This document shows positions 1 to 64,000 of a DNA stretch of 64,000 bases, in pieces. Positions within the stretch are counted from its first letter, which is position 1, and each line of letters starts with the position of its first letter. The translations under genes were made by a program, and so were the position numbers. Source of the stretch: Sphingopyxis sp. PAMC25046 (lineage in GTDB: Bacteria > Pseudomonadota > Alphaproteobacteria > Sphingomonadales > Sphingomonadaceae); NCBI RefSeq assembly GCF_004795895.1, contig NZ_CP039250.1, positions 1,054,001 through 1,118,000 on the forward strand. Reading direction: 5' to 3'. The notes beneath the pieces were generated by a model that worked only from the letters and a program-made list of their open reading frames with translations, had not been told where the DNA came from and searched no databases.

Positions 1-73
1 GGGCAGAGGCCTGGGCGGCGGGAACAAATTAGACGCTCACGGCAATGGCCGTTTTGGGGTGGGAAGCGGACGT

Positions 74-454
74 TTAGCTCCGCGCCTCAAAAAGAGATTG
101 AGCCTCTTGCGCCTTGGCACGCAAGCGTGGCCATAAGTGATGACTGACGAATGCCACGTCATCTCCGTTGGGTAAATCCACAAGCATCGCGTCAAGCAAG
201 GCCTTCACCTCACCAATGACCTTGGCTTCGTTCACATCCAAAAAATTATAACCGACCGCGCTTTCGTCAAAATCATTGTCGTCGAAGAAGAAATGAAAAA
301 TCTGATCAATGTCTGACACCAGCCCTTGTTCGCGCTCCTTGTGCCAAAGTTCTTCCGGATTTTCTGCCGCCAGCTCTTTGAGATACAGAACGAGCTCTTG
401 TCGCTTGTCCGGATTAGCCAGTGAAACATGTGGGAACGGGTGATTATCCTTCAT
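74..454 (-). CDS. Hypothetical protein, 126 aa
   Basis: An acidic, soluble protein of 126 residues with no signal peptide or membrane segment. It begins at an ATG with no clear Shine-Dalgarno. Its composition (Asp/Glu/Phe-rich centre with FFFDDNDFDE near residue 55) and length resemble small single-domain proteins that sit beside toxin or immunity genes, but I recognise no catalytic motif. Base composition is clearly lower in GC than the MoxR gene upstream, so it may have been acquired. Nothing recognisable lies between it and the window start. Real gene likely because the reading frame is long for this composition; function unknown. Confidence 0.6.
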   Translation of the reverse strand: MKDNHPFPHVSLANPDKRQELVLYLKELAAENPEELWHKEREQGLVSDIDQIFHFFFDDNDFDESAVGYNFLDVNEAKVIGEVKALLDAMLVDLPNGDDVAFVSHHLWPRLRAKAQEAQSLFEARS

Positions 455-533
455 ATTGCGACGATAACTATGATCGGGATCGACCGCAATGTCCGCTTCC
501 GTTCGATTCCTGACTTCCTGATTCTCCGCCGAC

Positions 534-1379
534 CTAGCTACCCTGACGCCGCGCCATGAAGGCGAGCTTTTCGAAGAGCATCACGTCCTGCTCATTCTTG
601 AGCAAGGCGCCGTGGAGCGGCGGGATCGCCTTGCCGACGTCGCGGTTCTGGAGCACTTCGAGCGGCATATCCTCGTTGAGCAACAGTTTGAGCCAGTCGA
701 TCAGTTCGCTCGTCGAGGGCTTTTTCTTGAGCCCGGGCACTTCGCGTACCTCGTAGAAGATATCCATCGCGCGGCTGACGAGGGTTTTCTGGATGCCGGG
801 GAAGTGGACCTCGACGATCTCGGCCATCGTGTCGCGGTCGGGGAATTTGATATAGTGGAAGAAACAGCGGCGCAGGAAGGCGTCGGGCAGTTCCTTTTCA
901 TTGTTCGAGGTGATGACGACGATCGGGCGTTCTTTCGCGGTGACCGTCTCGTCGGTCTCGTAGACGTGGAACGCCATGCGATCGAGTTCCTGAAGCAAGT
1001 CGTTCGGGAATTCGATGTCGGCCTTGTCGATCTCGTCGATCAGCAGCACGGGCAGCTTGGGCGAGGTGAAGGCCTCCCACAGCTTGCCCTTCTTGATGTA
1101 ATTGCGGATGTCGTGGACGCGCTCTTCGCCGAGTTGGCCGTCGCGCAGGCGCGCGACCGCGTCATATTCGTAAAGGCCCTGCTGGGCCTTGGTCGTCGAC
1201 TTGATGTTCCAGGTGATCAGCGGCGCGTCGAAGGCCTTGGCGATCTCCTCGGCCAGCACCGTCTTGCCGGTGCCGGGCTCGCCCTTCACGAGCAGCGGAC
1301 GGCGCAGCAGCGTCGCGGCGTTGACCGCGACCTTGAGATCGTCGGTGGCGATATAGGCGCTGGTGCCTTCGAAGCGCAT
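534..1379 (-). CDS. MoxR family AAA+ ATPase
   Basis: A 281-residue AAA+ ATPase of the MoxR type, which acts as a chaperone that inserts cofactors or activates VWA-domain partners. The Walker A motif GEPGTGKT lies at residues 33-40 and Walker B LLIDEID at about 112-118. Sensor and arginine-finger regions follow (TSNNEKELPDAFLRRC around 155-170). Length fits the family. The ATG at 1379 is preceded by AGGGA. The usual VWA/CoxE-type partner is not in the window: the downstream neighbour is an unrelated small gene, and the upstream one is a DUF6975-like gene. The partner may lie elsewhere. Cytoplasmic. Confidence 0.9.
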   Translation of the reverse strand: MRFEGTSAYIATDDLKVAVNAATLLRRPLLVKGEPGTGKTVLAEEIAKAFDAPLITWNIKSTTKAQQGLYEYDAVARLRDGQLGEERVHDIRNYIKKGKLWEAFTSPKLPVLLIDEIDKADIEFPNDLLQELDRMAFHVYETDETVTAKERPIVVITSNNEKELPDAFLRRCFFHYIKFPDRDTMAEIVEVHFPGIQKTLVSRAMDIFYEVREVPGLKKKPSTSELIDWLKLLLNEDMPLEVLQNRDVGKAIPPLHGALLKNEQDVMLFEKLAFMARRQGS

Positions 1380-1473
1380 CGGCTCTTTCCCTTAACGTGA
1401 ACGTCAAGTGGGCATAGCGGGGGGAGGGAGCGGGTGCAACCGAATCTCCCGCAGGCGGCGGGAGGGGGCGGTA

Positions 1474-2145
1474 TCAGGGATGCGCGCGGCTTGCGGCGCG
1501 TGCGGCCATCAAATCCCAGAGACTGCTGTGCTGGGTGACGAGCTGCTGCGCACCGAACACCATTGCGCGTTCGATCGCGGGGGTGTCGGCGACCGCAGCG
1601 GCGAGCCGCGCGGTGCCGGGCAGGTCGGGCAGGGTGCAGGTCGGCGGCACCAGGTCGAGCCGCAGCGCGCTGATGTCGAGCAGCACGCGAATCGTTCGCC
1701 AGTCGAGCGTCAGCGCGATCGCGGCGCCGAGCGCGCAGCCGTGACGGTCCGATTCGGCGAGCATGTCGAGCGCCTTGCGTTGCGCGGCGACCGCGGCCTC
1801 GCACTGTGCCTGGCCCTGCGTGCTCGGAACGGGGCCGACCGCCGAGGCGATCTTCGACAGGAAGGCGCGCTCTTCGACGAAGGCGCCGGCGGCTTCGTCC
1901 ATCCAGCGGCGCGACGCGGGATCGACCGCCTTGCGCGCGGCATTGTCGATGACCCCTGGATGGCGGCCATGAAGGAGGCAAAGGAAATGCACCGCGTCGG
2001 CGAGATTGCGCATCGCCTCGGGCCCGCTCGACAGTGCGCCCGAGCGGACGTGCGGATGCGCGCCGGTGCCGTCGCTGGCGACCAGCGCGTCGAGCAGTTC
2101 GGCGACGCCGCGCGTCGGCGCTTTGGGCTGGGGCGACTGGTTCAA
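1474..2145 (-). CDS. DUF6975-like protein
   Basis: A mainly helical, alanine-rich soluble protein of about 223 residues, running upstream of and codirectional with the MoxR gene. It resembles the uncharacterised sphingomonad family DUF6975 from memory; this was not searched. It contains HFLCLLHGRHPGVID near residue 60 and a long helical C-terminal half. I prefer a TTG start at 2145 because GCGAGGA lies a proper distance upstream. The frame stays open to another TTG at 2184. No catalytic motif can be named. Location beside MoxR may be only positional. Confidence 0.6.
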   Translation of the reverse strand: MNQSPQPKAPTRGVAELLDALVASDGTGAHPHVRSGALSSGPEAMRNLADAVHFLCLLHGRHPGVIDNAARKAVDPASRRWMDEAAGAFVEERAFLSKIASAVGPVPSTQGQAQCEAAVAAQRKALDMLAESDRHGCALGAAIALTLDWRTIRVLLDISALRLDLVPPTCTLPDLPGTARLAAAVADTPAIERAMVFGAQQLVTQHSSLWDLMAARAASRAHP

Positions 2146-2288
2146 CGGGCCGATCCTCGCTGCGGCAGGCGCGCGAGCGCCCAAGCCAATGGAATGTCAG
2201 CGATCGGTCATAGGGCAACGTCGTAAACGACGCGTTTATAAGCGGGGACGGATTTGTGATCCGATTGTTTCAGTCGGGGACAGACGAA

Positions 2289-2326
2289 GGAACCGGCAAG
2301 CCCCGGGGAAGAAGCTTGCCGGTTCC
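2289..2326 (-). terminator. Perfect 13-bp inverted repeat, possible terminator of the PspC gene
   Basis: GGAACCGGCAAGC at 2289-2301 pairs perfectly with 2314-2326 across a 12-base loop. It lies downstream of the leftward PspC gene (stop at 2398), in the gap before the DUF6975-like gene. There is no strong T-run on the minus strand, so it could be a factor-independent terminator of weak type, or simply an intergenic repeat. Confidence 0.4.
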
Positions 2327-2397
2327 ATGCTATGACGCCGGGGCGCCATCGGAGCGGAGGGGCCAGACGGGGAGAGGGAATGCCCGGCCGGGACCGC

Positions 2398-2700
2398 TCA
2401 AGCCGCGAGCGCGAGTTCGCCCGTTTTGTCGGGGGTCTTTTCGGCGTTCGGCGCGTCGGATTCGATCGCGGTCAGTGCGGATTGGCCGGCGGTCTTCGCG
2501 GGGAAGAGCAGCCGTGAAGCGAGAACGACGAGCCCAAGCGCGAAATAGGCCGCGAAGGTCTGGACGGGGAAGAAAAAGAGCGGCGCGATGAACGCCAGGC
2601 GCAGATACAGCGGGTTGAAGCCGAAATCCTGGCCCACGGCCTCGCAGATACCGAAGAAGGTGTCGCGGCGGCGGAAGAGATTGGTGGTTTCGTTCTGCAT
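2398..2700 (-). CDS. PspC domain-containing protein
   Basis: A 100-residue PspC-type inner-membrane protein. The N-terminal half carries the PspC pattern (FRRRDTFFGICEAVGQDFG at residues 8-26). A hydrophobic stretch at about 30-65 (LYLRLAFIAPLFFF and a second segment) could cross the membrane once or twice, followed by a polar tail. PspC proteins sense or respond to envelope stress, usually with PspA/PspB; neither is in this window. I chose the ATG at 2700 because the domain starts immediately after it and GGGAAAG lies upstream. The frame is open further upstream but without homologous content. Confidence 0.8.
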   Translation of the reverse strand: MQNETTNLFRRRDTFFGICEAVGQDFGFNPLYLRLAFIAPLFFFPVQTFAAYFALGLVVLASRLLFPAKTAGQSALTAIESDAPNAEKTPDKTGELALAA

Positions 2701-2850
2701 TTTTCTGTCTTTCCCTTTGGCTGCGAGCACTGCCCCGCGCCGATGCCCGAAGCATCGCAAAGGCCGTGCCAATTTTCGCAGTCCCTCGAATTTCCGGGCT
2801 TTTCCCTGCCTCGCCCCGACAGGCTTCCCGCATTTTTTCCGAATCGATTC

Positions 2851-2882
2851 CCATTCGATGGGAATGATTACCATTTGATGGG
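2851..2882. promoter_or_regulatory. Two tandem CCAT-N3-ATGG palindromes upstream of the PspC gene
   Basis: CCATTCGATGGG (2851-2862) and CCATTTGATGGG (2871-2882) are near-identical short palindromes. Their centres are exactly 20 bases apart, about two helical turns, in the 348-base gap between rpoD's terminator and the PspC gene. This geometry suggests cooperative binding by a dimeric regulator. The site is about 150 bases upstream of the PspC start. I see no gene or other supported feature in the rest of 2701-3048. Confidence 0.35.
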
Positions 2883-3048
2883 TAGCGCCTGAACCGGTGA
2901 TGAAGCGCCCACACCGCGATGACGGCTGCTATGTGATGGGGAAATATGAAGATTTAAAGAGCGCGCGCAAAAATAATTGTGCGGTGCGGCATTATAATCC
3001 TGCCGCAAGGATTAGCGCCCACTACCCACTCAGAAACCGACAGAAAAA

Positions 3049-3072
3049 GGGCGGCCCGTCGCCGGACCGCCC
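3049..3072 (-). terminator. Intrinsic terminator of rpoD
   Basis: On the minus strand a 10-bp GC-rich stem (GGGCGGTCCG / CGGGCCGCCC, one wobble pair) with a GCGA loop is followed directly by TTTTT. It lies 25 bases downstream of the rpoD stop codon. Classic Rho-independent terminator ending the yqeY-dnaG-rpoD operon. Confidence 0.85.
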
Positions 3073-3096
3073 CCTGATTTCCGCTGACCCCCGTCC

Positions 3097-5112
<2,016 letters not shown>

Positions 5113-5145
5113 ATTTGTTCCTGCCTAGGGGGCATTTGCTGGTCG

Positions 5146-7041
5146 TTACTGGCTGCTGTTTTCGGACAGCGCGGCCAGACGGCGGGTCAGTTCTTTGTCC
5201 ATGGCGTACAGCTTTTGCTGCCGCGCGAATCCTTCATCATCCATCGTACGCTGGAAATCCGCGGTGGCCTGTGCCAGCCGCTCGCGGATTTCGGGCTGGG
5301 TGACCAGCACGCCGATATATTCGTCGAGGTCGCGAAGCGCGGTTTCGCGCGCCGCTACGGCCTCGTCACTGCTTTCCAGCCTGCGATTGAACGAGAAGTG
5401 CATTCCGTCGGCTCTGAGCAATGTCGTCGCCCTATTATACACTTTCATCGGCTCCAATATGGCAAGCAACCCCTCGCAATCAAGCCCTTCGCGGCACATT
5501 GCGCTGTCAAGCATTACGCCGAGCAGTTCGGCGTCGCCCGGATCGCTCACCGGCAGGCGGGTGAGCGCCTCCTCATTGCGTCTCAGCGCCTCCGGGTAAC
5601 GCAGCAATCCGCCGATCAGGGCAGCGATGTAAGGCGCCGAAATTCCGGCTTGTCCGATGGAACGCGTTTCATCGGCTGGAGGTTGCAGCCGCGGGTCGGG
5701 GGCGAAGCGGCGCCCCCCTCCGCCAAATCCGCCGCGCGGCGCGTTCGGCGTCCACGGCTGGCGCGGTCCGCGCTCGGGCGTTTTGCGCGCGAACAGCGCG
5801 TCGAGCCGCTCGCGGAAGGCCTCGCGATAATGGTGGCGCACATCGGCATCCTCGATCGCGTCGGCGTGGGCGAGCAGGCGCGATTTGAGTGCGGCGCGCT
5901 CCTCGGGCGTCGTCAGCGGGCCGGCCGCGACCTCGTGCATCCACAGGCGCTCGACGAGCGGCTGCGCGCCCTCGAGGATTTCGGTGAAGCCGGTGGCGCC
6001 GCGCGCGCGAACGATATCGTCGGGATCCTGCCCGGCGGGGAGGGTCGCGAAGGACAGGCTGAAACCGGGACGCAGCAGCGGAAGCGCACGCATCGCGGCG
6101 CGCATCGCGGCCTTTTGCCCCGCGCTGTCGCCGTCGAAGCAGAGGATGGGCACGGGCACCATCCGCCAGATCATGCCGAGCTGATTCTCGGTGAGCGCGG
6201 TGCCAAGCGGCGCCACGGCATCGGCGATCCCCGCCTCGGCGAGCGCGATGACGTCCATATAGCCCTCGACGACGATGATCCGGTTCGTCTGGCGCGAGGC
6301 GGGAGAGGCCTTGTCGAGATTGTAGAGCGTGCGCCCCTTGTCGAAGAGCGGCGTGTCGGGCGAGTTCAGATATTTGGGCTCGCCGTCGCCGAGGATGCGT
6401 CCGCCGAACGCGATCACGCGCCCGCGCGCGTCGCGGATCGGGATCATCAGCCGCCCGCGGAACCGGTCGTAGGGCTCCTTGTCGTCGACCGCGATGAGCA
6501 TCCCCGCCTCGACGAGCATCGCGGTGGGGAATTTCTTGAGCGCTTCCTTGAGCGCGCTGCGGCTTTCGGGCGCGAGGCCGAAGCCGAACGCCTTGCGCGT
6601 CGCCTCCGAAATGCCGCGTTTGGCAAGATATTCGCGCGCCGGGGCGCCGTTGCTGCTGCCGAGTTGCTGCGCGAACCAGTCGGCCGCGGCCTGCGTCACG
6701 TCGCGGAGGCTCGCCTGCTCCTCGGCCTTCTTCGCGGCGCGCGGGTCGGCGGCGGGGACTTCCATGCCCGCCTCGGCGGCGAGCTCCTTGACCGCGTCCA
6801 TGAACGACAGGCCGCGCTGGTCGGTCATCCAGCGGATCGCATCGCCATGCGCCGAGCACCCGAAGCAGTGGTAGAAGCCCTTTTCGTCGTTGATCGTGAA
6901 GCTCGGCGTCTTTTCGTTATGGAAGGGGCAGCAGGCCTTATACTCGCGGCCGGCGCGCGTGACCTTCACCGTCCGGCCGATGAGAGTGGACAGCGTGACG
7001 CGCGAGCGGAGTTCGTCGAGCCATTGCGGGGTGAGGGTCAC
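5146..7041 (-). CDS. dnaG: DNA primase DnaG
   Basis: DNA primase, which makes RNA primers at the replication fork. With the GTG start at 7041 the protein has 631 residues. The CHC2 zinc finger is C38, H41, C59, C62. The TOPRIM core shows IIVVEGYMDVIAL (catalytic Glu) and CFDGDSAGQKAA (DxD). The C-terminal helicase-binding domain follows a Gly/Arg/Pro-rich linker. GTG at 7041 is chosen because the family begins here (TLTPQWLDELRSRV) and GGAGGAGGG lies upstream. The longer open frame would add 33 repeat-derived residues. Its start codon overlaps the stop of the GIY-YIG gene as GTGA, suggesting translational coupling. rpoD follows in the same operon. Confidence 0.97.
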   Translation of the reverse strand: MTLTPQWLDELRSRVTLSTLIGRTVKVTRAGREYKACCPFHNEKTPSFTINDEKGFYHCFGCSAHGDAIRWMTDQRGLSFMDAVKELAAEAGMEVPAADPRAAKKAEEQASLRDVTQAAADWFAQQLGSSNGAPAREYLAKRGISEATRKAFGFGLAPESRSALKEALKKFPTAMLVEAGMLIAVDDKEPYDRFRGRLMIPIRDARGRVIAFGGRILGDGEPKYLNSPDTPLFDKGRTLYNLDKASPASRQTNRIIVVEGYMDVIALAEAGIADAVAPLGTALTENQLGMIWRMVPVPILCFDGDSAGQKAAMRAAMRALPLLRPGFSLSFATLPAGQDPDDIVRARGATGFTEILEGAQPLVERLWMHEVAAGPLTTPEERAALKSRLLAHADAIEDADVRHHYREAFRERLDALFARKTPERGPRQPWTPNAPRGGFGGGGRRFAPDPRLQPPADETRSIGQAGISAPYIAALIGGLLRYPEALRRNEEALTRLPVSDPGDAELLGVMLDSAMCREGLDCEGLLAILEPMKVYNRATTLLRADGMHFSFNRRLESSDEAVAARETALRDLDEYIGVLVTQPEIRERLAQATADFQRTMDDEGFARQQKLYAMDKELTRRLAALSENSSQ

Positions 7042-7520
7042 CTGCCCTCCTCCCGATCGGCCATGCCCCCACCTCCGTTTGTGTCGAGCGAAGTCGAGAC
7101 ACGTTTGCGCCCGGCCTCGCGTCCCTCGACTTCCGGCCAAGCCGGAAGTTTATCCCGAGCGCCTGCCAAGGCAGTCGAGGGGCTCGGGACGAACGGATAA
7201 GGAGCTTCGTCCTTTGGGGCGAATGGGAGGGGAGGGCGTTCGTGTGGCGGCTTGGCGAAGTGCCCTACCATTTTCCAGTCGCCCCGGACCAACGCTTTCT
7301 TCTTGGCGCGCGACCAAGGTTTTATCCGACGTTCGGCTTCCAGCGCCTCGGCGCGTGTTGCGAAATCTTGTGACCAGACCAAAGCCACCGGCCTCCGTCG
7401 CGAGGTGAAATCGCAAAATCCGCCATGTTGATGCTGGGCGATGCGGCGTTCCAAATTATCGGTGTGTCCCGTGTAATAGCGGCCGTCGGAGCAGCGCAGC
7501 ATATAGGTCCAGAACGCCAT
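7038..7520 (-). CDS. GIY-YIG nuclease-domain protein with repeat-encoded tail
   Basis: A small GIY-YIG superfamily protein of the UPF0213/YhbQ type. The core is residues 1-85: WTYMLRCSDGRYYTGHT carries the paired tyrosine motifs, RRIAQH the conserved Arg, and EAERRIKPW the Glu motif. Residues from about 109 to 149 are encoded by an intergenic palindromic repeat and look like low-complexity read-through (PSPSTALAGARDKLPAWPEV), not a domain. The stop codon overlaps the dnaG start by GTGA. Orphan GIY-YIG proteins of this type are common in alphaproteobacteria; their role is unclear. The gene is inserted between yqeY and dnaG and bracketed by repeats. Confidence 0.85.
   Translation of the reverse strand: MAFWTYMLRCSDGRYYTGHTDNLERRIAQHQHGGFCDFTSRRRPVALVWSQDFATRAEALEAERRIKPWSRAKKKALVRGDWKMVGHFAKPPHERPPLPFAPKDEAPYPFVPSPSTALAGARDKLPAWPEVEGREAGRKRVSTSLDTNGGGGMADREEGR
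7075..7196. repeat. REP-like intergenic repeat A (interrupted copy)
   Basis: Starts with CCGTTTGTGTCGAGCGAAGT and ends with CTCGGGACGAACGG, forming an imperfect inverted repeat. Compared with copy B at 7533-7606, the right arm is split after CCTCGACTTC by about 48 bases. This insert contains two smaller hairpins (CTTCCGGC/GCCGGAAG and TCCCGAGC/GCTCGGGA). The copy lies wholly inside the C-terminal coding region of the GIY-YIG gene. Sequences of this CGAGCGAAGTCGAG type are frequent between genes in sphingomonads (general knowledge, not searched). Confidence 0.75.
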
Positions 7521-7532
7521 CCACCCACATAA

Positions 7533-7606
7533 CCGTTCGTTTGGAGCGAAGTCGAGACACGTTGGCGCGGTGCTATACGTCCCTCGACTTCGCTCGGGAC
7601 GAACGG
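7533..7606. repeat. REP-like intergenic repeat B (intact copy)
   Basis: A 74-base imperfect palindrome beginning CCGTTCGT and ending ACGAACGG, with GAGCGAAGTCGAGACACG in the left arm and CCTCGACTTCGCTCGGGAC in the right arm. It sits between the yqeY stop (7629) and the GIY-YIG start (7520), 13 bases upstream of that ATG. Transcribed RNA could fold into a long hairpin and affect processing or expression between yqeY and the downstream genes. Confidence 0.75.
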
Positions 7607-7628
7607 AGAGGAGGAGTCGGCGTCGAAC

Positions 7629-8081
7629 TTACGACAACGCCGCCTTAACCCACCCGCTCGCCTTGCTCATATCAAGCTGCGAGCCCAGCCGGTCTTTCAC
7701 CGCGGCCATCACCTTGCCCATGTCCTTCAGGCTTTCCGCCCCCAGCTCGGCCACGATCGCCTCGATCGCGGCCACCGCTTCATCGTCGGAGAGCTGCGCG
7801 GGCAGGAAGTCCTCGATCACCGCGACCTCGGCCGCCTCGATATCTGCGAGTTCCTGGCGGCCGCCCTGTTCGTACATGGTGATCGATTCGCGGCGCTGCT
7901 TGACCATTTTCTGCAGCACGTCGGTAACGAGCACATCGTCGTCGGCCGGCGCGGTGCCGGTGCGCAGTTCGATGTCCTTGTCCTTGATCTTGGCCAGCAT
8001 CAGCCGGATGGTGCCCAAACGCGCCTTGTCGCCGCTCTTCATCGCGGCGACCTGCGCAGCCTTGATGTCGTCACGAATCAT
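7629..8081 (-). CDS. GatB/YqeY domain-containing protein
   Basis: A 150-residue YqeY-type protein. The family shares the C-terminal tRNA-binding fold of the GatB subunit of Asp/Glu-tRNA amidotransferase; its role is still not settled. The conserved opening IRDDIKAAQVAAMKSGD and LRLMLAKIK-like helix are followed by the helical C-terminal domain (EDFLPAQLSDDE onward). I chose the ATG at 8081 because the family starts here and GGGGAC precedes it. The order yqeY-dnaG-rpoD is a conserved alphaproteobacterial operon. It is transcribed divergently from carA across a 131-base gap that must hold both promoters. Confidence 0.92.
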   Translation of the reverse strand: MIRDDIKAAQVAAMKSGDKARLGTIRLMLAKIKDKDIELRTGTAPADDDVLVTDVLQKMVKQRRESITMYEQGGRQELADIEAAEVAVIEDFLPAQLSDDEAVAAIEAIVAELGAESLKDMGKVMAAVKDRLGSQLDMSKASGWVKAALS

Positions 8082-8212
8082 GCGTGTCCCCATGCGCTGC
8101 AAATTTCGGAAAGACCCTCCCTAGCGGGAAGATTCCAAATCCGATAGCTTGTGAATCACTTTTTTGCCGCCTACTTGGTCGGCCGTTTAGCCCCCCGTCC
8201 GGAGCATGTTGA

Positions 8213-9385
8213 ATGGCACCTGCCAACCCCTCTGCCGCGCCCAAAAGTCAGCCCAATGGCGCGACTGGTGTCCTTGTCCTTGCCGATGGCACGATCCTGT
8301 GGGGCGTCGGCTATGGTGCGAGTGGCGCCGCTGTGGGCGAGATCTGTTTCAATACGTCGATGACGGGCTATCAGGAAATCCTGACCGACCCCAGCTATGC
8401 AGGGCAGATCGTCACCTTCACCTTCCCGCACATCGGCAATGTCGGCGCGAACCCCGAGGATATGGAACGCGGCGTCCACGGCGCGCTCGGCGCGATCACG
8501 CGCGAGCTGCCGACGCAGCCGAGCAATTTCCGCAGCGTTCAGACCTTGCCCGAATGGATGATCGAGCAGGGCGTGATCGGCCTCGCAGGCATCGACACGC
8601 GCGCGCTCACCCGCCGTATCCGCGACGCGGGCGCGCCGAACGGCGTGATCGCGCACAGCCCCGACGGCAAGTTCGACGTGGGCGAGTTGCTCGCGATGGC
8701 GCGCGGTTGGGCGGGGCTCGAGGGCATGGACCTGGCGAAGGCGGTCAGCCGCACCGACACCGGCGACTGGACCGGCGGCGCGTGGACGCTGGGGCATGGC
8801 TATGCGACCGAAGACGGCGGCGAGCGTCCGCATGTCGTTGCGATCGACTATGGCGCGAAGGACAATATCTTCCGCAACCTCGTAAAGGCCGGCGCGCGCG
8901 TCACCGTGGTGCCCGCGACCGCGAGCCTCGACGAAGTATTGAGCCACCAGCCCGCGGGCGTGTTCCTCTCGAACGGCCCCGGCGACCCCGCGGCGACGGG
9001 CGATTATGCGGTGCCGGTGATCCAGGGGCTGCTCGAACGCGACGTGCCGATCTTCGGCATCTGCCTCGGCCACCAGATGCTCGGGCTGGCTGCCGGCGCC
9101 AAGACCGTGAAGATGCATCAGGGCCATCGCGGCGCGAACCATCCGGTGCAGCGCGCCGAAGATGGCGTGGTCGAGATCACGAGCATGAACCACGGCTTCG
9201 CGGTCGACGCATCGACGTTGCCCGATGGCGTGGTCGAGACGCACAAGAGCCTGTTCGACGGATCGAACTGCGGCATTGCGATCACGGGCAAGAAGGCGTT
9301 CAGCGTGCAATATCACCCCGAGGCGAGCCCAGGGCCGCAGGACAGTTTTTATCTGTTCGAGAAGTTTGTGGGTGGGCTGAAGTGA
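8213..9385 (+). CDS. carA: Carbamoyl-phosphate synthase small subunit
   Basis: The 390-residue glutaminase subunit of carbamoyl-phosphate synthetase, which releases ammonia from glutamine for CarB, feeding arginine and pyrimidine synthesis. The N-terminal CPSase_sm domain (residues about 18-155) is followed by a class I amidotransferase. The nucleophile is Cys284 in FGICLGHQ, and the His/Glu pair lies in YHPEASPGP near residue 367. The ATG at 8213 gives a normal-length protein. The stop codon overlaps the GTG start of the next gene (GTGA), which separates carA from carB. Confidence 0.98.
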   Translation: MAPANPSAAPKSQPNGATGVLVLADGTILWGVGYGASGAAVGEICFNTSMTGYQEILTDPSYAGQIVTFTFPHIGNVGANPEDMERGVHGALGAITRELPTQPSNFRSVQTLPEWMIEQGVIGLAGIDTRALTRRIRDAGAPNGVIAHSPDGKFDVGELLAMARGWAGLEGMDLAKAVSRTDTGDWTGGAWTLGHGYATEDGGERPHVVAIDYGAKDNIFRNLVKAGARVTVVPATASLDEVLSHQPAGVFLSNGPGDPAATGDYAVPVIQGLLERDVPIFGICLGHQMLGLAAGAKTVKMHQGHRGANHPVQRAEDGVVEITSMNHGFAVDASTLPDGVVETHKSLFDGSNCGIAITGKKAFSVQYHPEASPGPQDSFYLFEKFVGGLK

Positions 9386-9951
9386 GCACCGCTGAACTCA
9401 TTAGCTTGGCAGCGATCTTAATTGGTCCGATTGCGGCCGTGCTAATTTCCGTATGGCTAACCAACAACAAACAGGAGCGTGACCAGAGGCTGATAGTCCT
9501 GAGGATGCTTCTCTCTACTCGGCATTTGCCTTCCGATCCCGGATTTTCGGTTGCGATCAACCTTGTTCCAGTGGAGTTTAATAAGTCTCCCAAGGTGATG
9601 GCCGCATATCGCGAGTTTATCCATGCTGTCCAGAATCCGGAGAACGCGGCACCGGAAACGCCGGCGCTTCAGTCGACGGCAATAAAGACGACGAAACTCA
9701 TTTTCGAAATTGTTCGTGATCTTGGTTTCAACATCCAAGAGAGCGATATTCAGCACGCGGGCTATGCAGCATCGGGCTTCATCGAAAGGGACAATCTCTT
9801 TCTCGATAGCCAAAGAGCGATGAGAAACGTCGCAGACATTTTGTGGATCCAGACCCGCCTCCTCGCAGGGGAGTCATGGGAATCAATTCAATCGTCACCT
9901 ACCCCTAAAGTGACTGCTGAGAGCGGAAACAAGGGCAAGAAAGACAAATAA
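9382..9951 (+). CDS. Membrane-anchored DUF6680-like protein between carA and carB
   Basis: A 189-residue protein with one N-terminal membrane segment ([20 protein letters not shown], residues about 5-24) and a cytoplasmic domain. The motif [12 protein letters not shown] followed by NLVPVEF resembles DUF6680, a family of unknown function (from memory). The C-terminus is Lys-rich. The GTG start overlaps the carA stop (GTGA) and its TAA overlaps the carB ATG (TAATG), so it is translationally coupled on both sides. Its composition is visibly lower in GC than carA and carB. It is not part of the enzyme and is probably an acquired passenger in the carAB operon. Confidence 0.8.
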
Positions 9952-12900
9952 TGCCCAAAAGAATCGACATCCAATCCATCCTCGTCATCGGCGCCGGCCC
10001 GATCGTTATCGGTCAGGCGTGCGAGTTCGACTATTCGGGGACGCAGGCCATCAAGGCGCTGAAGGAGGAGGGCTATCGCATCGTCCTCGTCAACTCCAAC
10101 CCGGCGACGATCATGACCGATCCCGACCTCGCCGACGCCACTTATGTGGAGCCGATCACGCCCGAGATCGTCGCGAAGATCATCGAAAAGGAGCGCCCCG
10201 ATGCGGTGCTGCCGACGATGGGGGGGCAGACCGCGCTCAACACCGCGCTCGCGCTCGCGCAGGACGGCACGCTCGCGAAATATGGCGTCGAGATGATCGG
10301 CGCCGATGCCGAGGCGATCGACAAGGCGGAGGACCGGCAGAAGTTTCGCGACGCGATGGACAAGATCGGGCTCGAAAGCGCGCGCAGCGGCGTTGCGCAC
10401 ACGCTCGACGAGGCGTTCGCGGTGCTCGAACGCACCGGGCTGCCCTCGATCATCCGTCCGTCCTTCACGCTCGGCGGTACCGGCGGCGGGATCGCGTATA
10501 ACCGCGAGGAGTTCGAACATATCGTGCGCGGCGGGCTGATCGCCTCGCCGACGACCGAAGTCCTGATCGAGGAATCGCTCCTCGGCTGGAAAGAATATGA
10601 GATGGAGGTGGTGCGCGACCGCAAGGACAATTGCATCATCATCTGTTCGATCGAGAATGTCGATCCGATGGGCGTGCATACCGGCGACAGCATCACCGTC
10701 GCGCCCGCGCTGACGCTGACCGACAAGGAATATCAGATCATGCGCAACGCGAGCATCGCGGTGCTGCGCGAGATCGGGGTCGAAACCGGCGGGTCGAACG
10801 TCCAGTTCGCGGTCAATCCCAAGGACGGCCGCCTGATCGTGATCGAGATGAACCCGCGCGTGTCGCGCTCGTCGGCATTGGCGTCGAAGGCGACGGGCTT
10901 CCCGATCGCCAAGGTCGCGGCGAAGCTCGCGGTCGGCTATACGCTCGACGAGATCATGAACGACATCACCGGGGTGACCCCGGCATCGTTCGAACCGACA
11001 ATCGACTATGTCGTCACCAAGATCCCGCGCTTCGCGTTCGAAAAGTTCAAGGGCGCCGAGGCGACGCTGTCGACCGCGATGAAGTCGGTCGGCGAAGTGA
11101 TGGCGATCGGCCGCACCATCCATGAATCAATGCAGAAGGCGCTGCGCGGGCTGGAGACGGGGCTTTCGGGCTTCAACTTCGTCGAGCGGCTGAAGGGCGC
11201 GACGCACGATCAGCTGCGCAACGAGCTGGCGCAGCGCACTCCCGACCGGCTGCTCAACACCGCGCAGGCGATCCGTGAGGGCCTGCCGCTCGCCGAGATC
11301 AACCGCGTCGCGGGTTACGACATGTGGTTCCTCGAACGCATCGCCGAGATCGTCGAAGCCGAGCAGGAGGTTTGCAAGAACGGCTTGCCGCGCGATGCCG
11401 AAGGGCTGCGCAAATTGAAGGCGATGGGCTTTTCCGACAAACGCCTTGCCTATCTCGCGCTCCAGTCGGCGAACCTCCAGCCGGGCACGCGTCATGCGAC
11501 CGCGCACGGCAGCGGTTTGATCCACGAGGCGGTCAAGGCGATGACCGGCGGCGTGACCGAGGGTGAAGTGCGCAAGCTGCGCCACAAGCTCGGCGTGCGC
11601 CCGGTGTTCAAGACGATCGACACCTGCGCGGCGGAGTTTCAGGCGCAGACGCCCTATCTCTATTCGACCTACGAAGCGCCGACTTTTGGCGAGCCCGAGA
11701 ATGAGGCGAACCCGTCGGACCGCAAGAAGGTCGTGATCCTCGGCGGCGGTCCCAACCGCATCGGGCAGGGGATCGAGTTCGATTATTGCTGCTGCCACGC
11801 CTGCTTCGCACTCGAAGAGGCGGGCTATGAAACGATCATGGTCAACTGCAACCCCGAAACGGTGTCGACCGACTATGACACGTCCGACCGCCTCTATTTC
11901 GAGCCGCTGACCGCCGAGGATGTGCTCGAAATCCTCCACGTCGAAATGTCGAAGGGCGAACTCGTCGGGGTGATCGTCCAGTTCGGCGGGCAGACGCCGC
12001 TCAAGCTCGCGCAGGCGCTGAGCGAAGCGGGCATCCCGATCCTCGGCACCTCGCCCGACGCGATCGACCTCGCCGAAGACCGCGAGCGCTTCGCAGCGCT
12101 CGTCAACAAGCTCGGTCTCAAGCAGCCCGAGAATGGCATCGCGCGCAGCCGCGAGGAAGCCGTCGCGGTCGCGGCGCGCATCGGTTATCCGGTGCTCACG
12201 CGCCCCTCCTATGTGCTCGGCGGCCGCGCGATGGAGATCGTCGACGATCAGGCGCAGCTCGAAAATTACATCGAGACCGCGGTGCAGGTGTCGGGGGACA
12301 GCCCGGTGCTGATCGACCGTTATCTGCGCGACGCGATCGAGGTCGATGTCGATGCGCTCTGCGACGGCACCGACGTGGTCGTCGCGGGCGTGCTCCAGCA
12401 TATCGAGGAGGCGGGCGTCCACTCGGGCGACAGCGCCTGCTCGATCCCGCCCTACAGCCTGTCGGACACGATCGTCGCCGAAATCGAGCGGCAAGCCGAC
12501 GCGCTCGCGCGTGCGCTCGAAGTCCGCGGCCTGATGAACATCCAGTTCGCGGTCAAGGATGACGAGGTCTATCTGATCGAGGTCAACCCGCGCGCGTCGC
12601 GCACCGTGCCCTTCGTTGCGAAGGCGGTGGGTTCGCCGATCGCCAAGATCGCGGCGCGCGTGATGGCGGGCGAAAAGCTCGCCGACCTGCCCACGATCAA
12701 CCGTGACATCGACCATGTCGCGGTGAAGGAAGCGGTCTTCCCCTTCGCGCGCTTCCCCGGCACCGATCCGGTGCTGAGCCCCGAGATGAAATCCACCGGC
12801 GAAGTTATGGGAATCGATAGTGATTTCAACCTTGCGTTCGCCAAGGCGCAGCTCGGCGCGGGCGACCGCCTGCCGACCACGGGGCGCCTCTTCGTGTCGG

Positions 12901-13271
12901 TCAAGGACAGCGACAAGGCGCGCGTCATCGGCGCGGTGAAGCAGCTCGCCGACTGGGGATGGAAGGTCATCGCGACCGGCGGCACCGCAGACTATCTGGG
13001 GAGCCAAGGGATCGACGTCGAGCGCGTCAACAAGGTCGCCGAAGGGCGTCCGCATATCGTCGACCGGATCAAGGATGGCGACGTCCAGCTGATCTTCAAC
13101 ACGACCGAAGGCTGGCAGTCGCTGCAGGATTCGCAATCGATCCGCGCCTCGGCGCTGGCGGCCGATATCGCCTATTATACGACGGCGGCGGCGAGCGATG
13201 CGGCGACGCAGGCGATCGGGGCGCTCCGCTCGCGCTCTCTTGAAGTAAAGCCGCTTCAGGACTATTATTGA
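9951..13271 (+). CDS. carB: Carbamoyl-phosphate synthase large subunit
   Basis: The 1106-residue synthetase subunit. Two homologous ATP-grasp halves (about residues 1-400 and 560-950) make carboxyphosphate and then carbamoyl phosphate. The oligomerisation domain lies between them, and the C-terminal MGS-type allosteric domain spans about 960-1106. Conserved landmarks include [20 protein letters not shown] at the N-terminus, [10 protein letters not shown], and [20 protein letters not shown] starting the second half. Length is normal. The ATG overlaps the TAA of the inserted gene by one base. The large reverse-strand open frame over the same DNA is a codon-bias shadow. Confidence 0.98.
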
Positions 13272-13366
13272 AGGACCGCTCCACCCCCCGACATTGACGG
13301 AACAGCGGCGCAGCCGCCCGGCGAAGTTTCGCTGGCGCTGGATTATTGACGAAGGACAACAGGATA

Positions 13367-13843
13367 ATGGCAAGCGTTGAAAAGGTGCCGATGCTGGCAG
13401 AGGGCTATGAGAAGCTGACAGCGCAACTCGCGACCCTCAAAGCCGAGCGACCGCTGATCGTCGATGCGATCGAGGAAGCGCGCGCGCATGGCGACCTTTC
13501 GGAAAATGCCGAATATCACGCCGCCAAGGAACGCCAGGGCCAGGTCGAAGCGACGATCGGCGACCTCGAAGACAAGCTTTCGCGCGCGCAGGTGATCGAC
13601 CCGACGACGCTGTCGGGCGACCGCATCGTGTTCGGCGCGACGGTCACGCTCGCCGACGAGGACGACAAGCCGGTCAAATACCAGATCGTCGGGCAGGCCG
13701 AAGCCGACGCCAAGGACGGCAAGATCAGCTATAATTCGCCGCTCGGCCGCGCGCTGATCGGTCGCCGCGTCGACGACGAGGTCGAAGTCACCGTGCCCGC
13801 GGGCGACAAATATTATCTCGTGACCAAGATCGAATTCATCTGA
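13367..13843 (+). CDS. greA: Transcription elongation factor GreA
   Basis: A 158-residue GreA, which rescues backtracked RNA polymerase by stimulating transcript cleavage. The N-terminal coiled coil carries [18 protein letters not shown] with the acidic tip residues. The C-terminal FKBP-like domain ends [18 protein letters not shown] and VTKIEFI. The ATG at 13367 matches the family start ([17 protein letters not shown]), with AGGA just upstream. It lies 95 bases after carB in the same direction; the gap holds no clear terminator, so read-through from carB is possible. Confidence 0.97.
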
Positions 13844-13856
13844 CGGGCGAGCGAGG

Positions 13857-14492
13857 GTGAAGCCACAGGACGCGCCGTTGGTCACGGGCTATGCGCTCGC
13901 CTGTGTCGTCATCTTCGTGCTCGTGTGGATTACCGGCTTTCAGCTCGACGCGATCGTGCGCGCGGGGTTTATCCCCGCGCGTTTCGGCAATGAACTGATC
14001 CTGCCGCCGGGGACGATGGTGCCCTTTGTGTTGACGCCGCTGTCGTCGGCTTTCCTGCACGGCGGGGTGCTGCATATCGTCTTCAACATGGTCGTTCTGC
14101 TGTTCATCGGCCGCCAGCTCGAGGCGCCGCTGGGCACCAAGGCGATGGCGGTACTGCTGCTCGCCGGCGCCTATGGCGGCGCGCTCGCCCAGTTTCTTGC
14201 CGATCCCGCTTCGGCGGTCCCGATGATCGGCGCGAGCGGTGCGATTTCGGCGCTGATCGCGGTGTTTGCCTTGATCTTCAGCCGCAGCCAGGCGCCCGCA
14301 ATCGGCCCGATCCCTGGCCATTGGGTGCGCGCGCTATGGCTCGCCGCCGCGTGGATCGGGCTTCAGCTGCTCCTCGGTTTCGCGGGCGGCGGCGGGTTCG
14401 GTGCGGTCGCGATCTGGGCGCATGTCGGCGGCTTTCTCGCCGGCCTGTTCCTCGCTCGCCCGCTACTCCGCTGGCGCTTCGGCGCGCGCTAG
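13857..14492 (+). CDS. Rhomboid family intramembrane serine protease
   Basis: A six-helix rhomboid protease of 211 residues. The catalytic serine is in GASGAISA (about residue 124), and the catalytic histidine is in WAHVGGFLAG in the last helix. HGGVLHIVFNMVVL supplies the conserved His/Asn of helix 2. Rhomboids cleave transmembrane helices within the inner membrane; the substrate cannot be inferred. The GTG start lies 14 bases after the greA stop, preceded by GCGAGG, so the gene is probably co-transcribed with greA. Its 3' end overlaps the convergent NUDIX gene by 4 bases. Confidence 0.93.
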   Translation: MKPQDAPLVTGYALACVVIFVLVWITGFQLDAIVRAGFIPARFGNELILPPGTMVPFVLTPLSSAFLHGGVLHIVFNMVVLLFIGRQLEAPLGTKAMAVLLLAGAYGGALAQFLADPASAVPMIGASGAISALIAVFALIFSRSQAPAIGPIPGHWVRALWLAAAWIGLQLLLGFAGGGGFGAVAIWAHVGGFLAGLFLARPLLRWRFGAR

Positions 14493-15034
14493 GCGGCGAG
14501 CAATCCGCCCGCGAGCAGCATCGCGACGCGCACGTCTATCCCGCAACCCTCGGCGCGTTTCATGGCGACGAAATCGGCGATGCCCGTGATCGGAACGCGA
14601 TGGACGACGATATCCTCGCCGTCGACCCCGCCGCCTTTGCCAACCCGGGTGAGGTCGGTGGCGACGAGCAGCGTGAAGCTTTCGCTGACCATGCCGGGCG
14701 AGCTGTAGAATTCGCCGACGGTGCGCCATCGCGCGGCGCGATAGCCGGTTTCCTCCTCAAGCTCGCGCTCCGCCGCGATCTCGGACGCTTCGCCCGCCAT
14801 GTCGTCGCCGACGAGCCCCGCGGGCAGTTCAAGGCAATTGATATTGAGCGGCACGCGATACTGCTCGACCAGGATGACGTGCCGCCCGTCGTCGCCCTCG
14901 TCGATCGCCAGGATCACCGCGGCGTGGATACCGCGCGCACGCGCGACATATTCCCAATTTCCCTGTTGTTTGACCGTGATGAAGCGGCCTTCCCACCGCG
15001 TCTCGATGGGGGTGTCGGGGCCGGGGCGGCTCAT
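14489..15034 (-). CDS. NUDIX hydrolase (ADP-ribose pyrophosphatase type)
   Basis: A 181-residue NUDIX enzyme with a complete Nudix box at about residues 77-99: G-x5-E-x7-REL-x-EE-x-G, seen as GEASEIAAERELEEETGY at its end. The upstream FITVKQQGNWEYVARA strand and the GLVGDDMAG turn match the ADP-ribose pyrophosphatase subgroup. It probably cleaves a nucleoside diphosphate linked to another group; the substrate is not fixed by sequence. Cytoplasmic. It lies 11 bases downstream of the first TPM gene on the same strand and may be the last gene of the lemA-TPM operon. Confidence 0.88.
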   Translation of the reverse strand: MSRPGPDTPIETRWEGRFITVKQQGNWEYVARARGIHAAVILAIDEGDDGRHVILVEQYRVPLNINCLELPAGLVGDDMAGEASEIAAERELEEETGYRAARWRTVGEFYSSPGMVSESFTLLVATDLTRVGKGGGVDGEDIVVHRVPITGIADFVAMKRAEGCGIDVRVAMLLAGGLLAA

Positions 15035-15045
15035 GATATTTCCTT

Positions 15046-15726
15046 TTAAAGTTCGATAAGGCGGTCGGGGAGTTCGTTCGGATTTTCGCTACCGCGCGGG
15101 AAATGTTCGGCGAGCACAACGCCCATCTGGCGCACCGCTTCGGCCATGCCTTCACCCGGCTTGCCCGCGCGCACGCGCTCGATCAGCGCGGCCATCGCGT
15201 CGCCCCACACGCCGGACGCGACCTTCGCGGCGATCGCCTCGTCGGCGACGATGTCGGCGCGATGCTCCTTCAGACTCAAATAGAGAAGCACGCCCGTGCG
15301 GCCCGTGGTCTTGCCCTCGGTCCCCACCTTGAACAGGTCGATCGCGCGGGCACGCACCCGCTCGGCCTTGATGCTGCGCGGAGTCAGCGCCATGCGCAGC
15401 GGCCGCCACAGCAGGATCAGCCACACGCCGATCCATTTGAGCACGCCGAACGCAATCACCATCCCCAGCCATTGGTTGGCCGTGAGCTCATGGCCCCAGC
15501 CTCCGGTCAGCCGGTCGTAAAGGCCGCGGTAGAATTCAGGGAAGAGCGCGACGATCGACATGGCGAGGAAGGCGACGATGCTCGCCCAGACGAGCGCGAC
15601 ATCGTCATAGTCATTGGATTTTCCGGCGACGACCGTGACGATCTCGCCGCTCGTTTGCGCCTCGGCCGCTGCGACCGCGGCGGTGACGATATCATGGTCG
15701 GCTTCGCTGACATGGCTGACTTTCAT
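15046..15726 (-). CDS. TPM domain membrane protein (first of three paralogues)
   Basis: A 226-residue protein with a TPM-type domain split around two membrane segments (VWASIVAFLAMSIVALFP near residue 46 and WLGMVIAFGVLKWIGVWLIL near 85). The C-terminal part contains RTGVLLYLSLKEHRADIVAD, the typical TPM strand that in homologues binds metal. No signal peptide; an inner-membrane protein. It follows the two other TPM genes and lemA on the same strand with 12-base spacing. TPM domains are found in thylakoid photosystem II repair factors and in bacterial envelope proteins; the bacterial role is unresolved. Confidence 0.85.
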   Translation of the reverse strand: MKVSHVSEADHDIVTAAVAAAEAQTSGEIVTVVAGKSNDYDDVALVWASIVAFLAMSIVALFPEFYRGLYDRLTGGWGHELTANQWLGMVIAFGVLKWIGVWLILLWRPLRMALTPRSIKAERVRARAIDLFKVGTEGKTTGRTGVLLYLSLKEHRADIVADEAIAAKVASGVWGDAMAALIERVRAGKPGEGMAEAVRQMGVVLAEHFPRGSENPNELPDRLIEL

Positions 15727-15738
15727 AGGTCCCCTCCC

Positions 15739-16563
15739 TTACCAGCCGCCCGAGGCGCCGCCGCCACCGAAGCTGCCGCCACCGCCCGAGAAACCGCCGA
15801 AGCCGCCGCCTCCGAAGCCGCCGCTACCCCATGACGAACCGCCGCCGCCACCGCCCCAATTGCCCCAGTCGTCGTCATCGCCCCAGATGATGATCGGCGC
15901 GGCGCCCCACGGCCCGCCCTTGCGCCGTTTCCTGCCGCGCCGCGAGCGGCTCGACAGCCAGGGGATGACGAAAAAGATCAGGATGATGAAACCGATGAAG
16001 AAAAGCCCGCCGAAATTGCCGTCGTCGGCGCGGTCGCGTTCTTGCGCTGCGGCCGCCTGCGCGCGAGCGGCAGCTTCCTCGGGCGGCAGCTCGATCTGCT
16101 CGGCGATCGCATCGACGCCGGCCTGGATGCCGCCGGGATAATCATCGGCCTTGAATTTGGGAGTGATCGTGTCGCGGATGATCCGCCCCGACATCGCGTC
16201 GGTCAGTACGGGTTCGAGGCCGAGGCCGACCGCGATATGCATCCGCCGATCGTCCGGCGCGATCAGAAAAACGACGCCATCGTCACGAGCCTCGTCCCCG
16301 ATCCCCCATTCGCGGCCAAGCCTATAGCCATAGTCGGCGACGTCGCGACCCTCCAGATCCTTGATCGTCGCGACGACGAACTGGTGTCCGGTCCGCTTCT
16401 CGAGTTCGAGAAGCTGCGTATTGAGCGCGGCTTCCTCGGCCGCGGGGATGATATCGGCCTGATCGACGACCGGATTGCCCGCGAGCTTGGGGAAGGTCTG
16501 CGCGGTCGCGGGCGCAGCGAGCAATGAGAGGCCCAGTGCCCAGCCGAGCAAAAGCGACCTCAT
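15739..16563 (-). CDS. YgcG/TPM domain protein with glycine-rich tail
   Basis: A 274-residue exported TPM protein. A signal peptide (about residues 1-21, ending ATAQT) is followed by the TPM domain at about 25-150 (NPVVDQADIIPAAEEAALNT; DDGVVFLIAPDDRRMHIAVG). A membrane helix at about 187-205 (GLFFIGFIILIFFVIPWL) follows, then a basic stretch and a long Gly/Ser/Trp/Phe-rich tail. This is the YgcG-like architecture usually found beside LemA. The ATG overlaps the stop of the upstream TPM gene by 4 bases. The glycine-rich tail is low-complexity and probably disordered. Confidence 0.88.
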   Translation of the reverse strand: MRSLLLGWALGLSLLAAPATAQTFPKLAGNPVVDQADIIPAAEEAALNTQLLELEKRTGHQFVVATIKDLEGRDVADYGYRLGREWGIGDEARDDGVVFLIAPDDRRMHIAVGLGLEPVLTDAMSGRIIRDTITPKFKADDYPGGIQAGVDAIAEQIELPPEEAAARAQAAAAQERDRADDGNFGGLFFIGFIILIFFVIPWLSSRSRRGRKRRKGGPWGAAPIIIWGDDDDWGNWGGGGGGSSWGSGGFGGGGFGGFSGGGGSFGGGGASGGW

Positions 16564-17084
16564 TCGGTATCTCCCGTTTGCGCGGCGATAGCGTCGATGC
16601 CGGTCGACAGGCCACCCGCATAATCCTGAATTTCGAACTGCGGAAGCATTTCATGAATGACGGCGAGCGCCTTGTCGTCGGTCAGTATCTTTTCCATTCC
16701 CAAGCCAGTTGCGATGCGTATCTGCTGTTCTTTGGGAGCGACAAGAATGACGATACCGTCGTCATGATCCTGCCTGCCGATTTCCCAGCGCTCACCAAGA
16801 CAGGTTCCGAAATTGTCCACCCGCGCGCCATGCAGGCTGGACGTCGTCGCAATGACCATCTGGTGTTTCGTCCGCATTTCATACCGGGCCAGTCGATCGG
16901 ACAAGCGCGCTTCCTCCTCGCCGGTCAATATCTCCGCCGCATCGGTTACGCGGCCGGTCATCGCCATCGGTGGGACGCCCTCGCAGGCAACCGTCTCGCT
17001 TGCGATAGCTGGCTCCGACGCCGCCTTGCATCCGCTCGCGCCCAGCAGGATCGCGAGCGGAGCGACAAGAGCGACGCGGCGCAC
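16560..17084 (-). CDS. TPM domain lipoprotein
   Basis: A 174-residue protein with a signal sequence ending in GASGC at residue 19, a plausible though not ideal lipobox. The TPM domain follows (GRVTDAAEILTGEEEARLSD; DDGIVILVAPKEQQIRIATG). Unlike its neighbour it has no C-terminal membrane helix or glycine-rich tail, so it would be a periplasmic or lipid-anchored version. It lies one base downstream of the lemA stop and overlaps the next TPM gene by 4 bases, so the genes are clearly one operon. Confidence 0.83.
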   Translation of the reverse strand: MRRVALVAPLAILLGASGCKAASEPAIASETVACEGVPPMAMTGRVTDAAEILTGEEEARLSDRLARYEMRTKHQMVIATTSSLHGARVDNFGTCLGERWEIGRQDHDDGIVILVAPKEQQIRIATGLGMEKILTDDKALAVIHEMLPQFEIQDYAGGLSTGIDAIAAQTGDTE

Positions 17085-17085
17085 C

Positions 17086-17688
17086 TTATTGCCCGAAGTC
17101 GACCTTGGGCGCCTGATTGGCGTTGGGCGTCACCGCGCGATAGGGGGTCATCGCCTCAGCGCCATGGACGATCTTGGCGCCGATGATGTCGGGGAAGGTG
17201 CGGATCGTCGTATTATAGTCCTGCACCGCGGCGTTATAGTCCTGCACCGACACGTTGATGCGGTTCTCGGTGCCCTCGAGCTGGGTCATCAGGTCGGCGA
17301 AGCGCGCCTGGCTCTTGAGGTCGGGATAGGCTTCGACGGTGACGAGCAGGCGGCCGAGAGCGCTCGACACATTGCCTTGCGCCTGCTGGAAGGCCTGCAC
17401 CTTGGCGGGATCTTCGAGGTCGTCGGTGCTGAGTTTCACCTGCGTCGCCGACGCGCGCGCCTGGATCACGCCTTCGAGCGTCGACTGTTCGATATTGGCG
17501 GCGCCCTTCGCGGTTTCGACAAGATTGGGGATCAGGTCGGCGCGCCGCTGATAGGCGGCTTCGACATTCGCCCACTTCGCTTTCGCGGCCTCTTCCTTGG
17601 TGGGGACGCTGTTGATGCCGCAGGCGGACAGGCTCATCGCGGCGACGGGCAGGATCAACCAGCGGGCGTTACGATAGGTCATGGTCAT
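17086..17688 (-). CDS. lemA: LemA family lipoprotein
   Basis: A 200-residue LemA-family protein. The signal sequence ends with a good lipobox (SLSAC, Cys23). The following helical bundle contains the family motif RRADLIPNLVETAKG (about residues 48-62) and a long coiled region to LRR-like NVSVQDYNAAVQDYN. LemA proteins sit in the envelope, often with TPM/YgcG partners; their biochemical role is unknown. I chose the ATG at 17688 because GGAGGGAG precedes it and the signal peptide begins there. It is the first gene of the lemA-TPM-TPM-TPM(-NUDIX) operon and diverges from mscL. Confidence 0.9.
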   Translation of the reverse strand: MTMTYRNARWLILPVAAMSLSACGINSVPTKEEAAKAKWANVEAAYQRRADLIPNLVETAKGAANIEQSTLEGVIQARASATQVKLSTDDLEDPAKVQAFQQAQGNVSSALGRLLVTVEAYPDLKSQARFADLMTQLEGTENRINVSVQDYNAAVQDYNTTIRTFPDIIGAKIVHGAEAMTPYRAVTPNANQAPKVDFGQ

Positions 17689-17805
17689 CAGGCTCCCTCC
17701 GGCGGCGTTTTGCCGCAACAATACACATAATAGGATCGCGCTTGCCTTTGTGCAATCATCACGGCAGTTTTCACGGCACGGCTCAACAACTCGGGGTACG
17801 ACAAG

Positions 17806-18228
17806 ATGCTGAATGAATTCAGGGAATTTATCGCGCGAGGCAATGTCATCGACCTCGCCGTCGGCGTCATCATCGGCGGCGCCTTCGCGACGATCACCAA
17901 GTCGCTGACCGAGGATATCATCATGCCGGTCGTGGGCGCGATCTTCGGCGGGGTCGATTTTTCGAACATGTTCATCCGCCTTGGTCCGGTGCCGGAGGGC
18001 GTGTCGGCGACCGACTATGCGGCGCTCAAAGAGGCCGGGGTCGCGATGTTCGGCTATGGCGCCTTCATCACCGCGACGATCAACTTTCTGATTCTGGCGT
18101 GGATCATCTTCCTGCTGGTAAGGGCCGTGAACAGGGTGGTGCGCAAGGAAAAGGCGCCTGACGCGCCGACGGGCCCGACCGAGGTCGAACTGCTGGCAGA
18201 AATCCGCGATGAGCTGAAGAAGAAGTAG
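17806..18228 (+). CDS. mscL: Large-conductance mechanosensitive channel MscL
   Basis: A 140-residue MscL, the pore that opens under membrane tension to release solutes after hypo-osmotic shock. The N-terminal amphipathic helix and first membrane helix ([20 protein letters not shown]) are followed by a periplasmic loop and the second helix ([20 protein letters not shown]). A charged C-terminal helix ends KKK. Length and motifs are typical. It is a single-gene unit with its own hairpin terminator downstream, divergent from lemA across 117 bases. Confidence 0.97.
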
Positions 18229-18248
18229 TTCGCGATCCGCGACGAAAC

Positions 18249-18279
18249 GCCCGCCCGCTCTTCCCAAGCGCGGGCGGGC
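18249..18279 (+). terminator. Hairpin terminator of mscL
   Basis: GCCCGCCCGC (18249-18258) pairs perfectly with GCGGGCGGGC (18270-18279) around an 11-base loop, 20 bases after the mscL stop. It is followed by TTCCTATAT, a weak T-tract. Probably terminates mscL before the tmRNA gene. Confidence 0.7.
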
Positions 18280-18299
18280 TTCCTATATGGGTTGTTGCC

Positions 18300-18650
18300 G
18301 GCTTCGGCTGGCTATGAGGATAAATGGTGTCGTGGAATAGACACAGCGGACCCGGGGGCAGTACCCGGCGGCTCCACCACAAACCCGCGTTTCATCGATG
18401 GGCGCGCGGGTTTCTGACGGGGCCGAACCAGGATCGACGTGTGTTCAAAGACGATGTTTTCTTCCGGGCTGAGTAACCCGTTCAAGGCTCAAAACTATAA
18501 GTGCTAACGATAACGAAGCACTCGCTCTTGCTGCCTAACCGATAAGCCTCACGGCCTAAGGTTAGACAAATAGAACGCGGTTCGGACCGAACCGGGCAAC
18601 AGAATCGGATACCAGCGGCTGGGGACGAGCCGGGCAACAGAATCGTCCCA
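18300..18650 (+). ncRNA. ssrA: Transfer-messenger RNA, circularly permuted two-piece form
   Basis: The tmRNA that rescues stalled ribosomes. Gene order is permuted, as in alphaproteobacteria: the acceptor piece comes first, ending GGCTCCACCA with CCA at 18377-18379. An intervening loop (18380-18418) follows, then the coding piece from GGGGCCGAACCAGGATCGAC at 18419. GGGGCC pairs with GGCTCC to close the tRNA-like end. The tag frame at 18503-18538 translates as ANDNEALALAA plus stop, the alphaproteobacterial type. Outer ends are approximate; the internal landmarks are exact. Processing should remove the loop to give two RNA chains. Confidence 0.95.
18592..18645. repeat. Two 16-base direct repeats at the tmRNA 3' end
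   Basis: CCGGGCAACAGAATCG occurs at 18592-18607 and again at 18630-18645, 38 bases apart. Both lie at or just beyond the presumed 3' end of the tmRNA coding piece. They may represent a duplicated RNA-processing element or a duplicated pseudoknot segment. Confidence 0.6.
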
Positions 18651-18676
18651 CCTTTCCCTTATCGTTAACAAGAAAA

Positions 18677-18696
18677 GGGAGCGGCGAACCGCTCCC
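18677..18696 (-). terminator. Terminator of the BON-domain gene, possibly bidirectional
   Basis: An 8-bp perfect stem GGGAGCGG/CCGCTCCC. On the minus strand the loop is TTCG and TTTTCTTGTT follows, an excellent intrinsic terminator 25 bases beyond the BON gene stop. Read on the plus strand it has a CGAA loop and TCTCTC, so it may also end tmRNA transcription. Confidence 0.85.
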
Positions 18697-18720
18697 TCTC
18701 TCTCGCCCTGCGGCGAGCCA

Positions 18721-19569
18721 CTAGCTGCCCTGTGGTGCGAACGACGTGCTGTCGACGCGCAGATTGTTCTGCACATGCTTCACGCCCGTCACATCGTCAG
18801 CCAAGTCCTCGGCGCGGCGCTTGGCGCGCTTGCTGTCGACCATGCCATCGAGCGTGACTTCGCCGCCCGAAACGGTAACGCCGATGCGCGACGCATCGAC
18901 CCAATAATCCTCGGTCAGCCGGTCGTTCACATCCTCGCGAATGCGGTCGTCCGAACGCACATAGTCGGCCGGCCCGCGCCCGCGATGGTCGCGCTCGCGG
19001 CGGCGCTGCGCTTCCTCGTCGCCAAACCACGACAGCACTTCGTCGCCTGCGCGCTCGAAGAAGCCGCGTTCGTGATGCCCGCGCGGCGAATAGCCGCCGC
19101 GGTCATAGGTTGATCGGCCGAAATCGGCGGCACCATAAGGGATATAGGTCGGCCAGCCATAAGGGTCGGCATATCCCATATAGGACCAGGCCGATTGGCG
19201 ATCCTCGCGGTCGCGCCAATCGCGATCGCGCGACCCGCGATAGTGGTCCCTGTCGCCGCGCTCGCCATATCGCTGATCGTCGTCCCAATAGCGCCGCGCG
19301 CCATAGGTGCGATTCCAGTCGTTTCCGGCATAGTCGCGCGGGCGGTCAGCGCTGTAATGACCGCGCTCGGTGCGTTCGCGTCCGCTGCGGCCATAGTCGC
19401 TATGGCGCCGCGTCTCGCGCGGACCGAATCCGGCTTCGGGGTAGCCACCATAGGCGTAACCGCCGTTGTCGTCGCGGCTCGTTTCCCACTCATAAAGCGA
19501 ACCCGATTGCGTATCGCGATCGCCGGCTTCGTCGCGGCTGCCGCGATCTTTGTTCGTCTGCCTCTCCAC
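18721..19569 (-). CDS. BON domain-containing protein
   Basis: A 282-residue protein. The N-terminal two thirds are highly charged and low-complexity (Arg/Asp/Tyr/Gly-rich, with RDRDWRDREDR-type runs). A hydrophobic/aromatic patch follows, and a single C-terminal BON domain covers the last 70 residues (DVNDRLTEDYWVDASRIGV then GGEVTLDGMVDSKRAKRRAE). BON domains bind phospholipid surfaces and occur in osmotic-stress proteins. No signal peptide is visible. I chose the GTG at 19569, preceded by GAGGAG; the open frame extends further but the leader looks non-coding. Confidence 0.85.
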   Translation of the reverse strand: MERQTNKDRGSRDEAGDRDTQSGSLYEWETSRDDNGGYAYGGYPEAGFGPRETRRHSDYGRSGRERTERGHYSADRPRDYAGNDWNRTYGARRYWDDDQRYGERGDRDHYRGSRDRDWRDREDRQSAWSYMGYADPYGWPTYIPYGAADFGRSTYDRGGYSPRGHHERGFFERAGDEVLSWFGDEEAQRRRERDHRGRGPADYVRSDDRIREDVNDRLTEDYWVDASRIGVTVSGGEVTLDGMVDSKRAKRRAEDLADDVTGVKHVQNNLRVDSTSFAPQGS

Positions 19570-19763
19570 TTTCCGTCTCCTCTTTTTCGCTGGGGGAGCG
19601 GCTGGCAGGCGCCAAGGGGCCGACGCCCCCAACCTGTGCGATTGACGCATGTGCGGCGTCCGGGTTCCTGCCCATTCGGCAAAGCGAGTGGAAATAGACG
19701 CGCGACCTTGATCCATGTTGGTCGCCGCCGTTCCGCGGGGCGACAGGCTCTAGGGTCAGGACC

Positions 19764-20174
19764 CTAGTGCTGGCTGTCGCAGTGGCTGTGGTCGCCGAGC
19801 GCCTCGATCACCCGGCAATCGGCGGCGACCCCACCGCGGCATCGCCCGACGATGCGCGCGAGTTCGTCGCGGAGAAGGGTGAGCTGTGCGATCTTCGCCT
19901 CGACCTGCCCCAGATGCGCGGTCGCGATCCGGTCGGCCTCGCCGCAGTCGCGCGCCGGATTGTCCGACAGGTCGAGAAGCGACCGGATTTCCTCGATAGT
20001 GAAGCCCAGCTCGCGCGAATGGCGCACGAAGCTCAACCGCGACCGGTGCGCCTCGCCATAGCTGCGATAATTGGCTGCGGTGCGGGCGGGTGCGGGGAGC
20101 AGACCGATGCGCTCATAATAGCGGATGGTTTCGATGTTTGTGCCGGTGGCACGCGATAGCTCGCCGATCTTCAT
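19764..20174 (-). CDS. MerR family heavy-metal regulator, CadR/PbrR-like
   Basis: A 136-residue MerR-family activator. The N-terminal winged helix-turn-helix (MKIGELSRATGTNIETIRYY) is followed by a dimer coiled coil. Cys77, Cys112 and Cys120 match the metal-binding triad of CadR/PbrR proteins (Cd/Pb, sometimes Zn sensing). The His/Cys-rich C-terminal tail (HSHCDSQH) also resembles CadR. It is divergent from a CDF transporter, with its operator in the shared 66-base gap, so it very probably controls that transporter and itself. The exact metal is inferred from homology, not proven. Confidence 0.93.
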   Translation of the reverse strand: MKIGELSRATGTNIETIRYYERIGLLPAPARTAANYRSYGEAHRSRLSFVRHSRELGFTIEEIRSLLDLSDNPARDCGEADRIATAHLGQVEAKIAQLTLLRDELARIVGRCRGGVAADCRVIEALGDHSHCDSQH

Positions 20175-20177
20175 CGC

Positions 20178-20210
20178 TTGACCCTGTAGTTGCTACAGGG
20201 TGCATATAGT
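20178..20210 (+). promoter_or_regulatory. MerR-type operator and promoter of the CDF gene
   Basis: A perfect dyad ACCCTGTAG-TTG-CTACAGGGT (20181-20201) lies between a -35 TTGACC (20178-20183) and a -10 of the type TATAGT (20205-20210). The spacing is longer than 17 bases, as in promoters that MerR proteins activate by untwisting. The element resembles known cad/pbr operators (TTGACTCTATAGT type). Confidence 0.9.
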
Positions 20211-20240
20211 AGGCCGACTCGAGAATGTCAGGAGATTTCG

Positions 20241-20861
20241 ATGGCCGATCAATGCTGTGCCGGCAAAAGCGGCAAGACCGCGCTGAACGACCCCAAATGG
20301 CGGCGCGTCCTGTGGTTCGCGCTGCTGGTCAATGCCGCCATGTTCGGCGTCGAGATCGTCGCGGGCGTCGCCGCGGATTCGCGTGCGCTGCAGGCCGACG
20401 CGCTCGATTTTCTGGGCGACAGCGCCAATTATGCGATCAGTCTGGGCGTCGCGGGCATGGCGCTCGCCTGGCGTGCCCGCGCCGCATTGCTGAAGGCGGC
20501 AACGATGCTCGCCTTCGGGCTTTGGGTTTTCGGATCAGCGGCCTGGGGCTTCCTCGCCGGTTCGGCGCCGCATGCCGAAACGATGGGGGTGATCGGCGCA
20601 CTGGCGCTCGTTGCCAATGTCGCGGTCGCGCTGATGCTCTATCGCTACCGGACGGGCGACGCGAACATGCGCTCGGTTTGGATATGCTCGCGCAACGACG
20701 CGATCGGCAATATCGCGGTGATGGGCGCGGCGCTCGGCGTATTCGGCACCGGGCGCAACTGGCCCGACCTCGCCGTTGCGACGATCATGGCCGGGCTCGC
20801 AATCTGGGGCAGCCTCGAGGTGTTCCGGCAGGCGCGGGGCGAACTCGCGGCCGAAGTCTAG
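20241..20861 (+). CDS. Cation transporter, CDF-like
   Basis: A 206-residue transporter with six predicted membrane segments and the CDF metal-site pattern in two helices: QADALDFLGDSANYAISL near residue 53 and SRNDAIGNIAVM near 158. The N-terminus has a Cys pair (ADQCCAGKSG), which could bind metal. It lacks the cytoplasmic C-terminal domain of full-length CDF proteins, as is common for this short subfamily. Placed under a MerR-type promoter, it probably exports a heavy-metal ion such as Cd, Zn or Pb. ATG at 20241 has AGGAG seven bases upstream. Its end overlaps the efflux gene tail by 4 bases. Confidence 0.88.
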   Translation: MADQCCAGKSGKTALNDPKWRRVLWFALLVNAAMFGVEIVAGVAADSRALQADALDFLGDSANYAISLGVAGMALAWRARAALLKAATMLAFGLWVFGSAAWGFLAGSAPHAETMGVIGALALVANVAVALMLYRYRTGDANMRSVWICSRNDAIGNIAVMGAALGVFGTGRNWPDLAVATIMAGLAIWGSLEVFRQARGELAAEV

Positions 20862-22261
20862 GGTTCGGGGGCGCAAGGCACGTCCGGCGCTCCGCAGGGC
20901 GCCCATCCGCCGCCCATCGCCTGAAACAGCTGGACGCGCGCGGTAAGCGCGTCGGCGCGCAGCTGGATCAACGACAGTTCGGCACCGAGCAGCCCGCGCT
21001 GCGCGTCGAGCTGTTCGAGATAGGGCGAATAGCCTTCGCGAAAGCGGTTGGTCGCAAGGCGCAGTCCTTCGGCCAGCGCCTCGCGCTGCGACTGCGCGAA
21101 ATTGATCTGCTCGTCGATTCGCCTGACCGCCGCGAGCGCATCCTCGACCTCGCGGAACGCGGCCAGCGCGGTGCGGCGATAGGCGAAGGCCGCTTGGTCG
21201 CGCTGAGCCCCCGCAGCGTCGGCCTGCGCGGTCAACCGCCCGCCCTGAAAGATCGGGGCAAGAATGCTGCCGCCGACCGACCAGATCGTGATCGGATCGC
21301 CGAGCAGCGTCGAAAACGCCGCACCCGCCGCCGAGGTGAGGCGCACTTGCGGCAGGAAACGCTTGCGCGCCGCCGCCAGATTCTTGTCCGACGCGGCGAG
21401 CTGGTATTCGGCCTGCGCAACGTCGGGCCGGCGGCGCAGCAGTTCCGACGGCAGGTCGCCGGGTATCGCGGGTACGGCCAGACGATCGAGCGCGATGCCG
21501 CGAGCGATCGTCCTGGGCGTATCGCCGACCAGCAGGCTCAGCGCGCCTTCGGTACGCGCGATTGCCAGCTCGATCTGCGGGACGATCTGCGCGGTCGCGT
21601 CATATTCGGCCTGCGACTGTTCGAGTTCGAGTTTTGGCGAATAGCCCGATCCGACGCGCGATTTCGCGATGCGCAGCGATTCGGAGCGCGCGCGCACCGT
21701 CTCGCGCGCAACCTCCAGCCGCGCGTCGAGGCTGCGCAGCACGACATAATTGCTCGCCACCGCCGCGGCGACCGAGAGCCGCACCGCGTCGCGTGCCGCT
21801 TCGCTCGCGAAAAAGGCATCGCGCGCGGCCGATTGCTGATCGGCGAGGCGGCCGAACAGATCGACTTCATACGCGATCTGGATCTGCGGCTGGGCGAAGC
21901 TCTGTTCGGCCGGCTGGCCAAAGGCGTTCACCGACCGCGAGCGCCCGGCGCCGAGCGTCGCATCGATCGCTGGAAGGGTCTGCGATCGCGCGAGCGCGGC
22001 ATTGGCGCGCGCCTCGCGTACGCGCGCCGCGGCGATTCCGACGTCGCTGTTGTGGGCGAGCGCTTTCTCGACCAGCGCCGCGAGCGCCGGGTCGCCGAAC
22101 GATTGCCACCAGTCGCCTTGCAGCGGGGCGCCGGTGCCCGCATCGGTTCGCCATGCGGGCGGAGGCGTCACCGGTGCGACCTCGGTGAGCGCGATGTTCG
22201 GTCCGGCGCAGGCGCTTAGCGTTCCAGCGAGCACGGCTGTCGTGAGAGGCGCTATCCTCAC
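20858..22261 (-). CDS. NodT-family outer-membrane efflux lipoprotein
   Basis: A 467-residue TolC-like outer-membrane factor. The signal sequence ends LSAC (Cys18), so it is lipidated. Two repeated OEP halves follow, with long alpha-helical hairpins (DVGIAAARVREARANAALA; DVAQAEYQLAASDKNLAAA). It is the exit duct of the tripartite efflux pump encoded with the next two genes upstream. The ATG overlaps the stop of the HlyD gene by 4 bases. Substrates are likely hydrophobic drugs or toxic organics, from the EmrAB-type partners; this is inference. Confidence 0.95.
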   Translation of the reverse strand: MRIAPLTTAVLAGTLSACAGPNIALTEVAPVTPPPAWRTDAGTGAPLQGDWWQSFGDPALAALVEKALAHNSDVGIAAARVREARANAALARSQTLPAIDATLGAGRSRSVNAFGQPAEQSFAQPQIQIAYEVDLFGRLADQQSAARDAFFASEAARDAVRLSVAAAVASNYVVLRSLDARLEVARETVRARSESLRIAKSRVGSGYSPKLELEQSQAEYDATAQIVPQIELAIARTEGALSLLVGDTPRTIARGIALDRLAVPAIPGDLPSELLRRRPDVAQAEYQLAASDKNLAAARKRFLPQVRLTSAAGAAFSTLLGDPITIWSVGGSILAPIFQGGRLTAQADAAGAQRDQAAFAYRRTALAAFREVEDALAAVRRIDEQINFAQSQREALAEGLRLATNRFREGYSPYLEQLDAQRGLLGAELSLIQLRADALTARVQLFQAMGGGWAPCGAPDVPCAPEP

Positions 22262-23445
22262 TGCCGCGATCCGCGGCTCGTGTCGACGCGTACCTCGACC
22301 GACATGCCCGGACGCAGCCTGTTCGCCGCTGGCTGCCCCTTGTCGATCGCGATCCGCACCGCGATGCGCTGCGCAACCTTGACGAAATTGCCGGTGGCAT
22401 TGTCGGCCTTCAACACCGCGAATTCGGAGCCCGCCGCCGGCGCCAGGTTTTCTATCCGCCCGGTGAGTTCGGTACCCCCCAGCGCATCGACGCTGAATCG
22501 CGCCCGCTGGCCGATCGCCATATCGCCCGTCTGCGCTTCCTTGAAGTTGGCGATCACCCAGACATTGTGCGGGACGACCGACAGCAATTGCGTGCCCGCC
22601 GTGACATAAGCGCCCCGCCGCACGCCGATTTCGGAGAGCTGACCATCGGCGGGTGCGCGAATAACCGTATTGTCGAGGTCGATCTGCGCCAGACGAAGCT
22701 GTGCCTTCGCGGAGGCGACGGCGGCTTCGAGGCCGGCGCGGCCGACGACGACGGTGCGCACATCCTGCGTCCCGATCGCGCGGCTGGCGCGCGCCTGCTG
22801 CAGCGAGGCCTGCGCGGCGAGCAGCGCGGCGCGGGTCTGGTCGAACTCGCGGGTCGAAATCGAACCATCGGCGACGAGGGTTCGCGCGCGACGCATATCG
22901 GCCTCGGCGCGGGCGAGCTGCGCCTGCGCATTCGCGATGCCCGCATTCTGGCTGTCGGTCGCGACCTCGCGCGAACGCTGCGCCTGTGCCGAATTGGCGA
23001 GCGACGCTTCCTGCGCCGCGACATTCGCTTCGGCTTGCGCGACGCGTGCGCGATAGATGCGGTCGTCGATCGTGGCGAGGACCTGCCCCGCCTTGACCTC
23101 GGCGAAATCCTGCACCGGAACGCTGGTTACATAGCCGCTGACTTGCGGGCTGATGATCGTCACGCGGCCGCGCACATAGGCATTGTCGGTCCTTTCGGAC
23201 CCGCTACCGAACGGCGGGAGTTCCCATGCGAAGAGGATCGCGAGGATGGCGAGCAGTGCGATCGCGACGATAAGGATCACGGTCGTGCGCGTCTTATCGG
23301 GCGGGCGCCACGACGATGGCGGCGCATCGACCTGCGGATCGGCAACGGGCTCCGCCGGGGAAGGCGCGGCGCGCGCCGCCGGTCCCGCCGCGGGGGGCGG
23401 GCTTGCCGCTTCGAGTTCGGGCGCCTTCGCCTGTTCGTCGCTCAT
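22258..23445 (-). CDS. HlyD family secretion protein, EmrA-like adaptor
   Basis: A 395-residue periplasmic adaptor. An acidic Pro/Ala-rich cytoplasmic leader (residues 1-45) precedes one membrane helix (VILIVAIALLAILAILFAW, about 55-73). The lipoyl-like halves (VTIISPQVSGYVTSV and IRAPADGQLSEIGVRRG) flank a long Ala-rich coiled-coil hairpin (about 110-220). The Pro-rich leader is longer than in EmrA. It couples the MFS pump to the NodT duct; the gene lies between them with 1-base spacing and a 4-base overlap. Confidence 0.95.
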   Translation of the reverse strand: MSDEQAKAPELEAASPPPAAGPAARAAPSPAEPVADPQVDAPPSSWRPPDKTRTTVILIVAIALLAILAILFAWELPPFGSGSERTDNAYVRGRVTIISPQVSGYVTSVPVQDFAEVKAGQVLATIDDRIYRARVAQAEANVAAQEASLANSAQAQRSREVATDSQNAGIANAQAQLARAEADMRRARTLVADGSISTREFDQTRAALLAAQASLQQARASRAIGTQDVRTVVVGRAGLEAAVASAKAQLRLAQIDLDNTVIRAPADGQLSEIGVRRGAYVTAGTQLLSVVPHNVWVIANFKEAQTGDMAIGQRARFSVDALGGTELTGRIENLAPAAGSEFAVLKADNATGNFVKVAQRIAVRIAIDKGQPAANRLRPGMSVEVRVDTSRGSRQ

Positions 23446-23446
23446 C

Positions 23447-25105
23447 TCATTGCCCCTGTTGCGCCTGAGCCTGCAGCCGCTGTACCAACAATAACACCGG
23501 TGACGGCTCGTTCCGCCGCCGGATCGCCCGCGTGATCATGAAGCCCCAGATCGTCGTCAGGATCGCGAGCACGCCGACGAGCAGGAACACGTCGTTATAG
23601 GCAAGGATATTCGCCTCGCGCGTCACCTGCCGGCTGAGCAGCGCGGTCCCCTCGGTGCTGCGCAGCGCGGGGTCGCCTACCGTTCCGGCGACGACGCGGC
23701 TGCCCGCGCCGAGCCGCGCCGCGACCAGAGGGTCGCTCGCGACGATATTCTGGACGAGTTCGTGCGAATGATATTTCTCGCGGACGGTCTGGAATGTGCC
23801 GAGCAGCGTGCTGCCGGCAAGGCCGCCGATGCTCTGGCTCATGCTGAAAATCACGACGAAGCTGATGAAATTCTTGCCACCCGCGAGCAGGGTGCGCGCG
23901 ATGCCGATCACCATCGCCTGCGCGAGGAAGAGCAGCGAGGCGAAACCGATCAGCGCCTGGCTCAAATGGAATTGGCTCGGCCGCGTGAGGTTGGTCGCCT
24001 GCGCATCCATGAAGGATCCGATGACGATCAGGACAACCGCGATGAGGATCGGCCGCGTAAGGTTGTCGGGGCGAAAGGTCAGCACGGCGGTCGCGAGGCC
24101 CGCGATCGAGGCGAAGACGACGATGAGGTTCAGCGTCACCATCTGGTCGTTGATCAGGCCGACGGTATTAAGGAAGCCGATCGATCCGAACGCCTGTTCG
24201 GACAGCAGGATGCGCACCGACGCCGCCACCGCGATCAGCCGCAGCATCTCGCGCGTGCCGAGCCAGCGCGTGTTGAGGAGCGGGTTCCGGCGATGATGTT
24301 CGACCAGGATCGCGGCGGCGATCAGCGCGACGCTCGCCGCGAGCGACCAGCCGATCCACGGCCGTTCGGTCCACCACTGGATCCGGCCCTGCGAAAGCAC
24401 CGCGATGAGCAACCACAGGCCGGGCGCAAAGAGCGCGAAGGTCAGGAAGTCGAGCGGTTCGAACACTTTCTCGCGCTCGCTCGGCGGCAGCGGCTGCGTC
24501 CAAACCGTGGCGAGCGTTGCGAGCGCAAGCCCGAATTCGAACCAGTAAAGCTGGTGCCAGTCGCCCCATTCGAGCAGTCCGGGCGAGAGCACGCGCGCGA
24601 GCGGCGTCGCGATCTGCGGAATGCAGATGCCGATCATTACCGCGGCGAGCCGCTTGGGCGCGGGGAGCGCCTGGAAGAAATAGAGGATGGTCAGCGTCGA
24701 GAGGCCGCTCGCCGCGATACCGCTCATCGCGCGAACCGCGACCGAGGTCCAGAAATCGTGGATGAAGAGGTGCATAAGCGTCGTCACCGCATAAGCGACG
24801 AGCGTATAGCGGATGAAAGGCTGGAGCCCGAATTGCTGGCGATATTTCACCAGAAGCAGGTTCGCGGTGACGTTGGTCATGAAGTAGGCGGCGGTCAGCC
24901 AGGCGGCCTCGTCGCTGTTGAGTCCCAGCGTGCCCTGCGCGAAATTCAGGTTCACCGTGACGAGCGCGTTGCCGAGCCCGCCGGTGATCCCGATCAGGCA
25001 GCCGATGAGGAAATAGCGAATCCGGCGGCGGCTTGGGTGATCGGGGTTGGCGGGCGAGCCCGGCAATGTCGGACGTTCGTGCGGCTTGAAGATATAGTCC
25101 GCCAT
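23447..25105 (-). CDS. DHA2 family MFS efflux transporter, EmrB-like
   Basis: A 552-residue, 14-helix major facilitator of the drug:H+ antiporter-2 family. Motifs include LGLNSDEAAWLTAAYFMTN near residue 55 (helix 1-2 region) and SGIAASGLSTLTILYFFQAL near helix 5. A large periplasmic segment (SHELVQNIVASDPLVAARLG) precedes the last helix, as in EmrB. I chose the ATG at 25105, where the hydrophilic start (MADYIFKPHERPTLPG) fits the family. A 20-residue open frame with its own ribosome site ends just 4 bases upstream. First full gene of the efflux operon. Confidence 0.93.
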   Translation of the reverse strand: MADYIFKPHERPTLPGSPANPDHPSRRRIRYFLIGCLIGITGGLGNALVTVNLNFAQGTLGLNSDEAAWLTAAYFMTNVTANLLLVKYRQQFGLQPFIRYTLVAYAVTTLMHLFIHDFWTSVAVRAMSGIAASGLSTLTILYFFQALPAPKRLAAVMIGICIPQIATPLARVLSPGLLEWGDWHQLYWFEFGLALATLATVWTQPLPPSEREKVFEPLDFLTFALFAPGLWLLIAVLSQGRIQWWTERPWIGWSLAASVALIAAAILVEHHRRNPLLNTRWLGTREMLRLIAVAASVRILLSEQAFGSIGFLNTVGLINDQMVTLNLIVVFASIAGLATAVLTFRPDNLTRPILIAVVLIVIGSFMDAQATNLTRPSQFHLSQALIGFASLLFLAQAMVIGIARTLLAGGKNFISFVVIFSMSQSIGGLAGSTLLGTFQTVREKYHSHELVQNIVASDPLVAARLGAGSRVVAGTVGDPALRSTEGTALLSRQVTREANILAYNDVFLLVGVLAILTTIWGFMITRAIRRRNEPSPVLLLVQRLQAQAQQGQ

Positions 25106-25109
25106 AATC

Positions 25110-25172
25110 CTAGGTCCCGCCGGCGGTCGTCGTGGCACCCAACAGGCTGCGGCGAGTCGGATCGATGGACAT
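25110..25172 (-). CDS. Putative 20-residue leader or remnant ORF with a twin-Arg motif
   Basis: A 20-codon frame, MSIDPTRRSLLGATTTAGGT, preceded by AAGGAAAACAGC and ATG. This is a better ribosome site than that of the transporter gene. It stops 4 bases before the transporter ATG. TRRSLLGA looks like the start of a Tat signal peptide with no hydrophobic core left. It may be a translated leader that couples to the MFS gene, or the stump of a deleted exported protein. Too short to be sure it is coding. Confidence 0.4.
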   Translation of the reverse strand: MSIDPTRRSLLGATTTAGGT

Positions 25173-25322
25173 GCTGTTTTCCTTAATCCATTGCGCGCGC
25201 GCTGACAGCCTATTCGCACGGCCAACGATACCTAAACCTGTGACCAGACGTCTTTCACACGGATCGTCCTGTATCCAGCACAAGCCCGCGCTGTCTGCTT
25301 GTGTTTCCAGCCCCTCCGGACA

Positions 25323-25337
25323 TGTTGCATCGCAACA
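25323..25337. promoter_or_regulatory. Palindrome TGTTGC-ATC-GCAACA upstream of the EPS initiation gene
   Basis: A perfect 6-3-6 inverted repeat, 33 bases before the ATG of the glycosylphosphotransferase gene and within the divergent region facing the efflux operon. It is a candidate operator for the exopolysaccharide locus. The related half-site TGTTGCA recurs at 36802-36808 in another divergent promoter region of the locus. No regulator is identified. The rest of 25173-25369 holds no other clear feature. Confidence 0.35.
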
Positions 25338-25369
25338 AGATTATGTGAATTCAGGGAGTCTCCCATCCC

Positions 25370-26758
25370 ATGACCAAGATCGACCTGGCGCTTCAGGGCG
25401 TGCCCGTCCGGACACCGATTGCAAAAGCGGCGCGCCGCGACGCCAAGATATGGCTCTGCCTCGGCCTGATGGGGCTGGACGCGGTAGCGCTGATGGCGGG
25501 TTTTGCGGTGACGCTGATAATCGAAGCGCCGCGGAGCATTTCGGAGGGTTTGCTGACGGCGATGCTCGGCGCGCTGCTCGTTCACGCGGCGATCGCATTC
25601 CAGAACCAGGCGTATAACCCGCGCTGCCTGACCAGGCCGATCAAGAGCTGCCGCCAGACGATGCTCTCGTTCGCGACCACCTTGCTCGTCTTCCTCCTCG
25701 CAGCCTTCTCGCTGCGCGTAACCGGCGATGTCCCGCGCTTCGCGCTCGGCATGGGCATGGTGACCGCGCTGATACTGCTTGTCGCGCAGCGGTTGCTCGT
25801 CTGCCATGCCGTGCGCCGTGTCTTCGGCGAGATGACGGCCGAACTGGTGATCGTCGACGGCGCGAACCTGCCGCCATCCTATCTGAAGCGCGATATCATC
25901 GACGCGCGCGCGTCGGGGCTTCGCACCGATCTCGACGACCCGTACATGCTGGATCGGCTCGGTACGGTCCTGCAGGATTACGACCGGGTGACGATCGTTT
26001 GCGCGCCCGAGCGGAAGGTCGAATGGGCGCGCGCGCTGAAGGGCGTGAACATCCTCGGCGAGATCGTGATGCCCGAGATCGCCGAACTCGGGCCGCTCAC
26101 CACGCGGCAATCGGGCGGGGTAACGACGCTGGTGGTGTCGTGGGGGCCGCTCAACCGCGCCAACCGGGTCAAGAAGCGCGCGCTCGACCTCGCGGTGACG
26201 ATCCCGGCGCTGTTCGTGCTGGCGCCCTTTCTGATGCTGGTCGCGATCGCGATCAAACTCGATTCGCCGGGACCGGTGTTTTTCCGGCAGGAGCGGATGG
26301 GGCGCGGCAACCGCATTTTCCGGATCCTCAAATTCCGCAGCATGCGCGTCGAGGCGACCGACGCCAACGGCGCGCGCTCGGCGAGCCGCGACGACGACCG
26401 GATCACGCGCGTCGGCAAATTCATCCGGGCGACGAGCATCGACGAGCTGCCGCAGCTGATCAACGTGCTGTCGGGCGAGATGAGCCTCGTCGGGCCGCGC
26501 CCGCACGCGCTCGGATCGACCGCGGGGAACGAACTGTTCTGGCGCGTCGACCGGCAATATTGGCATCGCCACGCGCTCAAGCCCGGCATCACCGGACTCG
26601 CCCAGATCCGCGGTTTTCGCGGCGCGACCAATACGAAGCGCGATATCGTCAACCGGCTGGGAGCCGACCTTGAATATCAGCACGGCTGGTCGCTGCTGCG
26701 CGACGTTTCGATCCTGGTGCGCACGGTGCAGGTGCTGATCCACCGCAACGCCTATTGA
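25370..26758 (+). CDS. Polyprenyl glycosylphosphotransferase (EPS initiation)
   Basis: A 462-residue initiating transferase of the WbaP/GumD/ExoY class. It transfers a sugar-1-phosphate from UDP- or other NDP-sugar to undecaprenyl phosphate, starting the repeat unit. Four N-terminal membrane helices (about residues 28-140) and a nucleotide-binding-like middle region are followed by the catalytic domain from about 260. A membrane-entry helix (LDLAVTIPALFVLAPFLML) precedes SPGPVFFRQERMG near 300, KFRSM, and DELPQLINVLSGEMSLVGPR near 357. First gene of the polysaccharide locus. The sugar is not determinable by eye; glucose or galactose is usual. Confidence 0.95.
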   Translation: MTKIDLALQGVPVRTPIAKAARRDAKIWLCLGLMGLDAVALMAGFAVTLIIEAPRSISEGLLTAMLGALLVHAAIAFQNQAYNPRCLTRPIKSCRQTMLSFATTLLVFLLAAFSLRVTGDVPRFALGMGMVTALILLVAQRLLVCHAVRRVFGEMTAELVIVDGANLPPSYLKRDIIDARASGLRTDLDDPYMLDRLGTVLQDYDRVTIVCAPERKVEWARALKGVNILGEIVMPEIAELGPLTTRQSGGVTTLVVSWGPLNRANRVKKRALDLAVTIPALFVLAPFLMLVAIAIKLDSPGPVFFRQERMGRGNRIFRILKFRSMRVEATDANGARSASRDDDRITRVGKFIRATSIDELPQLINVLSGEMSLVGPRPHALGSTAGNELFWRVDRQYWHRHALKPGITGLAQIRGFRGATNTKRDIVNRLGADLEYQHGWSLLRDVSILVRTVQVLIHRNAY

Positions 26759-26770
26759 GGTTGAGGTGGC

Positions 26771-27772
26771 TTAGCCGTCGACGATCTGCGGCGCGGTGCC
26801 TGCAAGCGCGGTTTCAAACGCCTCCACACGGTCGGTCGCGCGCATCAGCCCGCCATAATCGCCAGTCCATTGATCGGCGAAGCCCGCGACCTTGCCATAG
26901 CTGTTGTCGAGCAGCACGTGCGGGATGTCGAGCAACAGCGAGAGGATATGCGCGTGGAGCCGGTCGGTGACGACCAGCTCGCCGGTGGACAGCATCGCCA
27001 GCCCGCGTTGCAGTCGCCATTCGGCCAGCCGCTGTTGCCGCGCGGCGCGCTGCGCCATCGGATCGCGGTTGAAAAGGCGGCCGAGCTTCAGCGACAGGCG
27101 CAATCGGCGCTTTTGGGCGGGATCCTCGCCGAGCCAGTCGTCGGCGACTACGCCGGCGGGGAGCGTGTCGGCGCCGCCGGGTGCCCGCTCATGATCGGTG
27201 CGGAGCAGCGCGAAGACCGGCACGGTCGCGGGACTGCGCTGCTGGCGGCCGAGCATCAGCGCGGCATCGGGACAGAGCCGGATAGCGCAGTCGAAATGCC
27301 GCTCGGCAAAGGCGAACGAGCGAGCGTCGCGGACGAGCAGCGTAAACTGGCCGTGATCGCGGATCGCTTGGGCCATCTCGGCCGCGGCGGCGGGGTCGGC
27401 ATAGTGGATCGACTGCGGCATCTGCACGATGGGACGGCCGCGGTGCGTGCGAAGGAGGTGCAGGCGGAAGTCTTCATGCTTGGGCCACAACGTCCCCATG
27501 TTGCCGCCGCCGTGGATCAGAATCGGCCCGTCGCCGATCGCCGCCCCGCAGGCTTCGTCGTCGAAATCGGCGATCGCCGAATAATAGGCGGGCAGGCGGT
27601 TCCGCTTGCGCAGATAGGCCATCTCGCCGAGCCAGATCGCCGAATCGCCGACGTTCGAGTGATCGGGAAAGTCGACGAGCGCCAGCCGGCCCGCCGGCAG
27701 CACGCTATCGAGCACACGGGCAAAATGGTCGGCGAGTTCGCCGACGAGCAGGTCGGCGCTTTTCATGGTCAT
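26771..27772 (-). CDS. Polysaccharide pyruvyl transferase family protein
   Basis: A 333-residue member of the PS_pyruv_trans family, which adds ketal-linked pyruvate from phosphoenolpyruvate to sugars of exopolysaccharides. Signature regions are NVGDSAIWLGEMAYL (about residue 40), ILIHGGGNMGTLWPKHEDF (about 85-103), and VVTDRLHAHILSLLLDIPHV near the C-terminus. The ATG at 27772 overlaps the stop of the flippase gene as ATGA. Its 3' end faces the glycosylphosphotransferase gene at 12 bases. Predicts a pyruvylated, acidic polymer. Confidence 0.9.
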   Translation of the reverse strand: MTMKSADLLVGELADHFARVLDSVLPAGRLALVDFPDHSNVGDSAIWLGEMAYLRKRNRLPAYYSAIADFDDEACGAAIGDGPILIHGGGNMGTLWPKHEDFRLHLLRTHRGRPIVQMPQSIHYADPAAAAEMAQAIRDHGQFTLLVRDARSFAFAERHFDCAIRLCPDAALMLGRQQRSPATVPVFALLRTDHERAPGGADTLPAGVVADDWLGEDPAQKRRLRLSLKLGRLFNRDPMAQRAARQQRLAEWRLQRGLAMLSTGELVVTDRLHAHILSLLLDIPHVLLDNSYGKVAGFADQWTGDYGGLMRATDRVEAFETALAGTAPQIVDG

Positions 27773-29250
27773 ATCGGGCTCTTTCTGAGCTGTCTGGAGA
27801 GGGAGAGGAGGCGGCCGCGCCACGTTCCGGAAATGGCGAGCAGCGCGATGCCGTAAAAGAGCGCCCCGACCGCGGTTAGCAGCAGCAGAGCCTGCCATCC
27901 CGCCAGATACCCATCGAGCAGCCGCATCGCGATCGCGAGCGCGACGCCCATCAGCGAGGAGGCGACGAGAGGGGGCGCGACCGCGCGCAGGCTGTCGGTC
28001 GGCCGGATGCCCGAGGCGCGCCGCAGCAGCCAGATCTGCATCGGAAGGGTGAGATAGGCGCGCCCGACATAGGAAACCGCGACCGCGAAGAGGCCGAAGG
28101 GCAGCGCCGCGAGCGTCAGCGCGACGCCGAGCACGAGCTGCGTCGTCGAAAGCGAGATCAGGCTGCGCGATGCGCCGAGCACGCTGAGCGAGGGCGAAGC
28201 GAAGAAGTTGAGCGTGAAGGGCACCGCCATGAAGGCGAAAATCTGGGCGAGCTGACCCGCCTCGGCCCATTTGGCACCGAACACGGTCGGGATCGCGATC
28301 GGGGCGAGCGCGCCGAAACCGACCAGCGCCGGAAAGGACAGCGCCGAAGCGCGCGAAATCATCCAGCGATAGGCACGGCGCAGTTCGGCGGGATCGTCCT
28401 TGACGCGCGCGAGCGTTTGTACGGCGACCTGGGTGAAGGGCTGGATCGCGCCGCGGCCGATCAGCTCGACGGTCCGCCAGGCGGTGCGATAAATGCCGAC
28501 GGCGGCAAGCCCGATCCCGGCGCCGATCGCCATTTCCTGCACGCGGACGGTGGCGAGAAAGGCGAGCTGGACATAGATCAGGCTGGCGTTGAGCATCAGA
28601 TTGCCGCGCAATATCGCCCAGTCGAACCGCCAACCGGGTTTCCAGTCATAGGAGGCGCGCGACAGGATGAGCCCGACGATCTCGGTAACGAGGCGCTGGA
28701 TCACGAGGCTCCACAGGCCGAGCCCCGCAAAGGCGGCGACCACGGCGGCAGTCCCGCCGATCAGGCCGCCGACGACCGAGCGTAGCGCGGTCGTGCGGTG
28801 CCCGAATTCGCGCAGGCGCAGCGCCATATGCGTCGCGCCGAACGAAGAGATCGGCAGCGTCAGGCTCATCACCGCGAGCGGCAGCGCGATGCCCGGCGCA
28901 CCCATCCAATGGGCGATGGGCTGGGCGAGCGCCATGATCAGCAAGGCGGAGAGGAAGGAAAAGGCCTGCTGCGAGCGATAGATGGTGTCGAGGAAGGCCG
29001 GCGTGATCTCCTTTTTGCGCGCGATCGTCTGCACGAGGCCGGCGGTCGCGATGATGCGGAACGCCTCCGCCGTCACCGCCATCACCGCGAAGGCGCCGAT
29101 ATCCGCTTGCGCCAGCAGGCGCGCTAGGATGACGAAAACGACGAAGGAGAAGATCTGGTCGGACAGGAAACGCGTCACCGTCCAGCCGATCGAACTGCGG
29201 CTGCGTGCGCGTAACCCCGCGTCGAAGCGGGTGGGGAGGTCAGCGCTCAA
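27769..29250 (-). CDS. Wzx-type lipid-linked oligosaccharide flippase
   Basis: A 493-residue MATE/MVF-like membrane protein with about 14 helices (polysaccharide synthesis flippase family). The N-terminus SSIGWTVTRFLSDQIFSFVV and the region FGATHMALRLREFGHRTTAL are typical of the Wzx/WzxC group. It moves the undecaprenyl-linked repeat unit to the periplasmic face for polymerisation by Wzy. It is coupled by ATGA to the pyruvyl transferase downstream and overlaps the GT25 gene upstream by 11 bases. Confidence 0.93.
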   Translation of the reverse strand: MSADLPTRFDAGLRARSRSSIGWTVTRFLSDQIFSFVVFVILARLLAQADIGAFAVMAVTAEAFRIIATAGLVQTIARKKEITPAFLDTIYRSQQAFSFLSALLIMALAQPIAHWMGAPGIALPLAVMSLTLPISSFGATHMALRLREFGHRTTALRSVVGGLIGGTAAVVAAFAGLGLWSLVIQRLVTEIVGLILSRASYDWKPGWRFDWAILRGNLMLNASLIYVQLAFLATVRVQEMAIGAGIGLAAVGIYRTAWRTVELIGRGAIQPFTQVAVQTLARVKDDPAELRRAYRWMISRASALSFPALVGFGALAPIAIPTVFGAKWAEAGQLAQIFAFMAVPFTLNFFASPSLSVLGASRSLISLSTTQLVLGVALTLAALPFGLFAVAVSYVGRAYLTLPMQIWLLRRASGIRPTDSLRAVAPPLVASSLMGVALAIAMRLLDGYLAGWQALLLLTAVGALFYGIALLAISGTWRGRLLSLSRQLRKSPI

Positions 29251-30001
29251 GCAGGCGCCTCGCTTTCAGCATCCGCATGCGCGCGCGCTCGATCTGGCGC
29301 CAGACCCTTTGCCTTGGCGAATGATAGAGCGGGTCGTTCTTGGGAACGAAGCGCGAATTGCCGATGTCCGAGACGATCGCCGCCTCGAAAATCGGCGCCG
29401 GATAGAGCGCGAGATTGGGCAGACCGTGCGCCCACGACCGGTCCATCTCGTCGTCGATCGGGCGGCGGACGGTGCGGCAATGCTCGACGAGCCGCCGCGC
29501 GCCCGCGAGCGTGATTGCATAGCCCTGCGTGCCGTAAGCGAGCCCGACCAGCTCGACGACCGCGCGCGAATGCTGGAGGAAGTTGCGCTTGACGACGCGC
29601 TGCCAGGTGGGCCGCTTGGCATAGAGCCGGAGATAATCGATGCCCTCGGCATGGAGGTCGGTGCGCGCGAGCGGCTCGAGATAGGCCCAGTCGACAACCG
29701 TATCGTCCTCGAGGACGATCGCCTGGCGCACGCCGCGGTCGACCATGTCCTGCCAGATCGAGAAATGGCTCGCGTAGCAGCCGATCTCGCCCTTGCTCAT
29801 CGCGCGGCCCTTGTTGCGGCGGATCGCGGCTTCGTCGACCGTCATCCCGGGGGCGGAAGCCGTGCACGCGTCGAAGAAGCGCCAGGCGAGCGACGTGTCC
29901 GCGGCGCGCGCGGCGAAGGCAGCCCGGCGGGCTTCGGCTGACTCGAGCGACACCACCAATATTTCGGCGGCTTCGCCCGATTCGGGCAGGAATTCACCCA
30001 C
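29240..30001 (-). CDS. Glycosyltransferase family 25
   Basis: A 253-residue GT25 enzyme (LPS glycosyltransferase type, often beta-1,4-galactosyl or -glucosyl). Motifs seen: ILVVSLESAEARR at the N-terminus, KGEIGCYASHFSIWQDMV (about 73-90), AIVLEDDTVV with the acidic metal-binding motif, and GTQGYAITLAGARRLVEH. I chose the GTG at 30001, with AGGAGA upstream, because the family fold starts there. The open frame continues far upstream without homologous sequence. It starts a leftward unit (GT25-wzx-pyruvyl transferase) and diverges from two GT2 genes. Confidence 0.88.
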   Translation of the reverse strand: MGEFLPESGEAAEILVVSLESAEARRAAFAARAADTSLAWRFFDACTASAPGMTVDEAAIRRNKGRAMSKGEIGCYASHFSIWQDMVDRGVRQAIVLEDDTVVDWAYLEPLARTDLHAEGIDYLRLYAKRPTWQRVVKRNFLQHSRAVVELVGLAYGTQGYAITLAGARRLVEHCRTVRRPIDDEMDRSWAHGLPNLALYPAPIFEAAIVSDIGNSRFVPKNDPLYHSPRQRVWRQIERARMRMLKARRLLER

Positions 30002-30229
30002 GGATATACGTCTCCTATTCACCGCCGCCGCCAAGCCTGTGCGGTGCAGAACGGGCGACCGGCCCGACGCGATCCTTGGTAGCGGGCAATTATTTGCGAG
30101 CGAAGGCACCCCGGCTCCGGTCGTCCGGTCAACGGGGCGGCTCGTCTTCGCAGGTGCAGCATAAGGTTGACCTGAATGGGGCGACGACCCGATTGGGATG
30201 CCTGCGGGGGCACTGAAACAGGCGAATCC
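30002..30229. promoter_or_regulatory. Divergent promoter region between GT25 and GT2 genes
   Basis: A 228-base region that must drive both arms of the middle of the polysaccharide locus. The only structure I can support is a short inverted repeat GCAA-TTAT-TTGC at 30086-30097, the most AT-rich spot in the gap. No confident -10/-35 pair or gene is seen. Confidence 0.3.
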
Positions 30230-31099
30230 ATGTTCGAAGTCGCAGTCGTCATACCCGTATGGAACGGCGAAGCCGTGCTCGGCCGCTGTCTCGACGCGCT
30301 CGCGCGTCAGACATTGCCGCGCGAGGCTTATCAGATCATCGTCGTCGACAATGGGTCGAGCGATACCACGTGCGAAATTGCGCGGAGCTACGCCGGCGTC
30401 GAGCTGCTCGAAGAGCCGCAGCCCGGCTCCTATGTCGCGCGCAACCGCGCGATCGCGCATGTGTGCGCGCCGATCACGGCTTTCACCGACGCCGATTGCG
30501 AGCCCGCGTCCGACTGGCTGGAACAGGTGGTGCGCGCCGCCGGGATGAACCCCGGGTTCGGGGTACTCGCGGGCAAGATCGAGCTTTTCGACGAAATCGC
30601 GCCCGAGCGCGAGGTGTTCGGCGATTATGAGCGGCTTTTCAGCTTTCCGCAGGAGCACGCGTCACGCGGCAATTGCGCGACCGCCAATTGGGCGAGCGAG
30701 ACGGCGCTGCTGAAGGCGCTCGGCGGGTTCGACGCGGCTTTGAAATCGGGCGGCGACCGGCAGATGGCGCTGCGCATCCGGGGTGCCGGCCGGCCGCTCA
30801 TTTACGTGCCGGCGATGGTCGTCCGCCATCCGGTGCGCGCGAGCCGCGCCGAGCTGGTGCGCAAGCGCCAGCGGCTGAGCGGCGGACGCTGGGACCGTAC
30901 CACGGGGCGTCCGCGCCTCGTTCATGTGCTCGGCATAACCGCCGTCGATACGGTGCGGCGATTGCGCCGGGCGGCGATCACACGCGAGCTGTCGCTGCGG
31001 CGACGGCTGGCGGTGATGGGGCTGACATTGCAGCTCGCCGGGGTGGCGGTGGGCGAGTTCCTCAATCTGGCGGGGGGACGAAAGGCAGCACGCGACTGA
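30230..31099 (+). CDS. Glycosyltransferase family 2
   Basis: A 289-residue GT-A fold glycosyltransferase. The nucleotide-binding start VVIPVWNGEAVLGRCLDAL, the VVDNGSSDTT loop, and the DxD-type metal site in FTDADCEP (about residue 88) are clear. C-terminal amphipathic or membrane-associated helices (RRLAVMGLTLQLAGVAVGEF) suggest inner-face membrane attachment. Donor and acceptor cannot be assigned. The ATG at 30230 is preferred over upstream in-frame starts because the fold starts immediately. The stop overlaps the next gene by one base (TGATG). Confidence 0.93.
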   Translation: MFEVAVVIPVWNGEAVLGRCLDALARQTLPREAYQIIVVDNGSSDTTCEIARSYAGVELLEEPQPGSYVARNRAIAHVCAPITAFTDADCEPASDWLEQVVRAAGMNPGFGVLAGKIELFDEIAPEREVFGDYERLFSFPQEHASRGNCATANWASETALLKALGGFDAALKSGGDRQMALRIRGAGRPLIYVPAMVVRHPVRASRAELVRKRQRLSGGRWDRTTGRPRLVHVLGITAVDTVRRLRRAAITRELSLRRRLAVMGLTLQLAGVAVGEFLNLAGGRKAARD

Positions 31100-32064
31100 T
31101 GACAAACCTCCAATTAGCTCCGCGCTTTTCCGTGGTTATGCCGCTCTATAACAAGGCCGCGCATGTCCGCGCGGCGATCGAGAGCGCGCTCGCGCAGAGC
31201 TATTCGGCGCATGAGATACTCGTGATCGACAATGGCTCGACCGACGGTGGGCGCGAACTGGCAGCAGCGATCGACGACGCGCGGATCAAGCTGCTCGACC
31301 TCGCGGCGCCGGGGCCGGGCGGCTATGCCGGGCGCAATGTCGGCATCCGGGCCGCGAGCGGTGACTGGATCGCTTTTCTCGACGCCGATGACCTGTGGCA
31401 GTCCGATCATCTGGCCGTGCTGGCCGAATGCATAAGCGCCGATCTCGAGGTGCGCGCGGCGGCGACGCGGTTCGACCATGTCTTCGACGATCGGTCGCAA
31501 CCGCAGCGGATCGCGGCGCAGCTCGATCGCACGCGGAGCTTAGACTTCGCGGACTTCCTTGAAGCATGGCTCGCGGTGCGCGAATGCCCGATGTGGACCG
31601 GTGCGATCGCGATACGGCGCGACACGCTGTTCGAGGCGGGGCTCTTTCCCGAAGGGCGCGCGGTGCGCGGGGGCGACAAGGATTTGTGGTTGCGCGTGCT
31701 TGCCAAGGGCTCGCTGTGTTACGACCCGCGTGTCACCGCGCGCTTTCACCGCGACAGCGACAACAAGGTGAGCAAATCGACCACGACGCTCGACCTGCCC
31801 TGTCTGGTCGACACGGCGCGGGCGATGCTCGCTGAGGCCCCGCCGCGCGAGGCCGCCTTGCTGCGGCGGCTCGTCAATCAGGAAATCGCGCATTACGCCC
31901 GCTACGCGATGAAATATCCGGGACGGACGGCGATCCGGCTCGGCGATGTCTATCTGCCCGAGGGGACGGGCACGGCGGCGCTGCTGCTCGCCGCGAAGCT
32001 CATCCCAGCGTCGCTTCGGCAGTCGGGCCATGCCCTGCGTAGCCGGCTGCGCGCGCGCGCGTGA
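31099..32064 (+). CDS. Glycosyltransferase family 2
   Basis: A 321-residue GT2 enzyme: VVMPLYNKAAHVRAAIESAL, ILVIDNGSTDGG and the metal-binding FLDADDLW near residue 95 are all present. ECPMWTGAIAIRRD and GGDKDLWLRVL in the middle fit the acceptor-side conserved region of the family. It follows the first GT2 gene with a TGATG overlap, and its stop overlaps the next start as GTGA, so the block is tightly coupled. It adds a further sugar to the lipid-linked repeat unit at the cytoplasmic face. Confidence 0.93.
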   Translation: MTNLQLAPRFSVVMPLYNKAAHVRAAIESALAQSYSAHEILVIDNGSTDGGRELAAAIDDARIKLLDLAAPGPGGYAGRNVGIRAASGDWIAFLDADDLWQSDHLAVLAECISADLEVRAAATRFDHVFDDRSQPQRIAAQLDRTRSLDFADFLEAWLAVRECPMWTGAIAIRRDTLFEAGLFPEGRAVRGGDKDLWLRVLAKGSLCYDPRVTARFHRDSDNKVSKSTTTLDLPCLVDTARAMLAEAPPREAALLRRLVNQEIAHYARYAMKYPGRTAIRLGDVYLPEGTGTAALLLAAKLIPASLRQSGHALRSRLRARA

Positions 32065-32975
32065 AACCCGTCCGCGCCTTCGGCTCCCTGCTGACCGGCG
32101 GGGGGATCGTCGCTGCGTGGCTGGCGCTCGGCGGCGGGCGGTTGCCGGCGCTCGATCTGCTCGCCTCCTTCCTCCCTTTCTTTGGCGTGGCGGCCTTGCT
32201 GGGGCTGTTGTTTGCCGGGTGGCGACCGTGGCCCACGGTCGCGGGCGCATTGCTGGCGCTGGTCCCGCTCGCGATCGGGATTGTGCCCGAATGGCTGCGC
32301 GATATCCCCGCCGTAGCCGCGAGCGCCCCACAGGTTCATGTGCTGACGCACAATGTCTGGTCGGGCAACGCCGACCCCGCCGGCACCGCGCAGGCGATCA
32401 TCGATGCGAAGCCCGATGTGGTGATGCTGCAGGAAGTGAACGGCAGCTTCCGACCGATGCTTGCAGCGCTGGGCCAGCATTTCCTTCATGCGACCGAATG
32501 CCCGAACGGCTGCGATCTCGCCATTTTTTCGCGCTGGCCGATCGCCGACGGCGATTATTTCCTGAAGGATCGAAACGGCCGCAAATTCGGCCCCGCCTTG
32601 CTCTGGGCGCGGATCGCGCCGCCGGGCGGAGACCCGTTCATGGTCGCGACGCTTCACTATCCTCGGCCGACCTCGCGCGACCAGGCGGTGCGCAGGCGCG
32701 ACGTGGCGCGGGCATTGGCAAGGATCGATCGGGGCGCCTTGATCGTTGCAGGCGACATGAACCTGACCCCTTGGGCCGCGGCGATGCGTGAACAGGACCG
32801 CGCCCTTGCCCCACTTACTCGCATGACGCGCGCGCCCAGCTGGCCGCGCGCGCTTCCCGTGCTGCCGATCGATCATCTTTATGCCGGGCCCCATTGGGGG
32901 CTGGTGTCGGCGCGGCAATTGCCCGCGACCGGATCGGATCACAGGCCGATTCTCGTGACGTTGGCGCGCCGGTGA
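32061..32975 (+). CDS. Membrane-anchored endonuclease/exonuclease/phosphatase-fold protein
   Basis: A 304-residue protein with three N-terminal membrane segments (about residues 7-75) and a C-terminal EEP domain. Catalytic motifs: LTHNVWSGN (Asn), VVMLQEVNG (Glu), VAGDMNLTPW (Asp, Asn) and TGSDHRPIL (Asp-His). The fold is shared by DNase I, sphingomyelinases and inositol phosphatases. In this position, between a glycosyltransferase and an outer-membrane barrel with GTGA couplings on both sides, it may act on a lipid or polyprenyl phosphate or on extracellular DNA. The substrate is unknown. The topology suggests a periplasmic or cytoplasmic domain tethered to the inner membrane. Confidence 0.85.
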   Translation: MKPVRAFGSLLTGGGIVAAWLALGGGRLPALDLLASFLPFFGVAALLGLLFAGWRPWPTVAGALLALVPLAIGIVPEWLRDIPAVAASAPQVHVLTHNVWSGNADPAGTAQAIIDAKPDVVMLQEVNGSFRPMLAALGQHFLHATECPNGCDLAIFSRWPIADGDYFLKDRNGRKFGPALLWARIAPPGGDPFMVATLHYPRPTSRDQAVRRRDVARALARIDRGALIVAGDMNLTPWAAAMREQDRALAPLTRMTRAPSWPRALPVLPIDHLYAGPHWGLVSARQLPATGSDHRPILVTLARR

Positions 32976-34270
32976 AGCGCGCCCTTTCCATCGTAATGCT
33001 CGGCAGCTGCGGCTTCGCCGCGCCCGCCCTCGCGCAGCAATCGGACGCGACCGACGGACTCGGTTCGGTGTCGAGCGAGAACAGCTTCGGGCGCGACCGC
33101 AATATCAGCGTGCTCGAACGCCGCCGGCCCGACTACACCGCGGAACCGATCCGCGTCGGCTCGCTCGAACTGATGCCGCGCATCGCGGTCGGGGCCGGCT
33201 ATGATGATAATCTTTATGCACTGCCTGATGACGAGATCGGCGACGCCTATCTGCGCATCCGCCCGCGCATCTCGCTGGTGCGGCCGTCGCCCGACCTCAA
33301 GCTGTCGCTCGAAGGCGAACTCGACCTGCTGCATTACGCCGACCGGTCGAGCGAAAATGCCACCCAATATGCGGTGAGCGCGGGCGCGGCCTGGACGATC
33401 AGCAAGTCGGACACGTTCGACGTCACGCTGCGCAACGGTCGTTACAGCCAGGAACGCGTCTCGCCCGACAGCCCGACGCAGGCGTCGCGGCCGATCCGCT
33501 TCACGCTGAATGGCGGAACCGCGACCTATACGCATGTCTTCAACCGGCTGCGCGTGCGCGGCGTGATCGATATCGAGAACCGCAATTACAGCGACAGCGT
33601 GACGCCGGGCGGCGATCCGATCGATCAGGATTTCCGCGATCACACCAGCTATACCGGCACCGCGATCGGCGAATATGCGCTGAGCCCCAGCGTTGCGCTG
33701 TTCGTCGCGGGATCGCTCGGCAAGCGCGACTATCGCGAACGCAGCGGTCCGGTTCCGGCGCGCGATTCGACCGGTTTCGACCTGGCGGCCGGGGCGAGCT
33801 TCGAGCTGGGGCGCAAGGCGCGCGGGTCGCTTCGCCTCGGCTATCTTCATCAGGATTACAAGGCGGCCGAGTTCGAGGATGTCTCGGGCTTCCTCGTGCG
33901 CGGCGAACTCGCCTATTTCCTGACACCGCTGGTGACGCTCACCGGCACCGTGGACCGCGGCATCAAGGAAACCGGCGTCAACGGGGCGACGGGCTATCTC
34001 GCCACCAACATGACGCTGCGCGCCGATTACGAGCTGCTGCGCAACCTGATCATCAGCGCGGGCGGCGAGCTGGAAAAGCGCGATTTCAACAATATCGACC
34101 GGCGCGACGATCGCTGGACCTGGCGCGCCAACGCCTCCTATCTGGTGAGCAAGCGGCTGGCGCTGCGCGTCGACCTCCAGCGGCGCACCCAGTCGAGTTG
34201 GGGTTTCAACGCGGGCCGCGAATTCACCGACAATCGCGTTTCGGTCGGTGTGACCTTCTCGGGCCTGTAG
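32972..34270 (+). CDS. Outer-membrane beta-barrel protein of the EPS locus (porin-2-like)
   Basis: A 432-residue protein with a signal peptide (about 1-21, ending ALAQ) and a C-terminal transmembrane beta-barrel. Many alternating strands end in an aromatic or Gly-rich turn, and the last strand is DNRVSVGVTFSGL. It begins at a GTG overlapping the previous stop. The sequence resembles the putative beta-barrel porin 2 (BBP2_2) group often found in exopolysaccharide loci. Because the OPX protein of the locus is short, this barrel is a good candidate for the outer-membrane pore for polymer exit. This is inference from recent knowledge of OPX classes. Confidence 0.8.
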   Translation: MKRALSIVMLGSCGFAAPALAQQSDATDGLGSVSSENSFGRDRNISVLERRRPDYTAEPIRVGSLELMPRIAVGAGYDDNLYALPDDEIGDAYLRIRPRISLVRPSPDLKLSLEGELDLLHYADRSSENATQYAVSAGAAWTISKSDTFDVTLRNGRYSQERVSPDSPTQASRPIRFTLNGGTATYTHVFNRLRVRGVIDIENRNYSDSVTPGGDPIDQDFRDHTSYTGTAIGEYALSPSVALFVAGSLGKRDYRERSGPVPARDSTGFDLAAGASFELGRKARGSLRLGYLHQDYKAAEFEDVSGFLVRGELAYFLTPLVTLTGTVDRGIKETGVNGATGYLATNMTLRADYELLRNLIISAGGELEKRDFNNIDRRDDRWTWRANASYLVSKRLALRVDLQRRTQSSWGFNAGREFTDNRVSVGVTFSGL

Positions 34271-34276
34271 GCGCGA

Positions 34277-35002
34277 TCAGCCAGCCCGGGCCCGTGATCC
34301 ATATAGCGCCCCCTCGCAGGCGGCGAGCAGTTCGGGCGGGGCGAGACGGTTGATATAGCCGTCCGATCCTTGATCGGAGAGCAGCTTTGCCGGGATGCCG
34401 CCGACCACGCCGCGCTCGGGCACGTCCTTTGTCACTACCGCATTGGCGCCGATCGCCGCCTCCGCGCCTACGGCGATGCCGCCGATGATCTTGGCGCCTG
34501 ACCCCAGAAAGCTGCGATCGCCGATCACCGGCGCGCCGCGCCGACCGCCGCGGTTCATATAACCGAGCACGACGCCGTGGGTGATGTTGACATTACTGCC
34601 GAGCACCGCGTCGCCGTGGAAATAGAAGCCGCCGAAGCGGTTGAGGAACAGGCCGGGCCCGATCTCCATATATTCGGGGATCGCAAAGCCATATTTGTAA
34701 CGCGCGCGCAGCAGCAGCCACTTGGCGAGCGGATAGAGACCAAAAGCCTTGGCGGGCTTGAGCTTGAGCCAGCCTGTCGTGCGCATCAGCACCGTGTATT
34801 TATACCCCGGGGTAAAGGCATAATGCCGCGCGAAGGCGCCGAAGTCGGTGCGGCCGGCATAGCGATAGAGGTCGGCGGCGAGCAGCGCCTTGAGCTTCGC
34901 GAAGCTCACCGGGCAGCCGCGCAGGTGCGGCTTGCCGGTATCTTCGGAAACGGGCTCCTCGAGCGCCGGAGCGGGGGCGAGCGATGCGCCGGCCATGTCC
35001 AT
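34277..35002 (-). CDS. Hexapeptide-repeat acetyltransferase (serine acetyltransferase-like)
   Basis: A 241-residue left-handed beta-helix acyltransferase of the CysE/EpsC group. The N-terminal part is extended (FAKLKALLAADLYRYAGRTD). The hexapeptide coils run from about residue 125 (GDAVLGSNVNITHGVVLGYM) to IGANAVVTKDVPERGVVGG. Such genes in polysaccharide loci usually O-acetylate a sugar. The ATG overlaps the OPX stop by one base. Its 3' end faces the barrel gene at 6 bases. The acceptor cannot be assigned. Confidence 0.88.
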   Translation of the reverse strand: MDMAGASLAPAPALEEPVSEDTGKPHLRGCPVSFAKLKALLAADLYRYAGRTDFGAFARHYAFTPGYKYTVLMRTTGWLKLKPAKAFGLYPLAKWLLLRARYKYGFAIPEYMEIGPGLFLNRFGGFYFHGDAVLGSNVNITHGVVLGYMNRGGRRGAPVIGDRSFLGSGAKIIGGIAVGAEAAIGANAVVTKDVPERGVVGGIPAKLLSDQGSDGYINRLAPPELLAACEGALYGSRARAG

Positions 35003-35565
35003 CAGAAATAACGCTCGCCGAAACGGATCGTGTCGCCCGGAAGCACGGGGAAATCGGCGGTCATCTCATATTCGCGCTCGCCGGCTTCGCCCGCGCGCTT
35101 CAGGAAGACGCGCTTCTCGTTGGCGCGATAGGTGAAACCGTCGGCCTTGGCGACCGCGCCGCGGATGGTGAGGCCCTGCGTATAGGGATATTCGCCTGGC
35201 TTGTTGACTTCACCGAGCACATAGACGGGCCGGAAACTCGCGACCTGGACCGAGACTTTCGGCTCGAGCAGATAGCCGTCGCCGAGCTTCGCTTCGATCG
35301 CCTTCGATAGCTGGTCGGTCTGGAGCCCGGCGGCCTTGATCTCGCCGATCAGCGGAAAGGCGATCGTGCCGGCGGGCGAGACTTCGAAGTCGCCGGTCAG
35401 CGTCTCTTCGCCATAGGTCGCGATCTTGACCTTGTCGCCGGGCGAGAGACTGAACGCCTCGGCCGGCGGCGCCGCCGCGCCACTGCCTGCGAGCGGCGCC
35501 TGCCCGGCGCACGCACCGAGCATCGCGAGCGTGCTCGCCAAGGCGATCTGCTTAAGCCATTTCAT
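35002..35565 (-). CDS. Short polysaccharide export (OPX) lipoprotein
   Basis: A 187-residue Wza/OPX-family lipoprotein. The signal sequence ends LGAC (Cys19). The PES domain is at about residues 38-105 (LSPGDKVKIATYGEETLTGD) and one SLBB-type domain follows (YVLGEVNKPGEYPY onward). It is half the length of classical Wza and has no C-terminal alpha-helical barrel segment, so it cannot span the outer membrane as Wza does. The ATG at 35565 has GGGAGTG upstream. The gene is coupled to the acetyltransferase downstream (1-base overlap) and the GT4 gene upstream (ATGA). Confidence 0.9.
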   Translation of the reverse strand: MKWLKQIALASTLAMLGACAGQAPLAGSGAAAPPAEAFSLSPGDKVKIATYGEETLTGDFEVSPAGTIAFPLIGEIKAAGLQTDQLSKAIEAKLGDGYLLEPKVSVQVASFRPVYVLGEVNKPGEYPYTQGLTIRGAVAKADGFTYRANEKRVFLKRAGEAGEREYEMTADFPVLPGDTIRFGERYF

Positions 35566-36743
35566 GAAATCACTCCCGGACTTGATGCTGCAATGTCTTT
35601 GAACTCGGCCCCTGCGCGGGGTCGGGCGAGCGTCGCCTCGATCCGCGCCCAATAATTCGCCGCGGCCTGCCCGACGCCATAGGCAAGCGAGCGCGCGCGC
35701 GCGCGCTTGCCGCATTCGCTGCGCTGCGGCTCGGCGAGAACGCGGTGCAAGGCGGCGGCGAAGGCGGGCACATCATCGGTCGGCACCAACGCGCCGGCGT
35801 CGACATCGATCCCGCCAGTAATCGTATCGCGCGGCCGGTCGGCCAAAATCTCGGATGGGCCGGAGGCGCAATTGGTCGCGACGACGGGCACACCGCACGC
35901 CATTGCCTCGACCAGTCCGTTCGGGAAACCTTCGGCGTTCGAAGGCATCGCATAGACCTGCGCGCGCGCGACCACCGCGAAGGGGTTGGCGACGAAGCCG
36001 GGCATGTCGACCCGGTCGGCAATGCCAAGCGAGGCGGCGAGCGCTTCGAGCGCGCCGCGCTCGGGCCCTTCGCCGAGGATGACGAGACGCTCCGCCGGCG
36101 CGGCCCGCGCATAGGCGCGCAGCAGCAGCGGAAAATTCTTGTTCGGCATGAGCCGCCCGGCCGAGACGATATAAGGATCGGCAGGCACGAAGGCGGGCGG
36201 TTCGGCCGCCAGTTCGGCGATGCGCCGATGGTCGACCGGATTGGCGATCGCCGACATGCGGCCCCGCGCGACGCCGAAATTGGCGGCGAGATCGTCGACC
36301 ACGCCTTCGGACACCGCGATGACATGCGCGGCGCGCGGATAGACCAAGCGGACCATCGCCTTGGCGGCGAAGGCGCTGCCCAGATGCGCGCTGGTGTTGA
36401 TCCGCTCGCTGATCAGCCAGGGTCGGCGGCGCCCCGCCATCGCCCAAGCGTTGGCGATATTGGCGCGGGTGAGGAAGCTGAGCGTCGCGTCGGGCGCGAG
36501 CCGTCGCGTCAGCGCACGCAACTGCGTCAGGCTCGGCAGCAATTTGTGCTGCGCGTCGAGCTGGTGAACTGCAACCCATTCGGGAACCTCATAGGCGCGC
36601 GGCTCGTCATCGAGCAGGGCGAGATGGATGTCGTAGCGCGCGCGCCAAGGCTCCGACCCGCCGAGCAAGGTCGCGAGCACGCGTTCGGCGCCGCCCCCCG
36701 CGAGCGAGTTGATCGCGAACAAGATCCGCTTTCGGTGCAGCAT
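35562..36743 (-). CDS. Glycosyltransferase family 4
   Basis: A 393-residue GT-B fold glycosyltransferase. The N-terminal SLAGGGAERVLATLL donor-side start, AIANPVDH near the domain linker, and the E-x7-E motif in SNAEGFPNGLVEAMACGVPV (about residue 280) define GT4. It retains the anomeric configuration and acts at the cytoplasmic face. The ATG at 36743 follows AGGA. First gene of the leftward unit GT4-OPX-acetyltransferase, divergent from the acyltransferase gene. Confidence 0.92.
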   Translation of the reverse strand: MLHRKRILFAINSLAGGGAERVLATLLGGSEPWRARYDIHLALLDDEPRAYEVPEWVAVHQLDAQHKLLPSLTQLRALTRRLAPDATLSFLTRANIANAWAMAGRRRPWLISERINTSAHLGSAFAAKAMVRLVYPRAAHVIAVSEGVVDDLAANFGVARGRMSAIANPVDHRRIAELAAEPPAFVPADPYIVSAGRLMPNKNFPLLLRAYARAAPAERLVILGEGPERGALEALAASLGIADRVDMPGFVANPFAVVARAQVYAMPSNAEGFPNGLVEAMACGVPVVATNCASGPSEILADRPRDTITGGIDVDAGALVPTDDVPAFAAALHRVLAEPQRSECGKRARARSLAYGVGQAAANYWARIEATLARPRAGAEFKDIAASSPGVIS

Positions 36744-36926
36744 GATTCCTCGTTGGAGTTGGCGCGGAATGCGCCTCGGAAGAACCCTTACCACGCCGAT
36801 TTGTTGCAGTGCACACAGGCGCGCCCGCTTCATCGCCTGCGGGGGGCATTTGGCCGATTCGAGCGGGTTTCGCGCCGGGATAGGTCTATTGCCGGTGATA
36901 CCGATGAACGTTTGCGGAGATATGTA

Positions 36927-38087
36927 ATGGACATTCGGCGCGTCGAGTGTCTGGACGGCTTGCGCGGCGTCGCGGCGCTCTGGGTGTTGTTCGGACACAT
37001 GATGATCCTCACCGGTTTCCGGCTGCCGCTGATGAGCAAGCCCGATCTTGGCGTCGATCTGTTCATCTTGCTCTCCGGCTTTCTGATGATGTTCCAGTAC
37101 CGGCTGCGCGCGGGCAGCGAGGACTGGACCGCGCCCGGCACTTGGGCCGCCTTTTGGACGCGGCGCTTCTTCCGGCTGGCGCCGCTATTCTATGTGACGC
37201 TTGCCGCCGCGCTGATCGCCGGGCCCGCGATCTATGAGGGCCGCGTCGCGATCGACAGCTTCCTCGGCCAGTCGCTGCAGCTGCCCGAACGCTATCTCGA
37301 CGGCAGTCTCATGAACATCGCGCTGCATCTGAGCTTCCTGTTCGGATTGCTTCCCGACTATGCCTTTCGCACCCCGCTGCCCGACTGGAGCCTCGGGCTC
37401 GAGATGCAATTCTATCTGCTCTTTCCTTTCCTCATACTGCTCGGACGGCGGTTTGGCTGGATAGCGTCGGCGCTCGTCGCGGCCGGTGGCGGAGTGACCA
37501 TCGCGCTGATCGCCGGCGCGGCGGGCCTCGACTATCCGATGCCATCCTTCCTGCCATTGAAGCTCCAGCTTTTCCTCGCCGGCATGCTGCTCGCCGCCGG
37601 TGCGGGCGAAAGCCCTGCGCGGCTGTGGATTCGCCTCGGCGCGGCAATGCTGCTCGCCGCGATCCCGATCGGCGGCGATCAGGATCTGCTCCACATCGCG
37701 GTCCGCGAGCTGCTCGTCTTTGGCTTCTTCGCGCTCGTGCATCTGCGTTCGCTCGGCATCATTGACTGGATTTCGCGGCTGTTCGGCAGCCGGCCCTTCT
37801 ATTGGCTGGGCGAGCTTTCCTACGGTACCTATCTAATCCACCTCCTGATCCTGCAGCCCGTCGCGGCGGCGGTGATCGGGCGGTTCGGCACCGGACTCGG
37901 CGCAGTCGAGCGTTTCATGCTGACCGGTGCGATCGTTGTGCCCGCGACCTATGCGCTTGCCTTTGTGACTTACAAGCTGGTCGAGCTGCCGGGGCAGCGG
38001 ATCGGGAAAGCGGTCATCAAACGAGCCGTCGGACGCGGTACGCCGCGCGCGCATCAGACGGTTCCCGAAAGGATTGCCGCGCCGTGA
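36927..38087 (+). CDS. Acyltransferase family 3 membrane protein (OafA/ExoZ-like)
   Basis: A 386-residue integral membrane acyltransferase with about 10 helices. The family start RVECLDGLRGVAALWVLFGH (catalytic-type His at residue 23) and the R-x10-H-like region are present. KPDLGVDLFILLSGFLMM and YGTYLIHLLIL near the end are also typical. It probably adds an acetyl or other acyl group to the exopolysaccharide or its lipid-linked unit. ATG at 36927 with GGAG upstream. The upstream gap (36744-36926) is a divergent promoter region that carries the half-site TGTTGCA at 36802. Confidence 0.92.
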   Translation: MDIRRVECLDGLRGVAALWVLFGHMMILTGFRLPLMSKPDLGVDLFILLSGFLMMFQYRLRAGSEDWTAPGTWAAFWTRRFFRLAPLFYVTLAAALIAGPAIYEGRVAIDSFLGQSLQLPERYLDGSLMNIALHLSFLFGLLPDYAFRTPLPDWSLGLEMQFYLLFPFLILLGRRFGWIASALVAAGGGVTIALIAGAAGLDYPMPSFLPLKLQLFLAGMLLAAGAGESPARLWIRLGAAMLLAAIPIGGDQDLLHIAVRELLVFGFFALVHLRSLGIIDWISRLFGSRPFYWLGELSYGTYLIHLLILQPVAAAVIGRFGTGLGAVERFMLTGAIVVPATYALAFVTYKLVELPGQRIGKAVIKRAVGRGTPRAHQTVPERIAAP

Positions 38088-38131
38088 TGGCCGATCCGCC
38101 ATGCTATTCCGATATCAATGGAGATTGTCCG

Positions 38132-38413
38132 ATGGACCGCCGAGCCTTGCTGACGTCGATTGCCGGTGCCGCCGCCACAAGCGCCTGCACCCGTCGCGAC
38201 GACGATAACACCGGAGCGGGCAGAGCCGGCCGCCCGACGCTGGCGATTGATTCCGAGGGGCCGGGGCGCTGGCGCATCCGCAGCTGGCAATGGCGCGCGA
38301 ACGCGTGGCGGCCACTGATTGCCCGGGCGCGGCGGACTGGCGGCAAGATCGAAATCGACGGCGCGATCGACGCGGCTGACCGCGCCGAAGTGATCGCCCA
38401 GTTTCGCGCCTAG
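38132..38413 (+). CDS. Small exported protein with Tat/lipoprotein-like leader
   Basis: A 93-residue protein. The leader MDRRALLTSIAGAAATSAC has a twin arginine, a short hydrophobic core and a lipobox-like Cys19. The mature part is about 74 residues, basic and Trp-rich (GRWRIRSWQWRANAWRPL). It then ends with IEIDGAIDAADRAEVIAQ. I recognise no family. It could be a complete small lipoprotein or the front end of a degraded Tat-exported enzyme. ATG at 38132 has GGAG upstream; the frame opens earlier at 38087, overlapping the acyltransferase stop. The end is 4 bases from the convergent GT4 gene. Confidence 0.6.
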   Translation: MDRRALLTSIAGAAATSACTRRDDDNTGAGRAGRPTLAIDSEGPGRWRIRSWQWRANAWRPLIARARRTGGKIEIDGAIDAADRAEVIAQFRA

Positions 38414-38417
38414 GGCC

Positions 38418-39611
38418 CTAACCTCTCGCCGGCCCCGGTGTGGTGGAGGGCCGCGGGACCGGCCGGCGCGGCGCAAGCGCGGCGCGATAGACTTCGAGCG
38501 TCTCTGCCGCCGCCCTGTCCCAGCTGAAACGGGCGCGGACAGCGTCGCGATCGACCTGGAAGTCGGCGCAATCGACGTTCAGCCGGGCGGTGAGTTCGCC
38601 GACGTCGCCGACCGGAAAATAGTTCCTTGGGTCGAGCCCGATGTCGAGGTTGGCGGGAATGTCGCTCAGCAACATCCGCGCGCCGCAGCTTGCCGCCTCT
38701 AGTGCCGCGATCGGCAGACCCTCGTGATAGGATGGCATCACGAACAGCGCGCAATGTTCGTATAGGCATTTGAGCGTCGCGCGCGACTGGACGCCCGCGA
38801 AGATCACGCGGTCGCTCGCGCGTTCGAGAAGCTCGCGGGCATATTCGCTTTCATGATCGGCCGAGCCGGCGATGACCAGCTTGGCGGTGCAGTCCGACCG
38901 CTCATAGGCGTCGATCAGGTCGTGCAGACCCTTTTCGGGAACAAGTCGTGCGACGGCGAGGAGGAAGTTGCCGTCGTCGATCCCCAGCCGCTCGAATATG
39001 AGCGCGGGATCGGCATCGCCGGGCAGGTCGGAGGTGCCGTTGGGGATATAAGAGACCGCCTGCGCGCGCTGCGGGAAACTCTGCTGCAATTGCGCGGCGA
39101 GCGAGGGGGAAACGGCGATGACCCGATCGGCGAATTTGAGCGCCAGCCACTCGCCGGCGCGCAGCGCGCCGCGCGCGAGCGGGCCCCATTTGGCGCGGTG
39201 ATAATCGGTGCCGTGGTGCGTCACGACGACCTTCAGGCCGAGCAGCCGCGCGACCGGCGCCAGCAATCCGGGGCCTATCGCATGGATATGGACCAGCCCG
39301 GCGCCACGCTTGCGTGCCGACAGGACGGCGAGGAAGGTCGACACGATCGCTTCGAAATGCTGCGAGCGCGGGCAGGGGATGCCGACGATCTCGACCCCGC
39401 GATGCTCGCTCACGGGCTCGGGCAGATAGGGCGCGCGGCCGAGCACGACCGAGCGGTGGTCGGGCCACAGCGCCTTTATCCGCGGCAGCAGTTCTTCGCA
39501 GTGACTTTCGATCCCGCCCATGACATGCGGAAAGCCGCGTAGGCCCGTCACGCAGATGACGGGAGACCCCGCGCGTTTGCCGGAAGACATATTCGTCCGT
39601 TGCAGCATCAT
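38418..39611 (-). CDS. Glycosyltransferase family 4
   Basis: A 397-residue GT4 enzyme. GLRGFPHVMGGIESHCEELL at the start is typical of the DUF1972/GT4 group in exopolysaccharide loci. VVTHHGTDYHRAKWG, VSYIPNGT and the E-x7-E segment in SYHEGLPIAALEAASCG follow. The donor is not determinable. It is last in the leftward unit ugd-epimerase-GT4. The start is one of two adjacent ATGs at about 39611. It lies 34 bases from the epimerase stop. Confidence 0.92.
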   Translation of the reverse strand: MMLQRTNMSSGKRAGSPVICVTGLRGFPHVMGGIESHCEELLPRIKALWPDHRSVVLGRAPYLPEPVSEHRGVEIVGIPCPRSQHFEAIVSTFLAVLSARKRGAGLVHIHAIGPGLLAPVARLLGLKVVVTHHGTDYHRAKWGPLARGALRAGEWLALKFADRVIAVSPSLAAQLQQSFPQRAQAVSYIPNGTSDLPGDADPALIFERLGIDDGNFLLAVARLVPEKGLHDLIDAYERSDCTAKLVIAGSADHESEYARELLERASDRVIFAGVQSRATLKCLYEHCALFVMPSYHEGLPIAALEAASCGARMLLSDIPANLDIGLDPRNYFPVGDVGELTARLNVDCADFQVDRDAVRARFSWDRAAAETLEVYRAALAPRRPVPRPSTTPGPARG

Positions 39612-39645
39612 AAAACTCCAAAAGCGCCCGGCCGGATTTCCCGGC

Positions 39646-40659
39646 TCAGGCCACCGCTGCCATCGGCCCTCTTCCACCATTTTCTATTTCGCTGAGATAC
39701 CAGTCGACGAACCGCTCGATCCCGCGGGAAAGCGGTACCTTGGGGCTATATCCGGTGAGCGCGTTGATCGCCGAGATATCGGCATAGGTCGCGGTCACGT
39801 CGCCCGGTTGCATCGGCCGCATCAGCTTGACCGCCGGCCGGCCGAGCGCGCGCTCGAGCATCGCGATCATGTCCATCAGTCCGACCGGATTGCAGTCGCC
39901 GATGTTGAGGAGCCGGTGCTGGCCGCTCGCCGGCGGCCTGTCGAGCACGCCGATGACGCCATCGACGATGTCGTCGATATAGGTGAAATCGCGCGCCATC
40001 TGGCCCTCGCCGAATACCTCGATCGGTTGGCCGAGCAATATCTTCTGCGCAAAGCCGTAATAGGCCATATCGGGCCGGCCCCACGGGCCATAGACGGTGA
40101 AGAAGCGCAGCCCGCTGAGCGGTAGTTTGTAGAGCGTGGCATAACTCTGGCTCATCAATTCGCAGCTGCGCTTGGTCGCAGCATAAAGCGAGACGGGCGC
40201 GGTGCAGGGTTCGTCCTCGCGGAACCCTGCGCCGCCGATCGGACGGTCGCCATAGACCGAGCTCGACGAGGCATAGACGAGATGCTCGATAGTGCCGGCG
40301 TGGCGCGCCGCTTCGAGCACCGCGAGATGCCCTTTGAGGTTGCTGTGCTCATAGGCGAAGGGGTTTTCGAGGCTGTAGCGCACGCCAGCCTGCGCGGCGA
40401 GGTGGACGATGCGGCGAATGCCGTTCGCCTCGACCAGCTCGCTGACCAGCCCGGGGCTGGCGATGTCGCCATCGATAAGCCGGAAATTGAAATTGCCGGC
40501 CAGGCGCGCCGTGCGCGCTTTCTTCAGCGCGACGTCATAATAGTCGGTGAAGCTGTCCAGGCCGATCACCCGCTCGCCGCGCTCGAGCAGCCGCTCGGAC
40601 ACGGCATGGCCGATAAAACCGGCGGCGCCGGTGACGAGGACGGGGCCGTCGTCCTTCAC
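39646..40659 (-). CDS. NAD-dependent epimerase, UDP-glucuronate 4-epimerase type
   Basis: A 337-residue extended SDR. The NAD motif GAAGFIG is at residues 11-17, the catalytic serine lies in SSSVYG (about 132-136), and the Tyr/Lys pair is Y159-x3-K163 (YAATK). The inserted VLDSF-like TDYYDVALKKAR region and GVRYSLENPFAYEHSN are characteristic of UDP-glucuronate 4-epimerases (CapI/GlaE). It would convert UDP-glucuronate, made by the adjacent ugd, to UDP-galacturonate. It overlaps ugd by ATGA. Predicts galacturonic acid or a derivative in the polymer. Confidence 0.88.
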   Translation of the reverse strand: MKDDGPVLVTGAAGFIGHAVSERLLERGERVIGLDSFTDYYDVALKKARTARLAGNFNFRLIDGDIASPGLVSELVEANGIRRIVHLAAQAGVRYSLENPFAYEHSNLKGHLAVLEAARHAGTIEHLVYASSSSVYGDRPIGGAGFREDEPCTAPVSLYAATKRSCELMSQSYATLYKLPLSGLRFFTVYGPWGRPDMAYYGFAQKILLGQPIEVFGEGQMARDFTYIDDIVDGVIGVLDRPPASGQHRLLNIGDCNPVGLMDMIAMLERALGRPAVKLMRPMQPGDVTATYADISAINALTGYSPKVPLSRGIERFVDWYLSEIENGGRGPMAAVA

Positions 40660-42008
40660 GCCGCGCGCCTCTCGCCCGAGAGTTCTTCATCGTCGTCGAG
40701 CTTGTTCGGGCGGCCGATACCAACATAGCGCAGACCCGCCTCTTCGGCCTGAGCGGGCCGATAAATGTTGCGCAGGTCGACGAGCAGCGCATCGGCCATC
40801 GCGGTCTTGAGGCGCGCCAGGTCGAGCGCTCGGAACGCGTCCCATTCGGTGACGATCACCGTCGCCGCCGCGCCGGCTGCTGCGGCGTAAGCGGAGGACG
40901 CATAATCCACGTCGCTGAGCACCGCTCTGGCCGCGTCCATGCCCTCGGGATCATAGGCGCGCACCTTGGCGCCGGCGTCCTGCAGCGCCTGGATGATCGC
41001 GATCGAGGGTGCGTCGCGCATGTCGTCGGTATTGGGTTTAAAGGTCAGGCCGAGCACAGCGACCGTACGGCCGCGGACCGGCCCGTCGATCGCCGCAAGG
41101 ATCTTGCGGCCCATCGCGCGCTTGCGCTGCTCGTTGACGGCAACGGTCGCCTCGATCAGCCGCAGCGGGGCGTCATGGTCCTGCGCCGTCTTCATCAGCG
41201 CGAGCGTGTCCTTGGGAAAGCAGGAGCCGCCGTAGCCCGGTCCCGCGTTCAGGAATTTGCCGCCGATCCGGTTGTCGAGCCCGATGCCGCGCGCGACCTC
41301 CTGCACATCGGCGCCGACCTGTTCGCACAGGTCCGCCATCTCGTTGATATAGGTGATCTTCATCGCGAGGAAGGCGTTCGCCGCATATTTGATCAGTTCG
41401 CTCGTGCGCCGCCGGGTGAAGACGATCGGCGCCTTGTTCAGCGACAGCGGGCGATAGACCTCTTCCATCGGCGCGCGGGCGCGTTCGTCCTCGATGCCGA
41501 TGACGACGCGGTCGGGGCGCTTGAAATCCTCGATCGCCGCGCCTTCGCGCAGGAATTCGGGGTTGGAGGCGACGGCGAACTCGGCCGCGGGATTGCATTC
41601 GCGGATGATCCGCTCGACCTCGTCGCCGGTGCCGACGGGAACGGTCGATTTGGTGACGATCACGGTAAAGCCGCTCAAGGCGCCCGCGATCTCGCGCGCC
41701 GCGCCATGGACATAGGAGAGATCGGCGTGGCCGTCGCCGCGCCGGCTCGGCGTGCCGACCGCGATGAACACAACGTCCGCGGCGCCAACGGCTTCGGAAA
41801 GCTCGGTTGTGAAGTCCAGATTGCCCGCGGCGACATTGCGCGCGACCAGATTGTCGAGCCCGGGCTCATAGATGGGAATGCCGCCGGCGCGAAGCCGGGC
41901 GATCTTGTTCGCGTCCTTGTCGACGCAGGTCACATGATGGCCGAAATCGGCAAAACACGCGCCCGAAACGAGCCCGACATAGCCGGACCCGATCATTACG
42001 ATACGCAT
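40656..42008 (-). CDS. UDP-glucose 6-dehydrogenase
   Basis: A 450-residue UDP-glucose/GDP-mannose dehydrogenase. The Rossmann start MRIVMIGSGYVGLVSGACFA, the central ALRxx-type region, and the catalytic cysteine in GYGGSCFPKD (about residue 260) are intact. A second Rossmann domain follows (VAVLGLTFKPNTDDMRDAPS). It oxidises UDP-glucose twice to UDP-glucuronate. Substrate supply from galU at 44754 and use by the 4-epimerase make UDP-glucose the likely substrate. First gene of its leftward unit, with a 311-base divergent promoter region upstream. Confidence 0.95.
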   Translation of the reverse strand: MRIVMIGSGYVGLVSGACFADFGHHVTCVDKDANKIARLRAGGIPIYEPGLDNLVARNVAAGNLDFTTELSEAVGAADVVFIAVGTPSRRGDGHADLSYVHGAAREIAGALSGFTVIVTKSTVPVGTGDEVERIIRECNPAAEFAVASNPEFLREGAAIEDFKRPDRVVIGIEDERARAPMEEVYRPLSLNKAPIVFTRRRTSELIKYAANAFLAMKITYINEMADLCEQVGADVQEVARGIGLDNRIGGKFLNAGPGYGGSCFPKDTLALMKTAQDHDAPLRLIEATVAVNEQRKRAMGRKILAAIDGPVRGRTVAVLGLTFKPNTDDMRDAPSIAIIQALQDAGAKVRAYDPEGMDAARAVLSDVDYASSAYAAAAGAAATVIVTEWDAFRALDLARLKTAMADALLVDLRNIYRPAQAEEAGLRYVGIGRPNKLDDDEELSGERRAA

Positions 42009-42241
42009 TACGCGTTGCTCCCTATTTATATGAAGGCGATTATGCTGCGCTTGCGAACAATCATCCCGGATAGCCCTCGCCCGTCAACTTGGCAGCTTTG
42101 AAAAGAGGCAATTCGGAGGCGAAGCGAATGCGCCCGCAATTCCGATTCAAAATGGGGCAGAATTAAAAAAGCGAGAGAAATTTAAGGAGATAACTCGCGA
42201 CTTTGCGCAAACGAAGATCGAGCGTTTTGGATGCGATGCGA

Positions 42242-42253
42242 CGAAACGTTTCG
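42242..42253. promoter_or_regulatory. LacI/GalR-like operator palindrome CGAAACGTTTCG
   Basis: A perfect 12-base palindrome with the central CG typical of LacI/GalR-family operators, in the 311-base gap (42009-42319) between ugd and the aldehyde-dehydrogenase-like gene. Possible rightward promoter elements lie just downstream: TTGCCA at 42262-42267 and TACAAG at 42284-42289, 16 bases apart. The gap is more AT-rich than the genes, and the 9-mer GGATGCGAT is repeated at about 42228 and 42292. Nothing else in the gap is clear. No LacI-family gene lies in the window. Confidence 0.4.
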
Positions 42254-42319
42254 ACTTGAACTTGCCACGCGTCGGCGCGGGACTACAAGCTGGATGCGAT
42301 AAACTGTGGGAAGGGCAGG

Positions 42320-43588
42320 ATGCTGGAAGCGCAACGCGCGGCATTTTTCGCCGACCTGCCGGTGTCGCTGGGGGTTCGCCGCGACCGGCTGGGGCGAGCG
42401 ATGCTGATGATCGAAGAAAATGCCGATGCGCTGTGCGCAGCGCTCGCTGCTGATCAGACGAATCAGGATGTCGAGTCGGCGAGGCGCTCCGAAGTGGTCC
42501 CGGCACTGGCGGTGTTGCGCGCGGCGCGAAACAGCGTCGGGCAATGGATGCGCCCCGAAACCGAGGGCCGGTTGCTTGCGCGGCTTTGGGGCGGCGGTGA
42601 CTATGTCGAATATCTGCCGGTCGGCGTGATCGGAATATCGGCGCCTGCCTCGCTGGCATTGCTCCAAGTGGCGACTGTCCTCGCCGGGGCATTTGCCGCG
42701 GGCAATCGGATAATGCTGAAATTCGATACCGCCTCGCCGCGGCTGGGCGAGCTGATCGACCGGCTGGCGCCCGGTTTTTTCGATCCGCTCGAATTGGCCG
42801 TCGCTTCGGACGCGGCCTTTGCGGGGCGCGCATTCGATCTGCTCGTAACCAGCGAAGAACAGGGCGATGGCGTGACGATCGCGCGCTCGGGCAAGTCGCC
42901 GGTCATCTTCGGGCGCTCCGCCGATTTTGCGCGGGCTGCGGACAAGGTGATCGCGGACAAGCGCGTCCGGGGCGGACGGCTGCCGCTGGCGCCCGACTAT
43001 CTGCTCGTGCCCGACGAGCAGGAAGAGGCGATCGCCGCCTGGCTGTGGCGCGCGGCGATGCAGCCGGCCGCGAACGAAGCGGCGCCGACCGCTGCCGAAC
43101 AGGCGCGATGGATGCGGCTGTTGGACGACGCGCGCGCGCGCGGAGGCGAGGTGATGACCGCGCGCCCGCGGGGGACGGAAATTCCGCTCCACATCGTCCG
43201 CCATGCCAGCGAGGACATGCTGGTGATGCAGGAGGATGTCGAGGGTCCGATCCTGCCGTTGTGCAATTATGCCCGGATCGAGGACGCGATCGCCACGATC
43301 CACCGCCGCACGCCGCCGCATGCCATATATTATTTCGGGCGCGACGGTATCGAGCGCCGGCATGTGCTGGGGCGCACCCTGTCGTCGGCGATAGCGATCG
43401 ACGGGCGGGCGCTGTCTCCGGTTACGGCGGGCGCGGACATGACACTCAACATCGGCTCGGGGGAAGCGGGCTTTCGCCGGTTCAGCCGAACCCGGCGCGT
43501 CTGCCGCCCACCTTTCTTCGGTCTCGCGACCCGGTTCGCGATCAAGGGCGGCGACGACCTTTCCGGGCCGGCACCCGCGCTGCACTGA
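42320..43588 (+). CDS. Aldehyde dehydrogenase-like pseudoenzyme of the EPS locus
   Basis: A 422-residue protein with the aldehyde dehydrogenase fold, closest by eye to coniferyl-aldehyde dehydrogenases. All three catalytic positions are changed. The oxyanion Asn of SPWN is Ser111, the general base Glu of LELGGKSP is Ala188 (IARSGKSP), and the nucleophile Cys of NAGQTC is Pro222 (RGGRLPLAPDY). The flanking scaffold (YLPVGVIGI, AAGNRIMLK, GKSPVIFG, APDYLLV) is well kept, and the frame is unbroken. This suggests a maintained non-enzymatic role, not a decaying gene. It heads the rightward block with the beta-helix gene, galU, the Wzc kinase and Wzy. Confidence 0.85.
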   Translation: MLEAQRAAFFADLPVSLGVRRDRLGRAMLMIEENADALCAALAADQTNQDVESARRSEVVPALAVLRAARNSVGQWMRPETEGRLLARLWGGGDYVEYLPVGVIGISAPASLALLQVATVLAGAFAAGNRIMLKFDTASPRLGELIDRLAPGFFDPLELAVASDAAFAGRAFDLLVTSEEQGDGVTIARSGKSPVIFGRSADFARAADKVIADKRVRGGRLPLAPDYLLVPDEQEEAIAAWLWRAAMQPAANEAAPTAAEQARWMRLLDDARARGGEVMTARPRGTEIPLHIVRHASEDMLVMQEDVEGPILPLCNYARIEDAIATIHRRTPPHAIYYFGRDGIERRHVLGRTLSSAIAIDGRALSPVTAGADMTLNIGSGEAGFRRFSRTRRVCRPPFFGLATRFAIKGGDDLSGPAPALH

Positions 43589-43656
43589 TCCCGGGCACAC
43601 CACGCCGCGCCGCATCGCGCTCGCTCTGACGCGCGCCGACACCCTAACGCGGCCTC

Positions 43657-44595
43657 ATGGCAGACACGTCCTCCCGTCGCGCCGCGAGCGCGGTTCAGAT
43701 CGCAGCGGACGGCGAGCCGGTCTATGTCGTGCGCTCGGGCGCCGCCTATCGCGCCGTGCGCGCCCGCGAGGTCGGCAACGGCCTGTTCGTGATTCGCGAG
43801 CCGGTCCGCGACGTGCGGATTTCGGACGTCAGGGTGGCGAGCGGTTATCGCGTCATTGAAAATACCGCTGCGCCCGGCTTGGCGGCCGCAGGCTGCATCG
43901 GGCTGCACGTGCGCGGGGCAAGAGCGAGCGATCTCGAACGCAGCTTCGCGCGGATCCGCTATGACAGCCGCGACGGCGTGATCGAGGATGTGAGCGCGAG
44001 CGGCAGGCTCACCACCGGTTCTACCGACCTTCCGGTCGGCATCGGATTCGCCGACGCTGCGCATGATTTCCGGATCGAGCGCTGTTCGATGCGCGGATTT
44101 CAGTGGAAACGCGGCGACTCGCAATATTGGAACGGCGACGGCTTCTCGACCGAGCGCGGCAATGCACGTTTTCTATTCCGCAACTGCGCCGCTTGGGACA
44201 ATAGCGATGGCGGTTTCGACCTGAAGTCGACCGAGACTTTGCTCGACGATTGCATCAGCGGCCGCAACGCGCGCAACTTCCGGTTGTGGTCGAGCATTCG
44301 CGCGACGCGGCTCGTCAGCGTCGATCCGATCAAGATTGGCGGAATCGGCGACACGAACCATTTTTCGATCATGGCGGCTAAAGGCGGGAACGAGCCCCTG
44401 GTCATCTATATCGAGCATCTGTCGGTGAAGAGCGATCGTGGCTGGCCGATCTTCGACGTTCATAACGGACCCGCCAGGATTATCATCGGCTCGCATGATA
44501 TCCAGGTGCCGCGCGGAACGCAGCTGGTCCGCTCGCGAGGCGGGGGTTCGGTGCCGGGCGGGGTGTCCTTCAAGGGCGAACCGCCGAAGCTTTGA
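43657..44595 (+). CDS. Right-handed parallel beta-helix protein
   Basis: A 312-residue protein whose central region (about 60-270) has short repeating strands with conserved Asn/Asp turns. Examples are GVIEDVSASG, FLFRNCAAWDNSDGGFDL and TLLDDCISGRNARNFRLW, as in pectate-lyase-like beta-helix proteins. No signal peptide is visible at the N-terminus (MADTSSRRAASAVQ), which is odd for a polysaccharide-cleaving enzyme. It may be exported by another route, cut polymer inside the cell, or be non-enzymatic. Candidate acidic residues lie in YWNGDGF and WDNSDGG. It lies 68 bases after the aldehyde-dehydrogenase-like gene. Confidence 0.75.
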   Translation: MADTSSRRAASAVQIAADGEPVYVVRSGAAYRAVRAREVGNGLFVIREPVRDVRISDVRVASGYRVIENTAAPGLAAAGCIGLHVRGARASDLERSFARIRYDSRDGVIEDVSASGRLTTGSTDLPVGIGFADAAHDFRIERCSMRGFQWKRGDSQYWNGDGFSTERGNARFLFRNCAAWDNSDGGFDLKSTETLLDDCISGRNARNFRLWSSIRATRLVSVDPIKIGGIGDTNHFSIMAAKGGNEPLVIYIEHLSVKSDRGWPIFDVHNGPARIIIGSHDIQVPRGTQLVRSRGGGSVPGGVSFKGEPPKL

Positions 44596-44753
44596 AATAG
44601 CCCCGACGCACTTTGGACACGCTTCGACGCCGGGCTCTTGCTGCAATGCAGCGTAAGGGCGCAAACCGCGCCCGTCAGCACGTGGCGATCGTGTCTGGCG
44701 AGCCGAATACTGGTTTTTGGGGGGGAACCCAGTGACCAGAAAAGGGTGGAAAA

Positions 44754-45611
44754 ATGCGAAAGATACGCAAGGCCGTGTTCCCCATTGGCGGCCTTGGAAC
44801 CCGGTTTCTTCCGGCGACCAAATCCATGCCAAAGGAAATGCTGCCGGTCGTCGACCGGCCGCTCATTCAATATGCCGTCGACGAGGCGCGCGAGGCGGGG
44901 ATCGAACAATTCATCTTCGTCACCAGCCGCGGCAAGAGCCTGATCGAGGATCATTTCGATCACGCCTTCGAGCTTGAGGAAGCGATGGCGCGGCGCGGCA
45001 AATCGCTTTCCGCGCTCGACGGCACCCGCCCCTCGCCGGGCGATATCACCATCGTGCGGCAGCAAGAGCCGCTCGGGCTCGGCCACGCCGTCTGGTGCGC
45101 GCGTCGCCTTGTCGGTGACGAGCCCTTCGCCGTGTTGCTGCCCGACGATTTGATGGTCGGCGAGCCCGGCTGTCTCAAGCAGATGGTCGAAGCCTATAAC
45201 GACCTTGGTGGCAATCTGATCTGCACCGAGGAAGTGGCGGCAGACCAGACGCATAAATATGGCATCGTCACCCCCGGAGCGCAGGCGGGGCCGATCACCG
45301 AAGTGAAGGGGCTGGTCGAAAAGCCGGCGCCCGATGTCGCACTGTCGCGGCTCGCGATCATCGGCCGCTATATCCTCCAGCCCGAGGTGATGGACGTGCT
45401 CGGCAGTCAGGAGGAAGGCGCGGGCGGCGAGATTCAGCTCACCGACGCGCTGGCGCGAATGATCGGCCAGCAACCCTTCCACGGCGTCACCTTTGCGGGG
45501 ACGCGCTATGACTGCGGCGACAAGAGCGGTTTCGTGACTGCGACGCTCGCGCTCGCGCTCGGCCGTCCCGATATCGCGCCCGCGGTCCGCGCTTTCCTGG
45601 CTGCCGCGTGA
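44754..45611 (+). CDS. galU: UTP-glucose-1-phosphate uridylyltransferase
   Basis: A 285-residue GalU, making UDP-glucose from UTP and glucose-1-phosphate. The nucleotidyltransferase signature GGLGTRFLPATKSMPKEML (residues 12-30) is complete. DDLMVG and THKYGIV follow. The product feeds ugd and the glycosyltransferases of the same locus. The ATG at 44754 is preceded by GGGTGG and lies in a 158-base gap that may hold a promoter. The stop is one base from the Wzc start. Confidence 0.97.
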   Translation: MRKIRKAVFPIGGLGTRFLPATKSMPKEMLPVVDRPLIQYAVDEAREAGIEQFIFVTSRGKSLIEDHFDHAFELEEAMARRGKSLSALDGTRPSPGDITIVRQQEPLGLGHAVWCARRLVGDEPFAVLLPDDLMVGEPGCLKQMVEAYNDLGGNLICTEEVAADQTHKYGIVTPGAQAGPITEVKGLVEKPAPDVALSRLAIIGRYILQPEVMDVLGSQEEGAGGEIQLTDALARMIGQQPFHGVTFAGTRYDCGDKSGFVTATLALALGRPDIAPAVRAFLAAA

Positions 45612-45612
45612 C

Positions 45613-47790
45613 ATGGATGCACTTTCACGGCGTACGTCGCTTCGTCAGGAAGCGGATCCGCAGGTCGATCGCGGCGCGCTGATCGACCTGCGCCATATCG
45701 GCGGGATTTTGCGCCGGCGATGGATGGTGCTGTGTGCGGCGATGGTCGCGGCGATCATCGTCGCGACCGCCGCCTATCTCGTCGCCGAGCCGCGCTATCT
45801 CGCCACCGCGCAGGTCGCGCTCGAACGCACGGCGGAGCGGGTGATCGACGTCGATGCGGTGACCCCGACCGCCGATCCCGATTCGGCGGCGGTCGACACC
45901 GAAGTGCAGGCGCTGCGCTCGCCCGAGCTGATCGGGCGGGTGGTCGACCGGCTGCGGCTCGCGCGCGATCCCGCGTTCAACGAGGCCGCGGGGCAGGGCG
46001 GTCCCGCAGCGCAGCCCGACCTGATCGGGCGGCAGCGCGCGATCGGCGCGCTGCTGGGCGGCCTGACGGTGAAGCGCGACGGGCTCTCCTATGCGATCAG
46101 CGTGTCTTACGAAGGGAATACGCCGGCGCAGGCGGCCCAGATCGCCAATGCGCTGGTCGACGACTATGTTTCGGGACAGGCGGGTTCGAAGGCCGAGGCG
46201 ACGCAGCGCGCGCAAGGCTTTCTCGAGAAGCGGCTTGAGGAGCTGCGCACGCAGGTGCTCGGCGCCGAGCGAGCGGTCGCCGACTATCGCGCCGCGAACA
46301 ATCTTTTCGCCGTTTCCGAAGCCAGCACGGTGACGCAGCAGGAATTGTCGGGTCTTTCGACGCAACTCGCGCAGGCCAAGGCGGAAAATGCCGCGGCGCA
46401 GGCGCGACTTTCGGCAGCACGCGCACAGGTGCGCGGTGGACGGAGCGGTGAGGAACTCGGCGACTCGCTCGATTCTCCGGTGGTCAGCCAGCTCCGGGCC
46501 CAGCGCGCCGAGGCCGCGCGCGAGGTGGCGGCGCTCGAAAAACGCTATGGTCCGCGTCATCCTGCGCTGGTTCAGGCGCAGAACCAGCTCCGCACCGCCG
46601 ACCAGCATATCGCCGCCGAGGTAAAGCGCATCGTCGCCAACGCGTCGATCCAGGCGAGCATCGCCAATCAACGCGCGGCTTCGCTCGCGGGCTCGGTCGC
46701 GCAGACTCAAGGCAAGCTCGCGAGCGACAATGAAGCATCGGTGCGGCTGGCCGAGCTGGAGCGCAACGCCGAATCGTCGCGGACTCTCTATCAGGCCTTC
46801 CTCGACCGCTATCGCCAGACGGTCGCGCAATCGGGGCTCGAGCGCAGCGATTCCTATATCGTCAGCCGTGCGCGCGTTCCCGGTGCGCCCAGTTCGCCTA
46901 ACATGCTGATCTATGCCGCAATGGCGGTGGTCGGCGGGCTCGGTATCGGGGTTCTGCTCGTGGTGCTGCTGCAATTGCTCGAGCGCGGGCTCGAGACGAG
47001 CGACGCGATCGAGGAAGCCTTGGGGTTGGCGACGCTCGCCTCGATCCCCGACGCGCGCACCTTGCCTGGCTATCGCAAGTCGGGGCTGCCGGCGCCGCCC
47101 GCGGAGCTGCTGATCAAGCGGCCGCAATCGACCTATGCGGAGGCGTTCCGGGCCTTGCGCACCTCGATCCAGTTCGCCGAGGCGGCGAAGCCGGTCCGTG
47201 TCGTCGCGATTACCTCGGCGGTGCCGGGCGAGGGCAAGACGACGACCGCGATGGGTCTTGCCCGCGCGATGGCGGCGACGGGCGGCAAGGTGCTGCTGAT
47301 CGACGCCGATGCGCGCCGGCGTGCATCGAGCCGGCAGTTCGCCGAGGGCGTAACGCTCGGCCTCGACGAAGTGCTGGCAGGCGAGGCGACCCTCGATCAG
47401 GCGATTGTCAAGGACAGCCTGTCCGACGCCTGCTTGCTGCCGCAGCGGCTCGATTCGAAGGGTATCGGCCTGACCGAGAGCCCGCGGCTCGCCGAGCTGA
47501 TCGAACAGGTGCGCGACCGCTACGACCTCGTGATTCTCGACACGCCGCCGGTCCTGCCGGTCGACGAGGCGCGCGTGATCGCCAGCATGGCGGATGGCGT
47601 CGTCTTCCTCGTACGCTGGCGCAAGACGCCGTCGAAGGCGGCGTCGGTGGCACTGCGCCGGCTCTACGACGTCCATGCCGAAATGCTGGGCGCGGTGCTG
47701 ACGCTGGTCGATGTGCGCGAGCAGGAACGCGCCGGCTATGAGGATGGCGGCACCTTCCTCAAGGCGTACCGCCACTATTATGCCGACTAG
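45613..47790 (+). CDS. Wzc-type polysaccharide co-polymerase and tyrosine autokinase
   Basis: A 725-residue one-chain PCP-2a/BY-kinase. The N-terminal Wzz domain starts after a first membrane helix (about 38-57, WMVLCAAMVAAIIVATAAYL). A long periplasmic coiled coil follows, with the second helix at about 435-457. The cytoplasmic kinase has Walker A PGEGKTTT (about 538), Walker A' VLLIDADARRR (about 560) and Walker B LVILDTPP (about 638). The tyrosine cluster at the C-terminus (AYRHYYAD) is the likely autophosphorylation site. It controls chain length and export with Wzy and OPX. No phosphatase partner (Wzb) is in the window. Confidence 0.96.
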   Translation: MDALSRRTSLRQEADPQVDRGALIDLRHIGGILRRRWMVLCAAMVAAIIVATAAYLVAEPRYLATAQVALERTAERVIDVDAVTPTADPDSAAVDTEVQALRSPELIGRVVDRLRLARDPAFNEAAGQGGPAAQPDLIGRQRAIGALLGGLTVKRDGLSYAISVSYEGNTPAQAAQIANALVDDYVSGQAGSKAEATQRAQGFLEKRLEELRTQVLGAERAVADYRAANNLFAVSEASTVTQQELSGLSTQLAQAKAENAAAQARLSAARAQVRGGRSGEELGDSLDSPVVSQLRAQRAEAAREVAALEKRYGPRHPALVQAQNQLRTADQHIAAEVKRIVANASIQASIANQRAASLAGSVAQTQGKLASDNEASVRLAELERNAESSRTLYQAFLDRYRQTVAQSGLERSDSYIVSRARVPGAPSSPNMLIYAAMAVVGGLGIGVLLVVLLQLLERGLETSDAIEEALGLATLASIPDARTLPGYRKSGLPAPPAELLIKRPQSTYAEAFRALRTSIQFAEAAKPVRVVAITSAVPGEGKTTTAMGLARAMAATGGKVLLIDADARRRASSRQFAEGVTLGLDEVLAGEATLDQAIVKDSLSDACLLPQRLDSKGIGLTESPRLAELIEQVRDRYDLVILDTPPVLPVDEARVIASMADGVVFLVRWRKTPSKAASVALRRLYDVHAEMLGAVLTLVDVREQERAGYEDGGTFLKAYRHYYAD

Positions 47791-47822
47791 GTCGTGACGT
47801 CATTTATGAGTTCACGACCTAG
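47787..47822. repeat. Perfect 11-bp inverted repeat with CTAG ends, between wzc and wzy
   Basis: CTAGGTCGTGA (47787-47797) pairs with TCACGACCTAG (47812-47822) across 14 bases (CGTCATTTATGAGT). The TAG stop of the Wzc gene lies inside the left arm. The structure can be read as a 28-base element with inverted GTCGTGA ends flanked by CTAG duplications, as left by IS5-type elements, or as a plain hairpin. As RNA it could reduce read-through to the polymerase gene. Confidence 0.65.
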
Positions 47823-47834
47823 CCGGGCGGCGCC

Positions 47835-49208
47835 GTGACCGCGCAGCCGCTGCCCTATGGCCCGGCCTTCGGGCCCGGCATATTGGTGCCCGTCACGCTG
47901 CTGCTGCTCGTCCCGCTGGTCGTCGCGGCGCGGCGGGCGGGCGGCATGGCCGGGGCTTTCGTGGTCGTTGCGCTGTGGCTGCGCACCACCGCGGGCGCCT
48001 ATCATCTCTATATGTTCCAGCCGCTTGCGGGCGGACTGTCGGGTAACGCGCTGCTTTCGGTCGCGGTGACGGGCTTCGGGCTGCTTTTCGTCGTGCGGTC
48101 CGCCAATCTCGCGCTCAAATGGCTCGTGCCCGTCTATGTGCTCATCCTGCTCGCGCTGGTCAGCGCCGTCCTCAACGGCGATCCGGTGGGCGGCGTCAAT
48201 GTCGCGGTCAAATATGCCTATATGATCGTGATACTGCTCGCGGCTTTCCAGGCGCTGCGCCGCGATCCCGAGGCGCGCTTTCTGACCTGGGCGATGGTGT
48301 CCTTCCTGCCCTTGCTCGTCTTTCAGGCGCTGTCGCTGGCGCTTAACATGCCCAAGGGGGCCGAGGATGGCGACGGGCTCGTCTGGATCGGCGGCTATAA
48401 TCACGAGGCGGCCTTTTCGGTCGCGCTGCTGACGGGGTTCCTCGTCGGCGGCCTCGCGCGCTCGGCGCCGCGCGCGGTGCGGATCGCCTTTCTGTCCGTG
48501 ACGCTCATTGCCATTCTGCTCGCTGGTTATCGCACCACGATCCTCGCGCTCGCGCCGCTCGCGCTGGCGATCTTCCTCGGCGGGGTGACGATGAGCGTAC
48601 GGCGCGACCAGCGCGGGGCGATGGCGGTGACGGCGACCGTCGCGGGGGCGCTGCTCTTTGCGATCGCGGCGCTGCTCTATCGCGAGAGTTTCGCCGACCT
48701 CGCCGCGTTCCTCGCGGACCCGGCGGCGCTGATCAAACCGCCACGCGAGTTCGATCTGCTCGAACGGCAGGTGATGTCGGGTCGCCCGCTGATCTGGAGC
48801 AGCTATATCTATGCCTGGGCCGACGGCACGCCGCTTCAGCATTTGTTCGGCCTCGGACCCGAAAGCTGGGAGGGCGTGTTCAAAGTCTATCCGCACAACA
48901 CGCTGGTGGCGACGCTCTATGAACTCGGCTGGTTCGGCGTCGCGGCGATGATTGCCTTGTGGACGGCGATGTTCGCGGCGGCGGCGTCGGCGCGCGGCGA
49001 CCGCTTCCTGCTGATCGCCGCCCATTTCGCTTTCTTCCTGCTCAATATGGCGACGATGCCCTTCTGGCAGGTCGAGGGGCTGGCGTTTTATGGCCTGCTC
49101 TGCGGTTACACCGTCCATGCGGCGCGTGCGGCGACGCGGCGGGGGACAGTCTCTCCGGACCGGTTTGCTTACCGATTGCCAGAAGGCCGCGGGATTCGGG
49201 TGCGATGA
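47835..49208 (+). CDS. Wzy-type polymerase / O-antigen ligase family membrane protein
   Basis: A 457-residue protein with about 12 membrane helices and a large periplasmic loop (about residues 285-345) containing RPLIWSSYIYAWADG. It then has the ligase/polymerase signature KVYPHNTLVATLYELGWFGV. Belongs to the O-antigen ligase/Wzy_C-like family. In this locus it most likely polymerises repeat units in the periplasm with the Wzc kinase. GTG start at 47835, 12 bases after a hairpin. Its stop codon directly abuts the 3' end of the convergent tRNA-Thr gene. Confidence 0.9.
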   Translation: MTAQPLPYGPAFGPGILVPVTLLLLVPLVVAARRAGGMAGAFVVVALWLRTTAGAYHLYMFQPLAGGLSGNALLSVAVTGFGLLFVVRSANLALKWLVPVYVLILLALVSAVLNGDPVGGVNVAVKYAYMIVILLAAFQALRRDPEARFLTWAMVSFLPLLVFQALSLALNMPKGAEDGDGLVWIGGYNHEAAFSVALLTGFLVGGLARSAPRAVRIAFLSVTLIAILLAGYRTTILALAPLALAIFLGGVTMSVRRDQRGAMAVTATVAGALLFAIAALLYRESFADLAAFLADPAALIKPPREFDLLERQVMSGRPLIWSSYIYAWADGTPLQHLFGLGPESWEGVFKVYPHNTLVATLYELGWFGVAAMIALWTAMFAAAASARGDRFLLIAAHFAFFLLNMATMPFWQVEGLAFYGLLCGYTVHAARAATRRGTVSPDRFAYRLPEGRGIRVR

Positions 49209-49284
<76 letters not shown>

Positions 49285-49342
49285 GCTCGCGCTCCCCTAA
49301 GCATTTTTCGGTCCGATGGAAACAGCGGACGTGCGGGAATCG

Positions 49343-50215
49343 TCAGACGATGCCAAAAGTCCAGCCTTCGGTTCGGGCGAGGGCCGGGGTCAGCGGCGAC
49401 GGCGACCAGGGGGCGTCGTTGTTGGCGATCGCGCGCAGCCAGGCGGCGGTCAGCAGCGCGTCGCTTGCATGGTCACTGACGTGGCCCGCGAGGCCGGCGG
49501 GGGCCGATCCCAATGAAGCCAGCGCCGCGTCGAGCGCCGCGCCGTCGCGGATCTTGCTGCGTCCCGGCGGCAGGCCGGCCGCGCGCGCCGCGAGGCTGGT
49601 ATAGATTTCGACGAGCAGCGGACCTCGAGCGGGAACCGGATCCATCGGCCACAGCGGTATCCGGCCCGATAACCGGTGCAGCAGGCGCATGCCGGCGAGG
49701 CTCGCCTTGCCGACCTGCGCCGCGCCGACAAGATTGAAATTGCTGACGCTTGCGGCCTGTTTTGTCGCACGCTGATGTTGCTCGACGACGCGCAGGCGAC
49801 CGACGCCGGGGACGAACAGATCGCCGATATCGCCCTGGCCGTGGCGGAAATGGCGCCGGGCGTCGGGGTGCGACAGGAACGCGCGGGCTTCATAATGCGG
49901 ATCGACGCGCGCGAGCCGCTCGACCAGCGCCCAGAGCGCCCGGATATCGGCGGGGCTTTCGCTCCATTCGGGAAAATAGGCGCCCGCGTCGGCAAAGGCG
50001 AAGGCGGCCGAGAAATCGAAGCCGATCAGCATGTCCTCGCCTGCGGTGGCGACATCCTCCAGCCAGGCGAGGACTTCGGCGCGCGACCAGATATGGCCGG
50101 GTCGTACGAGCGCGGGCGCCGCTGCACCGCTCGCCACGGCGAGCGCGATCCCGCGCTGGCGCTCGCCGCGGGCGCCCGACCAGTCGAGGGCGGCGAAATG
50201 GGTGAAGCGACGCAT
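49343..50215 (-). CDS. DUF429-like protein with RNase H-like fold
   Basis: A 290-residue soluble protein starting FAALDWSGARGERQRGIALA, the typical beta-hairpin of RNase H-like folds (Asp10 in the first strand). It has LIGFDFSAAFAF near residue 65, VEIYTSLAARAAGLP near 205, and SDHASDALLTAAWLRA near the C-terminus. This pattern fits DUF429-type predicted nucleases; function unverified. Normal GC, divergent from nfuA across 53 bases. The gene is common in sphingomonads as far as I recall. Confidence 0.75.
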   Translation of the reverse strand: MRRFTHFAALDWSGARGERQRGIALAVASGAAAPALVRPGHIWSRAEVLAWLEDVATAGEDMLIGFDFSAAFAFADAGAYFPEWSESPADIRALWALVERLARVDPHYEARAFLSHPDARRHFRHGQGDIGDLFVPGVGRLRVVEQHQRATKQAASVSNFNLVGAAQVGKASLAGMRLLHRLSGRIPLWPMDPVPARGPLLVEIYTSLAARAAGLPPGRSKIRDGAALDAALASLGSAPAGLAGHVSDHASDALLTAAWLRAIANNDAPWSPSPLTPALARTEGWTFGIV

Positions 50216-50268
50216 TGGCGGGCTTTAGCGCTGTCAAGCGCCTTGCACAAAGGGCGACGGAGCCCCAC

Positions 50269-50850
50269 ATGCGCCCCATGCTCATCGAAACCGAATCGAC
50301 GCCCAATCCCGCGACGCTCAAATTCCTGCCCGGCCGGGCGGTGATGGAGGCGGGAACCCGCGACTTCGCCACCCCCGAGGAGGCCGAAGCCTCGCCGCTT
50401 GCGAGCGCGCTTTTCTCGCTTGGCGACGTGACCGGCGTGTTTTTTGGCCGCGATTTCGTGTCGGTGACGATCGCCCCCGGCGCCGAATGGGCCGATGCGA
50501 AGCCCGATGTGCTCGGGATCGTGATGGATCATTTTCTCGCCGACGTGCCGCTGTTCAATGCCGCGAGTGCGGGTTTCTCGGTTCCGGCCGAGGATGAGGG
50601 CTTCGCCGACGATCCCGCCGACGCCGACATCATCGACCAGATCAAGGAACTCATTGAAACGCGCGTTCGCCCCGCGGTCGCCAACGACGGCGGCGACATC
50701 ATCTACCGCGGTTTCGACAAGGGCAATGTGTATCTGAAGATGCAGGGCGCCTGCGCGGGCTGTCCGTCCTCGACCGCGACGCTGAAGAATGGCATCGAGT
50801 CCCTCTTGAAACATTATGTTCCCGAGGTAACGGCAGTTCACGCCGTTTGA
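50269..50850 (+). CDS. NifU family Fe-S cluster carrier (Nfu type)
   Basis: A 193-residue Fe-S scaffold or carrier. The N-terminal Nfu_N domain (IETESTPNPATLKFLPGR) is followed by the NifU C-terminal domain (RPAVANDGGDIIYRGF). The cluster ligands are Cys162 and Cys165 (CAGC). It delivers 4Fe-4S clusters to apo-proteins, possibly including MiaB encoded nearby. Of two nearby ATGs (50269 and 50278), the first has CGGAG at the better distance. Cytoplasmic. Confidence 0.93.
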   Translation: MRPMLIETESTPNPATLKFLPGRAVMEAGTRDFATPEEAEASPLASALFSLGDVTGVFFGRDFVSVTIAPGAEWADAKPDVLGIVMDHFLADVPLFNAASAGFSVPAEDEGFADDPADADIIDQIKELIETRVRPAVANDGGDIIYRGFDKGNVYLKMQGACAGCPSSTATLKNGIESLLKHYVPEVTAVHAV

Positions 50851-50873
50851 TTTTTTCCTCGAGGAGTTAGCCC

Positions 50874-51467
50874 ATGAGCGAGCCGCTTTCCGACAGCGCT
50901 CTCGACCAGCTGTTTCGCACCGCGCGCACCTATAATGGCTATCACGACAAACCCGTGACCGAAGCGCAGCTGCACGCGATCTGGGACCTGATGAAATTTG
51001 GCCCGACCAGCGCGAACAGCCTGCCGGCGCGGATCGTCTGGTGCGTGTCGGACGAAGCAAAGCAAAAGCTCGCCGCGCACGCCATTCCGGGCAATGAGGA
51101 AAAGATCCGCAAGGCCCCCGTTACCGCGATCATCGCGATGGACACCGAATTCTACGAGCATCTGCCCGAATTTTTCCCGCATACCGACGCGCGGAGCTGG
51201 TTCGCGGGCAACGACGCGCACGCCGAGACGACCGCGTTTCGCAATTCGAGCCTGCAGGGTGCCTATTTCATCCTTGCCGCGCGCGCGCTCGGGCTCGACA
51301 CGGGCCCCATGTCGGGTTTCGACAATGCTGCGGTCGACAAGGCCTTCTTCGCTGGCGAGCCGAAGGTGAAGAGCAACTTCATCTCGACCCTCGGCTATGG
51401 CGATCCCGCGAGCATTTTCGAGCGCAGCCCGCGCCCCGATTTCGCGCGCTTCAACCGCATCGCCTGA
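50874..51467 (+). CDS. Nitroreductase family protein, RutE/HadB-like (malonic semialdehyde reductase)
   Basis: A 197-residue flavoprotein of the nitroreductase superfamily, RutE-like subgroup. The start [36 protein letters not shown] (FMN-phosphate region), and [20 protein letters not shown] are family landmarks. RutE reduces malonic semialdehyde in pyrimidine catabolism. No other rut gene is here, so the physiological substrate is open. ATG at 50874 has GAGGAG upstream. It is 23 bases after nfuA. Confidence 0.88.
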
Positions 51468-51486
51468 CCGGCGCGCGTTCCATCTC

Positions 51487-52104
51487 ATGCGCCACCTGGT
51501 CATCGATTCGGCGAGTGAAGCCTGTTCGGTGGCGCTGCTCGATGCGGGCGCGGTCGTCGATTATCGCCACGAAGTGATCGGGCGCGGTCACGCCGAGCGC
51601 CTCGTTCCGCTGATCGCCGAACTCGTCGGTGGCGGCCGCGCCGACGTCATCGTCGCCGGATGCGGCCCGGGCAGCTTTGCCGGGGTGCGCATCGGCGTGG
51701 CCGCAGCGCGCGCGCTTGCGCTCGGCTGGCAGGTGCCGGTCCACGGCTTTTCGACTCTAGCCCTCGTTGCCGCCGCCGCGGCCGACGACATCGCGGCGGC
51801 GGACGGCGCCCTGGTGGTTATGGAGGGCGGCCACGGCCAATGGTTCGTCCAGCCTTTCGCAGCCGATCTCGCCCCGCGCTCCGCGCTTCGCTCGCTGCTT
51901 CCCGACGAGGCGATCGAGCTCGGCGACGCGCTGGTCGTCGGCAATCGCGCCGAGGCTTTTGTGGCGAAGCGTGGCGCGGGACGCGCGCTCGCGATGCTGC
52001 CCGACGCGCGTGCCTTTTTACGCTTGCCCACGGGCGCGATGATCGACACGCCGAGCCCGATCTATGGCCGCGCGCCCGACGCCAAGCCGATGGCGTGTGC
52101 ATGA
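51487..52104 (+). CDS. tsaB: tRNA threonylcarbamoyladenosine biosynthesis protein TsaB
   Basis: A 205-residue TsaB, the partner of TsaD in making t6A37 in ANN-decoding tRNAs. The ASKHA-fold start IDSASEACSVALLDAG and GPGSFAGVRIGVAAARALA (about residues 59-77) are clear. The ATG at 51487 is chosen because the fold begins immediately. Its stop overlaps rimI by ATGA; the tsaB-rimI pair is a well-known bacterial arrangement. The local tRNA-Thr decodes ACA and would carry t6A. Confidence 0.95.
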   Translation: MRHLVIDSASEACSVALLDAGAVVDYRHEVIGRGHAERLVPLIAELVGGGRADVIVAGCGPGSFAGVRIGVAAARALALGWQVPVHGFSTLALVAAAAADDIAAADGALVVMEGGHGQWFVQPFAADLAPRSALRSLLPDEAIELGDALVVGNRAEAFVAKRGAGRALAMLPDARAFLRLPTGAMIDTPSPIYGRAPDAKPMACA

Positions 52105-52583
52105 CCGCCGCTATTCGTCTCGCCACCGCGCGCGTCGGCGATCTTGCGGCGGTGATGCGCGTGATGGATGCGGCGTTCGAGCCCGCCTATGGCGAGGCAT
52201 GGACCGGCGCGCAGCTCTTGACCCTGTTCGCGCTGCCGTCGGCGCGCGTGTGCCTGGCGTGGGAGGGCGAGCAGGCGTGCGGTTTTTCCGCCGCGCGGAT
52301 CGCGGGCCCCGAGAGCGAATTATTATTACTCGCGGTCGACCCGCAGTTTCGCGGCCGCGGGATCGGGCGATTGTTGATCGAAGACTGGCGCGTCTGGGCT
52401 AGAGGCGAGGGCGCCGAAGACTATTTCCTTGAAATGCGGGCCGACAATGACGCGGTTCATCTTTATGAACGCGCGGGCTTTTCCGAATGCGGGCGGCGCC
52501 CGGCTTATTATCGCGGCAACGACGGCAAGCTTCGCGACGCCATTACGATGCGGCGGCCGTCAGGCGAGAGTCGAACCGACTGA
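52101..52583 (+). CDS. rimI: GNAT acetyltransferase, RimI-type
   Basis: A 160-residue GNAT enzyme. The acetyl-CoA motif LAVDPQFRGRGIGRLLIEDW (about 74-93) and the C-terminal VHLYERAGFSECGRRPAYY match RimI, which acetylates the N-terminus of ribosomal protein S18. ATG at 52101 overlaps the tsaB stop (ATGA), the conserved position of rimI. Cytoplasmic. Confidence 0.92.
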   Translation: MTAAIRLATARVGDLAAVMRVMDAAFEPAYGEAWTGAQLLTLFALPSARVCLAWEGEQACGFSAARIAGPESELLLLAVDPQFRGRGIGRLLIEDWRVWARGEGAEDYFLEMRADNDAVHLYERAGFSECGRRPAYYRGNDGKLRDAITMRRPSGESRTD

Positions 52584-52691
52584 TCGGTCATTGCGGAATT
52601 AAATCCAAAGTGGCACTAATCGATCCGGCGAAAGAAAAAATCCAATATTCGCCGAGATACTTCTGGGTAATCGACAACAAGGAATAGTCTC

Positions 52692-53126
52692 ATGTCCGAT
52701 TCTGCCGACACCAATGAGATGCTCGTTACGTTGACCGCCGACATTGTCGCGGCGCATGTCAGCAACAACAGCGTCGCGATTTCAGACCTCTCCATTCTGA
52801 TCAACAATGTCCACGCCGCGCTGTCGGGTCTCGGGAGCGAGCCGGTCGTGGAAGAAAAGCTGGTACCGGCGGTTTCGATCCGCACCTCGGTCAAGCCCGA
52901 CTATATCGTCTGCCTCGAAGACGGCAAAAAGCTGAAGATGCTGCGCCGCCACCTGATGACGCATTATGGCATGACCCCCGACGACTATCGCGCCAAATGG
53001 GGTCTTGCTGCCGACTATCCGATGGTCGCGCCCAACTATGCCGAAAAGCGCCGCGCGCTGGCGAAGGAAATCGGCCTCGGCACCAAGGGTCGTGGCGGCG
53101 GGCGCAAGCGCAAAGCCAGGGCCTGA
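52692..53126 (+). CDS. MucR/Ros family transcriptional regulator
   Basis: A 144-residue MucR/Ros regulator with a prokaryotic zinc-finger domain. The metal ligands are C74-x2-D77-x9-H87-x3-H91, so the second Cys is Asp, a variant known in some Ros homologues. The following PDDYRAKWGLAADYPMVAPNYA and the basic tail (GRGGGRKRKARA) are typical. MucR proteins are H-NS-like and control exopolysaccharide, motility and cell-cycle genes. It lies 3.5 kb from the EPS locus and is a natural candidate regulator. The AT-rich 108-base upstream gap may hold its own binding sites (MucR is often autoregulated). Confidence 0.95.
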   Translation: MSDSADTNEMLVTLTADIVAAHVSNNSVAISDLSILINNVHAALSGLGSEPVVEEKLVPAVSIRTSVKPDYIVCLEDGKKLKMLRRHLMTHYGMTPDDYRAKWGLAADYPMVAPNYAEKRRALAKEIGLGTKGRGGGRKRKARA

Positions 53127-53159
53127 CAGCCGCGATACATCGCTCCAGCCGGAGTAGGG

Positions 53160-53189
53160 AAGGGCGGCGCCCGCAGGGGCGCCGCCCTT
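53160..53189 (+). terminator. Strong intrinsic terminator of the mucR gene
   Basis: A perfect 13-bp stem AAGGGCGGCGCCC / GGGCGCCGCCCTT with a GCAG tetraloop, followed by GTCCTATT, 34 bases after the mucR stop. It separates mucR from the fur-plsC-miaB-phoH group. Confidence 0.85.
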
Positions 53190-53262
53190 GTCCTATTCGC
53201 GGGGCATCCCTATACAGTTTGTGACAAAGACAGACGCGGCTGCATCTGCAGGAAAGGCAAGC

Positions 53263-53688
53263 ATGTCCGGCAATATCGATCTCGAAGCCCTGTGCCACGA
53301 AAAGGGTCTCCGCATCACCGAACAGCGCCGCATCATCGCGCGCGTCATCTCGGATTCGGAGGATCATCCCGATGTCGAAACCCTCTATGAACGCGCGTCG
53401 AAGATAGACAGCGGTATCTCGATCGCGACCGTTTACCGGACCGTGCGCCTGTTCGAAGAAGCGGGAATTCTCGACCGTCATGATTTCGGCGACGGGCGTT
53501 CGCGCTATGAAGCCGCGCCCGAGGCGCATCACGACCATCTCATCGACGTCGAAACGGGCAATGTGATCGAATTCGTCGACCCCGAGCTTGAGGCGTTGCA
53601 GAAGGTGATCGCCGAACGGCTGGGCTTCCGCCTCGTCGATCACCGCATGGAGCTTTATGGTGTCGCCATCGATCGCAAGCGCGACTGA
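53263..53688 (+). CDS. Fur family transcriptional regulator
   Basis: A 141-residue ferric-uptake-regulator protein. The winged helix ITEQRRIIARVISDSEDHPD and ATVYRTVRLFEEAGI define the DNA-binding domain. HHDHLIDVETGNVIEFVD is the metal-binding and hinge region. It lacks the structural CxxC zinc motif of many Fur proteins, as is usual for alphaproteobacterial Fur/Mur. ATG at 53263 with AGGAAAGG upstream is chosen over an earlier in-frame start. It overlaps plsC by 32 bases. It may regulate the TonB receptor at 57953. Confidence 0.93.
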   Translation: MSGNIDLEALCHEKGLRITEQRRIIARVISDSEDHPDVETLYERASKIDSGISIATVYRTVRLFEEAGILDRHDFGDGRSRYEAAPEAHHDHLIDVETGNVIEFVDPELEALQKVIAERLGFRLVDHRMELYGVAIDRKRD

Positions 53689-54445
53689 TCGCAGCGCGAT
53701 TACCTGGCGGACGGTCGCCCGTCTCGCCTTGATGGTGCTGGCGCTCCTTTTCCTGATCGTCCCGCATCTGCTTTACCGTGCCATCGGCCGCCCCTCGCCC
53801 ATGGTGATGGCGTTCCTGAACGCCGCGGGCTGGATCGCGGGACTGCGCATCCGCACGACGGGAACGCGGCTTCGACGCGACGTGTTGTTCGTTTCCAATC
53901 ACGTCAGCTGGCTCGACATCCTCGCGCTGGGCGGCGCGGCGCGCTCGGCGTTCGTGTCGAAAGCCGAGATCGGGTCGGCGCCGCTCGTCGGCTGGCTCGC
54001 CGACCAGAACCACACCGTCTATGTCCAGCGCGAGGCGCGGCGCGAAATCCACAATCAGGCGAACGACCTTCGCAATGCGCTCGCGCGCGGGCGCCCGGTG
54101 ACTTTGTTCCCCGAAGGCACGACGGGCCCGGGCGACGGCCTGCTGCCCTTCCGTGCCTCGCTGTTCCAGGCGGTGATCCCGACGCCGCCGAAGCTGCGCG
54201 TCCAGCCGGTCCTGCTCGACTATGGCGTCGAGGCGAACGACATTGCCTGGCTCGATCCCGAATCGGGCCTCGACAATTTCAAGCGGCTGCTGGCACGCAA
54301 GCGCCCGGTGCACTTGACGATCCATTATCTCGATCCGCTGCCCGATATCGTCGAGGGCGATCGCAAGCTGCTCGCCGAGGCCGCGCGCGCGGCGATTGCG
54401 GCGGAAATCGCACGCTCTTCCGCCAGCGCACCGCATCGCCTATAG
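53657..54445 (+). CDS. 1-acyl-sn-glycerol-3-phosphate acyltransferase (PlsC type)
   Basis: A 262-residue lysophosphatidate acyltransferase. An N-terminal membrane helix ([18 protein letters not shown], about residues 23-40) is followed by the catalytic NHVSWLD (H-x4-D, about 81-87). The substrate motif FPEGTTG is near 155. It makes phosphatidic acid at the inner membrane. The start overlaps the fur 3' end by 32 bases; an alternative GTG lies one codon later. The fur-plsC-miaB-phoH order is conserved in sphingomonads. Confidence 0.9.
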
Positions 54446-54452
54446 CGCGCCG

Positions 54453-55790
54453 ATGAAATCCGACTCTCCGAAAACATTCCACGTCAAATCCTTCGGCTGC
54501 CAGATGAACGTCTATGACGGCGAGCGCATGGCCGAGATGCTGGGCGCAGAGGGCTATGTCGCGGCGCCCGACGGCGCCGACGCCGACCTCGTCGTACTCA
54601 ACACCTGCCACATCCGCGAAAAGGCGGCCGAGAAGGTCTATTCGGATATCGGCCGGCTGAAGCGCGCCGACGGCAGCACGCCGACGATCGCCGTCGCTGG
54701 CTGCGTCGCGCAGGCCGAGGGCGCCGAGATCGCGCGCCGCGCGCCCAGCGTCGACGTCGTCGTCGGCCCGCAGGCCTATCACCGCCTGCCCGACCTGATC
54801 GCGCGGGCCGAGCGCGGCGAGAAGGCGGTCGACCTCGACATGCCGCTTGAAAGCAAGTTTGGCGCGCTGCCCAAGCGCGCCGGCGGCCAGCGTCCGACCG
54901 CCTTCCTGACAGTGCAGGAAGGCTGCGACAAATTCTGCACCTACTGCGTCGTCCCTTATACGCGCGGCGCAGAGATCAGCCGGCCGTTCGCCGACCTGAT
55001 CGCCGAAGCGCGCGCGCTCGTCGCGGGCGGGGTGCGCGAGATCACCTTGCTCGGGCAAAACGTCAACGCGTGGGACGGCGAGGATGAGAAGGGAAGGGCG
55101 ATCGGGCTCGACGGGCTGATCCGCGAACTCGCGCGCGAGGATGGTCTCGAACGCATCCGCTACACGACGAGCCACCCCAACGACATGACCGACGGGCTGA
55201 TCGCGGCGCATGGCGAGGTCGAGAAGCTGATGCCTTTCCTCCACCTGCCGGTGCAGGCGGGCAGCGACCGAATCCTGGCGGCGATGAACCGCAGCCACAG
55301 CGTCGACAGCTATCTTCGTGTCATCGAGCGCGTTCGCGAGGCACGCCCCGACATCGCAATTTCGGGCGACTTCATCGTCGGCTTCCCTGGCGAGAGCGAA
55401 GAAGATTTCCTCGCCACGCTCGATATCGTCCGCGCCACCAAATATGCGATGGCGTACAGTTTCAAATATTCGCGCCGCCCCGGCACGCCCGCGGCGACGA
55501 TGGACGGCCAGATTTCCGAAGCCGAAATGAACGGCCGCCTCCAGCGGCTGCAGGCTTTGCTCAACGAGCAGCAGCAGGCGTTCAACGAAGCGACCGTCGG
55601 CCGCACCACGCGCCTGCTCCTTGAACGCAAGGGCAAGCTCGAAGGGCAGCTCATCGGCAAATCGCCGTGGCTCCAGTCTGTTCACGTCATCGCGCCGGGA
55701 TTGAAGATCGGCGACATGGTCGACGTGCGGATTGTTTCGGCGGGGCCGAACAGCCTTGGCGCCGAACTGCTGATGGAAGCGGTCGCCTAG
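54453..55790 (+). CDS. miaB: tRNA-2-methylthio-N6-dimethylallyladenosine synthase MiaB
   Basis: A 445-residue radical-SAM methylthiotransferase modifying A37 of tRNAs that read UNN codons. The N-terminal UPF0004 domain supplies three Cys ([25 protein letters not shown]). The radical SAM CxxxCxxC is in [10 protein letters not shown] (about 159-168), and a TRAM domain closes the C-terminus. Needs two 4Fe-4S clusters. ATG at 54453 is 7 bases after the plsC stop. Confidence 0.97.
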
Positions 55791-55920
55791 TGCCAGGGGC
55801 GGAAGCTGTCTCCGTGAAGACACACTCCGTCTTTTTCCGTCGCATCCCGAACCCGCGGGAGATGGACTCGCGCCTTCGCGGGACTACAGTCTCCTCACCG
55901 CCAGAAGGAGCCTTGCTTAC

Positions 55921-56928
55921 GTGTCCAAACGCCCGCTGACCGCCTCCGCCCCCGCCGAACCCGGCGACCGCGTCCGACTGACGGCGGAATTCGAGCGAAC
56001 GCAGCTTTTGGGCATTCTCTTCGGCGAGTTCGACCGCAATCTCGTCGCGATCGAAAACCGCCTCGGCGTTTACATCTCGGCGCGCGGCAACCGCGTGCAG
56101 ATCGAGGGCGAGGCCGAAGCCGCGGCGCGCGCGCGCGACGTGCTCACCGACCTTTATGACCGCATCGAAAAGGGGCAGGAGGTCGACGCCGGCATGGTCG
56201 ACGGCCTGATCGCGATGTCGGCGCAGCCGACGCTCGACGGCATCATCCGCCACGACGCGAGCGAAGCGCCGCCGGTGATGATCCGCACGCGCAAGAAGAC
56301 GATCGTCCCGCGCGCGCCGTCGCAGGTCCCCTATATGCAGGCGCTCGCGCGCGACGAGGTGATCTTCGCGCTCGGTCCCGCGGGCACGGGCAAGACCTAT
56401 CTCGCGGTCGCGCAGGCCGTCGCGCAGCTCATCACCGGCAGCGTTCAGCGCCTGATCCTCTCGCGCCCCGCGGTCGAGGCGGGCGAAAAGCTCGGCTTCC
56501 TGCCCGGCGACATGAAGGAAAAGGTCGATCCCTATCTGCGCCCGCTTTACGATGCGCTCCACGACTGCCTGCCCGCCGAGCAGGTCGAGCGCCGTATCGC
56601 GTCGGGCGAGATCGAGATCGCGCCGCTCGCCTTCATGCGCGGTCGCACGCTCGCCGACGCCTTCATCATCCTCGACGAGGCGCAGAATACGACGATCCCA
56701 CAGATGAAGATGTTCCTGACCCGCTTCGGCATGAATAGCCGCATGGTCATCTGCGGCGACCCGAAGCAGGTCGACCTGCCGATGCCCGCGACCTCGGGCC
56801 TCGCCGACGCCGTCGCGCGGCTCGAAGGGCTCGAAGGAATCAACGTCAGCCGCTTCACCGCCGCCGACGTGGTGCGTCATCCGATCGTCGGGCGGATCGT
56901 CGAAGCCTATGAGGGGCCGGGCGCATAG
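55921..56928 (+). CDS. PhoH family protein
   Basis: A 335-residue PhoH-like ATPase, a predicted RNA-linked helicase-type P-loop protein. A KH-like N-terminal part (VAIENRLGVYISARGNRVQI) precedes the P-loop GPAGTGKTYLAVA (about 155). DEAQNTTIPQMKMFLTR is the Walker B region. GTG start at 55921 with AAGGAG upstream. The 130 bases after miaB hold a fragment of a Cys/Gly-like repeat (GCGCCTTCGCGGGAC) but no gene. In relatives ybeY and a CorC-type gene often follow phoH; here they do not. Confidence 0.95.
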   Translation: MSKRPLTASAPAEPGDRVRLTAEFERTQLLGILFGEFDRNLVAIENRLGVYISARGNRVQIEGEAEAAARARDVLTDLYDRIEKGQEVDAGMVDGLIAMSAQPTLDGIIRHDASEAPPVMIRTRKKTIVPRAPSQVPYMQALARDEVIFALGPAGTGKTYLAVAQAVAQLITGSVQRLILSRPAVEAGEKLGFLPGDMKEKVDPYLRPLYDALHDCLPAEQVERRIASGEIEIAPLAFMRGRTLADAFIILDEAQNTTIPQMKMFLTRFGMNSRMVICGDPKQVDLPMPATSGLADAVARLEGLEGINVSRFTAADVVRHPIVGRIVEAYEGPGA

Positions 56929-56972
56929 CGCAAACGATGCCGGCTTTGGGGTGGGGAGGGGACATTCCACAA

Positions 56973-57002
56973 CCGTCGCCCCCGCCTTCGCGGGGGCGAC
57001 GG
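56973..57002. repeat. Perfect 13-bp palindrome downstream of phoH
   Basis: CCGTCGCCCCCGC pairs perfectly with GCGGGGGCGACGG around CTTC. This is the common GCGAAGGCGGGGG-type intergenic repeat of sphingomonads, or a terminator without a T-run. It lies 45 bases after the phoH stop and marks the edge of a patch of lower GC. Confidence 0.7.
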
Positions 57003-57078
57003 CTAGGTTCGGTCGTTTCCTGACTTAGCACCCAGATCGGCGACCAACGATGCAGCAGGGGTAGGGCACGGACGGTAG

Positions 57079-57288
57079 TTAGTCTGTCTCTTCGACGCGT
57101 ATGCAAGCTCGGAAAACGCCACCCTCTTTGTCCTGCCGATGCCAGACTTCGACAACATTGAAGTATTTAAAGTAGCCCGGCGTAGTGTCGATCGAGAGAT
57201 ATTCACCAGTGCGGGGTAGGAACTCGAATTCCGCTGTGAATAGCGGCTCCAAGGCGTCTTTGTGGTCAAAGGCTTCCACGCTTGGCAT
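57079..57288 (-). CDS. Small hypothetical protein, 69 aa
   Basis: A 69-residue acidic, aromatic-rich protein (FEFLPRTGEYLSIDTTPGYF, then FNVVEVWHRQDKEGGVFRAC). It looks like a small beta-rich domain. No signal or membrane segment. The protein-like composition argues for a real gene despite the size. It lies in the lower-GC patch after phoH. No recognised family; the upstream frame can be extended in another phase, but without sense. Confidence 0.55.
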   Translation of the reverse strand: MPSVEAFDHKDALEPLFTAEFEFLPRTGEYLSIDTTPGYFKYFNVVEVWHRQDKEGGVFRACIRVEETD

Positions 57289-57438
57289 GACGGCATGCTA
57301 CGCAGGCGCGAGAATGACCGCAAGCGGTCGTTTGCCGTCTTTGTCAATGGATTAGCCCCCGTATGACGACTTTGGAGGTGGGGGTGCTGACGTTGCAGAG
57401 TTTACTATCTAGTTACTTGTATCTGCGATCACCCAACC

Positions 57439-57750
57439 ATGATCGGCACGCAGGCACCAAAGGGCTTCGGCCTCCTCTTCGTAATTGTAGGCATCCCACT
57501 GATCCTCTGGAACGCGTCAGGCACTAACAGTGAGCTTGAGGCCTTAGACGCTTCGGGCAGCACTGAAAGCGCACGCATCGAGGCATGCGAAGCGAAAGCG
57601 GTTAAGCTGGAACCCAACTCGTCGGCGCGACACCAACTGTGCGGTTGCATTGTCAAGAAAGCTTCTGAGCGCGGCGCCTTTAAAGATTATGGCGCTTACG
57701 ATGAGGGTTTACTTGAGCCCATAGTTGGCGAGTGCATGCAAAGAGGCTGA
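57439..57750 (+). CDS. Small membrane-anchored hypothetical protein, 103 aa
   Basis: A 103-residue protein with one N-terminal hydrophobic helix (FGLLFVIVGIPLILW, about 10-24) and an exported or periplasmic tail with four Cys (IEACEAK, QLCGCIV, VGECMQ). This suggests two disulfides or a metal site. Family not recognised. Composition is lower in GC than the flanking genes. No clear ribosome site. It is next to the 69-residue gene and probably arrived with it. Confidence 0.55.
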   Translation: MIGTQAPKGFGLLFVIVGIPLILWNASGTNSELEALDASGSTESARIEACEAKAVKLEPNSSARHQLCGCIVKKASERGAFKDYGAYDEGLLEPIVGECMQRG

Positions 57751-57858
57751 TGTCCGCAATCGGTCGGAAGCCGTCCTCTCGAACCTCGTCAACCCACGGC
57801 CCTTGGGCATGGGTGCCGACAGCGCTCACTCGCGTCACCCTGCTCGCGCAATATTTTC

Positions 57859-57933
57859 GAGAACGATTCTCAATAGCATCTTGACCCTCTGATTTCGCGC
57901 GCCTAGAGCGCCGCTATTGCGAGTCAATCGCAA
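57859..57933 (+). promoter_or_regulatory. Fur-like boxes and promoter of the TonB receptor gene
   Basis: GAGAA-CGA-TTCTC (57859-57871) is a perfect inverted repeat resembling a Fur box. TTGCGA-GTCAA-TCGCAA (57917-57933) is a second dyad. Between them lie TTGACC (57881-57886) and TAGAGC (57904-57909), 17 bases apart, a plausible promoter. The second dyad would overlap the transcription start. The pattern fits iron-dependent repression of the receptor. Confidence 0.6.
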
Positions 57934-57952
57934 GATAATCAGGGGAAGAAAT

Positions 57953-60184
57953 TTGACCAGTCATCGTTTGCCGTCCGTATCCCGCCTTGTCGCAGGCAGC
58001 GCGCTGGGCCTTGCGCTCGCCGCCCCCGCCGCGCCGGCCTTTGCGCAGGACAATGACGGCGAATATTGGCTCGCGCGCAAGAACCAGATCGTCGTGACCG
58101 CGACGCGCACCGCAGTGAAAGCCGAAGACCTGCCCGTCACCGTCACCGTCAAGACCGACGAGCAGATCGCCGACGAACTCGTCACCGACATCCGCGACCT
58201 CGTGCGCTTCGAGCCCGGCGTCAGCGTCCAGCGCCAGCCCGCGCGTTTCGGCGCCGCGCTCGGCGCGACCGGCCGTGCGGGCAACGACAGCTTCAACATC
58301 CGCGGTATCGGCGGCAACCGCGTGCTGATCCAGGTCGACGGCGTGCGCGTCCCCGACGGTTTCAGTTTCGGCGCGCAGGCGTCGGGACGCGGCGATTATG
58401 TCGACTTGGGCCTGATCAAGTCGGTCGAGATTTTGCGCGGCCCTTCGTCGGCGCTCTACGGCAGCGACGGCCTTGCGGGCGCGGTCAGCTTCATCACCGC
58501 CGATCCCGCCGATTTCATCCAGCCGGGCAGCAATGTCGGCGGCCTCCTTCGCGCCGCCTACAGCAGCGCCGACGAGGAGTTTAGCGAAGCCGCGATCCTC
58601 GCGGGGCGCAGCGGCGACTGGTCGATCATGGCCGCCTATACGCGCCGCGACTGGCAGGAGCTCGACAACAAGGGCACGGTCGGCGGAACCGGCCCGGCGC
58701 GCACCGAACCCAATCCGCAGGATGGCCATTCGAACGCCGCGCTGGCGCGGATCGTCTATGACCCGGCAAACGGCCATAAATTGCGCCTGACCGGCGAATA
58801 TCTCGACACAGAGCTTTACACCAACGGGCTGACCGGCGTCGGGCCGGGCAGCTTCGGCGCATCGGTCGACCGGCTCGAAGGCTGGGACAGCGGCGAGCGC
58901 AAGCGCGTTTCGCTCGACTGGAGCTGGGAGGGCGAGGGGGCGATCGATTTCGCGCGCGTCGCGCTTTACTGGCAGGATGGCGAAGACCGGCAATATACCG
59001 AGGAAGACCGCACGCCTTCGGCCGACCGCACGCGTCTCAACACCTTCGAAAACCGCGTCATCGGTGCCTCGGCCGATGCGCGCGCCGATTTTGCCACCGG
59101 TGCTATCGCGCATCGTCTCGTCTTCGGCGGCGACATCAGCAAGACGCGCCAGCGCGGGCTACGCGATGGCACCGTCCCGCCCGCGGGCGAGGTGTTTCCC
59201 ACCCGCGCCTTTCCGAGTACCGACTTCACGCGCGGCGGCCTCTTCGCGGGCGACGAGATCAGCATCGCCGACGGCCGGCTGATCCTCTATCCGGCGCTGC
59301 GTTTCGACTGGTACGACCTGTCGCCCGACGACGATCCGCTGCTTCCCGCCTTCAGCGGCGCGGGGCAGGACGGTTCGCGGCTGTCGCCCAAGTTCGGCGC
59401 GCTGTGGAAGATCACCGACACGGTGCGGCTGTTCGCCAATTATGCGACCGGCTTCAAGGCGCCCGAGCCGGGGCAGGTCAACCAGTTCTTCGAAAATCTC
59501 GCCTTCGGCTATACCTCGGCGCCGAACCCCGATCTCGACCCCGAACGCAGTGAAAGCTTCGAGGGCGGCATCCGCTTTTCCAGCGATCATGTCAGCCTCG
59601 ATGTCACCGCCTTTTCGGCGCGTTACAAGGATTTCATCAGCCAGGAAGTGGTGAGCGGCAGCTTCACGCCCGCCGATCCCGCTGTCTATCAATTCGTGAA
59701 TCTCGACCGGGCCCGCGTCAAAGGCGCCGAAGCGCGGTTCGAGGGGCGAGCGTCGTCCGGCCTGTATACGACGCTCGCCCTATCCTATGCGAAGGGCAAC
59801 GAGATTTTGCCCGACGGCACGCGCGTGCCGCTGTCGACGATCGACCCGCTGAAACTCGTCGCGGGCATCGGCTATCGCGAGCCGCAGAGCGGGCGTTTCG
59901 GCGGCCAGCTGATCATGACGCACAGCGCGCGCAAGGAGGCGTCGCGGACCGAGGGGCTGTGCACGCCCGAATGTTTCCGCCCAGACGGCTTCACCATCCT
60001 CGACGCGACCGCCTTCGTGCGAATTGTCGAGGGGCTGACGCTTCGCGCCGGTGTCTTCAACATCCTCGACGAGAAATATGCGTGGTGGAGCGACGTGCGC
60101 GGGCTCGCGTCCACCTCGACCGTCACCGACGCCTACACCCAGCCCGGCCGCAATGTGAGCGCCTCGCTGAGCTTCCGCTTCTAA
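57953..60184 (+). CDS. TonB-dependent receptor (heme/hemoglobin type)
   Basis: A 743-residue outer-membrane receptor. A signal peptide (about 1-31, ending AFAQ) is followed by the TonB box NQIVVTATRT. The plug domain has FNIRGIGGNRVLIQVDGVRV, LRGPSSALYGSDGLAGAV and the 22-strand barrel runs to the terminal NVSASLSFRF with C-terminal Phe. It resembles the hemoglobin/transferrin/lactoferrin receptor group. I chose TTG at 57953, with AGGGGA upstream; an earlier start would add 12 residues. Fur-like boxes lie upstream and a DUF6607 gene follows at 22 bases. Confidence 0.92.
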   Translation: MTSHRLPSVSRLVAGSALGLALAAPAAPAFAQDNDGEYWLARKNQIVVTATRTAVKAEDLPVTVTVKTDEQIADELVTDIRDLVRFEPGVSVQRQPARFGAALGATGRAGNDSFNIRGIGGNRVLIQVDGVRVPDGFSFGAQASGRGDYVDLGLIKSVEILRGPSSALYGSDGLAGAVSFITADPADFIQPGSNVGGLLRAAYSSADEEFSEAAILAGRSGDWSIMAAYTRRDWQELDNKGTVGGTGPARTEPNPQDGHSNAALARIVYDPANGHKLRLTGEYLDTELYTNGLTGVGPGSFGASVDRLEGWDSGERKRVSLDWSWEGEGAIDFARVALYWQDGEDRQYTEEDRTPSADRTRLNTFENRVIGASADARADFATGAIAHRLVFGGDISKTRQRGLRDGTVPPAGEVFPTRAFPSTDFTRGGLFAGDEISIADGRLILYPALRFDWYDLSPDDDPLLPAFSGAGQDGSRLSPKFGALWKITDTVRLFANYATGFKAPEPGQVNQFFENLAFGYTSAPNPDLDPERSESFEGGIRFSSDHVSLDVTAFSARYKDFISQEVVSGSFTPADPAVYQFVNLDRARVKGAEARFEGRASSGLYTTLALSYAKGNEILPDGTRVPLSTIDPLKLVAGIGYREPQSGRFGGQLIMTHSARKEASRTEGLCTPECFRPDGFTILDATAFVRIVEGLTLRAGVFNILDEKYAWWSDVRGLASTSTVTDAYTQPGRNVSASLSFRF

Positions 60185-60206
60185 TCAAAACAGAAGGACT
60201 GCATCG

Positions 60207-61184
60207 ATGAAACATTATCGCAAGATCGCCGCCGGCCTGCTTCTGCTCACCGCCGCGCTGCCCGCCGTCGCCTCCGCCCACCCGCCGATCGCCGCCGAGG
60301 ACGCCGCCGCCAATTTCGAGCAGGACCGTGCCGACATTCTCGCGATGGCGGGCAATTACCGCGTCAGCTTCAACATGCAGGAATCGACGCGCTGGGACCC
60401 CGGTTATGAAGTGCTCGAACCCAAGAAATCGGGCGGCCACGAAGTCGTGCGCGTGATCGAGGATACCGGCCGCAAGATCGTGCTCCAGCATATGCTCGTC
60501 ATCACCGGCGGCGACGACAAGAGCTTCGTGATCAAGCATTGGCGGCAGGACTGGGAATATGAACCTGCAAAGATCGTCGCCTATTCGGATCGCAATATAT
60601 GGGCGTGGGAAGACGTCCCCGAACGGATGCGCACCGGCCGCTGGTCGCAGACGGTCTATCAGGTCGACGACAGCCCGCGTTACGCCGGCTGGGGTCAGTT
60701 CGAAACGCAGGGCGGCATCCGTCGCTGGCGTTCGAGCTGGACGTGGCGCCCGCTCGCGCGCCGCGATGCGGTGCGCAATCCCGTCTACGACCGCTACCTT
60801 TCGATCAATCGCCACCAGCCCTCGCCCGACGGCTGGATCCACTGGCAGGACAATACCAAGATGGGGACGAAAGACGGCAAGCTGGTGCCGATCGTCCAGG
60901 AATATGTCCTCAACACCTATACCAAATACGACCAATATGATGTGAAGGCCGCCGACGATTATTGGGCGGCGACCAAGGAATATTGGGCCGCGGTGCGCGC
61001 CGAATGGGACCGGGTCGCGGCGACCAAGGGAGGCATCGCGATCGAGGAAAAGGCCGACACCGGCACCGTGATCAGCGGCCGCCTGCTCGAAATGGCCGAC
61101 GAGGTTCAGGAAAAGAAGCTGACGACCGCGAAAGCCATCAGCGAAGCGAAGAAGCTGATCGAGACGAACACGCGCAAGCTCTGA
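60207..61184 (+). CDS. DUF6607 family exported protein
   Basis: A 325-residue periplasmic protein with a signal peptide (about 1-24, ending VASA). The remainder is rich in Trp/Tyr (RQDWEYEPAKIVAYSDRNIW; GRWSQTVYQVDDSPRYAGWG). It matches, from memory, family DUF6607, which accompanies TonB-dependent heme receptors. Role unknown; aromatic-rich surfaces could bind heme or a siderophore. It is co-transcribed with the receptor and ends at a clear terminator. Confidence 0.85.
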   Translation: MKHYRKIAAGLLLLTAALPAVASAHPPIAAEDAAANFEQDRADILAMAGNYRVSFNMQESTRWDPGYEVLEPKKSGGHEVVRVIEDTGRKIVLQHMLVITGGDDKSFVIKHWRQDWEYEPAKIVAYSDRNIWAWEDVPERMRTGRWSQTVYQVDDSPRYAGWGQFETQGGIRRWRSSWTWRPLARRDAVRNPVYDRYLSINRHQPSPDGWIHWQDNTKMGTKDGKLVPIVQEYVLNTYTKYDQYDVKAADDYWAATKEYWAAVRAEWDRVAATKGGIAIEEKADTGTVISGRLLEMADEVQEKKLTTAKAISEAKKLIETNTRKL

Positions 61185-61212
61185 CGACCTTCACCATGTG
61201 AAGCCCGCACCT

Positions 61213-61245
61213 GGGGGCGGCTCGAAGGGGTCGCCCCCTATTTTA
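61213..61245 (+). terminator. Intrinsic terminator after the receptor/DUF6607 operon
   Basis: GGGGGCG (61213-61219) pairs with CGCCCCC (61232-61238), followed by TATTTTATATG. It is 29 bases after the DUF6607 stop. The stem's last base is also the stop codon edge of the convergent exoribonuclease gene. Confidence 0.75.
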
Positions 61246-61684
61246 TATGTGCGTGGTGGCGCGCCATGCAGAAGGTGCGAAGCGCGACGGCGTCGTGATA
61301 GGCATTGTGCGGAATGTCGCTCAGTTCGGCGGTCGAGAAATTGACGACCTCTGCGAGTTCGAACCGCACCGCCGAAATAATCAGCCGCCGCCCGTTGTCG
61401 GTGACGAGCAGGCGCGCGGCGTGGACGATATCCTCGGGCCAATCGGCGACCAGTATCGGCTCTGGATCGGCTGCCAGATAATCGGCGAACGCGTCTTGCA
61501 GGGCTTCATAGGATATCGGCGTGACATCGAGCCTCGGCAGCACGTGCGCCGCGACCCACGGCGTCGGGTCGCGGCACTCGATGGCGCCGTAAAAGGGTGC
61601 TTTGTCTTCCGCCTCGGGGACGAGCGCGATCGAGATCAGCGCACCCCCGAACCCGTTGAATTCGGCATCCAGATAATATCGCAA
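61238..61684 (-). CDS. Predicted 3'-5' exoribonuclease
   Basis: A 148-residue DEDD-type nuclease. The first motif YYLDAEFNGFGGALISIALV carries Asp/Glu, the middle VADWPEDIVHA another acidic site, and the end IPHNAYHDAVALRTF the final His/Asp. It resembles the short Rv2179c-like 3'-5' exoribonucleases. No good ATG: TTG at 61684 begins the fold 8 bases past the DoxX stop. Start and ribosome site are weak. Confidence 0.75.
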   Translation of the reverse strand: MRYYLDAEFNGFGGALISIALVPEAEDKAPFYGAIECRDPTPWVAAHVLPRLDVTPISYEALQDAFADYLAADPEPILVADWPEDIVHAARLLVTDNGRRLIISAVRFELAEVVNFSTAELSDIPHNAYHDAVALRTFCMARHHAHIK

Positions 61685-61691
61685 CGCCCCG

Positions 61692-62069
61692 CTACTTCTT
61701 CGCCCCGTCGACGCTCCAGATTCCCGCGCCGCGCGTCGCGATGAACAGGAAGATGAAGCAATAGAGCGCGATCGTCTCGCCGCCATTGACGATCGGGTAA
61801 AGCCCCTTGCTACCGTGCGCGACCCAATAGCCGACCGCCGCCATGCCGCTGGCGACGAAGGCCGCGGGACGCGTGAACAGGCCGATGACGATCAGGCCGC
61901 CCGCGACGAGTTCGATGATTCCCGCGGCGTGGAGCATCGGGTTCAGCGGCATCGGAAAGGCGACCGGGAAATTGAAGAATTTCTGCATGCCATGCGCCAG
62001 AAACAGCAAGCCCGCGACGATGCGCAGCAGCGCATAGGCCTGCTCGCCGAAACCACCCAGAAATTTCAT
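61692..62069 (-). CDS. DoxX family membrane protein
   Basis: A 125-residue DoxX-like protein with four membrane helices (ALLRIVAGLLFLAHGMQKFF; IIELVAGGLIVIGLF; FVASGMAAVGYWV; IALYCFIFLFIATRG). The HGMQKF pattern in helix 1 is typical. Family members act in redox stress or sulfite/thiosulfate metabolism in some species. ATG at 62069 has GGGGGCAATCC upstream. It is divergent from the AhpD-like gene, sharing a 138-base promoter region. Confidence 0.88.
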   Translation of the reverse strand: MKFLGGFGEQAYALLRIVAGLLFLAHGMQKFFNFPVAFPMPLNPMLHAAGIIELVAGGLIVIGLFTRPAAFVASGMAAVGYWVAHGSKGLYPIVNGGETIALYCFIFLFIATRGAGIWSVDGAKK

Positions 62070-62207
62070 GGATTGCCCCCTCATTCCGATTGTCGAGGCG
62101 AGGAGGCTAACCGATTTTCCCGCCGACGCGAATTTTTTTCGCAGCGCATGTCACATCCGCCGATCCTGTCTCGTCATATCTGCACAACCCCTCGAAGGAG
62201 ACACGAT

Positions 62208-62666
62208 ATGTCCAAGGTAACCGACCCCTTTGCCGCCTCGCCGCAGCTCATGAAGCAGTGGATGGCGGTCAGCCTCGCCGCGCAGGAAAGCCTCGAGCCG
62301 GGCCTGATCGAGCTGGTGAAGATCCGCTCGTCGATCCTCAACGGCTGCGCGAACTGCATCAACATGCACACCGCCGAAGCGCGCGCGAAGGGCGAAACCG
62401 AACAGCGCATCTACCTGCTCGCCGCGTGGCAGGAAGCGCCGGTCTATACCGACCGCGAACGCGCCGCGCTCGCCTGGACCGACGCCTTGACCCGCCTGTC
62501 GCAAGGCCACACACAAAGCCAAGCGCGCGAAGCACTCGATGCGCATTTCACCGCGGAGGAACAGATGAACCTGACCGTGATGATCAACGTCATCAATGGC
62601 TGGAACCGCATCGCGGTCGGCTTCGAGCTCTGGTACGAAGGCGGCGCGCCGGCGAAGGCCGCCTGA
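62208..62666 (+). CDS. Carboxymuconolactone decarboxylase (AhpD-like) family protein
   Basis: A 152-residue CMD/AhpD-fold protein. IRSSILNGCANCINMHTAEA contains the CxxC (Cys47/Cys50) plus His of alkylhydroperoxidase-like members. Likely thiol-dependent peroxidase or a sensor-like partner. AAGGAG precedes the ATG. Its stop overlaps the sigma factor start (TGATG). This pairing with an ECF41 sigma factor is a known genomic association. Confidence 0.93.
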   Translation: MSKVTDPFAASPQLMKQWMAVSLAAQESLEPGLIELVKIRSSILNGCANCINMHTAEARAKGETEQRIYLLAAWQEAPVYTDRERAALAWTDALTRLSQGHTQSQAREALDAHFTAEEQMNLTVMINVINGWNRIAVGFELWYEGGAPAKAA

Positions 62667-63541
62667 TGACCGGCGAAGGCGTCCGGGACGGTGTCGATGC
62701 GGCGGATGCGGCGGTCAGTTTCGATCCGCTGCGCCCGCTTCTCACGCGCGTCGCCTATCGCATGCTCGGCTCGGTCGCCGATGCCGAGGATGTGGTGCAG
62801 GACGCCTTCATCCGCTGGCTCGGCACCGACCGCGATGCGGTGCGCGAGCCAGCGGCCTTCCTCCGCCGCACCGTGACGCGCCTCTGCCTCGACCAGATCA
62901 AATCGGCGCGCAACAGCCGCGAGACCTACGTCGGCCCCTGGCTTCCCGACCCGCTGGTCGAGGAGGAGGAAGACGACGACGTCACGCTGCCGCTGATGCT
63001 CGCGCTTGAACGGCTCTCCCCCTTGGAGCGCGCAGCCTTCCTTCTCCACGACGTCTTCGGCGTCGGGTTCGACGAGGTCGCGAAGACGATCGACCGCGAT
63101 CCGGCGGCGACGCGCCAGCTCGCCGCCCGCGCGCGTACTCACGTTCGCGACGCGCGCCCGCGCTACAAGCTTGAAAAGGAGCGGGGGCTCGAAATCGCCG
63201 ACGCCTTCTTCGCCGCGTCGCGCAGCGGCGACATGGGCGCGCTCGGTGCGCTGCTCGCCGCCGATGTCGGCATGTGGACCGACGGCGGCGGCAAGCGACC
63301 GGCCGCGATGGAACCGGTGCTCGGACACGACGTGGTGCTCAAACTGCACCGCGGTCTCGCGGTCTTGTTCGGCAAATATGGCTCGACGCTTGTTCACACC
63401 GGCATGATCAACGGCCTGCCGGGTTTCGTCACGCGCGAGGCCGACGGCGAACTCCAGACCACCGCGCTCGACATCGAGGACGGCCGGATCGTGGCGATTT
63501 ATGTGATGCGCAACCCCGACAAACTCCGCCACGTGCATTAG
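62666..63541 (+). CDS. ECF41-type RNA polymerase sigma factor
   Basis: A 291-residue ECF sigma factor with a C-terminal SnoaL/NTF2-like extension. Sigma region 2 (LLTRVAYRMLGSVADAEDVV, RWL) and region 4 (LSPLERAAFLLHDVFGVGFDEVAKTI) are clear. The extension shows WTDGGGKR (about 206) and MRNPDKL at the end, which are ECF41 signature motifs. No anti-sigma factor is needed in this group; the extension modulates activity. The target is usually the promoter of the adjacent CMD gene; a site upstream of 62208 is not obvious to me. Confidence 0.93.
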   Translation: MTGEGVRDGVDAADAAVSFDPLRPLLTRVAYRMLGSVADAEDVVQDAFIRWLGTDRDAVREPAAFLRRTVTRLCLDQIKSARNSRETYVGPWLPDPLVEEEEDDDVTLPLMLALERLSPLERAAFLLHDVFGVGFDEVAKTIDRDPAATRQLAARARTHVRDARPRYKLEKERGLEIADAFFAASRSGDMGALGALLAADVGMWTDGGGKRPAAMEPVLGHDVVLKLHRGLAVLFGKYGSTLVHTGMINGLPGFVTREADGELQTTALDIEDGRIVAIYVMRNPDKLRHVH

Positions 63542-64000
63542 GGTCTGGATCGCCCCGGCGCTCCGGTCGCCGGAAAGCGATAGGTGATGCGATACAGGTC
63601 CATCGACGCCGCGCCATCGCGCCGGGCCGAAAAAGTCAGTCGGCCCGGCGCCGACCAGTCGACCATCGGGCCATAGTTGTCGCCGTCGGCATCGTTCACC
63701 GACCGCGGCAATATCGTCCCCGCACCGTAGCGGCCATCGGTTGCCGCGGCGGCGAACAGGTCGACGCGGTCGTCCTGCATGCTCGGCGCGCGCGCGAAAA
63801 TCACGGTCTTTCCGTCCGAAAGAAAGGTCGCGTCGAACTCGTCGGCGGCGGTGTTGATCGCACCGGCCAACGGAACCGCCGCCGCAAAGCCGCCTCGCGC
63901 CGTGCGCGCACTGTAAAGGTCATGCCGTCCCGCGCCGCCCGGACGGTCGCTCGAAAACAGCAGGCGCCGGCCATCGGGCGACAGCATCGGCGCGAATTCA
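63538..64000 (-). CDS. PD40/WD40-like beta-propeller protein (5' truncated by window end)
   Basis: The frame is open to the right edge and reads EFAPMLSPDGRRLLFSSDR, a PD40 beta-propeller repeat as in TolB and periplasmic WD40-like proteins. Further repeats (DEFDATFLSDGKTVIFARA; GPMVDWSAPGRLTFSARRDG) follow. At least 154 residues are in the window; the N-terminus lies outside. Probably periplasmic. It overlaps the sigma factor gene by 4 bases tail to tail. Confidence 0.85.
   Translation of the reverse strand, partial: EFAPMLSPDGRRLLFSSDRPGGAGRHDLYSARTARGGFAAAVPLAGAINTAADEFDATFLSDGKTVIFARAPSMQDDRVDLFAAAATDGRYGAGTILPRSVNDADGDNYGPMVDWSAPGRLTFSARRDGAASMDLYRITYRFPATGAPGRSRP

Follow-up and report, generated by a model that had tools for sequence, protein, structure and literature searches.

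Why does a polysaccharide locus of a sphingomonad carry a gene for a relative of aldehyde dehydrogenases (ALDHs) whose catalytic residues are all replaced, and what role might such a protein have? The gene, here called pALDH, lies in the window, a stretch of 64,000 nucleotides of Sphingopyxis sp. PAMC25046 DNA (NZ_CP039250.1). In window coordinates, pALDH and the main features around and within it are as follows.

27769-29250: Wzx
35002-35715: Wza-like export protein
39646-40659, minus strand: NAD-dependent epimerase/dehydratase, perhaps a UDP-glucuronate 4-epimerase (predicted substrate)
40656-42008, minus strand: UGD, UDP-glucose 6-dehydrogenase, the divergent neighbour of pALDH
42009-42319, no strand: divergent intergenic region between UGD and pALDH (309-323 bp from start to start in the fetched loci)
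42320-43588, plus strand: pALDH, an open reading frame (ORF) for an ALDH-fold pseudoenzyme of 422 aa, with S111, A188 and P222 in place of N, E and C
42860-42889, plus strand: codons 181-190, where the RHILHAAADNL segment is missing and the Glu has been lost (A188), probably disordered (pLDDT below 50 at residues 180-189)
43040-43060, plus strand: codons 241-247, the conserved helix motif WLWRAAM, a candidate docking surface
43657-44595, plus strand: right-handed beta-helix protein of a carbohydrate-active type
44754-45611, plus strand: galU, UTP-glucose-1-phosphate uridylyltransferase (TIGR01099, 321.3 bits, just below the curated cut-off of 326.8)
45613-47790, plus strand: Wzc-type polysaccharide co-polymerase with a tyrosine autokinase domain
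47835-49208, plus strand: Wzy-like polymerase (Wzy_C, 27.4 bits, below the Pfam cut-off of 31.7)

The locus and the active site of pALDH

Wzx/Wzy genes surround pALDH, which bears out its placement inside an exopolysaccharide locus in the initial annotation. Further matches in the locus are to glycosyltransferases (GT4, GT25 and GT2), a pyruvyl transferase and acyltransferases. As read from these predicted genes, the locus encodes a Wzx/Wzy pathway, whose product is probably an acidic, substituted exopolysaccharide. The kinase (Wzc, 45613-47790) had been described as encoded next to pALDH, but the beta-helix gene and galU intervene.

A tmRNA gene (18257-18613) and a tRNA-Thr gene (49209-49284) flank the polysaccharide locus and are possible insertion sites for a patchy island. 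Synonymous divergence between the window and a related locus, L005, is uneven over positions 34277-47790: dS is 0.02 for galU and wzc, 0.09 for pALDH, and 0.25-0.30 for UGD and the epimerase, GT4, sat and beta-helix genes. This mosaic suggests recombination within the locus. Two ORFs overlap locus genes on the opposite strand. One (47787-49118, minus strand) overlaps wzy and is interrupted by stops in relatives. In the other (35745-38087, plus strand), the first half overlaps a GT4 gene (35562-36998), so the acyltransferase gene within this ORF probably starts later.

Aldedh is the sole Pfam model that matches pALDH (63.2 bits, compared with a cut-off of 23), and among solved structures its best sequence match is the steroid ALDH 9nxl (E = 5.5e-41 over pALDH residues 1-394). 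In an alignment with the 120 matches listed of 911, the columns of the catalytic Asn, Glu and Cys hold S111, A188 and P222 in pALDH. The same three columns hold N, E and C in all 35 listed active relatives, which rules out catalytic residues in another register. The loss of three catalytic positions is therefore exactly as annotated, with no catalytic Cys or Glu placed elsewhere. The claim of an intact frame is also upheld: the frame is open, free of internal stops, in 19 of 19 matches within the genus, and the start codon and the purine-rich stretch preceding it recur in most of 12 relatives. A plain pseudogene in the window is ruled out by the open frames and by a dN/dS well below 1. On this sequence evidence, pALDH appears to have lost catalysis, and it is unlikely that family members carry out the coniferyl-aldehyde dehydrogenase reaction after which several of them are named in databases.

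The motifs around the catalytic sites had been called well preserved, which is true only in part. QRAAF..LPV, RRDRL, APDYLLVP, YYFGRD..ERR and GEAGFR.FS persist, but KTSE, EIFGP and PFGGIG are degraded or lost. ALDHs hold their cofactor by the FTGAT motif and the RHILHAAADNL helix. The RHILHAAADNL segment, present in active relatives, is missing in the window's pALDH and in most of the family; in a few deep members, unrelated letters take its place. FTGAT, which lies ahead of this segment, is degraded in the family.

Other cofactor-site positions vary in how far they are kept. Position 137 is Glu in 35 of 35 active relatives, compared with 2 of the 85 listed family members. Position 308 (the Phe of EIFGP) is Phe in all 35 active relatives, and Phe is outside the family's eight commonest residues, which cover 75 of the 85. 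Position 134 is Lys or Arg in 56/85 listed members, and position 306 is Glu or Asp in 73/85. The window's pALDH has Thr137 for Glu, Glu308 for Phe and Asp306 for Glu, and it retains Lys134.

We calculated site entropies for 77 of the 85 listed family members (fragments, the 533-aa P0082 and P0059 were dropped) and for the 35 active relatives. Because the family exceeds the active set in size and diversity, its entropy tends to be higher overall. Family entropy exceeds that of the active set more than fourfold at residues 46-60, 106-120, 166-195, 211-225, 361-375 and 406-420, and is about equal to it at residues 1-30, 196-210, 226-240 and 316-330. Together with the degraded motifs, this pattern indicates that much of the scaffold has been retained, and that the active and cofactor sites have not.

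A sphingomonad family with a conserved helix

The pALDH family comprises P0001-P0085, and the rest of the 120 listed matches include the 35 active relatives. Its members are 49-100% identical over the aligned part and score at least 309 bits, fragments included, whereas the best listed active relative scores 284 bits, at an identity of at most 43%. Those listed members that carry names belong to Sphingopyxis and Sphingomonas. None of the 85 has Asn or Cys at the corresponding catalytic column (there is one gap, in the Asn column), so these two losses, whose conservation the initial annotation had proposed to check, are shared by the orthologues and go beyond chance. The catalytic Glu is retained in four listed members, P0063, P0064, P0074 and P0081. 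One member, P0082, is 533 aa long with an added PF03981 match, a possible fusion or gene-calling error.

In a tree of 69 sequences, a branch with support 100/100 splits 54 family members from 15 active sequences. The latter are 14 listed active relatives and the paralogue from the window's own genome; near-duplicates and fragments had been removed manually. The tree suggests that the loss of Cys and Asn preceded that of Glu, an order that runs through weak deepest forks inside the family (83/33 and 88/44) and through P0074, which, like P0066, P0078 and P0059, is a long branch of unsure place. Since P0081 sits among members with other letters, its Glu was possibly regained.

One short window shows the reverse of the general loss of constraint. 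The motif WLWRAAM (codons 241-247) is exact in 74/85 listed family members but varies among the 35 active relatives, and the entropy of this window is 0.22 in the family versus 1.13 in the active set. Arg244 occurs in 85/85 listed members and Arg274 in 83/85, with gaps in the other two. In a shuffle test, which ignores the likeness of neighbouring sites, 5 of 3000 shuffles reached the observed value. There are 14 sites of gained constraint, compared with the 28 that independent site entropies in the two groups would give, and the gain is thus confined to one window. Residues 241-246 fall within a confidently predicted helix, 232-246 (block means of 97 and 91). The active 9nxl carries a W-R pair at roughly this helix, next to a gap in the alignment, and the motif may therefore not be peculiar to dead members.

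Elsewhere the predicted structure is less certain. Residues 180-189 and 367-374 score under 50, and the C-terminal tail is predicted with low confidence and is variable in sequence. Fold comparison, like sequence comparison, gives 9nxl and the class 3 ALDHs (1ad3, ALDH3A1) as the best solved relatives. The model superposes on 9nxl with an rmsd of 19-20 Å and a TM score of 0.42, and it does not reproduce the ALDH domain arrangement.

Selection, synteny and natural losses

We estimated dN/dS by the Nei-Gojobori method, skipping stop codons (GT4 in three loci, wzy in four) and dropping partial matches (sat in L011 and L014, UGD in L072). The median for pALDH is 0.30 (5-95%: 0.20-0.46) over 136 pairs of 17 loci, including that of the window. 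Medians for its neighbours sat, GT4, epimerase, UGD, beta-helix, galU, wzc and wzy range from 0.086 to 0.191, so pALDH has the largest value among the nine genes for which many pairs were compared; for wzx, one pair gives 0.15. Within the same 10 genomes (45 pairs), dN/dS is 0.258 for pALDH versus 0.048 for the active paralogue. pALDH is under moderate purifying selection, five times weaker than that on the paralogue.

The distribution of pALDH follows the locus. Within the genus, pALDH was found in 19 of 80 genomes (E ≤ 1e-85), all of them among the 21 that have the locus Wzc (E ≤ 1e-150); these counts are lower bounds, with 13 candidates scored per genome for Wzc and up to 22 for pALDH. In samples with few genomes per genus, in which the best 2 to 5 candidates per genome were scored and counts are again lower bounds, we found pALDH in at least 1 of 397 genomes across the bacterial family (E ≤ 1e-85), a beta-helix match in at least 13 of 397 (E ≤ 1e-40) and Wzc in at least 7 of 396 across the order (E ≤ 1e-180). 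The single family-wide genome indicates that the distribution of pALDH is narrow and patchy.

The neighbourhood, which the initial annotation had proposed to compare, is conserved in orthologues. UGD, galU and wzc surround pALDH in 12 of 12 sphingomonad loci (L005-L016). The other 14 loci contain more distant ALDH relatives, and none has a neighbouring galU or wzc. We fetched 34 pALDH locus records, which by matching coordinates represent 22 distinct genomes besides the window's. In all 34, UGD is divergent at 309-323 bp from start to start and galU lies downstream; in all except L015, a co-oriented beta-helix gene directly follows pALDH. This fixed position spans two genera. We also searched four distant loci (L080-L083), whose Wzc proteins are 48-51% identical, for an active ancestor in the corresponding position; the 19-19.5 kb fetched contain no ALDH match (E ≤ 1e-4).

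Two genomes appear to be natural losses. In G405, whose Wzc is 96% identical, approximately 486 bp separate UGD from the beta-helix gene. BLAST matches there to the upstream region of pALDH, the gene's first part, a short middle piece and the tail reveal a remnant, and the other tested locus genes are present within the fetched 19 kb. G438 (locus L070), a 77% complete metagenome-assembled genome, has neither UGD nor pALDH between the epimerase and beta-helix genes. These losses indicate that pALDH is not needed for the locus to persist. Decay of an orthologue, which the initial annotation had set against a new role, is therefore real in G405.

Proposed roles and known systems

Conservation with the locus and purifying selection agree with the earlier proposal of a retained dead scaffold that probably has a non-enzymatic role. 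We lean, with modest confidence, towards pALDH being a dead, class-3-like ALDH-type protein that was captured by a sphingomonad Wzx/Wzy exopolysaccharide locus and serves as a cytoplasmic accessory scaffold or regulator. pALDH would dock via the WLWR helix (241-247, with Arg244 and Arg274) onto a cytoplasmic protein of the same locus. Candidate partners are UGD, GalU and the kinase domain of Wzc, since their genes accompany pALDH as far as the fetched stretch extends in each case, L015 included. UGD is slightly favoured, being the divergent neighbour every time and absent along with pALDH in one genome. pALDH would then tune precursor supply or assembly and would not be essential to it. A broader statement, which we offer only tentatively, is that a metabolic-enzyme fold which had lost catalysis, and probably cofactor binding too, was recruited as a dedicated non-catalytic part of a bacterial Wzx/Wzy exopolysaccharide machine, with a W-L-W-R docking helix of its own.

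The main rival is that pALDH is a slowly decaying relic, with a former role in the locus, relaxed constraint and lineage-by-lineage loss. The high dN/dS, the G405 remnant, the joint absence of pALDH and UGD in G438, and the variable tail all suit such decay. However, dN/dS is well below 1, frames are open and the start context recurs, WLWRAAM is conserved across the family, and the locus position is fixed in two genera; we regard a relic as unlikely. Retention of several scaffold motifs, and the fact that 78 of 80 genus genomes encode the active coniferyl-type ALDH paralogue, would allow pALDH to be a regulatory subunit in mixed dimers with this paralogue, which is encoded elsewhere. Yet a paralogue so common does not explain the distribution of pALDH: it occurs in many genomes that lack pALDH, which instead tracks the polysaccharide locus, making mixed dimers improbable.

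The two remaining possibilities were raised in the initial annotation; the first is weakened and the second is not supported. Adjacency and co-orientation in every fetched pALDH locus except L015 would suit a dedicated partner of the beta-helix protein, such as a chaperone or anchor. L015, however, keeps pALDH between UGD and galU with no adjacent beta-helix gene (the best match is 33% identical and on the opposite strand), both G405 and G438 retain the beta-helix gene without an intact pALDH, and relatives 37-38% identical occur near Wzc loci that have no ALDH match in the fetched stretch (L082 and L083). We therefore consider this partnership quite improbable, and UGD, GalU and Wzc likelier partners than the beta-helix protein. 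The least probable reading, to which we give very little credence, is that pALDH senses a ligand or NAD(H), still binding cofactor or aldehyde but no longer catalysing a reaction. APDYLLVP and some other parts of the scaffold are left, and the residue types at 134 and 306 are often retained, but most members lack the RHILHAAADNL segment, Glu137 and Phe308 are rarely kept or uncommon, and the cofactor-site regions lose much constraint.

The preferred reading, a captured accessory scaffold or regulator, can be set beside several known systems. The nearest listed active relatives are sphingomonad coniferyl-type ALDHs, such as P0089 and the own-genome paralogue (L002), which are approximately 36-43% identical and share the scaffold motifs. 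Unlike pALDH, these enzymes retain N, E and C (35/35 listed) as well as the cofactor segment, and the paralogue, whose dN/dS is five times lower, also occurs in genomes that lack the locus. The steroid ALDH Sad (9nxl) and the class 3 ALDHs (1ad3, ALDH3A1) are deposited as dehydrogenases, and the pALDH model does not superpose globally on them (rmsd approximately 19-23 Å).

Human ALDH16A1 has two ALDH-like domains in tandem. According to a paper on it, this pseudoenzyme lacks the whole catalytic triad, as does pALDH, and its protein interactions are reported or proposed (PMC10650815). In the literature found, it is the only ALDH pseudoenzyme described. In contrast to this animal protein, pALDH is a bacterial single-domain protein of 422 aa that matches one Aldedh model only and is fixed in a polysaccharide locus. 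A literature search by title and opening abstract, with subscription papers and preprints outside its scope, yielded no inactive ALDH in a bacterial polysaccharide locus among the papers listed.

The promonan cluster of Sphingomonas sp. LM7 is a Wzx/Wzy exopolysaccharide pathway (PMC11340318). The pALDH locus is likened to it by description, as another sphingomonad Wzx/Wzy pathway, and the word “aldehyde” is absent from the main text of that paper. A parallel in role is EcpK, a BY pseudokinase that is important for exopolysaccharide synthesis in Myxococcus xanthus and is a proposed scaffold (PMC12004946). By analogy, pALDH might likewise be a pseudoenzyme scaffold in an exopolysaccharide pathway. 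However, EcpK has a kinase-like fold. The Wzc of the pALDH locus has a kinase domain of its own, and two genomes have a broken pALDH or none. ALDH-fold pseudoenzymes are already known as a kind; an ALDH-fold class of scaffolds or regulators for Wzx/Wzy machinery, if true, is absent from the literature found. With a family that lacks Asn and Cys, a few members that retain Glu, an active paralogue, a fixed genomic place and two losses, pALDH offers a handy system for studying how an enzyme becomes a binding protein.
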